In this document: piece by piece, positions 1 to 64,000 of the stretch
Position numbering within the stretch: position 1 is the first letter of the stretch
Layout of the letters: the number at the start of each line of letters is the position of its first letter
The notes under the pieces: model-generated
What the model was told of the DNA's origin: nothing
The model's input: only the letters and a program-made list of their open reading frames with translations
Database searches by the model: none
Translations under genes and position numbers: made by a program
IMG/VR virus record: IMGVR_UViG_3300027747_002198
Span: 1 to 64,000 of that record
Direction: 5' to 3' (one strand)
DNA from: a virus
DNA: 64,000 bases

Positions 1-567
1 CACTTTACTTCTGATTCATACGATTATTTTAAATACAATGGTAAAACGAATGTGTCAAAACAAACTTTTACCACAAATAAATCTAAATATCATTTTTATA
101 GGCTTTCTCGTAAATATCTACCAGAAGATTTAAAGAACTTCTATATTGCCAACTTTATTGAAGGTAAAGGCGATTGGGTAGGTGATTTGTTACAAGATGG
201 CCAAGATAATTACAATAAGTGGTTAAAACGGCAACAAAGCTTGACATATACTTTTGAAAATGATATAATGTATTTGTTTGATTTGGTAGATGGTGCTGAA
301 TTTTTTAGTCGTGATGACATACTAAAACCTATTGGTGGTGGTTGGCCAATGTTAATCACCAAATTAATGCAGAATAAAGTTTCCCTAGAATCAGTTTGTA
401 TATTAGTTGATTTGGTTGGTTGTATGCCACGATGGGAAAAACAAATAACAGAAGATATTATTTGGCCAACATGGCGTAGAATAATTAAAAAATATACACC
501 ATTTATACAATACGATAAGAATAAATTTTTACACATTTTAAAGAAGAAGATACATGAACAAGCCTAA
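1..567 (+). CDS. gp59: gp59-like loader of the replicative helicase (5' truncated)
   Basis: In T4, gp59 loads the gp41 helicase onto gp32-coated fork DNA. The frame is open to the first base of the window, so the gene begins upstream; the GTG at position 52 is probably internal. The pattern around residues F-K-Y-N, then K-Y-x-F-x-x-L-S-x-K-Y, then I-A-N-F and W-V/I-G-D follows the order I recall for T4 gp59, and the helical acidic/basic C-terminus fits. The position two genes before gp32 supports the call, since both proteins act at the same fork. The stop overlaps the next gene by 14 bases. Moderately sure: the match is from memory of the T4 protein, not from a search. Confidence 0.72.
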   Translation, partial: HFTSDSYDYFKYNGKTNVSKQTFTTNKSKYHFYRLSRKYLPEDLKNFYIANFIEGKGDWVGDLLQDGQDNYNKWLKRQQSLTYTFENDIMYLFDLVDGAEFFSRDDILKPIGGGWPMLITKLMQNKVSLESVCILVDLVGCMPRWEKQITEDIIWPTWRRIIKKYTPFIQYDKNKFLHILKKKIHEQA

Positions 568-1045
568 AATCACCGGTATTTACCTTGATATGGATGGTGT
601 GATTGCCGATTTTGTAAAACGATACAAAGAAATGTATCGGATGGAACCAAAAGAAGCAGAAAAGAAAAAACAATTTGATAAGTATTTTGATGAGTTTATT
701 GCTACTTCTCAATTTGCATCATTAGATTTAATGCCAGGTGCAATGGATGGAATTACATTTCTCCGTAAGTTGAATGTACCGACACAGATTCTATCTTCTA
801 CAGCAAATCAAGAAAGATACGAAGATATTTCTAATCAAAAATTAATTTGGTTACAAACTTATGGTATTACATTTAATGCTATATTTGTACCAGGGAAAGA
901 TTTGAAACAGAAATATGCAACACCAGACAAAATTATCATTGACGATACATTATCCGTTATTGAGCAATGGAACGCAGCAGGTGGTATTGGTATTCACCAC
1001 AAAAATTGGAAAGATACTTTGGCAATATTGAAATTATATGTTTGA
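554..1045 (+). CDS. HAD-superfamily 5'(3')-deoxyribonucleotidase-like phosphatase
   Basis: Predicted to dephosphorylate deoxynucleoside monophosphates, so a nucleotide-pool enzyme. HAD motif I is LDMDGV with nucleophile D12 and acid/base D14. Motif II is the S/T run ILSST near residues 79-83. Motif IV is the double aspartate D130-D131 in IIIDDT. At 163 residues it has the length of the small NT5C-like phage enzymes. It starts inside the end of gp59, with a purine-rich run (agaagaaga) as ribosome binding site. The TGA stop lies within the -35 box of the gp32 promoter. The HAD fold is clear; the exact substrate is inferred. Confidence 0.82.
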   Translation: MNKPKITGIYLDMDGVIADFVKRYKEMYRMEPKEAEKKKQFDKYFDEFIATSQFASLDLMPGAMDGITFLRKLNVPTQILSSTANQERYEDISNQKLIWLQTYGITFNAIFVPGKDLKQKYATPDKIIIDDTLSVIEQWNAAGGIGIHHKNWKDTLAILKLYV

Positions 1046-1070
1046 CAATGCCTAAATATTATGATATACT
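1042..1070 (+). promoter_or_regulatory. sigma70-type promoter of gp32
   Basis: TTGACA at 1042-1047, a spacer of exactly 17 bases, then TATACT at 1065-1070. This is a near-consensus housekeeping promoter. The -35 box overlaps the stop codon of the preceding gene, and the start of gp32 is about 65 bases downstream, after a good ribosome binding site (aaggag near 1123). It gives gp32 its own transcript, as expected for a protein needed early and in large amounts. Confidence 0.75.
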
Positions 1071-1134
1071 AGCAGTTGATTATGAGTAGTAATTTGACAT
1101 ATTCCGTTTATACACCGTTAATAAGGAGCAACAC

Positions 1135-2025
1135 ATGAGTTCATTCTCAAATCTCAAACGCCAATCTGGCAACCTCGACAAACTAACCAAAGCAGTTGAG
1201 GCACTCTCCCAATCATCTGAAGGTTCAGAAAAATCAGATAACTTTTGGAAACCACAAGTAGACAAAGCAGGCAATGGAATGGCAGTTCTGCGTTTTCTTC
1301 CTGCCTCAGCAGCTGATGGTGATGATGCTTTGCCATGGGTTAAAATCCATTCACATGGATTCCAAGGACCTGGCGGTTGGTTAATTGATAATTGCTTAAC
1401 TAGCAAGAATCAACAATGTCCTGTATGCGAACACAATTCTGCATTATGGAATTCAGGCATCGAAGCGAATAAAGATATTGTTCGCAAACAAAAGCGTAAG
1501 CTAAATTACATTGCTAACGTATATGTTGTATCGGATCCTTCCAATCGTGATAACGAAGGCAAGGTATTCTTGTACAAATTTGGTAAGAAAATCTTTGATA
1601 AGATTACCGAAGCAATGAACCCACAATTTGAAGATGAACAAGCAATCAATCCATTTGATTTGTGGAAAGGTGCTAACTTCAAGTTAAAGATTCGTAAAGT
1701 TGATGGTTATCAAAATTACGATAAGTCCGAGTTCGATTCTTCTGCACCATTATCTTCTGATGATGACGAGTTGGAAAAGATTTGGAAATCTGAGTATTCT
1801 CTAAATGATTTATTGAGTGATAAAGAATTTAAATCTTACGATGTTCTCAAAGCACGTTTAGATAAAGTTCTTGGTTTGAATGGTGAAGCACCAAAGACCA
1901 CAGTTGAAAAGGCAAAGGCAGAAGCATTTTCTGCACCTAAGAAAGCGGTAGTTGAAGATGTAGAACCAAGTTTGGCTGAAGATGATGATATGGCTTATTT
2001 TGCTAAGCTAGCTGAAGAAGATTAA
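1135..2025 (+). CDS. gp32: gp32 single-stranded DNA-binding protein
   Basis: Coats ssDNA cooperatively during phage replication, recombination and repair. The 296 residues match the T4 protein (301) in length and layout. There is a basic N-terminal segment (LKRQ near 7-10) for self-association, then an OB-fold core with the zinc site formed by H74, C87, C95 and C98 (CPVC), equivalent to H64/C77/C87/C90 of T4, then LNYIANVYVVSDP. The acidic C-terminal tail ends in DDDMAYFAKLAEED, the tail that recruits partners such as gp59. It has its own promoter and terminator. A strong call. Confidence 0.96.
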   Translation: MSSFSNLKRQSGNLDKLTKAVEALSQSSEGSEKSDNFWKPQVDKAGNGMAVLRFLPASAADGDDALPWVKIHSHGFQGPGGWLIDNCLTSKNQQCPVCEHNSALWNSGIEANKDIVRKQKRKLNYIANVYVVSDPSNRDNEGKVFLYKFGKKIFDKITEAMNPQFEDEQAINPFDLWKGANFKLKIRKVDGYQNYDKSEFDSSAPLSSDDDELEKIWKSEYSLNDLLSDKEFKSYDVLKARLDKVLGLNGEAPKTTVEKAKAEAFSAPKKAVVEDVEPSLAEDDDMAYFAKLAEED

Positions 2026-2048
2026 TTCTTCTAAATAGTAGTAACACA

Positions 2049-2090
2049 CCCACCATGCCTCTTAATAATGCACACTTTGGTGGGTTTTTT
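2049..2090 (+). terminator. Rho-independent terminator after gp32
   Basis: CCCACCA (2049-2055) pairs with TGGTGGG (2078-2084), with a possible inner TGC/GCA pair in the 22-base loop, followed by TTTTTTATT. It lies between gp32 and the end of the convergent minus-strand operon. The T-run is on the plus side only, so it serves gp32 and not the minus-strand genes. Confidence 0.85.
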
Positions 2091-2095
2091 ATTGG

Positions 2096-3295
2096 TTAAA
2101 CAACTCTCGTATTGTTGTATATCATTCGAATAAAAGTTTCTTCTTGATTACGAACAGCAGGAAGTTTTCCTGTAATTGCTTGTTGTTTCAATGCAGTATT
2201 TGTGGCAGCATTATTTACAACTGCACCAGCAACCTGACTAATTTTTTCATCTAATTTATCGAACACATTTTCTTTTGTTGCTTGAGTCATTTTTTGACCA
2301 ATATTGGCACTAATATCCGGTGTGGCCATGGCAGCAGGAGGCGGAGTTGCTGAAGTTGCTGGAGTTGCCGGAGCAGGTGATGAAGTCGGCGCAGAAGCAG
2401 GTGTTACAGGCGAGGCTGTAGGTGTTGAAGCAGGCGATGAAGAAGAAGTCGTAGCTTCTTGCCTCTCTTTTAGTGTTTTTCCTGTTTTAGGATCAAAACC
2501 TACAGACTTCAAATATTCTTCTTCTTCTTTTCCTTGTTTACCAAATTCATACCAAGATGATTTAATTTTTCCTTCATCATGTGCTTGACGAAGTAAGGTG
2601 GCTCTCTTTGATGCAACTTCATCAGCTTGAGCTTCTGTGATTGCTTTACCCTCCGTGGAAAGATCCGCTGCACCTTGAACTTTTGATGCTTCTGCATGAG
2701 CTTCTTTGGAAGCCGCAATCATTAATGCCCCAAGACTGGTGGCAAGCAAGATAGCACCGCCTACAGGACCCATAAAAAATCCTGCAACTCGACCTAATAT
2801 ACTCAATGCTGATAAAGCTCCACTACCAAGCCCAAAAACATCTAAAAGTTTGTCTATAAAGCTTTTTTCTTCTTCTTTCTGTTCAACAGCTGTAGGATTA
2901 TCTTTTTTATCTTTTGCTTCTTTTAAGGCATCAAGAAGTTCTTTATCTTTTCTTTCTTTATCTTCTTTAATTCCTTCTTCAAAATTTTTAGATTTTTCTG
3001 ATTGTAACTTATCATCATCATAAGATTTTTGCATAAGGGTTAATATTTTTTTCAAAATATCAACAACATCATTATCGGGAGAAGTTAAGGGATCAATTTT
3101 TGTTGCTTTTGCACCAGTTTCTTTAGTTTTACCTTTTTCTTTTTTAGATTTGCCAACTACTTTTTCTAAAATTTTAAGTTCTTTGTACAGATTAAAATTG
3201 GTTAAAAATATAGCCAATTTTTCCATATTCTCAGGATCAAATTTTTCTTCTAGTATTTTTATAACTTTTTCAGTTTCTTTACTAATTTCTGGCAT
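2096..3295 (-). CDS. Tail/baseplate hub protein with long hydrophobic segment, paralogue of the next gene
   Basis: 399 residues with no firm family name. Layout: a helical N-terminus; a charged coiled-coil-like stretch at about 76-145; a long hydrophobic Gly/Ala-rich segment at about 154-196 that could cross a membrane once or twice; an Ala/Ser/Thr/Pro linker at about 284-336; and a conserved-looking C-terminus (VRNQEETFIRMIYNNTRVV). The coiled coil and the VVNN...TNT segment resemble those of the GH19 protein encoded just upstream, one base away. It is transcribed after gp26 and its frameshift partner, where many tailed phages place the tape-measure gene, so a gp29/tape-measure or hub role is possible. 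That role is inference. Confidence 0.6.
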   Translation of the reverse strand: MPEISKETEKVIKILEEKFDPENMEKLAIFLTNFNLYKELKILEKVVGKSKKEKGKTKETGAKATKIDPLTSPDNDVVDILKKILTLMQKSYDDDKLQSEKSKNFEEGIKEDKERKDKELLDALKEAKDKKDNPTAVEQKEEEKSFIDKLLDVFGLGSGALSALSILGRVAGFFMGPVGGAILLATSLGALMIAASKEAHAEASKVQGAADLSTEGKAITEAQADEVASKRATLLRQAHDEGKIKSSWYEFGKQGKEEEEYLKSVGFDPKTGKTLKERQEATTSSSSPASTPTASPVTPASAPTSSPAPATPATSATPPPAAMATPDISANIGQKMTQATKENVFDKLDEKISQVAGAVVNNAATNTALKQQAITGKLPAVRNQEETFIRMIYNNTRVV

Positions 3296-3296
3296 T

Positions 3297-4694
3297 TTAT
3301 CCTAATAACTTTCTTAAATATATCGGGCGGTCATCAACCTTTTCTTCTTTTTGTGCAACCGCTTTATTTCCCATTTGAGTATTTGTTGTGGTACTATTAT
3401 TTACAACAGTTGGAGCTTTGGTGGTTTTCAATTCATCTTTAAGTGTGTCATTTGTTTTGGATACAGAAGCTACTTGTGAAGAAGGGGGTGTAGACGGAAC
3501 AGGAACAGTTTTTTGTGTGGTCTCTTGTGCAACCGAAGAAGTTCCCGATTTAGTTATAGACGAATCATTTAAAAAAGATTGAAAATATTTTTGTCTATCG
3601 TCTAAACCAATATAACCGCCGTTTACAAACTTAGTTACACCTTTAATATCGTCCCAACTACCTTTAAATCCAGCCATATATCTAATAGCGGTATCAGCAG
3701 CTTGTTTTATATTTGATACGTTATCTGGATTACCGGCAACGCCAAATTTTGTATAATTTTGTTTACCTGTTAATTGAATAAAACCTCGACCTCTAAATTT
3801 AAAACCTTCACCAGAACCTTCAGGCGCATTACCCATTCTACCACCATAAATTCGTTCTGCCACAGACTCAGGACCTCCAGCTGCCACTCTTTGTGCATCT
3901 TCTGGTGAACTAAATTTTTTAGGAAATAATTTTAATAGTGTAGGAGCTTTGTAATTAAGATTTTCACTCAATATCGAAAAACCTCCCGATTCATGAGCAA
4001 CTTGAGCCATAATGGCAGCTCGTTGTGTAACATCAGTAATTTTGGCATCATCCATGGCTTTTATCATGGCATTTTTACCTTGTTCAGATGTTACTTTGAC
4101 AGGTTTGCTTTCAGCTACTGCTTCTTTTTTTTCTAGTTTTACTGTAGGTGGTGGTTGTACTTGCTTTTGTGCTTCAACTCTAGTTGGTTCTTTAATCTCA
4201 GGATGTGGTCCTTCTTTTACAGATGGAACTGGAGCTGGTTCAGCTGCTTTTTTGGCAGCCGCTTCTTCTTTGTTTTTACCCGATACAGCCATACCCAATA
4301 CCATGGCGCCCGCACCAGCTTCAAGTATATTGCCGTCTAAACCTTTTTTAGGTTTCTTTTTTGGTTTTGGCTTTTCTTTTTTCTTTTTTGGTCCTCGTAT
4401 TGCTTCAACCAATTTTTTTGTTTTATTTTCTTCTTCTTCTTGTGTTTCTTCTTTTAAATTATTAGCAAGTTCTCTGCGCTTTAATTCATTAGCACGCATT
4501 TTGACCATAAGGTCATAAATTTTACCTAAGATTTGTACCGATTCACTGGAGAATTGAGAAGTGCCAAGGCTTTCAGGCGCTAGAGATTTTTTCATACCAG
4601 AAACTTTTGCTTTGGTTTCTGGAGAGACCGTTTTTTCAGAAGAAGAACCCGTTGAAAGTTTATCTTTCACCGAGGAAGAAATTTTAGATTTCAT
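3297..4694 (-). CDS. Virion-associated peptidoglycan hydrolase with GH19 (lysozyme/chitinase-like) domain
   Basis: Probably opens the cell wall during DNA injection. Residues about 205-375 form a GH19 domain: AHESGGF with likely catalytic E235, ENLNY, RIYGGRMGN, FRGRGFIQLTG at 300-310, and VNGGYIGLDDR at 357-367. It is flanked by a charged helical N-terminus (50-100), a lysine/proline-rich stretch (100-118), a short hydrophobic Gly/Ala segment (120-140) and a low-complexity C-terminal tail. A free endolysin would not need these extensions, and the helical and VVNN segments recur in the adjacent hydrophobic paralogue, so a tail/hub component is likely. T4 carries its tail lysozyme in gp5, but gp5 here lacks one. 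Four bases separate it from the gp51-position ORF. Confidence 0.82.
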   Translation of the reverse strand: MKSKISSSVKDKLSTGSSSEKTVSPETKAKVSGMKKSLAPESLGTSQFSSESVQILGKIYDLMVKMRANELKRRELANNLKEETQEEEENKTKKLVEAIRGPKKKKEKPKPKKKPKKGLDGNILEAGAGAMVLGMAVSGKNKEEAAAKKAAEPAPVPSVKEGPHPEIKEPTRVEAQKQVQPPPTVKLEKKEAVAESKPVKVTSEQGKNAMIKAMDDAKITDVTQRAAIMAQVAHESGGFSILSENLNYKAPTLLKLFPKKFSSPEDAQRVAAGGPESVAERIYGGRMGNAPEGSGEGFKFRGRGFIQLTGKQNYTKFGVAGNPDNVSNIKQAADTAIRYMAGFKGSWDDIKGVTKFVNGGYIGLDDRQKYFQSFLNDSSITKSGTSSVAQETTQKTVPVPSTPPSSQVASVSKTNDTLKDELKTTKAPTVVNNSTTTNTQMGNKAVAQKEEKVDDRPIYLRKLLG

Positions 4695-4886
4695 TTACCT
4701 TTTCTTTTGTCTTTCTTTTATGCGAGCATTTTCTTCTTCAACATATTGAATGAGGAGCGTGATGTAGATATCACGTTCCCAAGGTAGCATATTTTCAAGT
4801 TCAGTTAGACTATACTTATGGTGTTGCATCAAAGAAAAGTTAGTCTTATAGTAATTCTGCAAATTGTCATGACGAAATGTTAGCCG
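4695..4886 (-). CDS. gp51: gp51-position ORF: -1 frameshift extension of gp26 (tail assembly chaperone type)
   Basis: This reading frame runs from the slippery site at the end of gp26 to the TAA just before the GH19 gene. It encodes 63 residues, including the segments LTELENMLPWERDIY and VEEENARIKERQ. An internal ATG at 4829 would give 44 residues (MQHHKYSL...), but there is no Shine-Dalgarno sequence before it. The frame is -1 relative to gp26 and stays open back to the slip site, giving a fusion of about 301 residues. A short acidic helical ORF entered by -1 frameshift ahead of the tape-measure gene is the signature of tail chaperones (lambda G/GT). In T4 gene 51 (baseplate hub assembly) lies at this position. 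Coding is well supported by overlap and spacing; the name is by position. Confidence 0.65.
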   Translation of the reverse strand, partial: RLTFRHDNLQNYYKTNFSLMQHHKYSLTELENMLPWERDIYITLLIQYVEEENARIKERQKKR

Positions 4887-5599
4887 AAAAAACTTTCAAG
4901 TCCTTCGACATCAATAGTGTGGTGAAAACCACACTTGCTACAATCAATCTCAATAGTTTCTTTTAACTGTGGTAGATTATTAAAAAATTCTTCAACTTTA
5001 CTAAACTGTTGCTGGTTCATTGATTCTACAAACTCTAACATTTCACCTGGTTGTGCTTCATGGTCATAGTAAAATTGTTCACCATCGTAAATGTATTCAA
5101 TACTTTCAGCAATCATGTTAAAAGTGATATCATTTAAATTTTCATATTTAAACGAATCTTTAACAACACCAAATTCTGGATACTTCATTTTGATTACAAT
5201 TTTATCACTTAATTGAATCTCAGGATTATTTTCGTTAGTTTGTACTTTAATATCTAAAAGATTAACTTCTTTTTCCATGATATTATTACAAGTTTTTCCG
5301 TCAACTTCATTGTTGCAACGGTAACGACTTTCAACAACCTCACCTACAGACTTAGCACGAAGGTGAATAAAGTAATATTCAATATCAATGATAGGCAATT
5401 TTTCAACATCAATGCCTTCTGTCAAAGTGCAATTATAAAGAATATCTTTAATACACTCGTGTATTGTGCTGGATTCTTTTGATTCCATTGCCATCAACAG
5501 GTTCTTCTGTTCTTTGACAAGGAACGGTCTAAATTTTACTTTCTTTTTTGAAAGCGGCAGTTCAACTTCATAAGTTGGCACATCAAGTTTTGGTAACAT
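4880..5599 (-). CDS. gp26: gp26-like baseplate hub / tail assembly protein
   Basis: 239 residues. The stretch KVKFRPFLVKEQKNLLMAME near 20-39 is the hallmark of the T4 gp26 baseplate family (T4 version: VEVRPFLVKEEKILLMA). Next comes a helical region with FIHLRAKSVGE near 77-87. Two cysteine pairs, C95/C104 and C220/C223, look like a split zinc ribbon, which is unusual to find intact and may stabilise the protein. It is needed for assembly of the central hub. It has an upstream late promoter and a GAGGA ribosome binding site. The last codons carry the frameshift heptamer, so two products are predicted: 239 residues and about 301 residues. Confidence 0.88.
   Translation of the reverse strand: MLPKLDVPTYEVELPLSKKKVKFRPFLVKEQKNLLMAMESKESSTIHECIKDILYNCTLTEGIDVEKLPIIDIEYYFIHLRAKSVGEVVESRYRCNNEVDGKTCNNIMEKEVNLLDIKVQTNENNPEIQLSDKIVIKMKYPEFGVVKDSFKYENLNDITFNMIAESIEYIYDGEQFYYDHEAQPGEMLEFVESMNQQQFSKVEEFFNNLPQLKETIEIDCSKCGFHHTIDVEGLESFFG
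4886..4892 (-). promoter_or_regulatory. Programmed -1 ribosomal frameshift site (T TTT TTC)
   Basis: Read on the minus strand, the end of gp26 is AGT TTT TTC GGC TAA. The heptamer T TTT TTC has the X XXY YYZ form, and tRNA-Phe can re-pair with UUU in both sites after slipping back one base. The zero-frame stop follows two codons later. After the slip the frame continues through CGG CTA ACA into the 63-residue extension. No strong downstream hairpin is obvious by eye. Confidence 0.65.
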
Positions 5600-5629
5600 A
5601 TTTTCCTCACATTCATTTACAACGGGTTG

Positions 5630-5637
5630 TATTTATC
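5630..5637 (-). promoter_or_regulatory. T4-type late promoter -10 (GATAAATA), minus strand
   Basis: The minus strand reads GATAAATAC, matching the late consensus TATAAATA at 7 of 8 bases, 30 bases ahead of the gp26 start. It overlaps the stop codon of the preceding tail-tube-like gene. It would drive gp26, its extension, and the two hub paralogues. Confidence 0.6.
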
Positions 5638-6319
5638 ACTCAAATAAATTATTAAAATCAACATTCTGTACTGCATCAGGTAAACTGTTAATTGCTGAAC
5701 CGAGTGCGCCAGCACCGCTACCACCTAAACCACCAATCATACTTGAAATAGATGCCAAACCAGCATCGACAAGTTCCATACCAAGTGCTTGTAGAGAATT
5801 GTTTTTCCATTCAGTATAAGCAAAAGTTACATTTAATTTAACGTATCCGTCAGCACTCCAATCCAAATCCACCTGATTCATTGAAACTGGATAAGCGTCA
5901 ATCAAATCAACAGAATAAGATAATTCACCTTGCGAATTATATTGATTAACGGTAATTGTGGTAACATAATCACCTTTGTACCTGAAATTATAGTTGTAAT
6001 TTGGATTGATAAAGTTCAACCATGCATCAAAAAAGACTTTCTGGCTCATATCACTATCTATGATAAAAGACAAATCTATATCAGTATAAGATGTTTTGTA
6101 TGGATATTTTTCAACAGGATTAGAACCTATTTTTTGATCAAGTGTTTCAAATGTTCTACCGGGTAGTTGTGCATTTTCACAACGATAAGTTAAACTTTTT
6201 GCAGAGTTAACATAAGGTATCAATGTCAAAGGTACAGGAATGCTCACATCAAATCGATTCGGCCTTGCTGGATCGACTTTAAAATTTGATCTAAATTGAG
6301 ATATATCTCCTGCTGCCAT
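5636..6319 (-). CDS. Tail-tube-fold protein (gp19 paralogue; possible tube initiator, gp54-like)
   Basis: 227 residues. The order of motifs (FRSNF near the start, ARPNRFDVSIP, CENAQLPGRTFET, SLxFIIDSDM, FFDAWLNFINP, SVDLIDAYPVSMNQVDLDW, FAYTEWKN) parallels the major tube protein gp19 encoded at 60317 (FRANM, ARPNLFQVTL, AAQLPGSTI, ESWMNAI, YKFVGLFPVDIAPIDLGW, FAFQYWES). It therefore belongs to the same tube fold. T4 gp54 and gp48 are tube-fold proteins of the baseplate-tube junction, so a junction role is likely. The extra C-terminal Gly/Ser/Ala tail of about 50 residues is absent from gp19. Placement between gp26 and gp4 fits a baseplate role. Confidence 0.75.
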   Translation of the reverse strand: MAAGDISQFRSNFKVDPARPNRFDVSIPVPLTLIPYVNSAKSLTYRCENAQLPGRTFETLDQKIGSNPVEKYPYKTSYTDIDLSFIIDSDMSQKVFFDAWLNFINPNYNYNFRYKGDYVTTITVNQYNSQGELSYSVDLIDAYPVSMNQVDLDWSADGYVKLNVTFAYTEWKNNSLQALGMELVDAGLASISSMIGGLGGSGAGALGSAINSLPDAVQNVDFNNLFE

Positions 6320-6329
6320 TTACTTTTCC

Positions 6330-6929
6330 TTAATTTTTCTTAATTTCGTCTATTGAATCTTGCCAAACTTCTTGCGGTTTAGCGCCCTTAAATAGTTGCA
6401 TAGGTAAGAATATTGCCACATCCCACTCATTTGGTTGAATGGTAAGTATTTTTGATTTTGTGTGGTTATACAAGTATCTTTTAATACATGGTTTAAACTC
6501 ACGGAAGCGTCTGGAGGCGTTCAAAATGTCGTAAGTGATACGAATACGTTTGACTTCATCCTCATCGTTTAGGACTGCGTAATCCAAGAGTTTGTCTAAG
6601 AATGCCACTCTATACTTAATTGGCAAATAATGAAGATTTAACCCAAGAAAACCGTCATTATATTTCTCCAGTACCAATACCAAAGGAAAACGATCATAAT
6701 AAGGCAAATCTGCCTTTCCTTTAGGATCGTAATAAAAGCAATATAATCCACCCAGCATTAATCGATTTGTTTTTCGAATGGCTGCTTCACGAGCAACACC
6801 AAGCGGAATTTGTGATGGATTTTTCAAGTCAGCAATTTTCTGGCCCAACCATCTATACGCATCTCTGGATAAAGATTGTATTTGAGCTGCCGTTTTTTGC
6901 TGAGTAATTTTTGTAAGTTTAGATGCCAT
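6330..6929 (-). CDS. Conserved T4-like virion/assembly protein, possibly the gp2 DNA end protector by position
   Basis: 199 residues. Key segments are GGLYCFYYDPKGKADLPYYD followed by FPLVLVLEKYNDGFLGLNLHYLP (about residues 60-103), then a C-terminal helix with KPCIKRYLYNH and PNEWDVAIFLP. I recognise this D-x-L-P-Y-Y-D-x-F-P-L-V / G-L-N-x-H-Y-L-P pattern as widespread in T4-like phages but cannot attach a proven function. In T4 gene 2 (DNA end protector) sits next to gene 4, as here, so gp2 is the leading positional guess. A hub or wedge protein is the alternative. The ribosome binding site is weak and a 14-base gap separates it from gp4. Confidence 0.7.
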   Translation of the reverse strand: MASKLTKITQQKTAAQIQSLSRDAYRWLGQKIADLKNPSQIPLGVAREAAIRKTNRLMLGGLYCFYYDPKGKADLPYYDRFPLVLVLEKYNDGFLGLNLHYLPIKYRVAFLDKLLDYAVLNDEDEVKRIRITYDILNASRRFREFKPCIKRYLYNHTKSKILTIQPNEWDVAIFLPMQLFKGAKPQEVWQDSIDEIKKN

Positions 6930-6943
6930 AATGGTTATTTAGT

Positions 6944-7378
6944 TCAGAGTCCTAGATGTTCTTCTGTAAGTATCTTAAACTCCCAACTACGGTCAAGGCA
7001 ATACTCGGTAGCATATTTCCATTTGGCCTGATTGACACTCCATGTTACTACCTCATTTATATATTGTCTAGTAACACGCTTTTTCTGTTGTGGTTCTTGA
7101 GTTTGGTGCTTTGGTTTAACTTCTATCATCATTGTTTTGGTTTTACCATCTTTGGTTTTAACCTTAACAACAAAATCAGGAAAGTAACGATGCCATTTAT
7201 TATCAACAGGAGAAATATAAGGAACAATGATTTCTTCTGAACCCCAAGAAATGATATCGGGATTTTTGTCGAGCCAATTCATTACCCTTGCTTCCCAGCT
7301 TGAGCGGTAGATGATATTTTTATAATCCCCAACGTATTTGTGTGGATTTGATGGTGTAAATCGTCCTGAATATGCCAT
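6944..7378 (-). CDS. gp4: gp4-like head completion nuclease
   Basis: 144 residues, close to the 150 of T4 gp4 (also called gp50). MAYSGRFTP, YRSSWEAR, WLDKNPDIISWGSEE, YFPDF, IEVKPK, EVVTWSVNQAKW and ILTEEHLG follow the T4 protein closely. The pattern E29, D68, E86-x-K88 is a PD-(D/E)xK nuclease core. It acts on packaged heads before tail joining. It is the first gene of the minus-strand cluster. Its start codon overlaps the divergent plus-strand late promoter, and no clear minus-strand promoter is visible ahead of it. Confidence 0.93.
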   Translation of the reverse strand: MAYSGRFTPSNPHKYVGDYKNIIYRSSWEARVMNWLDKNPDIISWGSEEIIVPYISPVDNKWHRYFPDFVVKVKTKDGKTKTMMIEVKPKHQTQEPQQKKRVTRQYINEVVTWSVNQAKWKYATEYCLDRSWEFKILTEEHLGL

Positions 7379-7383
7379 AAATA
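7376..7383 (+). promoter_or_regulatory. T4-type late promoter -10 (CATAAATA) for the plus-strand baseplate operon
   Basis: CATAAATA with the start of gp48 31 bases downstream, after an AAAAAGG ribosome binding site. Its first three bases are the complement of the gp4 start codon, so the promoter is packed over the start of the divergent gene in a 36-base intergenic gap. Confidence 0.65.
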
Positions 7384-7414
7384 GTATGTATATCTCTTTT
7401 TAAAAAGGTTTCAA

Positions 7415-8356
7415 ATGGCTATTATTTCTATACCAAGTTCTATTGGTGGAGTATCTATACCTGGAGCACTCATAAACGGTCCTTTGGGTGCGTTATTTGG
7501 AAATAAATTTAATGTTGATAATTTAAAATACCCAAGAGATTTGGAATCGGCAACAAGAGGTCATGTAGTTAAATTTTCTATCAATGAAATTCAACCTATT
7601 GGATATCAAGAAGGCAAAGAATATTCACTATCTTCAGTTGGTAACGGACTTTTAGACGCCGGAACAAATGCTATTAAAAGTTTTCTTGGTTCAGGAGCGG
7701 CTGATGATGGAGAAATACAATTTAACCTAACATTAGAGCCAAGAAAAAAGAAGTTGGCCGCAACAATATCTCTGTACATGCCGGATACAGTTAACTTTAC
7801 ATATGATGCCACTTATAATGATCAAAATTTAACTGACGCCATTTCATCAGCCGCAACAGCATTACCTGGATCATTAGGTAATGCTGGTAAAATGGTTACT
7901 GGTGCAATAGAGTCTGGTGCAGGTAAACTACTATTGAAATCTCAAGGATTGGCAGTAAACCCAAACCAACAGTTATTGTTTGATGGCATACAACTTAGAA
8001 CTTATCAATTAGCTTTTACTTTTACGCCATATTCAAAACAAGAAGCAGATACAGTTAATAAAATTATAAAAACATTTAAATTATACTCACGACCAAGAAC
8101 TGTAACAGGTGCAGGTGGTATGTTGTTTATACCTCCAGCAACATTTGATTTAGATTTTTTATTTAATGGTACACCAAACAAATACATTAACAAAGTTGCT
8201 GAAAGTGTAATTACTAATATTGATGTTAATTATGCACCAGACGGATGGGCTGCACACAGCGATGGTTCTCCTGTTCAAACACAAGTAACTTTACAATTTA
8301 AAGAACTTTACCTTGTTGATAGAGATGGTACTACTGGCGTATCTAAAGGATATTAA
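7415..8356 (+). CDS. gp48: Baseplate tail tube cap (gp48-like)
   Basis: 313 residues. The N-terminus has a Gly/Pro-rich start, then RDLESATRGHVVKFSINEI. The middle has EPRKKKLAATISLYMPDTV and an Ala/Gly-rich helical insert. The C-terminal core is LAFTFTPYSKQEADTVNKII followed by FIPPATFDLDFLFNG and VTLQFKELYLVDRD. This EADTVNKII / P-x-x-F-x-L-x-F / QVTLxFKEL pattern is that of the gp48/gp54 family of T4-like phages, which caps the hub and seeds tube polymerisation. gp54 cannot be excluded. It is the first plus-strand baseplate gene and is followed two bases later by gp53. Confidence 0.78.
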   Translation: MAIISIPSSIGGVSIPGALINGPLGALFGNKFNVDNLKYPRDLESATRGHVVKFSINEIQPIGYQEGKEYSLSSVGNGLLDAGTNAIKSFLGSGAADDGEIQFNLTLEPRKKKLAATISLYMPDTVNFTYDATYNDQNLTDAISSAATALPGSLGNAGKMVTGAIESGAGKLLLKSQGLAVNPNQQLLFDGIQLRTYQLAFTFTPYSKQEADTVNKIIKTFKLYSRPRTVTGAGGMLFIPPATFDLDFLFNGTPNKYINKVAESVITNIDVNYAPDGWAAHSDGSPVQTQVTLQFKELYLVDRDGTTGVSKGY

Positions 8357-8358
8357 TC

Positions 8359-8955
8359 ATGCAATATTTTGATAATCTTCCAAAAATCATTTACACAGAT
8401 AGTTCTGGTGTTCGTTCAATCCGCACAGATTTGTTGGCTCGTGCTAGTATTATTCCACAAATTTTATCAAATCCAATGTTGTATTATCAATATGATATTC
8501 AAGATGGCGATACACCAGAAATTGTTGCACACAAGTATTATAATGATTCTTATCGTTATTGGATAGTTTTATTTGCAAACCAAATGTTGGATCCGCAATG
8601 GGATTGGCCATTAACATATAGTCAATTTAATGATTATATAAATGACAAATACAACGGCGTAGATATATACAATACAGTTCATCATTATGAAAAAGTAATA
8701 ACCAGTTATGATTACACAACACTTACCACAACAACCAACACCGTGACAGTAAGTTTACAAGAATACGATTCATTGTCATTAGGTACAACAACTTACACTT
8801 TACCGACTGGTACAGTAGATGTAACAATTAGCGGCAATATTGTAAATATTTACCAATATGAATTGGGTCTTAACGAAGCCAAAAGAACTATTAATTTATT
8901 AAATGTTTCTTATGTTGATCAAATTGAAAAAGAAATAAAAAAATTATTTAATTAA
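8359..8955 (+). CDS. gp53: gp53 baseplate wedge
   Basis: 198 residues, against 196 in T4. The signature is D-x-P-E-x-V-A-H-K-Y-Y-N-D-S-Y-R-Y-W-I-V-L at about 52-73, then QMLDPQWDWPLTYSQFNDYI. It matches the T4 region where ELANAIYGNPQLYWVLLMCN is followed by YYGWITSQEAAY. It is a LysM-like wedge component that finishes the inner wedge. The C-terminal half is Thr-rich beta sequence and ends with an EKEIKKLFN helix. Three bases separate it from gp27. Confidence 0.9.
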   Translation: MQYFDNLPKIIYTDSSGVRSIRTDLLARASIIPQILSNPMLYYQYDIQDGDTPEIVAHKYYNDSYRYWIVLFANQMLDPQWDWPLTYSQFNDYINDKYNGVDIYNTVHHYEKVITSYDYTTLTTTTNTVTVSLQEYDSLSLGTTTYTLPTGTVDVTISGNIVNIYQYELGLNEAKRTINLLNVSYVDQIEKEIKKLFN

Positions 8956-8958
8956 AAT

Positions 8959-10326
8959 ATGGATACTCAACCAGTAGAATCTCCCGGATTATATTATCCA
9001 CAGGATTATAATCTTACTACATTAAATTTCTTAACCGCCAATGGTAAAAGAATTGAAATGAAAAAAATAATGAGAGAATTATCTTATTATGAGGACTTAT
9101 ACACATTTGCAATTTCTGGTTATATTAAAATAGAAGATTCTCAAGGCTTTATTGAATCGCTCCAATTAACGGGTAATGAATACCTAGAAGTCAATTTTGG
9201 CAAAATAAAAAATGCACCAAATTCTGACGACCAATTGTTCAGAGTATATAAAGTTGGTGATAGGGTTCCTGCCGGAAATCTTAACACAGAATACTATACT
9301 TTGTATTTTTGTTCTGAAGAATTGGTATTATCTGAACAAAGAAAAATAAGCAAATCATACAAAGGAATGTTAATTTCTGATATTATAACAGATGTTTTAA
9401 ATAATCAATTAAAAGTAAATAGTAAAAAAATAAACAAAATTGAAGAAACCACAGGAATGTATGATTTTGTGGTGCCAAGGATGAAGCCTTTTGAGACCAT
9501 TAGTTGGGTATCGACATATGCTCGGCCCGCAGCAACTGGAACGGTAGGTGCTGATATGTTGTTTTATGAAACAAAAGATGGATTTAATTTTAGGTCTTTA
9601 CAATCATTGTTCCAAGGAAATGTTTATGCGTCTTACAAATATCAACAAAAAAACTTAGACGACAAAGAACAGTCGATGGAAGAAAAATCAATATCAGTAT
9701 TACAATACGAATTTAATAAATCTTTTGATATTGTAAAAGATGTTGCTTCTGGTTCTTTTGCCAATCGTTTAATTACTTTAGACCCAACAACACGAACATA
9801 CAAAACAACTGATTTTGATTATAATAAATTTAAAGATCAAGCAAAATCGTTAAATCCTGATGGTATTATAAACAATCTTGAAAATCGATTTGGAGATACT
9901 TTGAATCAAGCTGCCGAAGCAGTTACTAAGCTTTTAACAAGTAATGCTGGTGAAGGCAATATACCTTACATGAAACAAAAAGAAGCAGGTTTTGCCAAAG
10001 ATATTTTTGCAGAAACCTATGTACCACAAAGAACAGCACAACTTAATTTAGCAAACTATAATGTTGTTAAATTGGCGGTACCTGGCGATCCTGGTCTTAC
10101 TGCTGGAAAAGTAATTGAATTTAACTTGATGACAATTAAACCAAGCACAACCAAAAAAGATTTAGATAAGTTCTATTCTGGTAAATATTTGGTGACAGCT
10201 GTTCGTCATGTTATTCAACCAATGAATGGAACTTATCAAACAATTTTAGAAATTGCCAAAGATAGTGCTGATAACAAATATCAAAATGTCAACAACTCTG
10301 ATTTCAAAGAGAGTGTGTCTGAATAA
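8959..10326 (+). CDS. gp27: gp27-like central baseplate hub
   Basis: 455 residues, trimeric hub that carries the gp5 spike. The N-terminal tube-like domain has FEDLYTFAISGYIKIEDSQGF-type beta strands (about 45-67) and NTEYYTLYFCSEELVLSEQ. The second tube domain has MYDFVVPRMKPFETISWV. The C-terminus has GDPGLTAGKVIEFNL and SGKYLVTAVRHVI, typical of gp27/gpD-type hubs. Its TAA overlaps the gp5 start (TAATG), so the two partners are translationally coupled. Confidence 0.85.
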   Translation: MDTQPVESPGLYYPQDYNLTTLNFLTANGKRIEMKKIMRELSYYEDLYTFAISGYIKIEDSQGFIESLQLTGNEYLEVNFGKIKNAPNSDDQLFRVYKVGDRVPAGNLNTEYYTLYFCSEELVLSEQRKISKSYKGMLISDIITDVLNNQLKVNSKKINKIEETTGMYDFVVPRMKPFETISWVSTYARPAATGTVGADMLFYETKDGFNFRSLQSLFQGNVYASYKYQQKNLDDKEQSMEEKSISVLQYEFNKSFDIVKDVASGSFANRLITLDPTTRTYKTTDFDYNKFKDQAKSLNPDGIINNLENRFGDTLNQAAEAVTKLLTSNAGEGNIPYMKQKEAGFAKDIFAETYVPQRTAQLNLANYNVVKLAVPGDPGLTAGKVIEFNLMTIKPSTTKKDLDKFYSGKYLVTAVRHVIQPMNGTYQTILEIAKDSADNKYQNVNNSDFKESVSE

Positions 10327-11213
10327 TGGAAAATTTCTTAGGAAAAGATGGTTTTAACTGGTGGATGGGAGTTGTAGAGTCCCGTGATGATCCATTAAAT
10401 CTTGGAAGATGTCAAGTTAGGATATTTGGACATCATTCAGACAATACACAAGAAATTCCTACGGGTGACTTATCATGGGCTTTACCTGGTTATTCGCCTA
10501 ATTCTGGATGGGTATCTTCTACTCCAATCAAAGGTGATTATGTTTTTGGATTCTTTTCTGATGGGGCTTCATCACAAGCACCTGTTATGTTAGCAATATT
10601 TCCTGGTATACCACAGAACGGACCAACAACAGGAGGATTTTCAGAAGGTGATCATTACCCTATAGGTGAACCCACAACAAGTCGTTTATATCGCAATGAA
10701 AAGATAGATCAAACACCAATTGGAGTGCATAATAGCAATTTAGATACTGGTGTTGCAACTGCTTCTGGAGGTTCTTGGAGTGAACCAAAATCACAATATA
10801 ATACACAACCTCCTTATAATAATGTCACCGAAACGATGGCGGGTCATGTTTTTGAGTTAGACGATACTCCGGGTGCTGAAAGAATACACCTAAATCATAA
10901 AACAAATACATTTTTTGAAATTGCGCCAGACGGAAGTAAAGTCACCAAAGTACAAGGCGACAACTATGAAATTTATATTAAAGATAATAATGTTCATGTT
11001 AAAGGTCAATGTAATATCACGGTTGATGGTAATGCTGGTGTCTACGTTAAAGGAGATAGCACATTAAAAACGGATGGTAATTCAAACATAAATGTTGGAG
11101 GTAATGCAAATTTAAATGTATCCGGTAGTTTAAATTCAAAAATTGGAAGTAATTACAATATTAACTGCGGAGGAAACTTTAAAGTTTTGGCTGCAAGAAT
11201 TGATTTAAATTAA
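10326..11213 (+). CDS. gp5: gp5-like spike: OB fold plus beta-helix, no lysozyme domain
   Basis: 295 residues, against 575 in T4. The N-terminal OB fold has WWMGVVESRDDPLNLGRCQV (12-31), RIFGHH, and LPGYSPNSG. The C-terminus has ERIHLNHKTNTFFEIAPDGS, then repeated short strands (VKGQCNITVDGNAGVYVKGD, LKTDGNSNINVGGNANLNVS), the VgrG-like triple beta-helix needle. The ~170-residue lysozyme domain between OB fold and needle in T4 is missing. The GH19 protein on the minus strand probably supplies that activity. A PAAR tip is encoded two genes downstream. Confidence 0.92.
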   Translation: MENFLGKDGFNWWMGVVESRDDPLNLGRCQVRIFGHHSDNTQEIPTGDLSWALPGYSPNSGWVSSTPIKGDYVFGFFSDGASSQAPVMLAIFPGIPQNGPTTGGFSEGDHYPIGEPTTSRLYRNEKIDQTPIGVHNSNLDTGVATASGGSWSEPKSQYNTQPPYNNVTETMAGHVFELDDTPGAERIHLNHKTNTFFEIAPDGSKVTKVQGDNYEIYIKDNNVHVKGQCNITVDGNAGVYVKGDSTLKTDGNSNINVGGNANLNVSGSLNSKIGSNYNINCGGNFKVLAARIDLN

Positions 11214-11675
11214 ATGTCAACATTAACTCCGGCAACATTATCTACTGTATATGTGGAAACACAATTTTCTGATACAATACTTGTTCAAGAAATTGATGAT
11301 ATGGGGACTGCCTATCCGGCTAATGTAATTTCTGTTACTTCTAATTATGATCCACTTACAAATGTATTTAAATTTTCAAACACGTTTACGACAGGAAGTG
11401 TAACAATTTATGGTGCTTTTTCTTTAAATTTGTTTCCCTCATCAATTATACAGTATATTACAAAAGGAAGTTCAGATAAAATAGAAACTTTGGTTACAAC
11501 AAATTCTTTTGATTTAATTCCTACTGGTAAACAAGTATTTAATTATCAAGCGCCTAGAGCAGCCACAATTGATGTAATTTTTACAATAACAACAAACATT
11601 TCTTTTTCACAAATTACTAAAACCGTAGAATACAATTATGATACGGGTAGAATAAAATTATTGAGGTACATTTGA
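11214..11675 (+). CDS. Unrecognised baseplate/spike-region protein
   Basis: 153 residues, almost entirely predicted beta with many Thr, Ser and Val and no cysteines. The start ATG directly follows the gp5 stop, and the stop overlaps the PAAR gene (TGATG). Tight packing between the spike and its tip argues for a virion role. Two similar Ser/Thr beta halves suggest one or two small beta-sandwich domains. No function is assigned. Confidence 0.8.
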   Translation: MSTLTPATLSTVYVETQFSDTILVQEIDDMGTAYPANVISVTSNYDPLTNVFKFSNTFTTGSVTIYGAFSLNLFPSSIIQYITKGSSDKIETLVTTNSFDLIPTGKQVFNYQAPRAATIDVIFTITTNISFSQITKTVEYNYDTGRIKLLRYI

Positions 11676-11974
11676 TGCCAGCACAATCTAGATTAGGAGA
11701 TATATCTGCCGGACACGCTTGTTTTCCGCCGACTCCTATTATATCAAATGTGACACAAACTGTATACATTAATGGTATACCAGCAGCTCTTTTAGGTTCC
11801 CAACTCGCTCCGCACGCTTGTGGCCGTGAAGTACACGCAGGAGGGTTAAGAAAGATTGTTTCTGGTAGTTCTTCTGTATTTTTTGAAGGAAAAGCGCCTG
11901 CCAGAATAGGTGATTCAATTGCAGATGGAGATTGCATGGCACAAGGTTCAGGTAACGTATTTGTAGGTGGTTAA
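11675..11974 (+). CDS. gp5.4: PAAR-repeat spike tip protein
   Basis: 99 residues from the ATG overlapping the previous stop; the TTG three bases earlier is less likely. PAAR proteins cap the needle of gp5/VgrG and carry a bound metal. Here PAAR-type segments are RLGDISAGHACFPP, INGIPAALLGSQLAPHACG, FFEGKAPARIGDSIADGDC, and the terminal GSGNVFVGG. Candidate metal ligands are H14, H48, H54 and C87. The length and glycine pattern match the T4 gp5.4 class. Confidence 0.93.
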   Translation: MPAQSRLGDISAGHACFPPTPIISNVTQTVYINGIPAALLGSQLAPHACGREVHAGGLRKIVSGSSSVFFEGKAPARIGDSIADGDCMAQGSGNVFVGG

Positions 11975-11983
11975 ACCAAATGG

Positions 11984-12060
11984 AAAATTCAAAAATTTGC
12001 GTTCCGGCTCCAAAAATTCTCCTTGCAGATTCAGGAGTCCAAAAAGCAATTTTACTCCTA
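11984..12060 (+). ncRNA. Intergenic structured element, copy A
   Basis: A 106-base gap holds a sequence similar to the one at 30166-30240. Shared blocks are AAAATTCAAA, then TTTG, TTCCGGC, TCCAAA, and finally AAAAGCAATTTTACT. The 3' part folds as AGGAGT (12033-12038), a 3-base bulge, AAAA, loop GCAA (12046-12049), TTTT, ACTCCT (12054-12059). The loop is a GNRA tetraloop. There is no T-run after the hairpin, so it is not a simple terminator. Strand is inferred from the flanking genes. Not a family I recognise. Confidence 0.55.
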
Positions 12061-12079
12061 GAACTCTGATAAATAGAAG

Positions 12080-12472
12080 ATGGCAAAATTAATAAACATA
12101 TATTCGGACATAGATTTCACTTTCAGCAAACGACCTGTGGTGAAAGATGTTGCTTTAAGTTATGACGAGAAAGCAGTAATAAGGTCAATTAGAAATTTGT
12201 TGTCCTTAAAACACTACGAAAAGCCTTTTAATCCAGAAATTGGTTCAAATTTGGATGCTTTGTTATTTGAAAATTTTTCCCCACTAACTGCTTCTAGCAT
12301 TGAAACTGAAATAAGTAACATTATACAAAATTATGAACCTAGGGCATCTTTAAAAGAAGTTATTGTAAACGCATCGCCAGACAAAAATGCTTATAATGTA
12401 ACTTTAAGTTTTTACATACAAAATGCAACATTACCAACAACGGTATCACTTATATTAGAGAGAAATAGATAA
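12080..12472 (+). CDS. gp25: gp25 baseplate wedge
   Basis: 130 residues, the usual size of the gp25/TssE family (T4: 132). Motifs include DIDFTF at the N-terminus, DEKAVIRSIRNLLSLK, KPFNPEIGSNLDALLFE, and the conserved EPR at about 87-89 in NYEPRA. It binds sheath and wedge and starts sheath assembly at the baseplate. A GATAAATA lies at 12068-12075, but it is too close to the start to act as a promoter for a normal leader. One base separates it from gp6. Confidence 0.95.
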   Translation: MAKLINIYSDIDFTFSKRPVVKDVALSYDEKAVIRSIRNLLSLKHYEKPFNPEIGSNLDALLFENFSPLTASSIETEISNIIQNYEPRASLKEVIVNASPDKNAYNVTLSFYIQNATLPTTVSLILERNR

Positions 12473-12473
12473 A

Positions 12474-14567
12474 ATGGCAGGAGCTAATTCTAATATTCAA
12501 ATTACAGATTTGGATTTTAATAATATTAAATCCAATCTAAAAAAATATTTGCAAGGACAAGATACACTAAAAGATTATAATTATGAAGGTTCTGCACTTT
12601 CAACTCTTTTAGACATACTGGCATACAATACACAGTATAATGCTTATTACCTTAACATGGTGTCTAATGAGATGTTTTTGGATTCTGCGTTAAAAAGAAG
12701 TTCAGTAGTTTCTCACGCCAAACTATTGGACTATGTACCAAAATCTTCAATTGCTCCATCAGCAATAATTAATTTAAAAGTTAATCAGGTAAAAGTACCA
12801 TCATTAACTTTACCGGCGTATACAAAATTTCTATCTGAAGCTATTGACGGCGTAAACTATAATTTTGTCACTACAGATTCAACAACTGTTACTGTTGATA
12901 ATACTGGTACGGCTCTTTTTCAAAATATACAAATCAAACAAGGTTTATCTGCATCAATGAGATTTACTGTTGATAGCGCCACAAATCCAAAATATCTTTT
13001 CACTATACCGGAAACAAATGTTGATACTACCAGTTTAAAGGTTAGTGTTCAACAATCTTCTTCTAGTTCTGCCACAGATAATTATACACTAGCATCTGGT
13101 TATTTAACTTTAAATTCAAATTCTTTGGTTTATTTTTTACAAGAAAGTTTAAATGGCCAATATGAAATTTATTTTGGTGATGGAGTATTAGGAAAAAAAT
13201 TGCCTGATGGTGCTATAGTCAATGTATCGTATGTTGTTACAAATGGTACTTCTTCTGCCGGAGCAAACAATTTTGTTTTAATGCAACCAATATCTGGTTA
13301 TTCAAATAATACAATTTATCCTGTATTCGCTGCTTCTCAAGGTGGAAATAAAGAATCTATAGATTCAATTAAATTTCAAGCACCAAAAAGTTATGCGGCT
13401 CAAGGCCGTGCAGTCACAAAAGAAGATTACATTACGGTGGTACAACAAAATCAATTAGGTTATTCTTTTGATGCAGTTAATGTTTGGGGTGGCCAAGAAA
13501 ATAATCCACCAGTTTATGGCCAAGTATTCATTTGTTTAAAACCAGCTGGGTCATATTTGTTTACTCAAACACAAAAACAAAGATTGTTACAAGAAGTTAT
13601 TAAGCCTATTTCGGTAATGACTGTTGAACCAAATATAGTTGACCCCGATTATACTTACCTTAAATTGAATGTTAATGTTTTATATGATCCAAAGAAAACG
13701 GCTTACACGGCTGCTCAAATTCAGTCAATTATTTCTACAGCTATTACTAATTTTGGACAATCAACATTAAATACTTTTAATTCAACATTTTCTGTACCAG
13801 AGTTGACTTTAACAATTCAAAATTCTGATCCGTCTATCATTACAAATGAAATATCAGTTCAAGTACAAAAGAAATTTTATCCAATATTAGGAGCATCAGA
13901 AACTTATACTTTGAATTACGGAGTAGGTCTTAATAAAGGAATGTTTTTAAGTGGAGTTAATAGTTTCCCTTCCATACAATATGTCGATCCTTCAAATCCA
14001 ACCAATACAATTGATGGAGTTTACATTGAAGAAGTGCCATCGGCGGTTGGAGGAGTTGAATCCATTTCGGTCACCAATCCAGGTTTTGGATATCTATATG
14101 CACCAATTATTACAATTTTGGGTGATGGAACAGGAGCAACAGCAATAGCTTCAATTAATTCCACCGGCACTATTAGTCAAATAGTTATTACTTCTGTTGG
14201 TTCAAATTATACTAATGCGGTTGTACAGATTACTCCGGATCCTAGAGATACAAATCCTGGCCAATTAGGTGCTGCAATTGCAACTGTAATTTCACAATAT
14301 GGAACTTTAAGGTTATATTATTATAATAAAAATAATATAAAAACAATAATCAATTCAAATATAGGTACTATTGATTATCTGAATGGTATTGTTACTATCA
14401 AAGATTTCAATCCATTACAAGTTTCTTCCGAGAGTGCGTTGGGGCAATTATCAATTACTGCTAACCCTTCCACAACAATTATATCATCTTATTTCAATAG
14501 AATTATTACAATTGATCCATATGATACAACTGCAATTACTGTAAATGTAACAGCCAAAAATTCATGA
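12474..14567 (+). CDS. gp6: gp6 baseplate wedge
   Basis: 697 residues (T4: 660). The N-terminus has ITDLDFNNIKSNLKKYLQGQ and EGSALSTLLDILAYNTQYNA, the latter near 43-62, both diagnostic of gp6. A gpJ-like core follows, with QEVIKPISVMTVEP-type residues (VTKEDY near 315). gp6 forms the dodecameric ring that couples baseplate opening. A glycine-rich insert at 14040-14240 (NPGFGYLYAPIITILGDGTG) is absent from T4 and recurs in gp7, gp8 and the giant protein of this window. Its end overlaps gp7 by four bases (ATGA). Confidence 0.92.
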   Translation: MAGANSNIQITDLDFNNIKSNLKKYLQGQDTLKDYNYEGSALSTLLDILAYNTQYNAYYLNMVSNEMFLDSALKRSSVVSHAKLLDYVPKSSIAPSAIINLKVNQVKVPSLTLPAYTKFLSEAIDGVNYNFVTTDSTTVTVDNTGTALFQNIQIKQGLSASMRFTVDSATNPKYLFTIPETNVDTTSLKVSVQQSSSSSATDNYTLASGYLTLNSNSLVYFLQESLNGQYEIYFGDGVLGKKLPDGAIVNVSYVVTNGTSSAGANNFVLMQPISGYSNNTIYPVFAASQGGNKESIDSIKFQAPKSYAAQGRAVTKEDYITVVQQNQLGYSFDAVNVWGGQENNPPVYGQVFICLKPAGSYLFTQTQKQRLLQEVIKPISVMTVEPNIVDPDYTYLKLNVNVLYDPKKTAYTAAQIQSIISTAITNFGQSTLNTFNSTFSVPELTLTIQNSDPSIITNEISVQVQKKFYPILGASETYTLNYGVGLNKGMFLSGVNSFPSIQYVDPSNPTNTIDGVYIEEVPSAVGGVESISVTNPGFGYLYAPIITILGDGTGATAIASINSTGTISQIVITSVGSNYTNAVVQITPDPRDTNPGQLGAAIATVISQYGTLRLYYYNKNNIKTIINSNIGTIDYLNGIVTIKDFNPLQVSSESALGQLSITANPSTTIISSYFNRIITIDPYDTTAITVNVTAKNS

Positions 14568-17494
14568 TATACGGCAATAATAAAACTTCATTATTAGTAT
14601 CATCTCAACTTCCTGAATTTATTCGGGACAATCCTGACTATGCTAATTTTGTTATATTCTTTCAAGCATATTATGAATGGATGGAACAAGAAGGTGGGGT
14701 TACTCAAGGTACCAAAAATTTATTAAGTTATGATGACATTGATCAAACGACATCGCAATTTATTGATTATTTTACCAATGATTTTTTGCCTTATTTTCCT
14801 AAAGACGCATTAATTAGTAAAGCTCAGGCAGTTAAAGTTGCTCGACAATTATATGAATCTAAAGGCACTCCCGCTTCTTATCAATTTTTGTTTAGAATAT
14901 TATTTAACTCAGATGTAGATATTTTCTACACAAAGGATGCCGTATTAAAAGCCTCTGACGGCAAATGGTATGTACCTAAAAGTTTAAAAGTTGTTGATGT
15001 TCAAACTGGACAAACTAATGAGGCATTTTTAAATATATCAAATCTTAGAATAATTGGCGAAACATCAAAATCAATAGCAACAGTTGAAACCTCTGTAATA
15101 GCTGGAAATAAAGTTGAAATTTTTATTTCAAATATTGAAAGGCTTTTCCAGTCCGGTGAAATTGTTCGTGTTGTAGATTCAAATAATCAAAATATTTTAG
15201 ACTCAAATGGTAATCCTATTCGAGGAAAAATTGTAGGCCAGATTAGCCAAATTAAAATTGATCCTAAAAATAGAGGTCTTTATTATGAAGCCGGCGATCC
15301 CGTAATTGTTTATGGTGGTTTGAATAGTACTACAGGTATTGGTGCTACCGCTGAAGTTTCAACAACTCAAACTGGTGGGCTTGAACGAATAACCGTAGTG
15401 AACGGAGGGTATGGTTTTCAATCTTACCCCAACACAGTTATTTTAATAGATCAAGTCGGTGTAAATCCTTATCCAAAAGCACACCTTGTTTCCATCAATC
15501 CTGATCCACAAAAAACTGCCACTTTAGGTTTAATTCCGACCGATTCAATTTCATTAAAATGGAATGAATATATTGGTAACGTATATTTTGGAGGTACTGC
15601 ATATTCCGTTGGTGCCAACACACGAGATCCTGAAGGTTTGTCTGGTCCAAATTCGCCTAACTGGACCGGGAGTCCTTACAGGTTTGCTGCAAACTATAAT
15701 GCAAATTCAAATACAACTTTAGCAAACGCATTTAGTTTTATTAGCCTTACAACTTATCCAATAGGTTCAATTATTCTTGATAATGCTGGTTCCGGAATCA
15801 CTGCAGCACCTAATGTTTCTGCACAATCTTTAATTACAACAGATGTTGGTACTGCAAATTTATCTTCTCTTGGCATTTTGGCTCCGATACAAATTGTAAA
15901 TCCAGGTAAAGGTTATAGAGTAAACGATACTATTAATATTTTAGGTGGTAGTGGTTACGGTGCTTATGCCAATGTTGTTGGAGTATATGCTAATGGTGGT
16001 ATTTCAAATGTTTCATATGTTTATTCAGCCGCAAACACTAAACAAACTCATCCTTTAGGTGGCATGGGTTATGGTTCTGGATTACCTACACTAACGATTA
16101 CTTCTTCAAATACTCAAGCGGCCAATGCTTCATTAGTTGTAACTTCAATATTAGGTTCTGGTACAACACTTCAAGCTATTCCACAACCTACAGTAGGATC
16201 AATTATAACAATTAACATATTGAATCCAGGTGAAGATTATGTTGCGGCACCAAATGTTTCCTTTAAAGTTCAAGATGTTTTGGTGTCAAATGTAAGCGTT
16301 TCTTCTGTGCCACAAAAAGGCGATATAGTATACCAAGGAGCAAATACCAATACTGCAAGTTATATTGCTTATGTTGATTCTGTTTCACAATTAAATAAAA
16401 ACATTGATCCCACACAATCTTTATACAACCTAAGAACTTATAATTACACTTCAACTCCAAATCCACTTTTACCAGTAAAAGTTAATAACAAGAATATTGT
16501 TTTAAACATGAATGGACTTGTTTATTCTGGATATAAAAATGGAGTTATAACTTATGGTGACGGATCTGCAAAAGGTACCGCCACATTCTTAAATGGATTG
16601 ATGATAGGTGAAGGTCAATATTTAACCACTTCTGGTCAACCAAGTGGTTATGATGTATTACAAAATGAAGATTACAATAACTTCACTTATGAAATTACAG
16701 TAGAAAAAGAGATTTCTAAGTACAGAGATATATTATTAAACTTATTACATCCATCAGGAATGAAAGTTCTTGGTAGATATAAAATGAGTGCAAATTTACA
16801 ATATAATACATCATATGTTGAAGCATTACAAACTGGTCTACTATTACAAGATTATACCGGTACTCCAGGAAGTTCTGTTAGTATAGTAACTGACTTTACT
16901 AACATGAGTAATAATATTGTACAATTTAACACTTTAGGCAGTATACCTTTAAATACCATTATAACAACTGGTGTACCTGGCGTTGCTAATAGTATTTTAG
17001 AAATAACTCCTACAAATGGTCCTGCAATCCGTTCGGAAGTTATTGCAATTAATAATGCGGCTAATACTGTCACACTAAAAGAGAACACTTGGTTAACTTT
17101 TGCAAATGTTGCATATATTAGTGGTAGAAGTGGAAACAGCATTATAAATATATCATCATTGACTGGTTCCTATGATATTATTAATAATGGGAATTACAGT
17201 AATACAAGGTATCCTTTGATGGATATTGTATATGTTGGTGATACAATTAATATTGCTAATAACCCAATATTAACCGTTACAAGTATTAATTACGCAAACA
17301 ATACATTATCATTTACACCTAGTTTGACGGCAAATGCTAATGGTTTTATGTCAGTAAGAAGAACTTATAATAATATAAGTGATGGATCCGTTAAAATATT
17401 TGGTCCATTGGGTGTACAATATATTCCACAATTGTCAACAGAAGATGACAAAGTATTAACAACAGAAGATAATAACATAATCCTATTGGGGTAA
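14564..17494 (+). CDS. gp7: gp7-like baseplate wedge protein
   Basis: 976 residues, close to T4 gp7 (1032). The N-terminus resembles the C-terminal part of T4 gp7: LPEFIRDNPDYANFVIFFQA, LPYFPK, then RQLYESKGTPASYQFLFRIL and FNSDVDIFYT (about 95-125), compared with FFESRSYDFYSTKGIEASYK in T4. The central portion is a string of Gly/Asn beta modules with the pattern N-P-G-x-x-Y-x-x-x-P. A later segment has EKEISKYRDILLNLLHPSGM (about 707-726). It is coupled to gp6 by an ATGA overlap. gp7 links the wedge to the peripheral baseplate. Confidence 0.78.
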   Translation: MIYGNNKTSLLVSSQLPEFIRDNPDYANFVIFFQAYYEWMEQEGGVTQGTKNLLSYDDIDQTTSQFIDYFTNDFLPYFPKDALISKAQAVKVARQLYESKGTPASYQFLFRILFNSDVDIFYTKDAVLKASDGKWYVPKSLKVVDVQTGQTNEAFLNISNLRIIGETSKSIATVETSVIAGNKVEIFISNIERLFQSGEIVRVVDSNNQNILDSNGNPIRGKIVGQISQIKIDPKNRGLYYEAGDPVIVYGGLNSTTGIGATAEVSTTQTGGLERITVVNGGYGFQSYPNTVILIDQVGVNPYPKAHLVSINPDPQKTATLGLIPTDSISLKWNEYIGNVYFGGTAYSVGANTRDPEGLSGPNSPNWTGSPYRFAANYNANSNTTLANAFSFISLTTYPIGSIILDNAGSGITAAPNVSAQSLITTDVGTANLSSLGILAPIQIVNPGKGYRVNDTINILGGSGYGAYANVVGVYANGGISNVSYVYSAANTKQTHPLGGMGYGSGLPTLTITSSNTQAANASLVVTSILGSGTTLQAIPQPTVGSIITINILNPGEDYVAAPNVSFKVQDVLVSNVSVSSVPQKGDIVYQGANTNTASYIAYVDSVSQLNKNIDPTQSLYNLRTYNYTSTPNPLLPVKVNNKNIVLNMNGLVYSGYKNGVITYGDGSAKGTATFLNGLMIGEGQYLTTSGQPSGYDVLQNEDYNNFTYEITVEKEISKYRDILLNLLHPSGMKVLGRYKMSANLQYNTSYVEALQTGLLLQDYTGTPGSSVSIVTDFTNMSNNIVQFNTLGSIPLNTIITTGVPGVANSILEITPTNGPAIRSEVIAINNAANTVTLKENTWLTFANVAYISGRSGNSIINISSLTGSYDIINNGNYSNTRYPLMDIVYVGDTINIANNPILTVTSINYANNTLSFTPSLTANANGFMSVRRTYNNISDGSVKIFGPLGVQYIPQLSTEDDKVLTTEDNNIILLG

Positions 17495-17501
17495 GTAAAG
17501 A

Positions 17502-19175
17502 ATGTCCACTATAAAAATTTCACAATTAGCTCCGTTGCCTTCAATTGCGGCTAATACCTCGAATACTTTATTTCTAGGTGTTGATATTCCTTCAGGTATT
17601 ACAGGTAAATTTACTGCCACTATATTATCACAACAATTGTTTGCTAACAACATTTTAAACGTTGGTACAAACCAGCAAAATTTACCTAATACAATTGCTC
17701 AGTTTTCATTAAATGGGGAATCTTATATTCAAACTAACCTTGTTAACACTAATGATGGTGGTTCTGCTGATATTGTTGTAACCGCTAACGTTGGTTCTGG
17801 TGGTTCTGATTCGACTAACTTTATTGATATGGGTTGGGTTAATAAAAATTATCAACCAGGTTCAGAATATAATAATATTGGTACCGCAGTTAGACCAAAT
17901 GATGGTTATTTGTATACTCAAGGTACAGCAGGCCAGCCTTATGGTAACTTAATTATTGGTACAACATCTTCAAATGCGCAAATAAAATTTATCGCTGGTG
18001 GTGGTCAATCAGCAAACATTGTTGCTAGAATGACTTCAACTGGTTTGGTATTAAATACCCAATCATTTATTACTTTCTCTGACGGTACCGTACAAACCAC
18101 GGCTGGTTCCTCTGTAGCTAATACTGTATATTTACAAAACGGATTAAACACCGCTAATGCCAATATCTCATATCTTTTTGGTGTAAATTTAGCCCAAAAT
18201 ACTAATATTCAATCCGCATGGAATACTGCAAATACTGCGTTACAGAATACATCAGGAACATTTGCTGGTAGTTTAACTGTTACTGGAAATATTATATCAC
18301 TAAGTGGATCAGTTTCAACAACAAGTTTAACTTCTAACGGCACAAGTAATTTAATAGGAAATGTTGTTATTAGTGGTATCACAACAATGTTGGGTTTTGT
18401 AAGTATGAACAACTCAACATTTAGTTCAAACACCGCAATGGTAAGAATAACCGGCAGTAACAACTTCTCAGTTGTTCAACCATCCAATTCTTATTACATG
18501 TTGCAAATTACTGGTAGGGCTAATAGTGCCACCAGATTAGTAATGGATAGTTTTGGCCAAAATACTTATCCTGTATATGTTGGTCGTATGGCTAGGGGTT
18601 CTGCTGATAATCCACAGCCATCACAAAATAACGATGTGTTGCTTCGTGTAGTAGGCAATGGTTGGACAGGAACACAATTTGCTTCATCAAGTCCAACTAA
18701 AATTGATTTTGTTGCTTCTGAAAACTTTAGTGATACAAATCGTGGTACCGCAATTCAATTTTGGAATACTTCAAATGGATCAAATACAATTCAAAAAATT
18801 GCTACATTTAATGCGGATTCAGTATCATTTTCCGGTTATGTAATTCCACAAAAAGGATTCGTTTATACTCCATTGGTATATCCAAGTGTTCAAACCGCTA
18901 TTACAATTGATGTGGCCAATAATTCATTGGTTCGTGCTCAAACTGCAACCGGTTTAGCTGTGACTTTATCCAATTTAACTGCTGGCAAAGAAGTTGTGGC
19001 ATGGATTACAAATACTGCAGGTACGAATCAAACATTCACTCATGGCATTTCTGCTACAAACTCAACCACAAACTCAACCACATATGCAATACCAGGAACA
19101 TCAACTATTTTGGCAAGATATATGAGTATTGATGGTACTTTGCAAAATACTTTCGTAGCTGTCACACACGCTTAA
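17502..19175 (+). CDS. Virion structural / fibre-like protein
   Basis: 557 residues, rich in Asn, Thr, Ser and Ala, with few charges. It has ITFSDGTVQTTAGSS and the module NTANANISYLFGVNLAQNT, both repeated in the large fibres at 32838 and 39695. The C-terminal domain, from about residue 450, is a beta sandwich-like region with AVTLSNLTAGKEVVAWITNT. Placement between gp7 and gp8 suggests a baseplate-attached decoration or short fibre. No receptor or enzyme motif is visible. Confidence 0.75.
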   Translation: MSTIKISQLAPLPSIAANTSNTLFLGVDIPSGITGKFTATILSQQLFANNILNVGTNQQNLPNTIAQFSLNGESYIQTNLVNTNDGGSADIVVTANVGSGGSDSTNFIDMGWVNKNYQPGSEYNNIGTAVRPNDGYLYTQGTAGQPYGNLIIGTTSSNAQIKFIAGGGQSANIVARMTSTGLVLNTQSFITFSDGTVQTTAGSSVANTVYLQNGLNTANANISYLFGVNLAQNTNIQSAWNTANTALQNTSGTFAGSLTVTGNIISLSGSVSTTSLTSNGTSNLIGNVVISGITTMLGFVSMNNSTFSSNTAMVRITGSNNFSVVQPSNSYYMLQITGRANSATRLVMDSFGQNTYPVYVGRMARGSADNPQPSQNNDVLLRVVGNGWTGTQFASSSPTKIDFVASENFSDTNRGTAIQFWNTSNGSNTIQKIATFNADSVSFSGYVIPQKGFVYTPLVYPSVQTAITIDVANNSLVRAQTATGLAVTLSNLTAGKEVVAWITNTAGTNQTFTHGISATNSTTNSTTYAIPGTSTILARYMSIDGTLQNTFVAVTHA

Positions 19176-19185
19176 TAAATAAATC

Positions 19186-20595
19186 ATGACATTTAAATCA
19201 CTATTAACTTATGGCGCCAAAGTTGGTTCAGTAGAACAGGTCTACTATGCTCCTAATACGGTTGTTCCACCAAATTATGCAATTCCACTTTCTTCGGTCT
19301 ATTGTGTTTTGGCAAAGAATGATCCTTGGGACGATGAAAATAATCCTCCACAACCTACTCAAGACCAGCAATATATAAAATCATTTTATAATAAAATTTT
19401 TGCGGCTAAACTAATTACTTCAGATTATATTTCTCCAGTAATTCAAAGAATTGATTGGACATTCGGTTCTACTTATGATTTTTATCAAGATAATATTGAT
19501 ATGTTTGCAACCGATAGTAATGGATTTTTAATATTAAATTTCTACGTAAAAAATAGGTACGACCAAGTATTTAAATGTCTGTTCAACAATTCATCTTTGG
19601 TCGATGGAGTATATGTTGGTACGCCGTCAACTGACGAACCTAAATTCCAACCAGGTTCATACAATACAAATAAAATATACACCGGTACCGATGGTTACAA
19701 GTGGAAATATATGTTTACTGTTGACACAGGTGCAAAAGTTAAGTTTATGGATTCAAACTGGATTCCGGTTCCTGTTGGACAAAACACTCCAAACCCACTA
19801 ACAACTGCTGCAGGTATTGGAGATGTTGAAGTAATTAATGTTGTTTACGGAGGTTCTGGTTATAACACTTCTAATGCTCCTGTTTATATTACTGTTACAG
19901 GTGATGGTACCGGTGCAAATGGTACAGCATCAGTAAATAATACAACAGGTATGATTACAGACATTACTATAAATTATACTGGTTCAAATTACAGTTATGC
20001 TAATGTCGTAATACAATCAGCAAACGGTGCTGGGGCTATCGCAATAGCTCCCGTTTCTCCCGTTTCAGGTCACGGTTACGATCCAATATCTGAATTAGGT
20101 TGCAGTCATGTAATGTTGTGTGCCGAATTTAGTGGCGATGAACGTATTGGTGGAGTTCCACAGATTCCTACAGACATAATGTATCATCAAATAGGGTTAA
20201 TGGTTAATCCGGTTGATAAAAATTCATCTCCTAATCCTGCAAATGGATCAACATATCGAGTATCAACAAGTTTGACTGTTTCTCCTGGTGCAGGAGTATT
20301 TCAAAATGACGAACTCATATATCAAACAGATACTTCTGGAACAACAACTTTTGTTGGAACAGTATTAAGTTTTAATACCTCAACCAACCAGGTTTATGTG
20401 ATAAATATAAGCGGAACTCCAACATTAAACGGTCAAATTTCTGGAAATTCATCAAGAACTACGAGAGCTTTATTGCAAGTTGATCTTCCAGTATATGTGG
20501 CTGCTTCTGGATATTTGGCGTCAATAGAAAATAGAACCGGTATACAAAGAAGTCCAGACGGAATAGAACAATTTAAGTTTGTATTAGGTTATTAA
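19186..20595 (+). CDS. gp8: gp8 baseplate wedge
   Basis: 469 residues (T4: 334). The N-terminus has YCVLAKNDPWDDENNPPQPT and FYNKIFAAKLI. The middle has TGTDGYKWKYMFTVDTGAKV and ELGCSHVMLCAEF. The C-terminal end SPDGIEQFKFVLGY is also typical of gp8. A glycine-rich insert at about 19810-20050 (GGSGYN...GDGTGA) is shared with gp6 and the giant protein and largely accounts for the extra length. It is a homodimeric wedge component. The AATAAATA just before its start is too close to act as its promoter. Confidence 0.9.
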   Translation: MTFKSLLTYGAKVGSVEQVYYAPNTVVPPNYAIPLSSVYCVLAKNDPWDDENNPPQPTQDQQYIKSFYNKIFAAKLITSDYISPVIQRIDWTFGSTYDFYQDNIDMFATDSNGFLILNFYVKNRYDQVFKCLFNNSSLVDGVYVGTPSTDEPKFQPGSYNTNKIYTGTDGYKWKYMFTVDTGAKVKFMDSNWIPVPVGQNTPNPLTTAAGIGDVEVINVVYGGSGYNTSNAPVYITVTGDGTGANGTASVNNTTGMITDITINYTGSNYSYANVVIQSANGAGAIAIAPVSPVSGHGYDPISELGCSHVMLCAEFSGDERIGGVPQIPTDIMYHQIGLMVNPVDKNSSPNPANGSTYRVSTSLTVSPGAGVFQNDELIYQTDTSGTTTFVGTVLSFNTSTNQVYVINISGTPTLNGQISGNSSRTTRALLQVDLPVYVAASGYLASIENRTGIQRSPDGIEQFKFVLGY

Positions 20596-20604
20596 GGGAA
20601 TAAA

Positions 20605-23600
20605 ATGGCATTTAATTTTAACGCTGGTCCATACTATGATGATTTTGATCAAACAAAGAATTTTCATAGAATTCTTTTTAAACCTGGAGTTGCAGTTCAG
20701 GCCAGAGAATTAACTCAATCTCAAACTATTCTTCAAGACCAAATTACCAAATTTGCTGATAATATTTTTAAGCAAAATTCTCCTGTTACTGGAGGTCAAG
20801 TAACTACCAATTTTAATTGTTCTTATGTAAAATTACAAGCAACTTACAATAATGCCAATATTGATGTAACACAATTTATTAATAAATTAATAACAGATGC
20901 AACAGGTACAGTTTTAGCTCGTGTAATAGGTTATTCTACTCCAATTAGTAATGATCCTCCAACTTTAATTGTTTCGTATCTTTCAGGTACTCAATTTAGC
21001 GACAATTCTACAATATTTGATACTGCTCAGTCCGGATTAAAAGCTCAAACAATTGTTTCTGGTTCAACAGGACTTTCTTCTGTAGCTTCTATTTCTCAAG
21101 GTGTTTTTTATGTTCTTGGCAACTTTGTACAAGTTCAACCTTCAACAATTGTTTTAAGTAAATATAGCAGTACTCCAAATACTCGTATTGGTTTAACTAT
21201 TACGGAAGCAACTATTGATTATATTAATGATGTTTCTTTATTAGACCCTGCAGTTGGTGCATCAAATTATCAAGCACCAGGAGCTGATAGGTATTTAATT
21301 AGTTTAACATTAGATTCTCGTCCATTAACTTTTGGCGATGACCAAAACTTTATAGAATTGGTTCGTGTTGAAAACGGAGAAGTTTCAAAATTAGTTGATG
21401 GTTCGGTATACAATGTAATTGATGATTATTTTGCTAAGCGTGATTATGAAACTAATGGTGATTACGTTGTTAATGATTTTAAATTAACTCCAAAAACAAA
21501 TGTAAACGATTCTTCAAATAATACTTACATTATGTCAATTGGTAAAGGTGTTGCGTATGTTCACGGATATCGTGTAGAAAGTACAACACAAACCAATTTA
21601 GTTTCTAATCGAGCAAGAACTATAGCTTCACAAAATACTAATTCAGTATATGTTGATTACGGAAATTATTTTTATGTCAATAGTACAAATGGTATTTTTA
21701 ATAGCACAACTACTGCAAACGTTGATTTGCATTGTGTAACATTATCAAATGTTAGCACAACCAACGCAGCATCATATTCTTCAACATTAGTGGGTTCTGG
21801 TTATATTCGTTCATTGGTTTATGATCATAATTTAGTAGATTCACAAAGCAATACTTATGTGTATAGAGCTTATGTTCATGATGTTCAAACTACTTCACCA
21901 AGTGCAAACGTGGTTGCCGCAACAGTTAATACTGTAACCTTGCCTTCAACATATTCTTCATCTAACGCTGCTTACATTGGTGTTAATATTTCAATTACTA
22001 CTGGAACAGATGCTGGCGATTTTAGAACTATTGTTGCTTATAACGGCGTAACCAAAGTAGCTACAGTTAATCAAAACTGGACAGTTACACCAGACACATC
22101 TTCAATATTCTCTTTAAATTTTGACATTAAAGATACTGAAATTATTGTTGGAGCTAACAAAGCTTCTTATCCTGCAACTATTACTGCTTCTGCAGCTATT
22201 GATATTGGAAGTAGGGCCAACGGAATTTCAACAGGTACCGCTACATTAATTGGTACTGGTGCTCCAGAAATGTTGTTTAAAATTGGAAATCCTTATGTGT
22301 CGGTGCTAGGCAATACCTCTTATATAACAGAATATTTGTGGACTGGCGTTAACTTTTCATACAGTTCAGGTTCTTATAGTGCACAAATAACTGTACCTTC
22401 ATATTTGCAACACCCTGGAAATTTAGGACAAACATTATCATCAAGTCAAATTAAAAATAATTTTTACATTGTTGTAACTTCTACTGGATCAGGCTGTGTT
22501 TATAATGTTGGTCAAGTTCTTTCATGGACACTTGCTTCTAGAACTATTGGTTTGGATGCTATTAACGGTTACACAGCTACATTAACTGTGACTGCGGCTG
22601 ATTGTGGTGGAACATTTACAGCATCCATTTTAGAAAAATTAACGGCAGCAACTGCAAATGATTCTGGTACACATTTATTAAAACGTAAGAATTTAATTAC
22701 CGCCAATACAATTGCAATTAATACTTCAAATACTAACGTTGTTCCTGGAGTATATGTTGATAATACTGCGTTAACATCTTTTGGCCAAGTGTTTGTTCAA
22801 AATTCTGCTTTACCTGCACCAGGAAACAAACAAAGTTTATACCTGTCTGACGTTAAAAGTATTGTTAAAATCATTGATACGCAAAGTCCTTCTGCTTGGC
22901 CGACTGTTGCAATGATAAACAATCCTGCTTATGATGTTACGTCTAATTTCTTATTTGATAGTGGCCAAAGAGATTCATTTTATGATCACGCATCTCTACA
23001 ATTAAAAACTGGCGCTCCTACAATCAAAGGTAATTTATTTGTATTACTTAATTATTATCAACATTCGGATGGCGATGGTTATTTTAGTGTTCAGTCTTAT
23101 ACGGGGTCATCTCAACCAGATACATATCAAAGTATTCCTACTTTTACAAGCAGTCACGGAACAACATATCAATTGCGTGATGTAATGGATTTTAGACCTT
23201 CTCGATTAAATGCTCAAACAGCCTTTACATATCGTTTAGGTTATTCAACAAGTATATATTTGCCGGTAGATGGTTCTTACATAACTAACACCTATTCTTA
23301 TTATCTTGGTCGTAAAGATAAATTGGTATTAAGTAAAGATAGGAGCTTCCAAGTTATTCAAGGAAATCCTTCACTTAGTCCTATTTTCCCCGCAGAGCCA
23401 GACGGAGCATTAGTAATTGCTAATTTAACACATACACCATATACTGGTTATGTGCCAACAGAAGCTCCTTCAGGTGTCGTTCCAGATTTATCTGTACAAA
23501 AAGTTAAACACAAACGTTACACCATGCAAGATATTGCTGGTTTAGAAACTCGTATTAATCAAATTGAATACTATACATCATTGAATTCTTTGGAACAAAG

Positions 23601-26600
23601 CGCAACAAGCCTTCAAATTCCTGATGCTTACGGAATCAATCGTTTTAAAAATGGTATTCTTGTTGATGATTTTTCAAGTTATGCAACCGCAGACACATTA
23701 AATCCAGATTATAATTTAACAATTAATCGCCGCACTCGTCAAATGACAGCAGGACAAAATGTTCAAAATTTTCCATTAAAGAGTTTGGCACAAATTTATA
23801 ATATGGGATTGATTTCGCAAAGTGCAATGTCGAATTTAGGTTATACAATTAATTCCGATGGTTACGTTAACTATTTTAGTTTACCTTATAGCACAACAGA
23901 AGCAGCTTCACAAAAATTTGCTTCTCGTACAGTCAATGTTAATCCATTTGCTGTTTCAATTTCAACAGGTATAACTTCATTATCTCCAAATGTGGATAAT
24001 TGGGTGGATAACACCGCTGCACCTTCTTTGTTAATTACTGATCCTAATTTACAAGTATTCCGTTCTAGCGGTAATATCAATGTGCTAACTGCCGGCGATT
24101 GGAAAACAATCTCTGGTACATCATATACAACTTCGTATAATGTAGAAGGGCACAATATTAATCCAAGTCCGTTTGGCTATGTTGGTTACACACAAACATC
24201 AACATATACAACAACAAATCAAGCACAAACTAATGTTTTAGGACCATATGACCAAATTGGTAACACATACTCATTAAATAACGGATATATTACTGACATT
24301 TCTGTATTACCATTTATTAGAACTCAACAAATTGTAGTTCGTTCTTCTGGAATGTTGTTAAACACCTTAGTGAATAATTATTTTGATAACACAAATGTTG
24401 ATAAGTTTGTTCGTAAAGCAAATATAATTGAACTTACAGGAGTTACAGGAACATTTAATGAAGATGACGTAATTGGTTATTATACAAATAGTATATTCAC
24501 ACCAACGGCTCGGGTATTAGGCGTTTATGTTTATTCAGGAACTAATGGCACTCAAGTAAGATTGTATGTTGCGGCTGATGGTTCAACGACTACTGCAAAC
24601 TATACTACAATCGGAACAATTCAAAACGGATTCTTTGATTCAAATGGAAACTATCAAGCGTCCAGTAGTACTGGTAGTGGTACTGTTTCATCAACAACCC
24701 ATTGGGGCGGTAGAGTTACCAATGTAAGTGGTAATCAAATCACTTTGTCACCTTTGGCATCATCAACAGATATCTACTCAACTAAAACCATTTATATTTG
24801 TGCAGGATTAGGCATAGGACAATCTGCAACAATTACTTCTTACAACACATCAACTAAAGTGGCAACTTTATCCTCAAGTCTTACCGCATCGATAGGTGAT
24901 GTGTACTCAATTGGGACTTTTACCACAAATGAAGATGGTTCTCTATATGGTATCTTTAATGTGCCAGCAAATAATTTCCATACCGGCCAACGTGTGTTCC
25001 GTGTAGACAATTCTTATGGAAATACCGGAGCAGCAACTACAACAGCTGAAGGAACTTTTTATTCTGAAGGGTTACATACTGTTTCTCAAGGAGTAGATTT
25101 TGGTGCTTCACCTGCGGGCGCTAAAGGAACATTTACGCAGACCAATTATCAATCAACAAACTCAGTTCAAACATATATTTCTCCGTGGGATCCTGTGGCA
25201 CAAACATTTATCTTCCCAAAAGATAATTATCCAAATGGTTTATTTTTAAGTTCTATTACTGTATTTTTTGAAGCAAAACCATTGACATCCGCCACACCAG
25301 TTACATTATCAATTGTTGGTACACAAAATGGTTATCCAAATGGAGAAACTTTAGATCATTCTATTGTTACGTTGACTCCAGACATGGTAACCACAACAAC
25401 ACAACCAAATTCAATTGATTCGGTTGGCCAAACAGTATTTAAATTTTCTGCTCCAGTTTATATTCAACCAGGTGTATTGTATGCTTTTATCTTAAAAACA
25501 GCTTCAACCGAATATATTTTGTGGTCGGCATCTAAAGGAGATACTGCATTACCATCTTCGGTTTCAAATATACCGCCAAGTTCATCATCTTATGTTGCAC
25601 CATCAAACATCACCAAAATTGGTTCCGCACCATATGTTGGAGCTTTATTTTTATCACAAAACTCACAAACATGGACTGCTGACCAAAATCAAGATTTAAT
25701 GTTTACAATTAATCGTTGTGTATTCTCCACTAGTAGCACACCAACAATTCAATATGTGTTACCTAAAAAATTACCTCAACGTGCATTGGTTGACCAAAGT
25801 TTGGATTATTATTTAAATGCAAATAATATTTCTACTGCAATTACTAATGCGTCTAATACAGATATTTTAGTTGACGCATTTAACGTTACAACAACTGATT
25901 TTGTGCCTACAACTACAAGTATCAATTATTCTTATAGTTCAACATATGCAGGTAGTGGTTCAAGTACTCCAGTAAATAATATTCTTCCTGGAAAATTTGG
26001 TACTGCAACACAAGACGATATCTATCTGAATGACGGAAATGGTGAACGTATTATTTTGGCCAACACCAATCAGTCATTCTCGGTATACGCATCACTATCT
26101 ACAAATGACAATGCAGTTTCACCAATTATTTCTGATGCTGGTTTGTCAGTATACGCCGTTAAGTGGAATATTAACAATTGTGAATTATCCAACTCATTAA
26201 TTACAATAGTTTCTGGTGGTACAGGTTATGCAAACGGTGCTTCAGGTAATACTTATGGTTCAGCAAATGTATCCGTATCTGCTCCGACTGCTGCAAACGG
26301 TGGTATTCAAGCCTATGCGTCCGCAAACGTTGCTAATGGCGTGGTAACTTCCGTTTATATTACTACACCAGGTTCTGGTTACATATCAACACCAACAATT
26401 ACAATTACTAGTGCCACAGGTTCAGGTGCAAACGTTATAGTTGCTGGAGAAACATCCAAGAATGGCGGTAATGCTCTTTCTCGATATGTAACTAAGAAAG
26501 TTGTTTTGGATCCAGGTTACGATTCTGGAGATTTGAATGTTTATCTTACTGCTTACAGACCAGTCAATACAGATATTAATGTATACTACAAAATATTAAA

Positions 26601-26898
26601 TCGTAATGACACACAAAAGTTTGAAGATGGTGTATGGCAGTTGATGACCAAAATTAACAATTCTGGTGCTGCTTATTCACAAACAAGAGATAATACGATT
26701 GAATTTAGTTTTGCTCCTGGTACATCTGGTTCAGATCAAGGTTTTGTAACTTATACAAGTACAACAGGACAAGTATATACTACCTTTAGTCAGTTTGCAA
26801 TTAAAGTTGTATTGACTTCTTCGGATCGTACTTTTGTTCCGTACTTAACTGATCTTCGTGCTTTGGCTTTACCACCAAACACTAATACAACGGTATAA
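20605..26898 (+). CDS. Giant DUF4815-type baseplate/fibre-attachment protein
   Basis: 2097 residues, the largest gene here. The N-terminus (AGPYYDDFD, PGVAVQARELTQSQTILQDQ, FADNIFKQ) is the DUF4815 pattern found in T4-like marine phages. A helical segment near 970-1010 (LETRINQIEYYTSLNSLEQS) separates an N-terminal half from a C-terminal half. That half ends with a beta domain (YRPVNTDINVYYKILNRND, then FEDGVWQLM). Embedded modules include two TKVATV-type repeats (about 21920-22130 and 24750-24930) and a double Gly-Tyr-Pro module (26205-26445). It occupies the place of T4 gp9-gp12, so it may join fibres to the baseplate. That role is inferred. Confidence 0.85.
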   Translation: MAFNFNAGPYYDDFDQTKNFHRILFKPGVAVQARELTQSQTILQDQITKFADNIFKQNSPVTGGQVTTNFNCSYVKLQATYNNANIDVTQFINKLITDATGTVLARVIGYSTPISNDPPTLIVSYLSGTQFSDNSTIFDTAQSGLKAQTIVSGSTGLSSVASISQGVFYVLGNFVQVQPSTIVLSKYSSTPNTRIGLTITEATIDYINDVSLLDPAVGASNYQAPGADRYLISLTLDSRPLTFGDDQNFIELVRVENGEVSKLVDGSVYNVIDDYFAKRDYETNGDYVVNDFKLTPKTNVNDSSNNTYIMSIGKGVAYVHGYRVESTTQTNLVSNRARTIASQNTNSVYVDYGNYFYVNSTNGIFNSTTTANVDLHCVTLSNVSTTNAASYSSTLVGSGYIRSLVYDHNLVDSQSNTYVYRAYVHDVQTTSPSANVVAATVNTVTLPSTYSSSNAAYIGVNISITTGTDAGDFRTIVAYNGVTKVATVNQNWTVTPDTSSIFSLNFDIKDTEIIVGANKASYPATITASAAIDIGSRANGISTGTATLIGTGAPEMLFKIGNPYVSVLGNTSYITEYLWTGVNFSYSSGSYSAQITVPSYLQHPGNLGQTLSSSQIKNNFYIVVTSTGSGCVYNVGQVLSWTLASRTIGLDAINGYTATLTVTAADCGGTFTASILEKLTAATANDSGTHLLKRKNLITANTIAINTSNTNVVPGVYVDNTALTSFGQVFVQNSALPAPGNKQSLYLSDVKSIVKIIDTQSPSAWPTVAMINNPAYDVTSNFLFDSGQRDSFYDHASLQLKTGAPTIKGNLFVLLNYYQHSDGDGYFSVQSYTGSSQPDTYQSIPTFTSSHGTTYQLRDVMDFRPSRLNAQTAFTYRLGYSTSIYLPVDGSYITNTYSYYLGRKDKLVLSKDRSFQVIQGNPSLSPIFPAEPDGALVIANLTHTPYTGYVPTEAPSGVVPDLSVQKVKHKRYTMQDIAGLETRINQIEYYTSLNSLEQSATSLQIPDAYGINRFKNGILVDDFSSYATADTLNPDYNLTINRRTRQMTAGQNVQNFPLKSLAQIYNMGLISQSAMSNLGYTINSDGYVNYFSLPYSTTEAASQKFASRTVNVNPFAVSISTGITSLSPNVDNWVDNTAAPSLLITDPNLQVFRSSGNINVLTAGDWKTISGTSYTTSYNVEGHNINPSPFGYVGYTQTSTYTTTNQAQTNVLGPYDQIGNTYSLNNGYITDISVLPFIRTQQIVVRSSGMLLNTLVNNYFDNTNVDKFVRKANIIELTGVTGTFNEDDVIGYYTNSIFTPTARVLGVYVYSGTNGTQVRLYVAADGSTTTANYTTIGTIQNGFFDSNGNYQASSSTGSGTVSSTTHWGGRVTNVSGNQITLSPLASSTDIYSTKTIYICAGLGIGQSATITSYNTSTKVATLSSSLTASIGDVYSIGTFTTNEDGSLYGIFNVPANNFHTGQRVFRVDNSYGNTGAATTTAEGTFYSEGLHTVSQGVDFGASPAGAKGTFTQTNYQSTNSVQTYISPWDPVAQTFIFPKDNYPNGLFLSSITVFFEAKPLTSATPVTLSIVGTQNGYPNGETLDHSIVTLTPDMVTTTTQPNSIDSVGQTVFKFSAPVYIQPGVLYAFILKTASTEYILWSASKGDTALPSSVSNIPPSSSSYVAPSNITKIGSAPYVGALFLSQNSQTWTADQNQDLMFTINRCVFSTSSTPTIQYVLPKKLPQRALVDQSLDYYLNANNISTAITNASNTDILVDAFNVTTTDFVPTTTSINYSYSSTYAGSGSSTPVNNILPGKFGTATQDDIYLNDGNGERIILANTNQSFSVYASLSTNDNAVSPIISDAGLSVYAVKWNINNCELSNSLITIVSGGTGYANGASGNTYGSANVSVSAPTAANGGIQAYASANVANGVVTSVYITTPGSGYISTPTITITSATGSGANVIVAGETSKNGGNALSRYVTKKVVLDPGYDSGDLNVYLTAYRPVNTDINVYYKILNRNDTQKFEDGVWQLMTKINNSGAAYSQTRDNTIEFSFAPGTSGSDQGFVTYTSTTGQVYTTFSQFAIKVVLTSSDRTFVPYLTDLRALALPPNTNTTV

Positions 26899-26900
26899 TT

Positions 26901-27125
26901 ATGTTAGTTCAAGTTACTGGTACAAAATTGGTTCGTGATACGGAAACAATGGCTCTCATTAATAAAGATATTAATGGACTGGAAGAATATAATTTAAAAA
27001 GAAAAATTGCAGCCAGCCAAAAAGAAGAAATAAATACAATTAAATCGGAAATCAACAACATAAAAAACGATATGAGTGAAATTAAACAGTTGTTGTTCAA
27101 ACTTTTAGAAGGTACAAATGGCTAA
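26901..27125 (+). CDS. Small coiled-coil protein
   Basis: 74 residues. The N-terminal third (LVQVTGTKLVRDTETMALIN) is beta-like. The rest is a charged coiled coil with I/L at heptad spacing (EINTIKSEINNIKNDMSEIK). It follows the giant protein by two bases and overlaps the S74 fibre gene by eight bases, so it may be an assembly adaptor or trimerisation partner. No family is assigned. Confidence 0.75.
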   Translation: MLVQVTGTKLVRDTETMALINKDINGLEEYNLKRKIAASQKEEINTIKSEINNIKNDMSEIKQLLFKLLEGTNG

Positions 27126-30100
27126 TACAGTTTCTATTTTAGGGTATGCTAATACATTTGGTGATTGGGTAGTTACTACTAATTATTTGGCTGGTGAAAA
27201 TAATAATTTAGCGGCAAAAAATTATACCAAATCAACTGGCACATTGATTGTTTCCGACCCATCAAACGCATTTCAAGCAAATGGTCCTGTTAATTTTTAT
27301 AATACGGTAAGTGTTACCAATCCTGGTTCTTCCGTATCTATTGACAACAATTTAACAGTCAAATACGGCCAAGTATATTTTTCAAATACTCAAATAGGTT
27401 TAAATAACGCTGGTCAAATGATTGTTGGAGGATTGTTGAGTGTCAATGGTCCAGGTTTAGGTCTTGCCGTTTTAAACAATTCTCAATTGAATGGTTATTT
27501 AAGAGTAACAGGCAATACAGTTATTGCAAACACATTAAGTGTTTCTGGCACAACCGTAATTTCAAATACAGTTTCAATTTCTTTAGATACCACAGTAGGT
27601 GGTAACGTAATTGCTCAAAATTATGTTAATGTTACTAAAGATGTCAACGCTGTTAATTTTAATGCCACAAATTCCTTCAATGGTTATAATTTGGCCATTA
27701 ACGGAAATGGTTTAATAACAAACAACTTAAACGTCTATCAACAAACAAATCTTAGTGGTAACGTATTTGCTGGAAATAATATTACTACTGCACTTACTGT
27801 AACATCAAACGTAATAAATGCAAACACAACTATTAATACTCCTTCATTAAATGTGTCTGTATCTGGTTATATTTCTAACTTAACTTCTTTATTGTTGAAT
27901 GCTAATACTGTATATGCTAATACATTTAATGCCAACACAACTATTAATACTCCTTCATTAAATGTATCCACAACAGGATATGTTACAAACTTAACTTCTT
28001 CTTTATTGAATGTAAGTGGTTCATTATTTGCCAATACATTTAATGCCAATAACACCATTAACACCAAAATATTAAATGTTAGTGGTAATACATTTACAGG
28101 CAATCTTAATGCAAATGGTTACACATTCTTAGGTGGTGTATTGAATGCTGCTGGTTCGGCTTATGTAAACTCTCTATCATCAAATGGTGCAATTAATGGT
28201 ACCAATCTAACATTAAGTGGAACAACACTTAATGCTACAGGTGTATATGGACAATTCCAATCATTATACACTTCAGGTTCTGTAACTGTTAATGGCAATT
28301 TTGTAATTACTGGTACTACAGTTTATGCAACAAATACATTCACTCTTAGTGCTAACGCTAGTTCACCAATCAGTTCATACTTTAATGTGTATCGTCCATC
28401 AGCAGCAAATGCTTCTTTCCGTTGGAATGAGCCACAACAGTACTTTGAGTTAAATGATGTCAATAATGGAAATTATTACAGAATATTAACTGACGAATAT
28501 GTAAGTGATACCACTTATAATTATGGTTCAAAAAATATTGCTACATCAAATGCAGTATCTTATTTGCAAGGTGTTGCAAATACAGCAAACACAAATATTA
28601 ACAATGTAAATTTAACATTAGCTTCCAATTCAGCAACATTACAATCTAATATTGATAACGCTAATGCTAATGCAAGAAATTCTTCTTATCAAACAACAGG
28701 AACATTGCCTGCTGCTCGTTTGCCGGCATCAGGTGTAACTGCTGGATATTGGGGTGGCGCAACACAAATTCCAGTATTAAATATTGATTCTACTGGTCGT
28801 GTAATTTCAGCAGCTAATACAGCAGTATCTTCAACTTTGGCAACAGCAGGCTCGAGTGGTACAGGTAGCGTATCTTTAATTAGTCAATCATTGACTGTTA
28901 CATCATCAAACACTTATATTACTACTGTTGTTAATTCTGGTCAAACTTTAACTGTTACTCCACAAACTTCAGGTGCAACATTTGGTACCTACGGATCAAG
29001 TACATCAATTCCAGTTCTTACAGTTGACACTTTTGGTCGTGTAACTAATATAACAACGACCGCAATTTCAACTTCAATTACACTTGCTGGCGGTTCAGGT
29101 TCTGGTTCAGTTGCTGGTGGTGGAACATTAACAATAAATGGTAGTACAGGACTTACGACATCAGTAAGTGGCAGTACATATACGCTTACAAACTCTGGTG
29201 TTACTTCTATTACTGGAACAACAAATCAAATTACTGCTTCAAGTTCTACTGGTGGCGTAACATTATCATTACCTCAAAATATTAACTCTGGCGCCGCTCC
29301 AACATTTGCTGGTACAAACTTCACAAGTATTCCTAATGGCGCTTTGACCAATTCAACCATTTCTGGAATTTCTCTTGGAGGCAGTTTAAATAGTTTAACA
29401 TTTAGTAACGGTGGATCAGGAGATGCATCTGCTTCAACATATAATGGCTCTGCAGCTAAAACTATTAGTTATAACAGTATTGGAGCTTCTCCATTAGCTG
29501 GTTCTTCTAGTTTGACTACTACCGGTACAATTACTTCCGGTATTTGGTCGGCTTCTTTTGGCGCTGTATCTGGTGCAAATTTAACAGGATTGACCGCTGG
29601 TAATTTAACAGGAACTATTCCTTCGGGAGTTCTTGGAAATTCTACATTATATGTTGGAACTACTGCAATTGCACTAAACCGTGCTTCTACTTCACAAACG
29701 TTAACTGGAGTTAGTATTGACGGTAATGCTGGCGGATCAGCAGCAACATTTACAAGTACGTCACAGAATTCTCAATTCAATTCTATTGGTGTAGGTACTC
29801 CTGCTTCTACGACTGCTGGTGAAATTCGTGCCACTAATAATATTACTGCTTACTATTCTTCTGATAAGAAATTTAAAGAAAATGTTGTTGATATACCAAA
29901 TGCTCTAGATGCCGTTGATGCAATTGGTGGTAAGTTATTTGATTGGACCGATGCTTATTTGGAAGCTCATGGTGGTGAAGATGGTTACTTTAATCAAAAA
30001 CAAGATTTTGGTGTTATTGCTCAGGATGTTCAATCTGTATTCCCAAGAGCAGTCCGAACAAGACCAGATGGTTCTTTGGCAGTTGATTATGAAAAATTAG

Positions 30101-30165
30101 TTGCTTTGTCATTTGCAGCAATTAAAGAACTTAAAGCAGAAATTGAAGAATTGAAGAAGTCCTAA
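27118..30165 (+). CDS. Tail fibre with C-terminal S74 intramolecular chaperone
   Basis: 1015 residues. A long Asn/Thr/Ser fibre shaft carries repeats such as NANTTINTPSLNVS (copies near 27820 and 27930). A central region near 415-460 (SPISSYFNVYRPSAANASFR) is followed by Gly/Ser-rich beta repeats. The last ~100 residues are a peptidase S74 domain: YYSSDKKFKENV with likely nucleophile S915 and partner K920, then FGVIAQDVQSVFP and VDYEKLVALSFAAIKEL. Such domains trimerise the fibre and cut themselves off, so the mature fibre should end just before S915. The coding sequence is followed by intergenic element B. Confidence 0.9.
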   Translation: MANTVSILGYANTFGDWVVTTNYLAGENNNLAAKNYTKSTGTLIVSDPSNAFQANGPVNFYNTVSVTNPGSSVSIDNNLTVKYGQVYFSNTQIGLNNAGQMIVGGLLSVNGPGLGLAVLNNSQLNGYLRVTGNTVIANTLSVSGTTVISNTVSISLDTTVGGNVIAQNYVNVTKDVNAVNFNATNSFNGYNLAINGNGLITNNLNVYQQTNLSGNVFAGNNITTALTVTSNVINANTTINTPSLNVSVSGYISNLTSLLLNANTVYANTFNANTTINTPSLNVSTTGYVTNLTSSLLNVSGSLFANTFNANNTINTKILNVSGNTFTGNLNANGYTFLGGVLNAAGSAYVNSLSSNGAINGTNLTLSGTTLNATGVYGQFQSLYTSGSVTVNGNFVITGTTVYATNTFTLSANASSPISSYFNVYRPSAANASFRWNEPQQYFELNDVNNGNYYRILTDEYVSDTTYNYGSKNIATSNAVSYLQGVANTANTNINNVNLTLASNSATLQSNIDNANANARNSSYQTTGTLPAARLPASGVTAGYWGGATQIPVLNIDSTGRVISAANTAVSSTLATAGSSGTGSVSLISQSLTVTSSNTYITTVVNSGQTLTVTPQTSGATFGTYGSSTSIPVLTVDTFGRVTNITTTAISTSITLAGGSGSGSVAGGGTLTINGSTGLTTSVSGSTYTLTNSGVTSITGTTNQITASSSTGGVTLSLPQNINSGAAPTFAGTNFTSIPNGALTNSTISGISLGGSLNSLTFSNGGSGDASASTYNGSAAKTISYNSIGASPLAGSSSLTTTGTITSGIWSASFGAVSGANLTGLTAGNLTGTIPSGVLGNSTLYVGTTAIALNRASTSQTLTGVSIDGNAGGSAATFTSTSQNSQFNSIGVGTPASTTAGEIRATNNITAYYSSDKKFKENVVDIPNALDAVDAIGGKLFDWTDAYLEAHGGEDGYFNQKQDFGVIAQDVQSVFPRAVRTRPDGSLAVDYEKLVALSFAAIKELKAEIEELKKS

Positions 30166-30240
30166 AAATTCAAATTTTTGTCTTCCGGCCTCCAAATTTT
30201 CCGGACGTGATCCCAAAGTCTTAAAAGCGATTTTACTTTT
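30166..30240 (+). ncRNA. Intergenic structured element, copy B
   Basis: It follows the S74 fibre stop directly and resembles copy A at 11984-12060. The hairpin is AAAGT (30215-30219), a 3-base bulge, AAAA, loop GCGA (30227-30230), TTTT, ACTTT (30235-30239). Two pairs that are G-C in copy A are A-T here, so pairing is kept while sequence changes. The 5' half contains TTCCGGCCTCCAAATTTTCC. The 133-base gap then continues to a late promoter and the ribosome binding site of the next gene. Confidence 0.55.
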
Positions 30241-30258
30241 GAGATTAGGTGGAAATTA

Positions 30259-30266
30259 CATAAATA
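30259..30266 (+). promoter_or_regulatory. T4-type late promoter -10 (CATAAATA)
   Basis: It lies 32 bases ahead of the ATG at 30299, with an AGAGGA ribosome binding site between. It opens the accessory adhesin region and follows intergenic element B. Confidence 0.65.
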
Positions 30267-30298
30267 TATGATAATAATTAAATATTCCAGAGGATTTC

Positions 30299-30634
30299 AT
30301 GAGCGCAGGGTATCAAAATCTCTATATGGAACAAGGAACTACCTTTTCCACCACAATCACTTTAGATGATGTTTATTTAAATACCTATAATTTGGTGGGC
30401 TTTACTGCGTCTAGTCAGATGAGAAAGTCATATTATTCAGCCAATGCTTCAGCGGTATTTTTAACAACAATTTCTGGTGGTGCTGGCCAAATAACATTAA
30501 AACTGAATGCTAACACTACAGCGAATCTTGTTCCTGGTCGTTATGTTTACGACACTCTTATTACCAGTCCATCCAATGAAGTAACAAGAATTTTGGAAGG
30601 CACTATTGATGTTTCTCCTGGAGTAACAAGATAA
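30299..30634 (+). CDS. Small conserved T4-like virion protein
   Basis: 111 residues. The pattern YMEQGTTFSTTITLDD, NLVGFTASSQMRKSYYSANA, PGRYVYDTLI and VTRILEGTIDVSPGVTR is one I recognise from marine T4-like phages, where it sits beside fibre genes. The fold is probably a small beta sandwich. The function is unknown; a fibre adaptor is plausible. A two-base gap separates it from the next gene. Confidence 0.8.
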   Translation: MSAGYQNLYMEQGTTFSTTITLDDVYLNTYNLVGFTASSQMRKSYYSANASAVFLTTISGGAGQITLKLNANTTANLVPGRYVYDTLITSPSNEVTRILEGTIDVSPGVTR

Positions 30635-30636
30635 TA

Positions 30637-30870
30637 ATGCCAAATGTTACTGTCACTCCATCTCAATCTATCAACGTTAGAGTAGGACCTTCATCAAATC
30701 CAACTGTTCCGGCCATCAACTATGGCGGTGCGGGCGCACAATTAAGAAACTTACTTGATGTTGATGCTAGAGATTTGCAAGACGGATATGGTATAATTTA
30801 TTCGGCCGCTACGGATAAATTTATTGTACAACAAACAGTAACTTTTAATGTTGATGGAGGTACATATTAA
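30637..30870 (+). CDS. Small fibre-adjacent protein
   Basis: 77 residues. The N-terminal half is beta (VTVTPSQSINVRVGP). The second half has LRNLLDVDARDLQDGYGIIY and ATDKFIV, a short motif that usually occurs inside phage fibre proteins. Its stop overlaps the next start (TAATG), so the two are coupled. It may be a detached fibre segment or an attachment subunit. Unassigned. Confidence 0.75.
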   Translation: MPNVTVTPSQSINVRVGPSSNPTVPAINYGGAGAQLRNLLDVDARDLQDGYGIIYSAATDKFIVQQTVTFNVDGGTY

Positions 30871-32483
30871 TGACCATTCAACATTCAACTATACAATTAA
30901 AAAGAAGTAATACTGCCTTTTCGGTACCAGCACAAGATGTTTTGGCACCAGGCGAATTAGCAGTCAATATTACTGATGGTCGTCTATTTTTACAATTACA
31001 AAATGGAAATGTAGTAGACATATCTTCTACTCCTGTTGGCAACACCTATTATGTTTCTGCAACAGGCAACGACCAATTTGACGGAAAAACTCCAGGAGCT
31101 TCTAAAGCAACCATCCGTGCAGCAGTTGCAGCAGCACAACCAGGAGATTCTGTATATATTCATAGTGGCACATATACCGAAAAAACTCCAATTATTGTTC
31201 CACAACAAGTTCAAATTTCTGGTGCCGGTGAAAGAAACACTATTATTCAACCACAAGATCCTACAAAAGATATTTTTTGGATGAATAATAATGGTTATGT
31301 TACTGCTGTAAAATTTGTTAATTATTCAGGTTCAGCAATAGCATTTCCTACTCCTGTAATTGAAACCGGTACTGCACAAGGTGGCGGTAGCAATTATGTT
31401 GTTTTAGGAACTAATGCAGAACCTTATGATGATTATTATACCAGCATGCAAATTACTATTACTTCTGGACCCGCTGCAGGTCCTTTTGGAACAACAAGAA
31501 CAATTACTGCATATAATGGTAATACAAAAGTTGCCACAATAGATAGTCAAATTACTCCTTATGTTGATAACACTTGTAATTACACTCTTTCTATTCCGTT
31601 AAGAACTTCACCTGCATCTCCTACTACAAGATACACAACTTATATTACAGGAAGTCCTTACATTTATAATAGTTCTTCTATCACCTCACTTGGTGGTACA
31701 GGATTAAAAATTGATGGATCAAGAGCAACCGGTAATAAAAGTATGATATCATCTCAGTTTACTCAAGTAAACCAAGGCGGCAAAGGTGTACACATATTAA
31801 ATGATGGTTACTCACAATTGGTTTCCATCTATGGTATTTTCTGTGACACGGCTTTCTTGGCTGAATCTGGCGGTTCTGCTTCAATGGGTAACTGTAACGT
31901 AAACTTTGGTAATTACGGATTGGTGGCTAATGGTAAAGGTGCCTTAGCTATGACAGCAAAACTTAACGGCACTCAATCAGCAGGCACCTTAACAATGAAT
32001 CTTTCGAGTGTAGTTGCAAACTCTGCATTTGTAACTGCGCCAGTACCATTTTCTAGTATGGTCATGAAAATTTCGGGAGATGATCCAAATACATATTATG
32101 TTGTTAAAGGTTCTACTCCATTAGATGCTAAAGGAAATACAACAGTATCATTTGCAGTAAGCAATAATACCGTATTTGCCGATCAAACGCCGGTTTATTT
32201 TTATCAACAAAGTCAGTTAAGAGCATCAGGACAAACTTTTGAATTTGTTGGTGCAGGCACAAACATTAATGCTATACCTAGATTAGGTGGCGTGGCAGAT
32301 TCAACAAAACAAATTGTCGTATATAATGAAGGTTCTGTTTACGCCACAGCAACAGATGAAGCAGGTAACTTTACAGTTGGGGATTTAATATTAAATCAAG
32401 CAACCGCAACCATTGCTGGCCGAACATTTAGTAAGAGTTTATTTGCGCAAATGACTCCATATATTTTAGCACTCGAAGGATAA
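30870..32483 (+). CDS. Right-handed beta-helix fibre/spike protein
   Basis: 537 residues. The N-terminus has a fibre-attachment motif (VLAPGELAVNITDGRLFLQL). Residues about 60-115 (TYYVSATGNDQFDGKTPGAS, then AAQPGDSVYIHSGTYTEKTP) are the classic opening of parallel beta-helix (pectate-lyase-like) proteins. A TKVATI-type module (about 31370-31610) interrupts the helix. Later rungs are AESGGSASMGNCNVNFGNYG and ARQTFEFVGAGTNI-like. No catalytic residues can be assigned, so it may bind or cut a surface glycan. Confidence 0.8.
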   Translation: MTIQHSTIQLKRSNTAFSVPAQDVLAPGELAVNITDGRLFLQLQNGNVVDISSTPVGNTYYVSATGNDQFDGKTPGASKATIRAAVAAAQPGDSVYIHSGTYTEKTPIIVPQQVQISGAGERNTIIQPQDPTKDIFWMNNNGYVTAVKFVNYSGSAIAFPTPVIETGTAQGGGSNYVVLGTNAEPYDDYYTSMQITITSGPAAGPFGTTRTITAYNGNTKVATIDSQITPYVDNTCNYTLSIPLRTSPASPTTRYTTYITGSPYIYNSSSITSLGGTGLKIDGSRATGNKSMISSQFTQVNQGGKGVHILNDGYSQLVSIYGIFCDTAFLAESGGSASMGNCNVNFGNYGLVANGKGALAMTAKLNGTQSAGTLTMNLSSVVANSAFVTAPVPFSSMVMKISGDDPNTYYVVKGSTPLDAKGNTTVSFAVSNNTVFADQTPVYFYQQSQLRASGQTFEFVGAGTNINAIPRLGGVADSTKQIVVYNEGSVYATATDEAGNFTVGDLILNQATATIAGRTFSKSLFAQMTPYILALEG

Positions 32484-32486
32484 AAA

Positions 32487-32831
32487 ATGGCAGCACAATC
32501 AATTCCATTAAATACGTTTAAAACAACAACCGCAACATTAACAACTAATTTTCAAACAATATATACTACACCTACTGGTGTAACTACTGTCGTTTTGTTG
32601 GCACAAGTTTCAAATATAGATTCAGCAAATACTATTCAAGCTTCTGCTTATTTTGTAAGAGGTGGCGTTAACACTTCAATTATTCAAGGAACTATTATTC
32701 CAACAAATGACGCAGCAACACTATTAACAGGCAAATTAATTTTACAAACAGGCGATTCATTTACTGCCAATTGTAGTATAAGTGGTTCTGGACAATTAAT
32801 TTTGTCATATTTAGAAACAGCAAATCAATAA
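32487..32831 (+). CDS. Small beta-sandwich virion protein
   Basis: 114 residues with TTLTTNFQTIYTTPTGVTTV-like beta strands and IIPTNDAATLLTGKLILQTG, ending LILSYLETAN. The pattern of trimeric-knob-like head or fibre accessory proteins fits, but no family can be named. It is three bases after the beta-helix gene and seven before the giant fibre. Confidence 0.75.
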   Translation: MAAQSIPLNTFKTTTATLTTNFQTIYTTPTGVTTVVLLAQVSNIDSANTIQASAYFVRGGVNTSIIQGTIIPTNDAATLLTGKLILQTGDSFTANCSISGSGQLILSYLETANQ

Positions 32832-32837
32832 TAAAAT

Positions 32838-35800
32838 ATGACCAATAGAACTAGGCTAGTTAGCGGTCGTGTACCCACAAGTAATTCCGCTAACGTATCA
32901 CTCTCACGTTACCAATTTTTAGATTTAAGTTCTGCGGAACCTAATCTAGGTACGGCCAATAACGGAGATGTTTTAAGTTACAATACAGCAAGTCCTGGTG
33001 GCCGGCAATGGATTCCTCAAAGTTATTTGGGTGGGTTAGGACTTGCTCAGCAAGCATACAATCAAGCTAACTCCGCTAATATTTTGGCACAATCTGCATA
33101 TACTCAATCCAATGTAGCATATAATCTTGCCAGTTATGCCTCCAATACTGCTAATAATGCGTTGCCAAATACTGGTCCTTTAATCACAGTAAATTCTACA
33201 TCAAGATTATATGTTTCTAATACAACAACAAGTACAAGTAATACTACAGGTGCTTTAACTGTTGCTGGTGGTGTTGGTATTTCTGGTAATTTATTTGTTG
33301 GTGGCACAAATATTACAATAGGTGAAGGACCTGGAAATGCAACAGTTAATATTGCATCAGGTGGATTAACAGGTAATACTATTGTAGTTAACATTGGAAC
33401 TCCAACTGCAGCATATCAATATCCAATAACGTACACTAATATTTTTGGAGGAGCAACTGTTGGGGGTAACCTCACAGTTCAAGGTGGATATAATCAAATT
33501 GGTAATGGTAATTATACCACCTATGTGTATTTGGGTAATGGTTATTCATTAGCAGGTGTTATTAAAACTGTTGAAATTGGTACGAATGCTTTTATTGGTT
33601 CAAATACTAATATAGCAATTGGTACATCAGGCGGTGGAAATACAACAGTAAAATTTGGTAGTAACACAATTACCAATTTTACAAATACGGCCATATCAAC
33701 ATCGAATACCACTGGTGCTTTAACTGTTGCTGGTGGTATTGGTGTAAAAGGTAATGTGTATGCTGATGCTGTTTACTCCAATAATGCTTTAGTTCTAACT
33801 TCTGAACCTATTGGTATTTCTGCTGCATCAAATACAGTTTATATTAAAGCTGGTTTAGATTCAGCTAACGCCAATATTGCTTTGTTACAAGCATCATTAG
33901 GTACCAGTAATGCTAATATTACATATATTCTTGGTATTGATGCAACTCAAAATTCTTGGATTATATCTGCTAATGCAAACTCTGCTTTAGCATTTTCTTA
34001 TATCAATTCAGCCAATGCTAACATTGCGTTACTCCAATCAGGTTTAATTACGGCTAATGCCAACGGTGTTGCTACCGATGGTAAAATGCAATCTGCTTAT
34101 AATCAAGCTAACGTAACTGCTGGTGGTTTAATAACGGCTAATGCTAATACAGTATACACACAAGCAGGTTTAAATACTGCAAACGGAAATATAAGTGCTT
34201 TACAAGGTGGTTTGATTGCAGCCAATGCCAATAGTTTTTACATACAATCTGGCCTCAATACCGCCAATGCCAACATATCAATTATTCAAGGTGTAGACTT
34301 AACACAGAACACTTGGATTACCAATACCGATGGTAAAATGCAATCTGCTTATAATCAAGCTAATATAACCGCTGGTGGCTTGATAACTGCTAATGCTAAT
34401 ACAGTTTATATTAAAGCAGGACTTGATAGTGCTAATGCCAATATTGGTATTTTATTTGGTATTGAAACAACACAAAATACAAATATTACATACACCGATG
34501 CTAAGATGCAATCGGCATATAACCAAGCCAACGTTACTGCTGGTGGCTTAATAACTGCTAATGCCAATACAGTCTATACGCAAGCAGGACTTAATACTGC
34601 CAATGGTAACATAAGTGCATTACAAGGCGGATTAATTGCAGCCAACGCTAACTCAGCATACATTTTAGCAGGATTAATATCGGCTAATGCAAACACAGCA
34701 ATCATTCAAGGTGTTGACTTAACACAAAACACTTGGATTACCAATACAGATGGCAAGATGCAATCGGCTTATAATCAAGCAAACGTAACTGCTGGTGGCT
34801 TGATAACTGCTAATGCTAATACAGTTTATACGCAAGCAGGTTTAAATTCAGCCAATGCTAGAATAACAATTATTGAAGGTGTGGATGCGACTCAAAACAC
34901 CAACATCTCCAATAAAGTAAATTTAACTGGATCATTAAATCAAACAATTTCTGGAAATGTGACCATCACACAAGATTTAGTTGTTTCAGGTAATTTAGTC
35001 CTCACAGGAAATATTTCATCACAAAACGTACAACAGTTAGCCGTAGCTGACCCGTTAATATTATTAGGTCTTGGTAACTATGTTAGCGATACCAAAGATA
35101 TTGGTTTTGCTGGACATTATAACGATGGTACCAATGCTCACGCTGGTTTGATTAGAGATTCTGGAACAAAAGAATTTTATTTATTCAAAGGTTACACACC
35201 AGAAGTAGATTCGAACAATAACATTGATATTACAGACGCATCATTTAGTAAAGCAAACTTAAACGCTAGTTATTTTAAAGGTAATTTAATTGTTACAACA
35301 GCAGTTGTTAATGGTATTGATATTTACACTTATTCAACTTCTGCTTGGACACAAGCCAATGTAACTGCTGGTGGTTTAATAACGGCCAATGGCAATATAT
35401 CTGCATTACAAGGTGGTTTGATTAGTGCAAATGCTAATTCATTTTATATTCAATCTGGATTAAATTCAGCAAATGCCAACATAGCTTTGTTACAAACAGG
35501 ACTTATAACTGCTAACGCAAATGGTGTTGCTACTGATGGTAAAATGCAGTCTGCCTATAATCAAGCAAACGTGGTTGCTGGTGGTTTGATAACGGCTAAT
35601 GCTAACACAGTTTACATTAAAGCAGGACTTGATAGTGCCAATGCTAATATTGCTTTGTTACAAGCAGGATTAGGTACCAGTAATGCCAACATTGCATATA
35701 TTCTTGGTATTGATGCAACTCAAAATTCTTGGATTATATCTGGAAACGCAAATTCAGCTCTAGCGTTTTCTTATATTAATTCTGCTAACGCCAATATAGC

Positions 35801-37544
35801 TTTACTTCAATCTGGACTTAATACTGCTAATGCAAACATAGCTTATATTCTTGGTGTTGACTTAACTCAGAATACTTGGATTACCAATACTGATGGTAAA
35901 ATGCAATCTGCTTACAATCAAGCAAACGTGGTTGCTGGAGGATTGATTACTGCTAATGCTAATACAGTTTATATTAAAGCTGGGTTAGATTCAGCCAATG
36001 CTAATATTGCTTTGTTGCAAGCAGGATTAGGTACCAGTAATGCCAACATTGCATATATTCTTGGTATTGATGCAACTCAAAATTCTTGGATTATATCTGG
36101 AAACGCAAATTCAGCTCTAGCGTTTTCTTATATCAATTCAGCGAATGCTAACATTTCTATTTTGTTTGGCATTGAAACAACTCAGAATACTTGGATTACT
36201 AATACTGATGGTAAGATGCAGTCTGCCTATAATCAGGCTAATGCGACCGCCGGTGGTTTAATAACTGCTAATGCTAATATTGTATCAACAGACGGTAAGA
36301 TGCAGTCGGCTTATAACCAAGCCAACGTAACTGCTGGTGGTTTAATTACCGCTAACGCTAATAGTTTCTATATTCAGTCTGGATTAAATTCAGCAAATGC
36401 CAACATAGCTTTGTTACAAGCAGGACTTATAACTGCTAATGCTAATATTGTATCAACAGATGGTAAAATGCAATCAGCTTATAACCAAGCCAATGTTACC
36501 GCTGGTGGACTTATAACGGCTAATGCTAATACAGTTTATATTCAGTCTGGATTAAATTCAGCCAATGCCAATATATCATATCTTTTTGGTGTAAATTTAA
36601 CACAAAATACTTGGATTACCAATACTGATGGTTTGACACAATCGGCATATGCTCAAGCAAATGCTATTAGTTCTTATGCAAACACCACACTAAGTTATTT
36701 AAGTGGAGCTTTAATTACTACTAATGCTAATACAGTTTATATTCAATCTGGATTAAATTCAGCTAATGCCAATATTGTTTCATTACAAGCATTGGCGAAT
36801 ACAGATTATACAACTGTAACATCTCCGACAGGAACATTTGGTAGTGCAACATTAGTTCCTGTAGTTACTGTTGCTGCTAACGGTCGTATTACTAATATCA
36901 GCACAACAACAATCACCGGTGGTGGTGCCGGTGCTAACACAAATAGTTTTTCTACTATCGTTGTTTCTGGTCAACCAAGAGTAATAGCAAATAGTACTTC
37001 TTCACCATTAACATTTGTTGCTGGTACTGGAATGACTATTACTACTGTTGGCACCAGTAACACAATTACTTTTGTTTCAACGGGAGGATTTAGTGGCGGT
37101 ACAATTCCTAATCCTTTGAACATCACAAGTACATTAGTGAGTACAAATACCACCACGGGTGCTTTAGTAGTTACTGGTGGTGTTGGTATTGGTGGCGCAC
37201 TAAATGCTACATCAAAATCATTTAATATTCCACATCCAACAAAACCAGGAAAAGATTTACGTTATGGATCGTTAGAAGGTCCCGAGTTTGGTGTGTATGT
37301 TCGTGGAAAATTGGTTAATAATAACACAATTGAATTGCCTGAATATTGGACAAAATTGGTTCATAAAGATAGCATAACTGTTCAATTAACTCCTATTGGT
37401 AAATTTCAAAAACTTTCTGTTAAAGAAATTAAAGATAACAGGATTACTATTGGTAATGATGCCTTATTAAGTAATGATATTAATTGTTTTTATATTGTGT
37501 TTGCAGAAAGAGCAGATATAGATAAGCTTGAAGTGGAAAGTTAA
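32838..37544 (+). CDS. Giant repeat fibre (AYNQAN/ANAN repeats)
   Basis: 1568 residues. The middle is built from a degenerate repeat: DGKMQSAYNQANVTAGGLIT, then ANANTVYIKAGLDSANANIA, then LFG/ILG-type segments ending TQNTWI. SAYNQAN occurs at least nine times. Modules of the form NTTGALTVAGGVGISGN sit near the ends. The shaft is probably a long triple helix or beta fibre. The C-terminal ~115 residues (SFNIPHPTKPGKDLRYGSLE, GPEFGVYVRGKL, ELPEYWTKLVHKDSITVQLT) form a distinct cap I recognise from cyanophage-type fibres. Likely a long tail fibre. The S74 domain is absent. Confidence 0.85.
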   Translation: MTNRTRLVSGRVPTSNSANVSLSRYQFLDLSSAEPNLGTANNGDVLSYNTASPGGRQWIPQSYLGGLGLAQQAYNQANSANILAQSAYTQSNVAYNLASYASNTANNALPNTGPLITVNSTSRLYVSNTTTSTSNTTGALTVAGGVGISGNLFVGGTNITIGEGPGNATVNIASGGLTGNTIVVNIGTPTAAYQYPITYTNIFGGATVGGNLTVQGGYNQIGNGNYTTYVYLGNGYSLAGVIKTVEIGTNAFIGSNTNIAIGTSGGGNTTVKFGSNTITNFTNTAISTSNTTGALTVAGGIGVKGNVYADAVYSNNALVLTSEPIGISAASNTVYIKAGLDSANANIALLQASLGTSNANITYILGIDATQNSWIISANANSALAFSYINSANANIALLQSGLITANANGVATDGKMQSAYNQANVTAGGLITANANTVYTQAGLNTANGNISALQGGLIAANANSFYIQSGLNTANANISIIQGVDLTQNTWITNTDGKMQSAYNQANITAGGLITANANTVYIKAGLDSANANIGILFGIETTQNTNITYTDAKMQSAYNQANVTAGGLITANANTVYTQAGLNTANGNISALQGGLIAANANSAYILAGLISANANTAIIQGVDLTQNTWITNTDGKMQSAYNQANVTAGGLITANANTVYTQAGLNSANARITIIEGVDATQNTNISNKVNLTGSLNQTISGNVTITQDLVVSGNLVLTGNISSQNVQQLAVADPLILLGLGNYVSDTKDIGFAGHYNDGTNAHAGLIRDSGTKEFYLFKGYTPEVDSNNNIDITDASFSKANLNASYFKGNLIVTTAVVNGIDIYTYSTSAWTQANVTAGGLITANGNISALQGGLISANANSFYIQSGLNSANANIALLQTGLITANANGVATDGKMQSAYNQANVVAGGLITANANTVYIKAGLDSANANIALLQAGLGTSNANIAYILGIDATQNSWIISGNANSALAFSYINSANANIALLQSGLNTANANIAYILGVDLTQNTWITNTDGKMQSAYNQANVVAGGLITANANTVYIKAGLDSANANIALLQAGLGTSNANIAYILGIDATQNSWIISGNANSALAFSYINSANANISILFGIETTQNTWITNTDGKMQSAYNQANATAGGLITANANIVSTDGKMQSAYNQANVTAGGLITANANSFYIQSGLNSANANIALLQAGLITANANIVSTDGKMQSAYNQANVTAGGLITANANTVYIQSGLNSANANISYLFGVNLTQNTWITNTDGLTQSAYAQANAISSYANTTLSYLSGALITTNANTVYIQSGLNSANANIVSLQALANTDYTTVTSPTGTFGSATLVPVVTVAANGRITNISTTTITGGGAGANTNSFSTIVVSGQPRVIANSTSSPLTFVAGTGMTITTVGTSNTITFVSTGGFSGGTIPNPLNITSTLVSTNTTTGALVVTGGVGIGGALNATSKSFNIPHPTKPGKDLRYGSLEGPEFGVYVRGKLVNNNTIELPEYWTKLVHKDSITVQLTPIGKFQKLSVKEIKDNRITIGNDALLSNDINCFYIVFAERADIDKLEVES
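35661..36133 (+). repeat. Identical 116-base direct repeat inside the giant fibre
   Basis: The 116 bases at 35661-35776 reappear unchanged at 36018-36133, an offset of 357 bases (119 codons), so the frame is kept. Flanking repeat units have diverged, which points to recent in-frame duplication or gene conversion between fibre repeats. Confidence 0.85.
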
Positions 37545-37546
37545 TT

Positions 37547-38617
37547 ATGGGTGTCAATTATAATTATAGCACTATAATGAATGGATTAACAGTTTGTATT
37601 GATGCCAACAATCCAAAAAGTTATTCTGGCTCAGGCAATACTTGGATTGATTTGATTAATAAAAACGCCAATTTTAATCTAGCAAATACTCCACCATATA
37701 CTCCGGCAAATACAACCAATGGAGCTCCAGCATATTTTAGTTTTTCAAATGTTGATGTTACTGGTGCAAACACGTTAACGTATGCAACTACCGGTAATAC
37801 AATTTGGCGTGGCACTGGATTGGATTATAATTTAAATATTGGAAAAATTGGAAGTACAAATTGCACCATAGAAATTGTTTGGCGACTTACTGCTTATCCG
37901 GCACCTGGCGGTACATTTTATATGATTGATGCAACAACTGCCGGTGATGGACTTCAATTAGTTTTTAGTAATACTGGAACTACTTACCAATATGGTAATT
38001 GGCGCTGGGCAAATGGTGGTGGAATAATTAATTATTATAGTAATTCTAATCCAACGGCTTTGGTACCTTTAGGTGTTTGGCGCCACGACATACTATCGTA
38101 TAGCCTTGAGAATGGAAGTACTTGGCGAATCAATGGAGGAAATAACAATTTATCAAATAAAGTTTTAGATCGTGGTACTGTTGTTTCAGCAACTGGCGGA
38201 AATTCTGGTGTTGCCAATACTATAACATTGCCGGCCAATTTTTCATCCGCCAATACTGATTATGTGAATGATTATGTTTCTATTCTTACAGGAACAGGAT
38301 ATGGAGATGTTATCCAAATTACTGCTTATGATGGTGTAGCCAAAATTGCCACGGTTTCTCGTAACTGGAAATATGGAACACCGGATACAACTTCAACATT
38401 TCAAATTTGTGTTCCGGGTACATCCGTAAACGTAGGGCGAAACAATAGTAGGTTTGCAGCTATTGGTACACAAGCGGTAGCAAGATATCAAGATCAATTC
38501 ATTGGTGATATTGCTCTAGTGCGTATGTGGAATCGTGAGTTAACCGACTTTGAAGCAAAAACGAGTTACAATATTTTAAACAAAAAATTTAATTTTGGTT
38601 CTAACGTTACTTTCTAA
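37547..38617 (+). CDS. LamG-like (concanavalin A-like) lectin protein 1
   Basis: 356 residues. The start (NGLTVCIDANNPKSYSGSGN, then TWIDL) and the end (GDIALVRMWNRELTDFEAKT) are the standard edges of phage LamG-type jelly rolls, which bind carbohydrates. A TKVATV-like module (38165-38410: ANTITLPANFSSANTDYVND, AYDGVAKIATVSRNW) is inserted near the middle, splitting the domain. It is two bases from a second lectin gene. Probably a receptor-binding virion protein; no sugar specificity can be read. Confidence 0.82.
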   Translation: MGVNYNYSTIMNGLTVCIDANNPKSYSGSGNTWIDLINKNANFNLANTPPYTPANTTNGAPAYFSFSNVDVTGANTLTYATTGNTIWRGTGLDYNLNIGKIGSTNCTIEIVWRLTAYPAPGGTFYMIDATTAGDGLQLVFSNTGTTYQYGNWRWANGGGIINYYSNSNPTALVPLGVWRHDILSYSLENGSTWRINGGNNNLSNKVLDRGTVVSATGGNSGVANTITLPANFSSANTDYVNDYVSILTGTGYGDVIQITAYDGVAKIATVSRNWKYGTPDTTSTFQICVPGTSVNVGRNNSRFAAIGTQAVARYQDQFIGDIALVRMWNRELTDFEAKTSYNILNKKFNFGSNVTF

Positions 38618-38619
38618 AA

Positions 38620-39375
38620 ATGTCTTTAACGCACTCTCCCACCCTCGCAAATACTGGATTAGTAATTTGTTTTGATCCTGGAAATAATAGGAGCTTTATT
38701 CCGGCCACAAGTACAACTACATGGATTAATATAGTTAATCCATTTCAAACAATTAATGTTGGTAATAATATTTCTGCTGATTTAAGATTAATTAGTAACA
38801 ATTGTTATCTAAGTGCAAATAGCGGAGGAACATTTGTTTTTGCAAATAACCAAATTACAGGCGTTAATCAGTACATTACTACTACAGGAATTCCCGATTC
38901 TTTTTGGCAAGGCAGTTATACAATATCCGCTTGGGCATATTTTAATCAAGTGAATAAAATTGGACGCACACCAACTGGAGGAAACGATTGGCCAAATACT
39001 TTAATTGCTCACGGGCAAGGTGTTACTGATTCAAGTTTTTCTATTGGCGAAAGATTTGGAAAATTAAATTTTGGATTTTATAATGATGATTTTAATAGTG
39101 CAACCACACTTTTACCGAACACTTGGTATAATTTAGTTGGTACTTATGATTCTTCTACATCCACAAGAACAATGTACATTAATACAATTTATGATAGCTC
39201 AAAATCTGGAGGTGCTTATATTGGTACAGGAAATAATACTATAATAGCCTCCGGTACAAATTCATATTATCAATTGTATGGAAATCTTGGTAGAATTGAT
39301 ATATACAATCGAGTGTTAACGCCAACAGAAATCCAAAGATATTACTTGACAAACAAAAGTAAATATGGATTATAA
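38620..39375 (+). CDS. LamG-like (concanavalin A-like) lectin protein 2
   Basis: 251 residues. It has the same frame as the preceding protein: NTGLVICFDPGNNRSFIP at the start, YTISAWAYFNQV near the middle, WYNLVGTYDSSTSTRTMYIN, and GRIDIYNRVLTPTEIQRYYL at the end. This is a complete LamG domain without the inserted module. It is distantly related to its neighbour, so the pair may be an old duplication. A role in host-surface glycan binding is likely. Confidence 0.85.
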   Translation: MSLTHSPTLANTGLVICFDPGNNRSFIPATSTTTWINIVNPFQTINVGNNISADLRLISNNCYLSANSGGTFVFANNQITGVNQYITTTGIPDSFWQGSYTISAWAYFNQVNKIGRTPTGGNDWPNTLIAHGQGVTDSSFSIGERFGKLNFGFYNDDFNSATTLLPNTWYNLVGTYDSSTSTRTMYINTIYDSSKSGGAYIGTGNNTIIASGTNSYYQLYGNLGRIDIYNRVLTPTEIQRYYLTNKSKYGL

Positions 39376-39381
39376 AAAAAT

Positions 39382-39663
39382 ATGCAAAACCCTACAACTT
39401 TAATTTTTGATATTTCTGAATTAGATAAAATTGATTCAACTAAAATTCTTTGGCAAAACATTAGTAATGATAATACTCAAGTAATGATTGCTTGGGAAGG
39501 TGACACACCGGACTTTGTTAACAATTTAACAACTAAAGGTGATTTTTTATCTTATGATGAAGCCACCACATTTGTTCAACAAAATTTTCACAATTGGGTA
39601 AAAATGCAAACCGCAACCGCAATAAGAAATGAAGATGGTAGTATCACTTATACTGACGAATAA
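39382..39663 (+). CDS. Small protein next to fibre genes
   Basis: 93 residues. NPTTLIFDISELDKIDSTKI, QVMIAWEGDTPDFV and EATTFVQQNFHNW resemble small proteins found beside T4-like fibre genes. It is acidic and probably a compact alpha/beta fold. A chaperone or adaptor for the neighbouring fibres is possible, with no direct evidence. Its stop codon lies inside the next late promoter. Confidence 0.7.
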   Translation: MQNPTTLIFDISELDKIDSTKILWQNISNDNTQVMIAWEGDTPDFVNNLTTKGDFLSYDEATTFVQQNFHNWVKMQTATAIRNEDGSITYTDE

Positions 39664-39666
39664 ATA
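39659..39666 (+). promoter_or_regulatory. T4-type late promoter -10 (AATAAATA)
   Basis: It overlaps the TAA of the preceding gene and stands 28 bases ahead of the PA14 fibre start, the usual late-promoter distance. It would drive the PA14 fibre and the three propeller genes. Confidence 0.5.
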
Positions 39667-39694
39667 CCACAGTACAACACAAGAATAGTAAAAA

Positions 39695-42600
39695 ATGGCA
39701 TATACCGATAAGAATATAGTAATTACACCCAATTCAGGATCGTCCACCGATGATCCTAAGATTGTTTTTACTTCAGCCAATAACACTATTGGTCCTCAGA
39801 GTATTACGCTTAGGACTTATCCTACGTCTAATGGGCTACTATCTTTTGAAAGTTCTGTTGGCCAATTATTCTCCATTAGTAATACCCTCACAGGTACCCT
39901 TTTCTCAGTTAATGATATTTCTGGTATTCCTAGTATTACGGTACAAGATACTGGTCAAGTTAACTTATCACCATATAACGGTAACGTTATTATTGGCACA
40001 GCAACGACCAATACTTCACCAGCAACCGCTAGCGCCCTTTTAGTTGTAAACGGCATGCATTATGCCGACCAAGAAATTGTGGCCAATAACGGCGTTATAG
40101 TTAGAAATGATAATAGAGATTTTACTGGTCTACAATCAAAAGTGGTGTGGCGTAAATATTCAACTTCTGGTTATGTATCAGTAAACTCAGAAGAAATGAC
40201 GGCCAATATTGCTGCGGCTTCATTAGTATCATCAGGAACATTTACTGCGGTTCAACAAAATATTGCAACTGGTTTTGGTAGCAATTATCTTATGGAAGTT
40301 GCTGGTTATTTTTACGCCAATACGGCAGGTGTTTATTCTTTTGGTGTTAACTCAGACGATAACTCAGATTTATTTGTTGATGGCAAACTAGTTGCAGATT
40401 GGTTCACATCAGGTGGTCACGGCGCAGCCGCATCGGGTACTCCTGGTGGCACACAAAGAACTGTTTATTTACAAAAAGGTTTTCATAGAATTTATGGAAG
40501 ATTAGTTCAAGGTGGTGTTGGTGAATCTTTAGAATGGTTATTTAAAAATCCTGGTGATACTAATTTTACTGTAATACCGGCAGGATTATTATACCACCAG
40601 GCAACCGATTCAATAATAGCCACGGCAAACGGAATTAGTATTACAGGCTTTGCTATGTCCAATGTTATAGCCGGTAACGTTTTGACTTCTAATGTGTTAA
40701 CAAATGGAGCAGAATTAACTCTTGGTGTATCTAGTGATACCTGGGGTCCAATATCTTTAAGATTACAAAATAGAGATAACCAAAACGGACCTTTATTTGA
40801 TGCTTCACAGAGTAGAGTAGCATTACTTGATTTTGGATTTAAAACGGCAACAGCACAAAAAAATATTCGATATGAAACTAGACCAACATATTCTATTATA
40901 CCTAATCAAACTACAGTAAATGAATTTCAAATTGGTGTACCAGGTAGTGCAGATTTAGCTATTGGAAATACTTCTGTTTATGTAAGACCAAGTACAGGAA
41001 GTACTCCTTCTACCAATACAACTTCGGGTGCTTTAATCGTTGCTGGTGGTGCAGGTATTTCTGGTAACATATATACTGCTGGTGTATACATTGTAGGTTC
41101 AAGCAATGGCGTAACTTTTGGTGATGGTACAATACAAACCACTGCGGTGTTAATTGACCAAACGGCAAGAAATTTAGCAAATACCACTGCTGGCGGTTTA
41201 ATAACTGCTAATGCAAATTCATTTTATATTAAAGCAGGATTGAATTCAGCCAATGCTAATATTATTTCTTTACAAACAAAAGCAAATACTTTATTACCAA
41301 ATATTGGTTCAGTAATTACAATAAATTCGGCATCACAATTATATGTTTCTAATAATCAACCAGGATTATCTTCTGCCGTAGGAGCCTTAACGGTTATGGG
41401 TGGAATTGGTGCGCAAGATAACGTATGGATTGATGGTAATTTGTCTATTACTAATCCTATTCCATTAATACAATTTACCGGATCAAATAGTTACGTTGCA
41501 TATACAGGTACAAATAATTTAACTTCTTGGGATCAAACACCAGTTCGTTATACGTTTACCAGTGATAATGCTCCACAAGGAATAACATTTAAACCTGACG
41601 GTACTGTAATATACATTGTTGGTACTACTGCACCACAAAGGGTGTATCAATTAAGATTGAATAGTGCATGGGATCAAAGCACTGCAATTAATACGGCAGC
41701 TTTTTCAGTTGCAACTCAAGATACTTCACCACAAGATATTTGGTTTAAACCTGATGGTTCAGAAATGTATATTTTGGGTAACACCAATAAAAGAGTATGG
41801 CAATACCATTTAAATACACCATGGGATATTAATACCGCCTCATTTATTGTAAACTCAAACACCGCTAACGGATTATTACAAACACAAGATTCAACTGTGA
41901 CGGGTTTGACATTTAAACCTGACGGCACTCAAATGTACGTTAACGGTTCAAGTAACAATGCAGTGTATCAGTATACATTAAGTACTCCTTGGAGTGTGAA
42001 CACCGCAACATACACAACAAACACACAGGTTGCCGGCATAACAAGTACCGCTTTTTCTACAGTAGCAGGAACATCTGTTGCTCATGCTTTTAATACTGAT
42101 GGTACCAGAATGTTTGTTGCTGGTACTGCTTATAGAGATATTGCTGAATTCAATTTAAATACCGCATGGAACGTAGCAACATCAAGTTACAGAACAAGAA
42201 GGAACGTTTATTGGGAAGATACCGGTATATCTGGAATGTATTATACCGATACGGCAAATTCTTTGTATACAATTGGTACTGCAACCAGAATAATATTTCA
42301 ATATACAACAAATAGTACTGCAGCAGAAACTATAGCCGATAATACGGTGTTAACCGGTAACACAACGGCTAACGGTTCTTTGTTTGTTGCTGGTAACTTT
42401 AAAGCCGATGGTAATGCTCTTTTTCCATTATCGTTAACAGCATTCACAACATCAGTTACCGGTACATTGACGGCTAGTGGTACATTAACGGCTACCGGTG
42501 CACTTGGTTTAAACGGCTCTGCAACTGGTGGTGTGAACCTCGGCACTTTAGTAACAACTGGTAACTTTACTGTTGGTACTACGTTGACAACAGGAACTTT

Positions 42601-43183
42601 CCTTTATGGTGGTGTATCACAAACCGGTAACACAGTATTTGGAAGATCAACACTTACAAGTAACCTTGAAATTGCTAACGGTATAGTAATTGCCGGTAGT
42701 ACCAAAACTGTTGGTATAGGAAACTACGGTACTACAGGATCATCCACAGTTATTAACATTGGTGTTGGTTCTTTAGGTAACACAACAATTAACTTTGGTG
42801 GTAATACTAATCCGGGTAATACAGTAGTTAACTTTGGCCAAAATACGGTAGTATATACAAACTCAGTATATGCAACAACAACTACGGGTGCAATCTATAC
42901 AGATAACTTGAGATATGCTTCTAACGGAACTCCATGGGTAATGGGTTCTGGTGGCGGTAGTTCTGTATCTACATATAGCACAACGATTGGTGACGGAACA
43001 AATACCAAGTATCAAGTGTTACATAATTTAGGAAAATCTAATATTATTACAACTGTTCGTGAAACAACTTCAGGTAACGTAGTGTATCCTTCTTTACAAT
43101 ATGCAAATACTAACCAAATGAACGTGAGTTTTGTTTCTGCTCCAGCATCAAGTTTCTATACAGTTTCAATAATAGGATTCTAA
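39695..43183 (+). CDS. Large fibre with PA14 domain and propeller-like repeats
   Basis: 1162 residues. After an N-terminal beta region, residues about 145-310 form a PA14 carbohydrate-binding domain (AGYFYANTAGVYSFGVNSDD, SDLFVDGKLV, GFHRIYGRLVQGGVGESLEW). A shaft with NTTSGALIVAGGAGISGN and ANAN motifs follows. Residues about 625-880 hold four or more repeats of the type ITFKPDGTxxYIxG...VYQxxLxxPWD, resembling bacterial propeller repeats. The C-terminus has YQVLHNLGKSNIITTVRETT. Several adhesion folds in one chain suggest a receptor-binding fibre. Confidence 0.85.
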   Translation: MAYTDKNIVITPNSGSSTDDPKIVFTSANNTIGPQSITLRTYPTSNGLLSFESSVGQLFSISNTLTGTLFSVNDISGIPSITVQDTGQVNLSPYNGNVIIGTATTNTSPATASALLVVNGMHYADQEIVANNGVIVRNDNRDFTGLQSKVVWRKYSTSGYVSVNSEEMTANIAAASLVSSGTFTAVQQNIATGFGSNYLMEVAGYFYANTAGVYSFGVNSDDNSDLFVDGKLVADWFTSGGHGAAASGTPGGTQRTVYLQKGFHRIYGRLVQGGVGESLEWLFKNPGDTNFTVIPAGLLYHQATDSIIATANGISITGFAMSNVIAGNVLTSNVLTNGAELTLGVSSDTWGPISLRLQNRDNQNGPLFDASQSRVALLDFGFKTATAQKNIRYETRPTYSIIPNQTTVNEFQIGVPGSADLAIGNTSVYVRPSTGSTPSTNTTSGALIVAGGAGISGNIYTAGVYIVGSSNGVTFGDGTIQTTAVLIDQTARNLANTTAGGLITANANSFYIKAGLNSANANIISLQTKANTLLPNIGSVITINSASQLYVSNNQPGLSSAVGALTVMGGIGAQDNVWIDGNLSITNPIPLIQFTGSNSYVAYTGTNNLTSWDQTPVRYTFTSDNAPQGITFKPDGTVIYIVGTTAPQRVYQLRLNSAWDQSTAINTAAFSVATQDTSPQDIWFKPDGSEMYILGNTNKRVWQYHLNTPWDINTASFIVNSNTANGLLQTQDSTVTGLTFKPDGTQMYVNGSSNNAVYQYTLSTPWSVNTATYTTNTQVAGITSTAFSTVAGTSVAHAFNTDGTRMFVAGTAYRDIAEFNLNTAWNVATSSYRTRRNVYWEDTGISGMYYTDTANSLYTIGTATRIIFQYTTNSTAAETIADNTVLTGNTTANGSLFVAGNFKADGNALFPLSLTAFTTSVTGTLTASGTLTATGALGLNGSATGGVNLGTLVTTGNFTVGTTLTTGTFLYGGVSQTGNTVFGRSTLTSNLEIANGIVIAGSTKTVGIGNYGTTGSSTVINIGVGSLGNTTINFGGNTNPGNTVVNFGQNTVVYTNSVYATTTTGAIYTDNLRYASNGTPWVMGSGGGSSVSTYSTTIGDGTNTKYQVLHNLGKSNIITTVRETTSGNVVYPSLQYANTNQMNVSFVSAPASSFYTVSIIGF

Positions 43184-43184
43184 G

Positions 43185-44324
43185 ATGGCCAATACTTGGA
43201 TTATATCTCCAGATTGGCAAAACGAAATTACTGCTACAGTATACGGACAATTACCGGCGGCAGATAACAGTTCTATTGATACTGCAAACGTTGCCTTCTC
43301 ACAGTTACAAACTTTATTGAATAGAAGTGTTACTGCAAACACCACATTTTCTAACGGAATTGTATCAACTTATTCATTGGTGTATACTACTACTGGTGCA
43401 TATTCTGGTGGAGTCTTAGCGCCCAATGGCGATATACATTTTGTTCCATTTGCAGCTGCCAGAGGACAAAAAATATCAGCTGCTGGAGTAGTATCAACAT
43501 ATTCGCTAGTGTATACTGCTACTAGTGGTGCATATAGTGGTGGAGTCCTAGCACCTAATGGTGATATTCATTTTATACCAAGAAGTGCCGCAGTAGGTCA
43601 AAAAATATCAGCTGCTGGTGTAGTATCAACTTATTCATTAGTATATACAACATCTTCTGCTTATATTGGTGGAGTCCTAGCACCTAATGGAGATATACAT
43701 TTTATTCCAGCTAGTGCCAATAGAGGTCAAAAGATATCAGCTGCTGGAGTAGTATCAACATATTCATTGGTGTATACCACCAGTGGTGCATATTATGGTG
43801 GAGTATTAGCACCTAATGGTGACATACATTTTATTCTAGCTAGTGCCAATAGAGGTCAAAAGATATCATCTGCTGGTGTAGTATCAACTTATTCATTGGT
43901 GTACACCACCAGTGGTGGTGCATATTATGGTGGAGTATTAGCACCTAATGGTGACATACATTTTATTCCAAATGCTGCTAGCGTAGGACAAAAAATATCA
44001 GCTGCTGGAGTAGTATCAACATATTCATTAGTAAATACTGATACAAATGGTGCATATCAAGGTGGTGTATTAGCACCTAATGGTGATATTCATTTTGTTA
44101 TAGATGCTGCTAGTAAAGGTCAAAAAATATCATCTACAGGTACGGTGTCTACTTATTCTTTGGCGTATACTGTTGATAGTGCATATTATGGTGGAGTCCT
44201 GGCACCCAATGGAGATATACATTTCGTTCCATATGCTGCCTCAGTAGGCCAAGTTATTGTCACCGGTGCCGCACTGCCTTGGGATATTGGCACTTGTTGT
44301 TCACCATTTTTTAATAAGTTTTAA
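43185..44324 (+). CDS. Seven-repeat beta-propeller protein, paralogue 1
   Basis: 379 residues. After a ~55-residue N-cap come exactly seven repeats of about 43 residues with the core AAGVVSTYSLVYT, GGVLAPNGDIHF and GQKI. The C-cap ends GTCCSPFFNKF. Seven repeats and a KIS strand supplied after the last blade fit a closed seven-bladed propeller. Core residues are nearly constant. Differences cluster after VYT and between IHF and GQ, both expected to be loops. It is followed three bases later by a paralogue. Probably a surface or fibre-tip adhesin; enzymatic use is not suggested. Confidence 0.85.
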   Translation: MANTWIISPDWQNEITATVYGQLPAADNSSIDTANVAFSQLQTLLNRSVTANTTFSNGIVSTYSLVYTTTGAYSGGVLAPNGDIHFVPFAAARGQKISAAGVVSTYSLVYTATSGAYSGGVLAPNGDIHFIPRSAAVGQKISAAGVVSTYSLVYTTSSAYIGGVLAPNGDIHFIPASANRGQKISAAGVVSTYSLVYTTSGAYYGGVLAPNGDIHFILASANRGQKISSAGVVSTYSLVYTTSGGAYYGGVLAPNGDIHFIPNAASVGQKISAAGVVSTYSLVNTDTNGAYQGGVLAPNGDIHFVIDAASKGQKISSTGTVSTYSLAYTVDSAYYGGVLAPNGDIHFVPYAASVGQVIVTGAALPWDIGTCCSPFFNKF

Positions 44325-46515
44325 TTATGCCAACATTTTTAAACGATCCTAATTTTGTATCAGAAACTCAGCAGAGAGCTTGGGGAACACTCATCACAGC
44401 TAATAATAGTTCGATGGCAACTGATAGTTCTTCTTGGTTTTATGGTATGAAAGGATTGATTGATAAAAGCGTTCAAGCAGGTCAAGCATTTAGTAACGGA
44501 ATTGTAAGTACATATTCATTGGTATATACTGCGGCTCCTTCACATTTTGGTGGTGTTTTAGCACCTAATGGAGATATTCATTTTATTCCACAATCTGCTA
44601 CCAGAGGACAAAAAATATCAGCTGCTGGTGTAGTATCAACATATAGTTTGATATATACTGCTGGTAATGCATATCAAGGTGGAGTTTTAGCACCCAATGG
44701 TGACATACATTTTGTTCCATATAGCGGTACTGTTGGACAAAAAATATCAGCTGCTGGTGTAGTATCAACATATTCATTGGTATATACCGGTGGTTCTTAT
44801 AGTGGTGCAGTTTTAGCACCCAATGGTGATATACATTTTGTTCCAACTGGCGCTCCTGTGGGGCAAAAAATATCATCCGCTGGAGTAGTATCAACATATT
44901 CATTGGTATATACTGCTGGTTCATATTATGGCGGAGTTTTAGCACCTAATGGAGATATACATTTTATTAATTTTACTGCTTCTGTAGGACAAAAAATATC
45001 ATCAGCTGGAGTAGTATCAACATATTCATTAATTTCTACTGGAAATAATTTCTATACTGGCGGAGTTTTAGCACCTAATGGAGATATACATTTTATTTCT
45101 TATAATGCTGGACAAGGACAAAAAATATCAGCTGCTGGTGTAGTATCAACTTATTCATTAATCAATGCACCGGGTGCTGGTTATGCTGGTGGAGTCCTAG
45201 CACCTAATGGTGATATTCATTTTGTTCCATTTAGTGCTTCTGTGGGACAAAAAGTATCAACAGCTGGAGTAGTATCAACATATTCATTAGTGTACACAAC
45301 AGCTTTTGCATACGCTGGTGGAGTTTTAGCACCTAATGGTGATATACATTTTATTCTATATAATGCTGCCAGAGGCCAAAAAATTTCCACGCTGCCTGCA
45401 ATACCTTTTAGTTCGGGTGTTTGCTTATCACCATTCTTCAATAAGTTCTAATCATGGCAAATTATTCAATCGATCCCAATTTTGTAACTGAGGTTCAAGG
45501 TACCGCTTGGGGAACTTTACCTCAGGGAGATAATAGTACAATTGATTCTGGTGGAGTTGCGTTTGCAAACTTTCAAGATTTTTTAAATGAAGGTGTGAAT
45601 GGCGGACAACTTTTTAGTAATGCGGTGGTGAGTACATATTCATTGGTGTATACTGCTTCTACTGCATACTTTGGTGGAGTCCTAGCACCTAATGGTGATA
45701 TACATTTCGTTCCGTATGCTGCAACCGTAGGACAAAAAATATCAGCTGCTGGAGTAGTATCAACTTATTCATTGGTGTATACTGCTTCTCCTGCATATGG
45801 CGGTGGTGTTTTATCGCCTAATGGTGATATTCATTTTGTTCCATATTCTGCTAACAGGGGTCAAAAAATATCAGCTGCTGGAGTAGTATCAACTTATTCA
45901 TTGGTGTATACTGCTTCTACTGCATACTTTGGTGGAGTCCTAGCACCTAATGGAGATATTCATTTTATTCCACAAAATGCCAATAAAGGTCAAAAAATAT
46001 CAGCGGCGGGTGTCGTATCAACTTATTCATTGGTGTACACTACTACTAATGCACATGCTGGCGGAGTATTGGCAACCAATGGAGATATTCATTTTATTCC
46101 GTTTGGTGCCAATAGAGGTCAAAAAATATCAGCTGCCGGAGTAGTATCAACATATTCATTGGTATATACTGTTGCTAGTTCATATGGTGGTGGTGTTTTA
46201 GCACCAAACGGTGATATTTATTTTGTTCCTGCTTCCGCTACAGTAGGTCAAAAAATATCAGCTGCTGGTGTAGTATCCACATATTCATTGGTGTATACCA
46301 CTTCATTAGCATATTATGGTGGAGTACTAGCACCAAACGGTGATATTCATTTTGTTCCTTTTAGTGCTCCAGTAGGTCAAAAAATATCAGCTGCTGGAGT
46401 AGTATCAACTTATTCATTGGTGTATACTGCTTCTACTGCATATGTTGGTGGAATTCTAACTCCTAATGGTGATATGTATTTTGTTCCGTATGCGGCTCCA
46501 GTAGGTCAAAAAATA
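43360..46515 (+). repeat. 21 propeller-blade repeats of ~129 bases across three genes
   Basis: Each blade is about 129 bases (43 codons), varying by a few codons in loops. Seven blades lie in each of the three genes. Constant DNA such as aaaatatcagctgctggtgt and gtatcaacttattcattggt alternates with short variable runs, giving ample homology for unequal recombination within and between genes. Confidence 0.9.
44327..45451 (+). CDS. Seven-repeat beta-propeller protein, paralogue 2
   Basis: 374 residues and seven blades, with the same caps (start TFLNDPNFVSETQQRAWGTL; end GVCLSPFFNKF). Loop residues differ from paralogue 1: for example TAAPSHF, TAGNAYQ and TGGSYS after the conserved VYT strand, and QSATR, YSGTV and TGAPV after IHF. 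The framework is unchanged, including GGVLAPNGDIHF in almost every blade. The two-base spacing on both sides implies one transcript and likely equal expression of the three proteins. Confidence 0.85.
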   Translation: MPTFLNDPNFVSETQQRAWGTLITANNSSMATDSSSWFYGMKGLIDKSVQAGQAFSNGIVSTYSLVYTAAPSHFGGVLAPNGDIHFIPQSATRGQKISAAGVVSTYSLIYTAGNAYQGGVLAPNGDIHFVPYSGTVGQKISAAGVVSTYSLVYTGGSYSGAVLAPNGDIHFVPTGAPVGQKISSAGVVSTYSLVYTAGSYYGGVLAPNGDIHFINFTASVGQKISSAGVVSTYSLISTGNNFYTGGVLAPNGDIHFISYNAGQGQKISAAGVVSTYSLINAPGAGYAGGVLAPNGDIHFVPFSASVGQKVSTAGVVSTYSLVYTTAFAYAGGVLAPNGDIHFILYNAARGQKISTLPAIPFSSGVCLSPFFNKF

Positions 46516-46581
46516 ACACTAAATACAGGAGTGAATTTCAGTAAGGGCATTTGTATGCATCCTTATTTTAATAAATTTTAA
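45454..46581 (+). CDS. Seven-repeat beta-propeller protein, paralogue 3
   Basis: 375 residues, seven blades, N-cap SIDPNFVTEVQGTAWGTLPQ, C-cap GICMHPYFNKF. Blades 1 and 3 share an identical 59-base stretch (45637-45695 and 45895-45953; offset 258 bases, exactly two blades), a sign of recent blade copying. Some blades vary the core (GGVLSPNGD, GGVLATNGD, GGILTPNGDMYF). It ends the adhesin run. The next gene, after a 28-base gap with its own ribosome binding site, is a glycosyltransferase-methyltransferase. Confidence 0.85.
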   Translation: MANYSIDPNFVTEVQGTAWGTLPQGDNSTIDSGGVAFANFQDFLNEGVNGGQLFSNAVVSTYSLVYTASTAYFGGVLAPNGDIHFVPYAATVGQKISAAGVVSTYSLVYTASPAYGGGVLSPNGDIHFVPYSANRGQKISAAGVVSTYSLVYTASTAYFGGVLAPNGDIHFIPQNANKGQKISAAGVVSTYSLVYTTTNAHAGGVLATNGDIHFIPFGANRGQKISAAGVVSTYSLVYTVASSYGGGVLAPNGDIYFVPASATVGQKISAAGVVSTYSLVYTTSLAYYGGVLAPNGDIHFVPFSAPVGQKISAAGVVSTYSLVYTASTAYVGGILTPNGDMYFVPYAAPVGQKITLNTGVNFSKGICMHPYFNKF

Positions 46582-46609
46582 TTATAGTAACTTTGAAAGG
46601 TGGTTTACA

Positions 46610-47956
46610 ATGTATAATCGTGATAAAATTATAGCAACAATGCAAGAAATTTATGATGGTTCCAAATCTATTGCTCCCTATGTTTTAATTGCCCAACCAA
46701 GGCGTGACCTAAACGAAACTCCCGCACAAAATTTTGATGGTTATGATAACCTTCATGTGGATTTACATGGGTTCTCTCACGGTTTCGTGCATATTGGCGG
46801 AGAAAAAGTTGATGTGGCTCGCAATTATTTAATTGAACAAGCATTAGAAAGTGGTGCAAAATATCTTTTGTTTATTGGTGAAGATACTGTTGTACCATAT
46901 GACGCATTTAAAATTCTACACAAGACAGCAGAAGAAAATCCAGGTCAAGTTATTACCGGAGTTTATTATATTAAACTTTCTGATGCAATGATTATGGTTC
47001 GCAATAACGATTGGATTACTATACCAAATGTGGATCCAGGTCAACTACTTGAAGCATGGCAGACCGGTATGGACATTATGTTAATACCAATTGATTTGCT
47101 CCGTCAAATGAAAGAAGAAGAACCAGAACTTCCTTTCTGTTGTATTGGTGTAAACATTAACGATGAAATTCCGTTTATCGGTGAAGATAATTTCTTTGTT
47201 CACCGTCTACACAAAAGAGGCACAAAACTTTTGGTAAACACAGATGTTCAATGTCTACATATGGATTTGGCATCAGGTAAATACACAGCTCATCCTGATG
47301 TTGATTTAAGAAAATACTTTACAACAATTAAACCTACTGAGCGTTTAGTTTTAGAAGATAAAGAATACATTGACCGCAGGTGGTCCGACAGATTACCCGA
47401 AGGTACTGGTGGTTCAAATAGCCTGTTACAAAAGAAAATTGAAGAAGGTAATCCTATTAAATTTAATATGGGTTGTGGTCGTGATAGAATTGATGGTTAC
47501 ATTGGAGTTGATTTACTTGGTGCTGGTGCCGACATCAAACAAGATATTATGGAATTAAAACTACCAGAAAATTGTGCGGATGAAATTTTTGGTTCACATG
47601 TAATTGAACATATTCCACAACATCGTGCAATCGGTGTTTTGACATCATGGTATAATACTCTTAAAGAAGGCGGCAAATTAGTATTAGAACTTCCCAATAT
47701 TGAAGAACTCTTTAAAGATTTTGCCGAAGCCGATGATGCAAAACGATATGAAATAACCCTCTGTGTTTACGGAGCATATCTTGGGGAAATAACGCCAGAA
47801 AGCATTAAACATGGCCAAGAAAGTCCGCATGTTTGGGGTTATTATCCAAAGATATTATCAGAAATTTTAGAGAATATTGGATACAAAGAAATTCAAGTTT
47901 TACCTGTTAAAGGTGTTCATCCAGGTAAAAACTTCAGGATTGAAGCAATTAAATAA
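46610..47956 (+). CDS. Glycosyltransferase-methyltransferase fusion
   Basis: 448 residues. The N-terminal ~240 residues look like a GT-A glycosyltransferase: VDVARNYLIEQALESGAKYL, then LFIGEDTVVPYDAF, where ED occupies the metal-binding position. The C-terminal ~165 residues are a class I SAM-dependent methyltransferase: FNMGCGRDRIDGYIGVDL as the SAM loop, SHVIEHIP, LKEGGKLVLELPN. The two activities in one chain suggest adding and then methylating a sugar. Placement right after the propellers suggests virion proteins or fibres as substrate, but host glycans are an alternative. AAAGGTGG is the ribosome binding site. Confidence 0.82.
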   Translation: MYNRDKIIATMQEIYDGSKSIAPYVLIAQPRRDLNETPAQNFDGYDNLHVDLHGFSHGFVHIGGEKVDVARNYLIEQALESGAKYLLFIGEDTVVPYDAFKILHKTAEENPGQVITGVYYIKLSDAMIMVRNNDWITIPNVDPGQLLEAWQTGMDIMLIPIDLLRQMKEEEPELPFCCIGVNINDEIPFIGEDNFFVHRLHKRGTKLLVNTDVQCLHMDLASGKYTAHPDVDLRKYFTTIKPTERLVLEDKEYIDRRWSDRLPEGTGGSNSLLQKKIEEGNPIKFNMGCGRDRIDGYIGVDLLGAGADIKQDIMELKLPENCADEIFGSHVIEHIPQHRAIGVLTSWYNTLKEGGKLVLELPNIEELFKDFAEADDAKRYEITLCVYGAYLGEITPESIKHGQESPHVWGYYPKILSEILENIGYKEIQVLPVKGVHPGKNFRIEAIK

Positions 47957-47968
47957 TAAGAGGAAAAA

Positions 47969-48409
47969 ATGGCAAGTACAATATCATTAGATGGATTATC
48001 TTCTCCTGATGGAGAAACCAGAGCATTAGCTCACTTAACAGTAGAATACAATGGTAACACATACCAATGGAAATTTTTTATTCCACCAGATTCAGGTGAT
48101 TTAGGAACATTTATAGAAAATAGTAAATCCACAATTGAATCTCAAATTGATGCCAAAGAATCTGCATGGGAAAATTTGAATCCAAAAACAAGAACAATTT
48201 CCGATCCACTAGGAGAAGATGTTGTGGTCGATATTCAAAAAGAAGAAATAGTTCGACCAGACATTCCAGACTATTACGCTTTGAGGAGAAATGCTTATCC
48301 ACCTCTAGCTGAACAGATTGGTGCTTTTTGGAAAGGACCACAGGATCCAGACTATATTGCAATGCAAGCAAAAGTTTTGGCGGTTAAATCGCAATATCCA
48401 AAATCTTAA
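47969..48409 (+). CDS. Probable tail-fibre assembly chaperone-like protein
   Basis: 146 residues. The C-terminal part DYYALRRNAYPPLAEQIGAF, then WKG, is the R-x-x-x-Y-P-x-x-x-E-Q-I-x-x-x-W motif often seen in proteins encoded beside phage fibres. The N-terminal half (VEYNGNTYQWKFFIPPDSGD) is beta. It closes the accessory region, just before the neck operon. An AGAGGAA ribosome binding site precedes it. The motif is recognisable; the chaperone role is inferred. Confidence 0.65.
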   Translation: MASTISLDGLSSPDGETRALAHLTVEYNGNTYQWKFFIPPDSGDLGTFIENSKSTIESQIDAKESAWENLNPKTRTISDPLGEDVVVDIQKEEIVRPDIPDYYALRRNAYPPLAEQIGAFWKGPQDPDYIAMQAKVLAVKSQYPKS

Positions 48410-48425
48410 TTGATATCCACCATGG

Positions 48426-48433
48426 TATAAATA
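48426..48433 (+). promoter_or_regulatory. T4-type late promoter -10 (TATAAATA, perfect)
   Basis: A perfect TATAAATA, followed by CC and then TCTATAT, 21 bases ahead of the gp13 start. TTAGGAGG is the ribosome binding site. Drives the neck genes gp13-gp15. Confidence 0.8.
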
Positions 48434-48454
48434 CCTCTATATTAGGAGGTTTTA

Positions 48455-49228
48455 ATGGCAACAATTACCAACCGACAAGATTTTATTACTTATTGCAAGC
48501 GCAGACTTGGGTTTCCTGTTATCGAAATCAACGTGGATGACGACCAGGTTAATGATCGCATTGATGACGCACTCCAATATTTTCAGGACTACCATTTTGA
48601 TGGACTTCAAAAGGTTTATTGGATCAAAGTTCTAGATAATAACGATATTGCAAATCGGTACTTGGATGCCAGCAAAGCAAAAGATTCTCAAGGAAACACA
48701 TTAGAAATTGCGGGCGTTTCTCGTATATTTCCCATTTCAGATTCTCAGGCAAACGTCAATATGTTTGACCTTAGATATCAACTCCGTTTAAATGAGTTAT
48801 ATGACTTTACCTCCGCATCGTACATCAATTATACCTTAACAAATCAACACTTACGTTCTCTAGAAATCATGTTTACTGGAGAAGTTCCTATTCGATTCCA
48901 ACGACACACACAAAGGTTGTATATTGATTGGAATTGGGGTAATTCAGAAGCACCTACTGGTACAGTTGTTATTGCCGAAGCATATGCTTTAATTAATCCG
49001 GATGTATATAATTTGGTATGGAATGACCGTTGGCTAAAAGAATATGCCACAGCACTTATCAAAAGAACTTGGGGCAATAATATGTCCAAATTTGACAATG
49101 TTCAATTACCGGGTGGAGTTACTTTGAATGGTGGAAGAATTTTTCAGGAAGCTACGACAGAAATCGAGCGGCTTGAAAGAGAGATGGAAAATAATTACGG
49201 AGCTCCGTTAGAATGGTTCATGAACTAA
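48455..49228 (+). CDS. gp13: gp13 neck protein
   Basis: 257 residues (T4: 309). The N-terminus DFITYCKRRLGFPVIEINVD, then QVNDRIDDALQYFQDYHFDG, and later TNQHLRSLEIMFTGEVPIRF and LIKRTWGNNMSKFDNVQLPG, match the T4 neck protein. It seals the packaged head with gp14. One of the clearest T4 matches in the window. The next gene starts two bases after the stop. Confidence 0.93.
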   Translation: MATITNRQDFITYCKRRLGFPVIEINVDDDQVNDRIDDALQYFQDYHFDGLQKVYWIKVLDNNDIANRYLDASKAKDSQGNTLEIAGVSRIFPISDSQANVNMFDLRYQLRLNELYDFTSASYINYTLTNQHLRSLEIMFTGEVPIRFQRHTQRLYIDWNWGNSEAPTGTVVIAEAYALINPDVYNLVWNDRWLKEYATALIKRTWGNNMSKFDNVQLPGGVTLNGGRIFQEATTEIERLEREMENNYGAPLEWFMN

Positions 49229-49229
49229 T

Positions 49230-50114
49230 ATGGCAACTAACCACTATTTTAATAATTACAACAGCAAATACTCAGAACAAAGATTAGTTGAGGATTTAAT
49301 TGTTGAGTCCATTAAAATTATGGGCTTCGATTCATATTACTTGCCCAACAATAATGATGCTGCTCGTGATTTATTATATGGTGAAGATCCGGTTAAAAAA
49401 TTCAAATCTGCTTTTACTGTTGAAATGTATATGTCCAGTATTATGGAATATTCGGGTGAAAGAGAATTGTTTTCTAAATTTGGTTTAGAAATTAAAAACA
49501 ATATGGAAGTGATAGTATCAAAAAGGTCATTTTCAGAAAGAGTTCCACAAAATACTTTTACACGACCAAGAGAAGGGGATTTAATTTACATACCTTTTGG
49601 AAATGGTACTGGCGAATTGTTTGAAATTACTTTTGTTGAACAAAATAAAGATATGATGATGTTAGGTCGAAAATATCCTTTCTTTTATGAGATGCGTTTA
49701 GAGAAATTTAAGTATGCACAGGAATTCATTAATACTGGTATAGCTGATATTGATATGGTTATGGATAATTCGGCGTATTCTATTAACTTACAATTGAGTT
49801 CTGGTACAGGTAATTACGCAGCAAAAGAAATTGTATATCAATCACATGACGGCACTTTAGCTAATGCCGTCACTTCTGCTGTTGTACAGAGTTGGAATGA
49901 TCCTACAAATATGTTGGTGGTTACCAATATTGCCGGAGAATTTATAGACGGACTTACAATTATTGGTTCATCAACCGGTGCTGCTTATACTTTATCCACT
50001 TATGATGCGATGGCGCCAAGTATACATAACGAAATTTACGATAACAAGCTTATAGAAAATAATGCAAATTCAGTTATTGATTTTTCAGAATCTAATCCGT
50101 TTGGAAGCATATAA
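49230..50114 (+). CDS. gp14: gp14 neck protein with inserted beta module
   Basis: 294 residues (T4: 256). N-terminal HYFNNYNSKYSEQRLVEDLI and IKIMGFDSYYLPN, central PREGDLIYIPFGNGTGELFE and FEITFVEQNKDMMMLGRKYP mark it as gp14. At 49815-50010 there is an extra module (KEIVYQSHDGTL, NMLVVTNIAGEFIDGLTIIG, STGAAYTLSTYD) also found in gp15. It ends in FSESNPFGSI. The end overlaps the gp15 start (TAATG). Confidence 0.93.
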   Translation: MATNHYFNNYNSKYSEQRLVEDLIVESIKIMGFDSYYLPNNNDAARDLLYGEDPVKKFKSAFTVEMYMSSIMEYSGERELFSKFGLEIKNNMEVIVSKRSFSERVPQNTFTRPREGDLIYIPFGNGTGELFEITFVEQNKDMMMLGRKYPFFYEMRLEKFKYAQEFINTGIADIDMVMDNSAYSINLQLSSGTGNYAAKEIVYQSHDGTLANAVTSAVVQSWNDPTNMLVVTNIAGEFIDGLTIIGSSTGAAYTLSTYDAMAPSIHNEIYDNKLIENNANSVIDFSESNPFGSI

Positions 50115-51205
50115 TGGCAGATACGTCATATAACCGAATTATTCGTAAACTGGTTGTTGGATTTGGCAACTTGTTTAATAATATTACTTTAGTTCGGTAT
50201 AATCCAGATAACACAGAGCAAGAACGTATGCTTGTTCCAATTATCTATGCGGCCAAAGAGTTATATGTAAAACGGTTAGAAGAAGATTATAATTTAGACA
50301 AAAAAGTTCAAATCACTTTACCAAGATTATCATTTGAAATGACTGGTTTATCTTATGATTCTTCTAGAAAACAAAATACAAATTGGAAATCTTTTGCAAA
50401 AACTACTAATGGAGTAGTATCACAATATAATCCAGTACCTTATGATTTTGATTTTTCGTTGTATCTTTACGTTAGAAATATTGAAGATGGTACTCAAATT
50501 ATAGAGCATATTCTTCCTTATTTTACTCCTGATTATACTATTAAATTAAATTTAATTCCTGAATTTGGTGTTGTCAAAGAAATTCCTGTTGTGTTGAAAG
50601 ATACCAACCAAGAAATTATCTATGAGGGTGATCGTAATAGTGGTACTAGAACAGTTATTTGGACTTTAAATTTTACAGTTAAAGGTTTTATATTTGGTAA
50701 AACTTCTGCAGCAGCATTAATTACAACATCAATTACAAATATTTTAGATAATATTAAATCTTCAGACGTAGTTCAGTTTAATATGACTACACCAGGAACA
50801 GGAACTTATCAAACAGGCGAAGGTGTTTATCAAGGTTTTTCTGCTGTTAATTCAACGGCTACAGCTAAAGTGGTTTCATTTAATAATAATGCATTACAAC
50901 TTACAAATATTAATGGCAATTTTGTATCTTCACAACCCATTTATGGCATAAAAACTAACGCCAGTTACACATTTGGATCATATCAAATTTTACCAGCTCA
51001 ATATGCACAAATTGTTACCGTTTCTAACCCAACTGATGCTAATGCTAACGTAATGTATACATACTCTACCACAGTACAAGAAGGTATTAATATTGTTAAA
51101 CCTGTACTTTCATCTAATGGATTTAATACTGATTTGAATACCAATGTATTTGGTATAGATGATTTGTTATCAGAACAAGAAAACTCAATCGATTTAGGAT
51201 CATAA
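50114..51205 (+). CDS. gp15: gp15 tail completion / sheath terminator, with inserted module
   Basis: 363 residues (T4: 272). N-terminal YNRIIRKLVVGFGNLFNNIT, then VPIIYAAKELYVKRLEED, LPRLSFEMTGLSYDSSRKQN and VPYDFDFSLYLYVRNIEDGT are diagnostic. It caps the tail tube and sheath so that it can join the neck. The extra length is mostly one inserted module (50800-50985: GEGVYQGFSAVNSTATAKVV, LQLTNINGNFVSSQPIYGIK) like the one in gp14. The C-terminal acidic tail is short. Confidence 0.93.
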   Translation: MADTSYNRIIRKLVVGFGNLFNNITLVRYNPDNTEQERMLVPIIYAAKELYVKRLEEDYNLDKKVQITLPRLSFEMTGLSYDSSRKQNTNWKSFAKTTNGVVSQYNPVPYDFDFSLYLYVRNIEDGTQIIEHILPYFTPDYTIKLNLIPEFGVVKEIPVVLKDTNQEIIYEGDRNSGTRTVIWTLNFTVKGFIFGKTSAAALITTSITNILDNIKSSDVVQFNMTTPGTGTYQTGEGVYQGFSAVNSTATAKVVSFNNNALQLTNINGNFVSSQPIYGIKTNASYTFGSYQILPAQYAQIVTVSNPTDANANVMYTYSTTVQEGINIVKPVLSSNGFNTDLNTNVFGIDDLLSEQENSIDLGS

Positions 51206-51206
51206 A

Positions 51207-51962
51207 ATGTCAAGAACATTACAATTTAAACGATACGCCAATACAGTCCTTACAAATATAATAGGTGCGGATGGCGAATTAATTATTGACGAAACAAACC
51301 ATTATTTAACTATTCATGACGGAGTAACTCCGGGTGGAGTTACATCACTTGGAGCTCCAGCATCTGTTATTAGTAGTTTAAAAGCCGGAAGCAACACGGT
51401 TACGCTTAGTAATAATGGAAATTTAAATTTATCGAATGGATCGCTTGTTTTTATAGACCAAAGTTTACAAAATACGGCATTTAGTTCTTTTTATATTAAT
51501 GAACTTAATGAATCTGTTGCAAATATTGCAAATTTGCAATATGCTTTTATTGGATCCAATACTAACGTAACACGAGTTGCTAATACTTTAGCAATATCAA
51601 TACAATTAGCTTACAATCAAGCCAATTCGGCCGCCCAGACTATTCCACAAAATCCGCAAACATCAAATTATGTGTTACAAAATTCTGATGCCGGTAAATT
51701 TATTTACTATACCCAATCTGCAAATGCAACATTGTACATACCTTGGACATCAAATACAAATTGGGTAAATGGCACAAGTATTATGATTGTATCTCAAACT
51801 CCGGCAGGAGCTAATGTAAAAATATCTCCAAATAACGGAGTATCATTGTACCTTGCTGGTAATTCTGTAAGTTCTTCACGAAATGTGTCAACTTATGGCA
51901 CCGCTACATTATTAATGGTTAAAGCAAATACATGGTATATTAATGGTACTGGAGTAATATAA
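51207..51962 (+). CDS. Fibre-like protein with attachment-type N-terminus
   Basis: 251 residues. The N-terminal motif GADGELIIDETNHYLTIHDG, followed by VTPGG, is the short beta domain that phages use to mount fibres (Mtd-N-like). A middle section with AYNQANSAAQ is a single copy of the giant-fibre repeat. The C-terminus (NWVNGTSIMIVSQTPAGANV) is a compact beta domain common in T4-like fibre proteins. Probably a small fibre or whisker-like neck appendage, given its place after gp15. It ends with a TAATG overlap into a tiny ORF. Confidence 0.72.
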   Translation: MSRTLQFKRYANTVLTNIIGADGELIIDETNHYLTIHDGVTPGGVTSLGAPASVISSLKAGSNTVTLSNNGNLNLSNGSLVFIDQSLQNTAFSSFYINELNESVANIANLQYAFIGSNTNVTRVANTLAISIQLAYNQANSAAQTIPQNPQTSNYVLQNSDAGKFIYYTQSANATLYIPWTSNTNWVNGTSIMIVSQTPAGANVKISPNNGVSLYLAGNSVSSSRNVSTYGTATLLMVKANTWYINGTGVI

Positions 51963-52099
51963 TGTTAATGATGATGCATCATATGAATAGTGTGCAACAA
52001 TTGCCCATTATTACACTATTGGCTTTTGATATATCAATTAAAACTTCATATCCTTTTAGAGCAATTGATATTATGATGGACACAGCACCTACATATTAA
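51962..52099 (+). CDS. Possible 45-residue protein overlapping the preceding stop
   Basis: ATG overlaps the previous TAA (TAATG), with GGAG seven bases ahead. The peptide begins MLMMMHHMNSV and ends DIMMDTAPTY. It is methionine- and histidine-rich, and the middle (PIITLLAFDISIK) is hydrophobic. TAATG coupling is common in this genome, which supports translation, but the short length and odd composition leave doubt. No function is assigned. The remaining 38 bases before the next gene hold a late promoter and a ribosome binding site. Confidence 0.4.
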   Translation: MLMMMHHMNSVQQLPIITLLAFDISIKTSYPFRAIDIMMDTAPTY

Positions 52100-52101
52100 A
52101 T

Positions 52102-52109
52102 AATAAATA
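52102..52109 (+). promoter_or_regulatory. T4-type late promoter -10 (AATAAATA)
   Basis: It stands 28 bases ahead of the next start, with CCGGAG as a possible ribosome binding site. Distance fits a late promoter; the sequence deviates only in the first base. Confidence 0.5.
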
Positions 52110-52137
52110 AACACAAAGAAGAAACCGGAGAAACAAA

Positions 52138-55100
52138 ATGGCACGCAAAGCTATACTTGACACATACTATACATTCACACCTTCGACAAGAACTATTGTC
52201 ATTCCTAGGGCTATTCCTAAAGAACGTTTGGTATTAATTACTGATGTTACCACAAATCAGGTACTTTTTAATTTCTCTGATCCAAACCTAACAACAACAT
52301 CTTATACAATTGCCACGAGTGCCGATGGTTCTCAAACAACTACAACAATTGTATTAAACTATAATACCACTAGTTTATCATCAACTGATAAATTATCGAT
52401 TGTTGTTGACGAATATGATGAAAAATTTACTCCTTCTGAAACTTATTTGGATCCAATTAATAAGTTGCGGGTTTCTACACCACAATCATTAATTGATACC
52501 GACTACGAGTATTCAATTCAAACAACCAAATGGGAACAATTGGCTACAATTAACAATCGTCCATTTGGATATTACGTTACTGCTACTGGTGTTACTCCTT
52601 TAATTGACCTTCAAGCAGTTAATAATTCTAGAGTGTATACCGGTAATACAACAGGTACCGTATCTCCAGCAATTGGTACTCCTGTTACTATCTTGGATTC
52701 CACTTATAGTGGTGCTGATGGATTGTATATTGTTGATGCAAATAATAATCCAACATTGACCAACACAACTAATGCTGCAAATACATTCACTTACACAGGT
52801 AAATATTTTTATACCGGCACAACAGGATCAATTTACAATAACGGTGTAACGATTGCATATACCGGTCAAATTTTCAGTAATGCTTCAATTTCTATGGCTT
52901 CGGCTACTGTTGCTTCTGGCAATTTGGTTTCTGTTACAACTTCTGTGCCACATGGTTTAGCACTTGGTAATGAAATTGCTATGACTGGCGCTTCTGCTGC
53001 AAACGGATCATTTGCAGTTACAACCATTGTTAATCCTTATGTTTTTCAATATTCCACAACTGGTGCTTATTACACGCCTCCTGTTGGTGCGTTAACTCTC
53101 ACAAATGCAAATTTATATGTTCGACCACAAGGTTTAGCATTACATCGTCCATTTGACGGAGGTGTTCGTTTTTCAACAAACGCTTCATCACACAATCAAC
53201 AATATATTCGCCAAACAAGACGTTATTTCCGTTACCAATCTGGTAAAGGTATTCAAATGTCTACTGGCACAACTTTGAAACCACAGTTTAATTTAGATGG
53301 TGTTACATCTTCGGGAACACTCTGTACAGTAACAACCAAAGACCCACACAATATTACTTCTGCGATGACAATTACCGTTTCTGGTGCTAATGAAACTGCT
53401 TACAACGGAACATTTAGTGTAAACACAGTATTAAATCCTTATTCATTTACATACATTGCAAGTTCAATACCTTCTCAAACAGTAGCATCAGGTCCAGTTA
53501 ATTGCTCTGGTAATAGTTGGTATGGCGGTTATAACCGGGTTGGAATTTTTGATTCTCAAAACGGCATGTTTTGGGAATTTGACGGAACAATATTAAGTGC
53601 TGTAAAACGTAATTCAACATATCAAATTTATGGACAGGTTCAAGTTGCTGCTGGTTCTGCAACTGTTACTGCCATGCCACAATTTCCAACATATTTTAAT
53701 AAACAATTAGCCGTTGGTGATTTTATTGTTATTAAAGGCATGTCATACCGTGTTGCAGATATCTTGTCAGATAGTAAATTAACAATTCAACCTCCATATC
53801 GTGGCATGAATAATTTACAAAATGCTGTTGTTAGTAAAACAATTGATGTTCGTATACCACAATCTGCATTTAATATTGACCGTTTAGATGGAACAGGTCC
53901 TTCTGGTTATACAATTGATTTAACCAAAAACCAAATGTTCTACATTGATTATTCTTGGTATGGTGCTGGTTTTATTCGTTGGGGTGTTCGTGCTACTGAC
54001 GGTAACATTGTTTATTGTCATAAAGTTATTAATAATAACGTAAACTATTTGGCTTACATGCGTTCAGGTAATTTACCTGGTCGTTACGAAACAAATACAT
54101 TTAGCAAAACTACTTTCTTAACTGGTGGCGCAAGTGGTGTTGGTACAAACTTAAACGCATCCGATACATCACTTAACGCCGCTAGCACATCAGGATTCCC
54201 AACAACAGGAACAATTTGGATTAGAACTGCAAATAATGGCGGTTTAGGTTATGCTAACTCCGAATTTATAAACTACACAGGTATTTCGGGTAATACATTT
54301 ACCGGTTTAACCCGTGGCCAAGCAGGTTTAACTACAACCGGCAATACTGTTTTTGGTAATTCTTATATTAGTGTTTTATCAACATCAGGTGTTCAGATTG
54401 GCCAACAAGTTATTGGTGTTAATATACCTCCATCTTCTTTTGTGCAAAATATTGCAAACAGTACATCTGTTTTATTAAACTATGCGGCAACAGGTTCTAA
54501 TGTAGGATCTACTATAGTATTTGCCCCTATGTCAAATGTTGCTCAAACGTTTATTTCTTCAACAACTGCTCAAACTGCTATTGAGTTACATTCTCCAATA
54601 TTCAGTCCTGAAATTAATCATTGGGGAACTTCTGCAATTATGGATGGCGGATTTACGGCAGATAAATCATTTATTTTTACAAAAGGACAAACAACTTCCG
54701 TTAACGTAGCTCAAGGCGCCACACAAGCACTCATGAGTTTCCGTATTGCTCCAACAGCATCTAATGGTATTGGTAATTCAATGCTTGGTATGCGTGAAAT
54801 TGTTAACCGTATGCAACATTTACCATTTGAAACTGATATTTACTCAAATGGTTCTTTCTTGATTACTGTTTACTTAAATGCAACAACAAATAATTCAACA
54901 GAAATTTGGAATAGTGTTGGTGGTTCAAGTTTATCACAATATATTTTCCATAATCAAGGAACTACTGTTCAAAATAATACGGGTGAACCAGTATTTGGAT
55001 TCTATTTGAATGTACAACAAGGTATTTACCAAACAACACAACAAGATTTGACACAGTTGCTTGCTATTGGTTCTAGTATTCTTGGTGGTGGCGCTACAAA

Positions 55101-55218
55101 TGCAACTAGAGCAATTTATCCAGATGGTCCTGACGTATTGACGTTTGTTGCTCAAAATATTGATACTACATCTCGATCAATTCAAGCACGTTATTCTTGG
55201 AACGAAGCTCAGGCTTAA
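52138..55218 (+). CDS. Large conserved virion structural protein
   Basis: 1026 residues. The start ARKAILDTYYTFTPSTRTIV, then PKERLVLITDVTTNQVLFNF, and ALHRPFDGGVRFSTNASSHN are patterns I associate with T4-like marine phage structural proteins of unknown role. Two copies of a PHG-type module sit at about 52900-53060 (VTTSVPHGL...VNPYVFQY) and 53305-53470 (VTTKDPHNI...LNPYSFTY). A further module with FPTTGTIWIRTANNGG and NTFTGLTRGQAGLTT follows. Its position between neck and terminase genes suggests a neck or collar appendage, not proven. Confidence 0.8.
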   Translation: MARKAILDTYYTFTPSTRTIVIPRAIPKERLVLITDVTTNQVLFNFSDPNLTTTSYTIATSADGSQTTTTIVLNYNTTSLSSTDKLSIVVDEYDEKFTPSETYLDPINKLRVSTPQSLIDTDYEYSIQTTKWEQLATINNRPFGYYVTATGVTPLIDLQAVNNSRVYTGNTTGTVSPAIGTPVTILDSTYSGADGLYIVDANNNPTLTNTTNAANTFTYTGKYFYTGTTGSIYNNGVTIAYTGQIFSNASISMASATVASGNLVSVTTSVPHGLALGNEIAMTGASAANGSFAVTTIVNPYVFQYSTTGAYYTPPVGALTLTNANLYVRPQGLALHRPFDGGVRFSTNASSHNQQYIRQTRRYFRYQSGKGIQMSTGTTLKPQFNLDGVTSSGTLCTVTTKDPHNITSAMTITVSGANETAYNGTFSVNTVLNPYSFTYIASSIPSQTVASGPVNCSGNSWYGGYNRVGIFDSQNGMFWEFDGTILSAVKRNSTYQIYGQVQVAAGSATVTAMPQFPTYFNKQLAVGDFIVIKGMSYRVADILSDSKLTIQPPYRGMNNLQNAVVSKTIDVRIPQSAFNIDRLDGTGPSGYTIDLTKNQMFYIDYSWYGAGFIRWGVRATDGNIVYCHKVINNNVNYLAYMRSGNLPGRYETNTFSKTTFLTGGASGVGTNLNASDTSLNAASTSGFPTTGTIWIRTANNGGLGYANSEFINYTGISGNTFTGLTRGQAGLTTTGNTVFGNSYISVLSTSGVQIGQQVIGVNIPPSSFVQNIANSTSVLLNYAATGSNVGSTIVFAPMSNVAQTFISSTTAQTAIELHSPIFSPEINHWGTSAIMDGGFTADKSFIFTKGQTTSVNVAQGATQALMSFRIAPTASNGIGNSMLGMREIVNRMQHLPFETDIYSNGSFLITVYLNATTNNSTEIWNSVGGSSLSQYIFHNQGTTVQNNTGEPVFGFYLNVQQGIYQTTQQDLTQLLAIGSSILGGGATNATRAIYPDGPDVLTFVAQNIDTTSRSIQARYSWNEAQA

Positions 55219-55233
55219 TTAATATATTATACT

Positions 55234-55647
55234 ATGAACAATTTTGATAAAAATATGGAACAAATATTTGATGTTGTTCCATCAAAAAAAGAGGAGTTGC
55301 CAGAAGTTAAAAAGGCAACTCCTCTTTATAATTCCCCAAATATTGAAGAAGATTTAGGTGATGCTTACCAACAATCTAGAGAAAATCTTCAAGGTATTAT
55401 TGACCAAGGCAAAGAAGCCATGGAAGAAATACTCAACATAGCCAAAGCAGGACAACACCCAAGAGCATTTGAAGTTTACGGAACGTTACTTAAAAATATG
55501 GTTGACGCCAATAAAGAGCTTCTAAATATTCAAAAGCAAATGCGTGAGATGGACAAAAAGAAAGAAGTAACCAATACAAATATTGATAAAGCCATTTTTG
55601 TTGGTTCTACCGCTGAGTTGAATAAGTTATTAAAAGGAAAAGAATGA
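55234..55647 (+). CDS. gp16: gp16 terminase small subunit
   Basis: 137 residues (T4: 164). DLGDAYQQSRENLQGIIDQG, KEAMEEILNIAKAGQHPRAF, EVYGTLLKNMVDANKELLNI and QKQMREMDKK give the central coiled-coil helices of gp16, which assembles rings and regulates packaging. The N-terminal part is short and acidic. There is no convincing Shine-Dalgarno before the start. The stop overlaps the next start (ATGA). Confidence 0.9.
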   Translation: MNNFDKNMEQIFDVVPSKKEELPEVKKATPLYNSPNIEEDLGDAYQQSRENLQGIIDQGKEAMEEILNIAKAGQHPRAFEVYGTLLKNMVDANKELLNIQKQMREMDKKKEVTNTNIDKAIFVGSTAELNKLLKGKE

Positions 55648-56375
55648 AGCTTTGGGTGAATGTGTGTTTTCATTATGTGCCAGAAAGATTACCAAAATTC
55701 TATAATCTCATAGAAAACATCAATAAATTTAAAACAAAAGGCACCAAATTAATCATCAATTGTAATACTAATTTTGATGACAACTTACCAATTAAAGTAT
55801 CGGTTCTTGATGACCCATTTCATTTGACATGGGAACACAAAAAAGATATGCAAGCTTTTTTAGAATCTGATTATACACACTTTGTTTATCTTGAAGGTAA
55901 TTTAAGCTTTACTCAAAAGAATTTAAACTATTGGTGTAAGTATAGAGAACTTTTTAAACGGAATAATCTTAATTTTATACCGGCAATTCATCGAGTTGAA
56001 ATTGGTAAAGACGGCAAAAGTTATTCTTTAGATTCTACTCGTCACGTTAATAAAAAACTATCAATAGAAATTCAAGGCCAAAAGTTTATTTCTTTACCTG
56101 AACCTTATCAAGGTATGTTTATTATGGACCGTGAAATGGTACAAGAACACATCAATTCAGATTATTTTAATCTAGGTCAAAAAGGTTGGTTTGGAATTCG
56201 TGAATCTGCCAATTTAGGTAATATGTTTATAAATGTTCCACCAGGATATCCACACCGAGCATTAGTACCTTTAGATAATTTTGATGAATGTTGTGCTGTA
56301 CATAATGGTACTGACTACCATAATGATCCTAATTCTCCTCATGCCAAAATACCTGTTACAGAGTTATTTGTATGA
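55644..56375 (+). CDS. Glycosyltransferase-like protein inserted in the terminase operon
   Basis: 243 residues. It resembles nucleotide-sugar transferases by layout: VNVCFHYVPERLPKFYNLIE at the N-terminus, KVSVLDDPFHLTWEHKKDMQ, then DYTHFVYLEGNLSFTQKNLN (about 75-94), where D/E-x-N takes the place of DxD, and a C-terminal KGWFGIRESANLGNMFINVP. The match is to a loosely defined family, so it is a candidate only. It is coupled by ATGA overlaps to gp16 upstream and to the HNH gene downstream. In T4 the two terminase genes are adjacent, so this is an insertion. Confidence 0.55.
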   Translation: MKLWVNVCFHYVPERLPKFYNLIENINKFKTKGTKLIINCNTNFDDNLPIKVSVLDDPFHLTWEHKKDMQAFLESDYTHFVYLEGNLSFTQKNLNYWCKYRELFKRNNLNFIPAIHRVEIGKDGKSYSLDSTRHVNKKLSIEIQGQKFISLPEPYQGMFIMDREMVQEHINSDYFNLGQKGWFGIRESANLGNMFINVPPGYPHRALVPLDNFDECCAVHNGTDYHNDPNSPHAKIPVTELFV

Positions 56376-56830
56376 TATATCATAAACACCATATTATACC
56401 CAAACATGCCGGAGGTACCGATGATCCCTCAAATTTGGTTAAACTTACGGTTGAAGAACATGCAGAAGCTCATAAATTATTATTTGAACAACATGGACGT
56501 TGGCAAGATAAAGTTGCTTGGTTAACATTGTCTGGTCAGATGACTTGTGCGGAAGCTATAAAAATAACACAATCATTATCCAATAAAGGTGAGAAAAATC
56601 CTATGTATGGTAAAACGGGAAGTTTAAATTCAAATTATAAAAATAGAGGTAAAAATAGTCCTTTATATGGTAAAAAACAACCTATAGAATGGAATATAAA
56701 AAAAGCAAAAACTCTATCTGAAAATATGAAAGGTAAATGGGTTCCACCTAAAAAAGTTTGTAGGTTGTTTGATAAAAAAGAAATGGCAATGCAACAATAT
56801 ATGTGTTGGTTAAACTGGCAAAACAAATGA
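56372..56830 (+). CDS. HNH homing endonuclease with NUMOD3 repeats
   Basis: 152 residues. The HNH motif is HKHHIIPKHAGG, followed by DDPSNLVKLTVEEHAEAH, with H6/H7, N21, H30 and H34 as likely metal and catalytic residues. The C-terminal half has two NUMOD3 DNA-binding motifs, GEKNPMYGKTG (73-83) and GKNSPLYGKKQ (93-103). Such enzymes cut unmodified alleles and spread themselves. It sits immediately upstream of gp17 and overlaps its start (ATGA), so the likely target is the gp16-gp17 junction. Confidence 0.9.
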   Translation: MIYHKHHIIPKHAGGTDDPSNLVKLTVEEHAEAHKLLFEQHGRWQDKVAWLTLSGQMTCAEAIKITQSLSNKGEKNPMYGKTGSLNSNYKNRGKNSPLYGKKQPIEWNIKKAKTLSENMKGKWVPPKKVCRLFDKKEMAMQQYMCWLNWQNK

Positions 56831-58506
56831 CAACCAATAAACAGTCATATCGGGATAACCCACGGCTCAAACGAGTTGGAGTCCAGATTAACTATACGGA
56901 AGAACAAATCTTAGAGTATCAGAGGTGCGCCAAAGATCCTGTTTATTTTTCAAAATATATTAGTATTGTATCTTTAGACCACGGTATTGTACCTTTTGAT
57001 ATGTATGATTTTCAAAAGGACATGATTAGAACTTTTAATGAAAATCGTTTTGTTATTGTTAAATGTCCTCGGCAAGTTGGTAAAACCACTACTGCAATTG
57101 CTTATCTTCTGTGGGTTATTTTATTTCAAGACGCTCAAAACATAGCCATTTTGGCCAACAAAGGTAAAACTTCTCGTGATATTTTAGGTAAGTTACAATT
57201 GGCCTATGAGAATCTTCCTATTTGGTTACAGCAAGGTGTAGTAGAATGGAACAAAGGTAAAATTGAATTAGAAAATGATTCTAAAATTACCGCAGACTCC
57301 ACATCAAGTTCTGCTGCTCGTTCTGGTTCTTATAACATTGTATTTTTAGACGAGTTTGCATTCGTACCTTCTAATATTGCCTATGAGTTTATGGCATCGG
57401 TTTATCCTGTTATTACTTCCGGTACTAAAACAAAGATTTTGATGGTATCAACTCCCAACGGAATGAATCTGTATTATAAAATGTGGATGGATGCCGTTGA
57501 AAAACGAAGCAATTATGTTCCGTTTGAAATTCATTGGTCACAAGTTCCAGGTCGAGACCAAGAATGGCGTGAAGAAACTATTCGTAATACTTCCGAAAGG
57601 CAATTCCAACAAGAATTTGAAACGGAATTCTTAGGTTCTTCGAATACCTTAATTGCTGGAGGCAAGTTACAGCAAATGCGGTATGGTAATCCTATTGCCA
57701 CGCATGACATGTTGAAGATATATGAAGAACCTATCAAAGAAGATGGAGAGAAGAACCTAAAAGATCATATGTATTGTTTAGTAGTCGACCCCTCAGAAGG
57801 CAAAGGCCTCGACTCCAGTGCGTTCTCCGTGATTGATATGTCAGAAACTCCATATAGACAGGTAGCAACTTACAAATCTTCTTCTATATCACCTATATTA
57901 TTTCCAACCGTTATCTATAATACGGCAAAGTTGTATAATGATGCTTATGTTTTATGTGAAATTAATAATACTCAACAAATTGCCGACACGCTTCATGCCG
58001 AATTGGAGTACGAGAATTTATGGAAAGTATTTACTGGTAACAAAAAACCTCAACAATTGTCTGCCGGTTTTGCTAGAGGTGTTCAGTTAGGTCTGAAAAT
58101 GTCACCACAAGTCAAACGAATTGGTTGTTCAAACCTAAAAGCTTTGATTGAAGGTGATAAATTACTGATTAATGACTTTGATACTTATTCTGAATTAACC
58201 ACCTTTGTAGCTCAAAAGAATTCTTTTGCGGCCGAGGCGGAATCAAATGATGATTTGGTGATGGGTTTAGTCATGTTTGGGTGGGTAACTACTCAGAAAT
58301 ATTTTAAAGAAATTGTTAATCATGACGTAAGAAAACAGATTCAGTTAGAAAATATGAATCAAATGGATGAAATTACCCCTCCGGCACCAATTATTGATGA
58401 CGGGTTGGAACATGATTTTATGGTTCAAGGCGGTGACGTTTGGGAAAAAGCAAGTTCGGGTGAAGTATATGCAGAATATTCCAGAGAATTCTGGAGAAAA
58501 ATGTAA
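56827..58506 (+). CDS. gp17: gp17 terminase large subunit
   Basis: 559 residues from the ATG overlapping the HNH stop; an upstream GTG at 56803 would add eight residues and is less likely. Packages DNA by ATP hydrolysis and makes headful cuts. Walker A is CPRQVGKTT (80-88), Walker B IVFLDE (171-176), and the coupling motif STPNG near 208-212. The RNase H-like nuclease triad is probably D321 (VVDPSEGKG), E378 and D476 (ESNDD). About 50 residues shorter than T4 gp17 (610). A complete, apparently functional enzyme with no intron or break. Confidence 0.97.
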   Translation: MTTNKQSYRDNPRLKRVGVQINYTEEQILEYQRCAKDPVYFSKYISIVSLDHGIVPFDMYDFQKDMIRTFNENRFVIVKCPRQVGKTTTAIAYLLWVILFQDAQNIAILANKGKTSRDILGKLQLAYENLPIWLQQGVVEWNKGKIELENDSKITADSTSSSAARSGSYNIVFLDEFAFVPSNIAYEFMASVYPVITSGTKTKILMVSTPNGMNLYYKMWMDAVEKRSNYVPFEIHWSQVPGRDQEWREETIRNTSERQFQQEFETEFLGSSNTLIAGGKLQQMRYGNPIATHDMLKIYEEPIKEDGEKNLKDHMYCLVVDPSEGKGLDSSAFSVIDMSETPYRQVATYKSSSISPILFPTVIYNTAKLYNDAYVLCEINNTQQIADTLHAELEYENLWKVFTGNKKPQQLSAGFARGVQLGLKMSPQVKRIGCSNLKALIEGDKLLINDFDTYSELTTFVAQKNSFAAEAESNDDLVMGLVMFGWVTTQKYFKEIVNHDVRKQIQLENMNQMDEITPPAPIIDDGLEHDFMVQGGDVWEKASSGEVYAEYSREFWRKM

Positions 58507-58517
58507 ATCCTGTGATT

Positions 58518-58525
58518 CATAAATA
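58518..58525 (+). promoter_or_regulatory. T4-type late promoter -10 (CATAAATA)
   Basis: It stands 53 bases ahead of gp18, in a 72-base gap that also holds an AAGGAG ribosome binding site. Major virion genes commonly have such a promoter, and the sheath is made in large amounts. Confidence 0.65.
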
Positions 58526-58578
58526 TCTGTATGGTATCATAACTGCCAAAAACATATAATAATTCAAGGAGAATTTAA

Positions 58579-60291
58579 ATGGCGATTCAACTCTCTCCAG
58601 GTGTAAACGTATCGGAAATTGACTTAACTACTGTCGTTCCTTCGGTACTTACAACTGCTGGCGCTTTTGCTGGAGCCTTTTCTTGGGGACCAGTAGGAAA
58701 AATCATATTAGTTAATAACGAAATTACATTAACACAACGATTTGGTAACCCAAACAATAATACAGCAACTTCATTTTTTACCGCAGCTGCTTTCTTGGCA
58801 TATGGTAATAATTTAAGTGTTGTCCGTGCCGCAAACAATTTGACTTACAATGCTGATGCAAACACTTCTAATCCAAATATTCAAGTTGGTAATTTAGATG
58901 TTTTTCAATATACATTGTTAAATCAAAATAATGCCAATTTATATGGCGCTTTCATGGCTCGCTATCCTGGCGCTTTAGGAAATTCTTTGGCTGTTTCTGT
59001 TTGTGATACTGCAAATCAATTTTCTTCATGGGCATATTCAGGTTCTTTTTCTTCTGCTCCAGGCACTTCTGCTTACACTTCTGCTGTAGGTGGTGCAAAT
59101 GACGAAATTCACGTTGTTGTTACTGACGTTAGTGGTTTGATATCAGGCTCTAAAGGTGCAGTATTAGAAACGTTCCCGTTCATGTCAAAAGCATTAGATG
59201 CAGAACTCAATGGTGTTTCAAACTATTATAAACAAGTTATTTTTAATAAATCACGTTACATTTATGCTGTAGATCCAGTAAATTATGCAAATAACGTAAC
59301 TAACGGCAATTGGGGTCAAATTGCTGCTAATACTAATTTTACATCTTCAAACGTAAATACCACTTTGGCTTTAAGTGGCGGTACTGATGTTGCATTAACA
59401 GAAGGTGATTATAAAAATGGTTATGGATTGTTTACAAACAAAGAAACTACAGACATTTCTTTAGTTATTACTGGTGACGCAAACGCAAACGTTCAATCGT
59501 ACATTATTGACAATATTGTTAATTCTCGTGCTGATTGCGTAGCATTTATTTCTCCTCCACAATCTGCCGTTGTAAATAACGCCGGCAACGAATCTGCAGC
59601 CATACTTAATTGGTTGAATAATACCTCAACTGGATTGCAACGTTCAACATCATTTGCTGTTGCCGACTCTGGTTGGAAATATTTTTACGACAAATACAAT
59701 CAAACATACCGTTGGATTCCATTAAATGGTGACATTGCTGGTTTGTGTGTTAATACCGACACAGTTCGTGATCCTTGGTATTCTCCAGCTGGTTTCAACC
59801 GTGGTGCAATCAAGAATGCTATTAAGTTGGCATGGAATCCAGCAAAAACATATCGTGACGCATTGTATTCAGCAGGCGTAAATCCTGTTGTATCTTTCCC
59901 TGGTCAAGGTATTGTTTTGTTTGGCGATAAAACTCTACAAGCTAAACCATCTGCTTTTGATCGTATCAATGTTCGTAGACTGTTTATTGTTCTTGAAAAG
60001 GCAATTGCCAAAGCTGCCCAATATTCACTTTTTGAATTTAACGATGACTTTACTCGTGCTCAGTTTGTTGCATTGGTAACTCCATTTCTTCGTGATGTGC
60101 AAGGTCGCCGTGGTATTACCGACTTCCGTGTTGTTTGTGATACTACAAATAATACAGCGCAAGTTATTGATTCTAATCAATTTGTGGGTGACATTTACAT
60201 TAAACCTGCTCGTTCCATCAATTACATTCAGTTGAATTTTGTGGCAGTTGGAACTGGTGTTGACTTCACAACAGTCGTTGGTGCTGTCTAA
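58579..60291 (+). CDS. gp18: gp18 contractile tail sheath
   Basis: 570 residues (T4: 659). The N-terminus QLSPGVNVSEIDLTTVVPSV is the sheath hallmark, followed by AGAFSWGPVGKI and FLAYGNNLSVVRAAN. The C-terminal domain has RDVQGRRGITDFRVVCDTTN and GDIYIKPARSINYIQLNFVA. The protruding domain (about 95-300) is shorter than in T4. It lies in the standard order gp17-gp18-gp19. Confidence 0.96.
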   Translation: MAIQLSPGVNVSEIDLTTVVPSVLTTAGAFAGAFSWGPVGKIILVNNEITLTQRFGNPNNNTATSFFTAAAFLAYGNNLSVVRAANNLTYNADANTSNPNIQVGNLDVFQYTLLNQNNANLYGAFMARYPGALGNSLAVSVCDTANQFSSWAYSGSFSSAPGTSAYTSAVGGANDEIHVVVTDVSGLISGSKGAVLETFPFMSKALDAELNGVSNYYKQVIFNKSRYIYAVDPVNYANNVTNGNWGQIAANTNFTSSNVNTTLALSGGTDVALTEGDYKNGYGLFTNKETTDISLVITGDANANVQSYIIDNIVNSRADCVAFISPPQSAVVNNAGNESAAILNWLNNTSTGLQRSTSFAVADSGWKYFYDKYNQTYRWIPLNGDIAGLCVNTDTVRDPWYSPAGFNRGAIKNAIKLAWNPAKTYRDALYSAGVNPVVSFPGQGIVLFGDKTLQAKPSAFDRINVRRLFIVLEKAIAKAAQYSLFEFNDDFTRAQFVALVTPFLRDVQGRRGITDFRVVCDTTNNTAQVIDSNQFVGDIYIKPARSINYIQLNFVAVGTGVDFTTVVGAV

Positions 60292-60297
60292 TAAATA
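60290..60297 (+). promoter_or_regulatory. T4-type late promoter -10 (AATAAATA)
   Basis: It overlaps the gp18 stop and lies 19 bases ahead of the gp19 start, with AGGAG at 60306-60310. Transcription would begin about 13 bases before the ATG, short but usable. Confidence 0.45.
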
Positions 60298-60316
60298 AAC
60301 GATATAGGAGAAAACA

Positions 60317-60859
60317 ATGGCTTTTAATGTAAACGATTTTAGAGCGAATATGATTGGAGACGGTGCCCGTCCCAATCTATTCCAAGTGACTCTAACATTC
60401 CCAACTTTCACTACAAACGGTGCGGCTGCTGGTGCAAAAACCACTTTTATGGCTAAAGCGGCTCAGTTACCCGGTTCAACAATTGGTCAAGTAACTGTTC
60501 CATATTTTGGTCGTGAAGTAAAGTTTGCAGGTAACCGTACATTTACTGACTGGTCTTTGCAAATTATTAACGATGAAGATTTTGTAATTCGTAATGCACT
60601 TGAATCTTGGATGAATGCTATTAATAGTAATACCACCAATGTTCGTAATAGTGCAGCTGCTTCATCTACAAACTATACTGTTGATGCAACTGTTGATCAA
60701 TATGGTAAAACTGGCAACATTCTTAAATCATACAAATTTGTTGGTTTATTTCCTGTTGACATTGCTCCAATCGATTTAGGTTGGGATCAAAACGATGCTA
60801 TTGAAGAATACGGTGCAACATTTGCTTTCCAATATTGGGAATCAAATACTACTAGTTAA
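60317..60859 (+). CDS. gp19: gp19 tail tube
   Basis: 180 residues (T4: 163). NVNDFRANMIGDGARPNLFQ, KAAQLPGSTIGQVTVPYFGR, then VKFAGNRTFTDWSLQIINDE and FVGLFPVDIAPIDLGWDQND match the tube family. It forms the hexameric rings of the inner tube. A strong terminator follows, so the tube is probably made in excess of the portal. A related, longer copy lies on the minus strand at 5636. Confidence 0.96.
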   Translation: MAFNVNDFRANMIGDGARPNLFQVTLTFPTFTTNGAAAGAKTTFMAKAAQLPGSTIGQVTVPYFGREVKFAGNRTFTDWSLQIINDEDFVIRNALESWMNAINSNTTNVRNSAAASSTNYTVDATVDQYGKTGNILKSYKFVGLFPVDIAPIDLGWDQNDAIEEYGATFAFQYWESNTTS

Positions 60860-60873
60860 TATATTTTTAATAC

Positions 60874-60907
60874 GAGAGGACTCCGGTCCTCTCTTTATGT
60901 TTTTTTG
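60874..60907 (+). terminator. Terminator after gp19 with UNCG tetraloop
   Basis: GAGAGGAC (60874-60881), loop TCCG (60882-60885), GTCCTCTC (60886-60893), then TTTATGTTTTTTT. The closing C(UCCG)G is an exceptionally stable tetraloop. It separates abundant sheath and tube transcripts from the portal gene that starts 20 bases on. Confidence 0.88.
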
Positions 60908-60926
60908 AATTGGAAAAGTAAATAAT

Positions 60927-62570
60927 ATGGCAGCTCTTAATAAATTCTCTCTGTTTGGTTTTACAATTTCTCGAGCCAAGGACGAGGAAGATGGTGCTGT
61001 TGCTCCTTCGTTTTCGCCTCCCAATAATGACGATGGTGCTCTTACCATTACATCTGCTGCTTATTACGGCACTTATGTAGATTTAGATGGTACAGCTAAA
61101 AATGAAGTAGAACTTATTTCTCGTTATCGTGAAATGTCCATGCAGCCAGAGATTGAATCCGCTATTGATGATATTGTTGGTGAAGCAATATGCCAAGATG
61201 ATGATGGTAAAATTATTCAAATTGTTATGGATGATTTAAAGCAACCAGACAAAATTAAAGATGCCATTAGAGCAGAATTTGCCAATATTTGCCGCATGTT
61301 AAATTATAACAACATGGCACAAGATATTTTTCGCCGTTATTATGTTGATGGTAGAATGTATTACCATATTATTATTGACCGTGAAAAACCAATTGAAGGT
61401 ATTAAAGAATTACGTTATATTGATCCTCGTAAACTTCGTAAAGTTCGTGAAATTAAAAAGAAAAAAGATGATCGTACTGGCGTAGAGGCAATGCATGTCA
61501 TTAACGAATATTATATTTACAATGATAAAGTGGTTACTGGTTCTTCTAGTAACTTTGGTCCTGTTGGTGTTCGGATTACCACAGATTCCATTATCTCAGT
61601 TGTATCTGGTCTTATGGACTCTCGTAGGGCTGTAGTTTTGTCGTATCTACATAAAGCAATCAAACCACTCAACCAATTAAGGATGATTGAAGATGCTACT
61701 GTCATTTATCGTATCAGTCGTGCTCCCGAGCGCCGCATTTTCTATATTGATGTGGGTAACTTACCAAAGTTAAAAGCTGAACAATATCTCCGTGATATTA
61801 TGGTCAAGTATAAAAACAAACTTGTCTATGATGCAAATACCGGTGAAGTTCGTGATGACCGTAAATTCTTATCAATGATGGAAGATTTTTGGTTACCTCG
61901 CCGTGAAGGTGGAAAAGGCACAGAAATTGCTACTCTGCCAGGCGGCCAAAACTTAGGTGAATTAGAAGATGTTAAGTATTTTGAAAAGAAATTATACAAA
62001 GCCCTTAATGTTCCTGTTTCTCGTTTAAATCCAGAAAGTTCCGGATTTACTTTAGGCCGTACAAATGAAATTACTCGTGATGAATTAAAATTTGCTAAAT
62101 TTGTTGATCGTTTGCGTAACAAGTTTGCTGAAATGTTTGATCAAGCATTAAGAGTTCAATGTGTTCTTAAAGGTATTTGTACCGCAGAAGAATGGAATGA
62201 ATTTAAAGAGCACATTCATTATGACTTCATTAAAGATAATAACTTTACTGAACTTAAAGATGCCGAGTTGATGAAAGAAAGGCTTAGTTTGTTGCAAGAA
62301 GTTGATCCATACACCGGTCGTTATTTTTCACAAGCTTGGATTCAACGTCAAGTACTACGTTTAACTGATGACCAAATTAGAGAAATGCAAAGTGAAATTG
62401 ATGAAGAAAAAGCAAATGGGTTTGGTTTACCGGTTGGCGTCATCAATCAAGTAGCACAACAATCTATGATGCAACAAGTAGCATCCGATCCTGAACAAGG
62501 TGGTGGTGAAGAAATTGATGAACAACCACAATCACCAGGAACATTTACCAAATTGAAACAAATACTATAA
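60927..62570 (+). CDS. gp20: gp20 portal protein
   Basis: 547 residues (T4: 524). LISRYREMSMQPEIESAIDD, then IVGEAI, RRYYVDGRMYYHIIID, ELRYIDPRKLRKVREIKKKK, LSYLHKAIKPLNQLRMIEDA, YRISRAPERRIFYIDVGNLP and PESSGFTLGRTNEITRDELK are the standard portal segments. It forms the dodecameric portal through which DNA enters and leaves. The C-terminal acidic, Gln-rich tail is also typical. Just downstream of the tube terminator, with no clear separate promoter, so read-through is expected. Confidence 0.97.
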   Translation: MAALNKFSLFGFTISRAKDEEDGAVAPSFSPPNNDDGALTITSAAYYGTYVDLDGTAKNEVELISRYREMSMQPEIESAIDDIVGEAICQDDDGKIIQIVMDDLKQPDKIKDAIRAEFANICRMLNYNNMAQDIFRRYYVDGRMYYHIIIDREKPIEGIKELRYIDPRKLRKVREIKKKKDDRTGVEAMHVINEYYIYNDKVVTGSSSNFGPVGVRITTDSIISVVSGLMDSRRAVVLSYLHKAIKPLNQLRMIEDATVIYRISRAPERRIFYIDVGNLPKLKAEQYLRDIMVKYKNKLVYDANTGEVRDDRKFLSMMEDFWLPRREGGKGTEIATLPGGQNLGELEDVKYFEKKLYKALNVPVSRLNPESSGFTLGRTNEITRDELKFAKFVDRLRNKFAEMFDQALRVQCVLKGICTAEEWNEFKEHIHYDFIKDNNFTELKDAELMKERLSLLQEVDPYTGRYFSQAWIQRQVLRLTDDQIREMQSEIDEEKANGFGLPVGVINQVAQQSMMQQVASDPEQGGGEEIDEQPQSPGTFTKLKQIL

Positions 62571-62573
62571 ATA
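62566..62573 (+). promoter_or_regulatory. T4-type late promoter -10 (TATAAATA, perfect)
   Basis: It overlaps the gp20 stop (TAA at 62568-62570) and lies 17 bases ahead of the next ATG. The perfect octamer makes it a strong candidate, although the leader would be short. It drives the prohead genes. Confidence 0.7.
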
Positions 62574-62590
62574 CTTTATTGGAGATTAAA

Positions 62591-62785
62591 ATGACAGATA
62601 AAACAAGAGCAATTATTGATTACGCTTATGATGACAATGGTAAAGAAATGCGTGATGCTGTTTATGGCGCTATTCACGATAAAGTGATGGCACATATTGA
62701 TTCACATAAAAAAGAAATTGCACACAGTTTAATTGCTCCAGAAAGTCGTATGGCTTTACAAGAACCTCAGCAAGATGCGGAATAA
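62591..62785 (+). CDS. Small prohead-region protein, gp67-like by position
   Basis: 64 residues from the ATG with GGAG seven bases ahead; a TTG at 62579 is upstream and unlikely. The helical segment GAIHDKVMAHIDSHKKEIAH, then SLIAPES, and the polar acidic end fit a small prohead core protein such as T4 gp67, which sits at this position after gp20. Sequence identity is too low for certainty. Confidence 0.6.
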   Translation: MTDKTRAIIDYAYDDNGKEMRDAVYGAIHDKVMAHIDSHKKEIAHSLIAPESRMALQEPQQDAE

Positions 62786-62789
62786 TTAA

Positions 62790-63077
62790 GTGAAAACTTT
62801 TGACGAATTTAAAACTTCTGTTGTTACAGATGAACCAGAAATTGTTGTTGAAAATCTGGAACCAGAAGTATTGGAAGTTGAAGAATTACCTAACCTTCTA
62901 GGTGAAGCAGTTAAAAGAAAGCCTTTAGATCCGCCGGCGGTTTTGTTGATGAAACGTAAATCGGTTCGTCAATATCCAAATGGACAAAGAGTGGCATTAT
63001 ACTATGTGGATAAAATAGATAAATATGTAACCGTACCTTATACAGATATGCAATGGTCAGCAGAAGAAACAAAATAG
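62790..63077 (+). CDS. Conserved prohead-region protein (gp68 position)
   Basis: 95 residues with a GTG start. N-terminal acidic stretch (DEPEIVVENLEPEVLEVEEL), then a basic C-terminal domain with KPLDPPAVLLMKRKSVRQYP and RVALYYVDKIDKYVTVPYTD. I recognise the second part as conserved in T4-like marine phages, but not its role. The position matches T4 gene 68 (prohead core). A scaffold accessory is plausible. Confidence 0.65.
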   Translation: MKTFDEFKTSVVTDEPEIVVENLEPEVLEVEELPNLLGEAVKRKPLDPPAVLLMKRKSVRQYPNGQRVALYYVDKIDKYVTVPYTDMQWSAEETK

Positions 63078-63085
63078 GATAAAAA

Positions 63086-63652
63086 ATGGCAAATAAATTT
63101 ACTTACCAAGTATTACGAGATACTACAACAGATTGTGTTATTAAATTAACAGGACAGTTTGATGGTGTTTCAGGAAATGAATCTAATACTTCCAAAATTC
63201 AAGCAAATACTTTGTATGGAGCTTTAGATGCCAATAATGTTCCATTATACACTAGTTTAAGCCTTAGTAATACTGCAAAACCATATTACAATTTACAGTT
63301 AACTTCAGCACAATATTTTGTCAGTATGTCAACCGCTTCTCCTCCCGGTTCTATTGAACTTTTTTGGACTGGTGCAGGAGCCAATCAAAGTGCTCAATAT
63401 GCTAACTCAGCAACCATTTTCTATTTAAACGGAAACGGCGAATACGGTAGTCAACAAAATCCTGCTATTTTAAATAATGCTTCGGGTGGAAATGGAAATT
63501 TAGGAATTAATAGTTATGGTGCAACTACAAACACCGCATACACATTAATTCTTTCTTTCCGTAAGGATAACGCTTATTACCAACGTGGTCAGTTTAATGA
63601 TCCAGCTGCATTTAACTATGGTTCTTATTCTGTATCCGGCGTTAGACAGTAA
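63086..63652 (+). CDS. Structural protein of unknown role before the prohead protease
   Basis: 188 residues, almost all beta: FTYQVLRDTTTDCVIKLTGQ, then LYTSLSLSNTAKPYYNLQL, and STASPPGSIELFWTGAG. Glycine-rich loops and a C-terminal PAAFNYGSYSVSGVRQ. I associate this type with marine T4-like phages, where it sits between portal and protease genes. A capsid decoration is possible but not shown. A nine-base gap with GGATAAAAA precedes it. Confidence 0.78.
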   Translation: MANKFTYQVLRDTTTDCVIKLTGQFDGVSGNESNTSKIQANTLYGALDANNVPLYTSLSLSNTAKPYYNLQLTSAQYFVSMSTASPPGSIELFWTGAGANQSAQYANSATIFYLNGNGEYGSQQNPAILNNASGGNGNLGINSYGATTNTAYTLILSFRKDNAYYQRGQFNDPAAFNYGSYSVSGVRQ

Positions 63653-63672
63653 AAAAGAAAGGTATTAGTAAT

Positions 63673-64000
63673 ATGAAACTAATCAAAGAAGTTACCGAAA
63701 CAGTTAGTTATCTAGCTGAAGAAAAAGACGGTAAAAAGTCATTATACATTCAAGGTCCATTTCTCCAAGCAGAAGTGGTAAATCGAAATGGTCGCAAATA
63801 TCTTAGAGAAGTAATGCAAAAAGAAGTTCAGCGTTACAACGAAAACTATGTACACAAAAACCGTGCCTTTGGTGAATTGGGTCATCCTGATACACCAACA
63901 ATCAATCTTGATAGAGTTTCACATTTAACTACGGAACTTTACCAAGAAGGTAATAATTGGATAGGCAAAGCAAAAATTCTTGACACACCTATGGGTACTA
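63673..64000 (+). CDS. gp21: gp21 prohead protease (3' truncated by the window)
   Basis: The first 109 residues are present. It matures the capsid by cutting scaffold and head proteins. FLQAEVVNRNGRKYLREVMQ, NRAFGELGHPDTPTINLDRV (catalytic H71 in GHPD) and GKAKILDTPMGT are the expected start of the S77 protease. The serine of the triad would lie beyond the window. AAAGAAAGG is the ribosome binding site. Confidence 0.95.
   Translation, partial: MKLIKEVTETVSYLAEEKDGKKSLYIQGPFLQAEVVNRNGRKYLREVMQKEVQRYNENYVHKNRAFGELGHPDTPTINLDRVSHLTTELYQEGNNWIGKAKILDTPMGT

Follow-up and report, generated by a model that had tools for sequence, protein, structure and literature searches.

Known sources of adhesin variation in phages are point mutation, the swapping of tips, invertible DNA and retroelements. 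Propeller receptor-binding proteins include the five-bladed Gp45 of Staphylococcus aureus phage phi11 and P2 of PRD1, and a receptor-binding role has been proposed for gp131C of PhiKZ, which has seven blades (PMC4901313). In the fungus Podospora anserina the HNWD genes (het-d, het-e and het-r) exchange WD40 repeats within and between paralogs (PMC1805685, PMC2873952), with positive selection acting on four codons of each repeat at the interaction face (PMC1805685). Near-identical propellers have commonly been amplified independently of one another (PMC9218822).

Here we describe three adjoining phage genes whose products are probably the adhesin heads of the tail fibres of a T4-like phage, with propellers that apparently turn over by recombination at a fixed blade number. 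The genes lie at 43185-46581 of the window, the whole 64,000-nucleotide stretch of DNA that was analysed, which is part of a 161,799-base (161.8 kb) virus record. The gene set of this record is T4-like (baseplate, sheath, tube, portal and terminase), and the nearest proteins to its portal are cyanophage portals, at 52-56% identity. By sheath, the nearest cultured phages seem to be Methylophilales phages. The three ORFs are on the + strand with 2-nt gaps between them, and are flanked by a fibre/adhesin block (30870-43183) and by neck and tail genes (48455 on), which places them within the tail/baseplate module, as expected of phage tail-fibre or adhesin proteins (Table 1). The N-terminal part preceding the propeller was 58-59 aa long in each protein. 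The upstream adhesin-like product contained a second, unrelated propeller-like repeat region (SGL match), and the ORF found at its place differed in size among relatives; the gene with the LamG/ConA-like domain is a further neighbour within the adhesin module. The glycosyltransferase-like gene, whose product gave weak PHROG and Pfam methyltransferase matches, was the constant downstream neighbour of the triplet by synteny, and in one lineage consisted of the first part only (~277 aa). Its target may be the propeller proteins or the host receptor.

Table 1. Positions in the window of the three propeller genes, their parts and their neighbours
Feature	Coordinates	Strand	Product length	Evidence or remark
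LamG/ConA-like lectin domain protein	38620..39375	+	251 aa	Pfam PF13385 E 7.5e-15; PHROG 8510 virion structural protein
Adhesin-like protein, upstream	39695..43183	+	1162 aa	PA14/GLEYA match
Propeller gene 1	43185..44324	+	379 aa	Pfam PF24684 E 1.5e-16
Gene 1, N-terminal part	43185-43361	+		
Gene 1, seven-blade propeller	43362-44270	+		
Gene 1, C-tail	44271-44321	+		ends in NKF
Propeller gene 2	44327..45451	+	374 aa	Pfam PF24684 E 8.5e-15
Gene 2, N-terminal part	44327-44503	+		
Gene 2, propeller	44504-45394	+		
Gene 2, C-tail	45395-45448	+		
Propeller gene 3	45454..46581	+	375 aa	Pfam PF24684 E 5.9e-20; modelled as a closed seven-bladed propeller
Gene 3, N-terminal part	45454-45627	+		
Gene 3, propeller	45628-46527	+		
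Gene 3, C-tail	46528-46578	+		
Glycosyltransferase-like and methyltransferase-like fusion	46610..47956	+	448 aa	PHROG 34859 glycosyltransferase E 1.9e-7
146-aa protein	47969..48409	+	146 aa	C-terminal motif family phrog_2687; usual second downstream neighbour

Each ORF contained seven repeats at a spacing of 42-44 aa, giving the 21 repeats that a sequence-only reading of this locus had counted, and the three repeat arrays scored 794-1042 in Tandem Repeats Finder, so that the repeats are no chance pattern. The near-invariant framework columns were V-S-T-Y-S-L, G-G-V-L, P-N-G-D-I-H-F and G-Q-K-I-S. The variable columns agreed with the earlier claim that variation is limited to the stretch after VYT (columns 10-12 and 16 in the 21 blades of the window) and to that between IHF and GQ (columns 31, 32 and 34), and the same positions, numbered there 10-12, 15, 30, 31 and 33, exceeded 2.5 bits of entropy in 1071 blades from relatives. 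Conserved anchors lay inside these variable stretches, namely A-Y before GG and A within the B-C loop, and position 35 was mostly a binary choice of R or V. The C-terminal NKF, described earlier as a shared cap, was indeed common to all three proteins of the window.

The three proteins scored 60.5, 54.7 and 71.7 bits against Pfam Vgb_lyase (PF24684), above its gathering cut-off of 50, and belong to that family; a phmmer search of the PDB matched only virginiamycin/streptogramin lyases. The AlphaFold model of the gene 3 protein, computed with 40 sequences, had a pLDDT of 86.7 and a pTM of 0.86, with pLDDT under 50 for residues 1-29, so that the N-terminal part is partly of low confidence. It comprised 28 strands, that is seven blades with 1+3 closure, in the order D, then six times A B C D, then A B C; this order requires the first D strand, which comes after the N-terminal part, to complete the seventh blade together with the final A-B-C. 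Closure by an N-terminal strand is the usual arrangement of propellers. The best Foldseek matches in the PDB were the Vgb entries 2qc5 and 2z2p (TM 0.89-0.90 to the target, rmsd 2.4, ~300 columns), the second of which is titled catalytically inactive H270A. This match points to a closed ring and not to an open solenoid, and each protein is thus, by prediction, a closed seven-bladed beta-propeller, as had been proposed.

An up-down meander brings its D-A and B-C loops out on one side. We assigned the faces from this topology, and found 48 of the 55 high-entropy propeller positions in D-A loops, in B-C loops or at the second residue of strand A. Since these loops share one side, each propeller would carry 14 loops on a single hypervariable face, opposite a conserved one, and the earlier picture of a ring of seven variable sites on each face needs revision. 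Catalytic His 270 of Vgb is located on this same D-A/B-C side. The nearest fold and sequence family of the propellers is that of virginiamycin B lyase, which speaks for active enzymes, streptogramin-lyase-like or carbohydrate lyases, but such a role is very hard to maintain: the residue matching H270 was Gly in 1056 of 1071 blades and His in none, the loops of the putative active face are hypervariable, and NCBIfam scores were well below the cut-offs (77 vs 600 bits). Lyase identity was rejected for want of the catalytic His at the start of strand A, and its replacement by a near-invariant Gly makes lyase chemistry unlikely for these propellers.

A scan of IMG/VR gave 75 loci, which came to 48 distinct triplets once DNA-identical ones were removed. 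Complete runs of propeller genes numbered three genes in 65 cases, and the other runs were mostly contig ends or split or broken copies. The three propeller genes were followed as a rule by the glycosyltransferase(/methyltransferase) gene and then by the gene for the ~146-aa protein, and loci retrieved by means of the glycosyltransferase gene had propellers directly upstream wherever the contig extended far enough. Exactly seven blades were present in 184 of 191 full-length ORFs (96%), a set that includes near-duplicate contigs; four ORFs with 14-15 blades were double propellers from one virus type, on two contigs. The N-terminal part had a short (~58 aa) or a long (~144 aa) form, usually alike across the three genes of one genome, and the short form of the window proteins showed no recognisable module and no known relatives outside the propeller-triplet family. 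The closest relative of the window in the collections was 73% identical at best, cultured phages contributed four records at 37% identity or less, and bacterial relatives were 26-36% identical. In three loci (L067, L077 and L161) the third propeller was split into 4+3 blades by extra sequence with an extra ORF; no structured intron was found by Rfam match in the split third gene of L067 and L077.

The ends of these proteins kept to their gene positions. The best cross-genome match was at the same gene position for 118 of 123 N-terminal parts and 112 of 123 C-tails; for the propellers this was so in 44 of 123, with about one third expected by chance. Trees of the N-terminal part required 13 position changes (49-69 in within-genome shuffles), those of the propeller 54 (53-71 in the shuffles). 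Rather than a local triplication, the three genes form a set that is old and nearly universal, each position having ends of its own. The earlier proposal of a triplication into three adhesins or a hetero-oligomer holds as to three distinct conserved components and fails as to local triplication.

We compared 90 gene pairs with an N-terminal DNA identity above 0.85. Mean DNA identity was 0.92 for the N-terminal part, 0.92 for the C-tail and 0.74 for the propeller, where values were strongly bimodal: 17 pairs were above 0.9 and 65 below 0.75, most of them at 0.65-0.70. Where both flanks of two genomes were 90-97% identical in DNA, the propellers were ~67% identical, synonymous framework sites included; framework synonymous codon identity dropped to ~0.5, the level of unrelated blades, and the loop residues of such relatives were ~20% identical. 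The identity profiles of all three genes fell at blade 1 and rose at the tail. Neither cyclic shifts nor any pairing of the genes recovered propeller identity, and misregister or swapped gene order was rejected as its cause. The steps were visible in single genomes: L013 and L035 shared 100% of the glycosyltransferase, 98% of gene 3 and 92% of gene 1, and 79% of the gene 2 propeller, with differences spanning all seven blades, and L035 and L019 were alike in gene 2 (93%) and different throughout genes 1 and 3. Each of the three positions thus changes on its own, and does so between genomes that have diverged little. The unit of change is the propeller, not loops on a fixed framework. Protein-identical triplets recurred on contigs from different metagenomes (L004/L005, L015/L016, L019/L032, L034/L038 and L047/L048), which shows that the scrambling is no random chimerism, and a metagenome assembly artefact was rejected on this ground. 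In single cases, near-identical copies of a blade within one contig could stem from faulty assembly.

Diversity-generating retroelements classically leave a phage adhesin with a constant scaffold and hypervariable loops, and it might be thought that the loops here are rewritten by such an element or by some other targeted mutator. We consider this highly implausible, since synonymous framework codons were scrambled over the whole propeller and not in the loop codons only, and since no reverse transcriptase (PF00078) was found in the 161.8-kb record of the window or in 26 related records, while control genomes were positive. With none in these 27 records, possibly incomplete ones among them, the propeller genes do not qualify as retroelement targets. 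The design of a scaffold with variable loops that the sequence-only reading had described is present, whereas its loops mutating on a fixed framework are not, the framework synonymous codons being equally scrambled.

Whole propellers might also be imported by homologous recombination in the conserved ends, an ordinary allelic exchange that would need no copying of blades within a genome. The independent change at each of the three positions and the breakpoints near blade 1 and the tail are what such exchange would give, and phage fibre tips are usually exchanged by import through conserved ends. Two directed IMG/VR scans, however, found no donor with the same propeller in other phages beyond the known lineage, and near-identical blades within a genome were far above the shuffles: blade pairs above 85% DNA identity made up 2.5% of pairs in the same propeller, vs 0.08% in codon shuffles (~30 times), and 0.8%, vs 0.1% shuffled (~8 times), in different propellers of one genome. 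Across genomes near-identical blade pairs were almost absent except between orthologs. Some propellers were moreover internally homogeneous, with internal identities of 0.80-0.89 and identities of 0.66-0.71 to their neighbours (0.89 vs 0.71 in gene 3 of L015 and 0.85 vs 0.66 in gene 3 of L051), and this held for the changed propeller, gene 2 of L013 (0.80 vs 0.68). The excess of near-identical blades and the internally uniform propellers argue for copying and re-amplification of blades within the genome, and allelic exchange as the whole explanation is unlikely. The three propellers of the window were unusually alike, at 0.76-0.80 DNA identity both within and between them. Since the relatives of the window are all distant, we infer its own turnover from theirs together with this internal likeness.

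Repeats were in sum exchanged within and between paralogs, with the other parts remaining orthologous. Diversity would arise from recombination among blades, by copying and re-amplification within one propeller and by copying between the three paralogs, with import from other phages as a further possible source, and selection would hold the blade number at seven and keep the ends while the propellers are replaced. In near-identical pairs, which carried few substitutions, pN/pS was 0.51 for loops, 0.28 for the framework and 0.09 for the N-terminal part. The loops thus change faster, with a pN/pS below 1 that makes no case for positive selection by point mutation.

The same value is what one would expect of mere concerted evolution under structural constraint, in which repeats recombine and unconstrained loops drift without selection for receptor variety. 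Tandem repeats recombine spontaneously, and single blades give rise to new propellers in many lineages (PMC9218822). We nevertheless judge this account rather improbable, because seven blades in 96% of ORFs and the fixed ends indicate an array under strong selection, and because only one face is variable and conserved anchors stand between its variable residues, as expected of a binding surface. The turnover would on our account be selected for receptor switching. The chances seem about even that the locus is a diversity generator free of reverse transcriptase, a library of 21 interchangeable blades in which recombination at a fixed number, between fixed docking ends, produces new receptor-binding faces.

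The hypervariable face, made of seven D-A and seven B-C loops, would bind a ligand on the host surface, most plausibly a glycan. The N-terminal part and C-tail, being specific to position 1, 2 or 3, presumably anchor the three proteins at separate places in an assembly of three components. In this adhesin reading the propeller proteins would be located in the virion, bind ligands and assemble with one another. In long-form orthologs the 95-aa start also begins annotated tail-fibre or adjacent tail proteins of unrelated isolates, Roseobacter phage CRP-6 (65%), Methylophilales phage Venkman (62%) and Azospirillum phage Cd gp50, where the protein concerned is either a fibre protein or a small tail protein encoded beside a fibre gene; the tail fibre labels of these isolates were all assigned by similarity. 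This module shared with known fibre proteins is confined to the long form, and the window has the short form. Relatives also had a LamG (lectin-like) domain or a second propeller grafted into the N-terminal part, and in L067 and L077 a Gly-rich domain (with a weak PF21722 match in L067) was joined exactly in a D-A loop. In the gp38 adhesins of T-even phages the tip that binds the receptor is built of Gly-rich loops. A gp38 tip is the subject of PMC12892980. By analogy, the Gly-rich insert suggests an outward orientation of the variable face. Receptor binding, as first proposed, remains the best reading of the locus, which lends partial support to the earlier interpretation as a whole.

If this account is true, blade exchange at a fixed number in a conserved three-gene set would be another route of adhesin variation, one that needs no dedicated mutator enzyme and is convergent with a fungal self/non-self system (HNWD). 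As the triplet occurs in dozens of uncultured phages and very few cultured ones, it may bear on host range in the sampled environments. The scaffold, with its variable and constant positions mapped, is ready for testing the specificity of a propeller face, and propeller turnover can be measured directly from long-read data.

No phage triplet of this kind was found described in open-licence papers, and what is new is the combination of a conserved phage triplet, fixation at seven blades, position-specific ends and scrambled propellers. With DGR-diversified phage adhesins (Mtd, tentaclins) it shares a constant scaffold with a variable binding surface, but in the present locus change extends over the entire domain and takes in the framework codons, and no reverse transcriptase was found in the 27 records. 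The phi11, PhiKZ and PRD1 proteins likewise have a propeller domain in a virion adhesin, closed in phi11 by an N-terminal strand; they are, however, single genes and are not described as a triplet with near-identical, shuffling blades. WRAP and other recently amplified propellers are alike in near-identical blades produced by amplification and in a conserved first strand outside the amplified region, whereas the portions of PMC9218822 and PMC6805158 concerned with them do not describe a conserved phage triplet with position-specific ends. Vgb (virginiamycin/streptogramin B lyase; PF24684, 2qc5, 2z2p) shares the seven-bladed fold and a detectable sequence family, and carries its catalytic His on the D-A/B-C face, where the propellers here vary. 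Unlike Vgb, the phage proteins have no catalytic His, have near-identical blades with hypervariable loops, and add an N-terminal part and an NKF tail in three tandem genes. The HNWD family resembles the phage locus in near-identical blades exchanged among paralogs and in a few variable codons that flank conserved residues on an interaction face, but its members are fungal NLR recognition receptors with WD40 blades in variable number, whereas the phage blades are of Vgb type, fixed at seven, with a loop pN/pS of 0.51. By these comparisons the nearest parallel in process is the fungal HNWD family, and the nearest fold family that of Vgb.

A clear case of blade copying between genes was found in L024, one of the related IMG/VR loci, where a near-identical blade (VSTYSLVYTNASSAYNGGALAPNGDIHFVPYxAAVGQKISASGV) is present in genes 1, 2 and 3 of a single genome. 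The number of blades per gene reached 15 matches in gene 1 and 14 in gene 2 of the virus represented by L066 and L068, these two being double propellers, and 7 in gene 3, a single one.

In three further loci the third propeller gene is split, and the break is located in a D–A loop of the hypervariable face. The first piece encodes the N-terminal part, four blades and a Gly-rich domain, and is followed by an ORF of 161–169 aa and then by an ORF with three blades and the NKL tail, so that the pieces together hold seven blades. The products perhaps form a two-chain propeller bearing an inserted tip. The 161–169 aa ORF gave no family match; by appearance it has sulfotransferase-like motifs.

Features of the window and of related loci
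Feature	Locus	Position	Strand	Match or remark
abiF RNA	window	2049-2085	+	RF03085 (Rfam), 44.3 bits, cut-off 37
1568-aa fibre-like protein	window	32838-37544		
1162-aa protein	window	39695-43183		PA14/GLEYA
251-aa protein	window	51207-51962		PF18454, weak
Triplet with double propellers	L066	850-5670		L068 is the same virus
Split third propeller gene	L067	8252-10945		
Split third propeller gene	L077	8252-10555		
Split third propeller gene	L161			

The 1162-aa protein has a separate propeller-like repeat, 'FKPDG..MYxxG'; in L045, propeller genes carry a graft of a similar repeat in their N-terminal part. The abiF match, unexpected in a T4-like phage, lies directly after the gene for a gp32-like single-strand DNA-binding protein; no adjacent Abi protein was recognised in its neighbourhood, and it may be a terminator-like hairpin. 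The fibre-like protein gene contains tandem repeats of 84 and 420 bp (SAYNQANVTAGGLITANAN...), and its product shares a C-terminal domain with phrog_17490. PF18454, which the 251-aa protein matches weakly (E 1.6e-4, below cut-off), is the Mtd tropism determinant's N-terminal domain.
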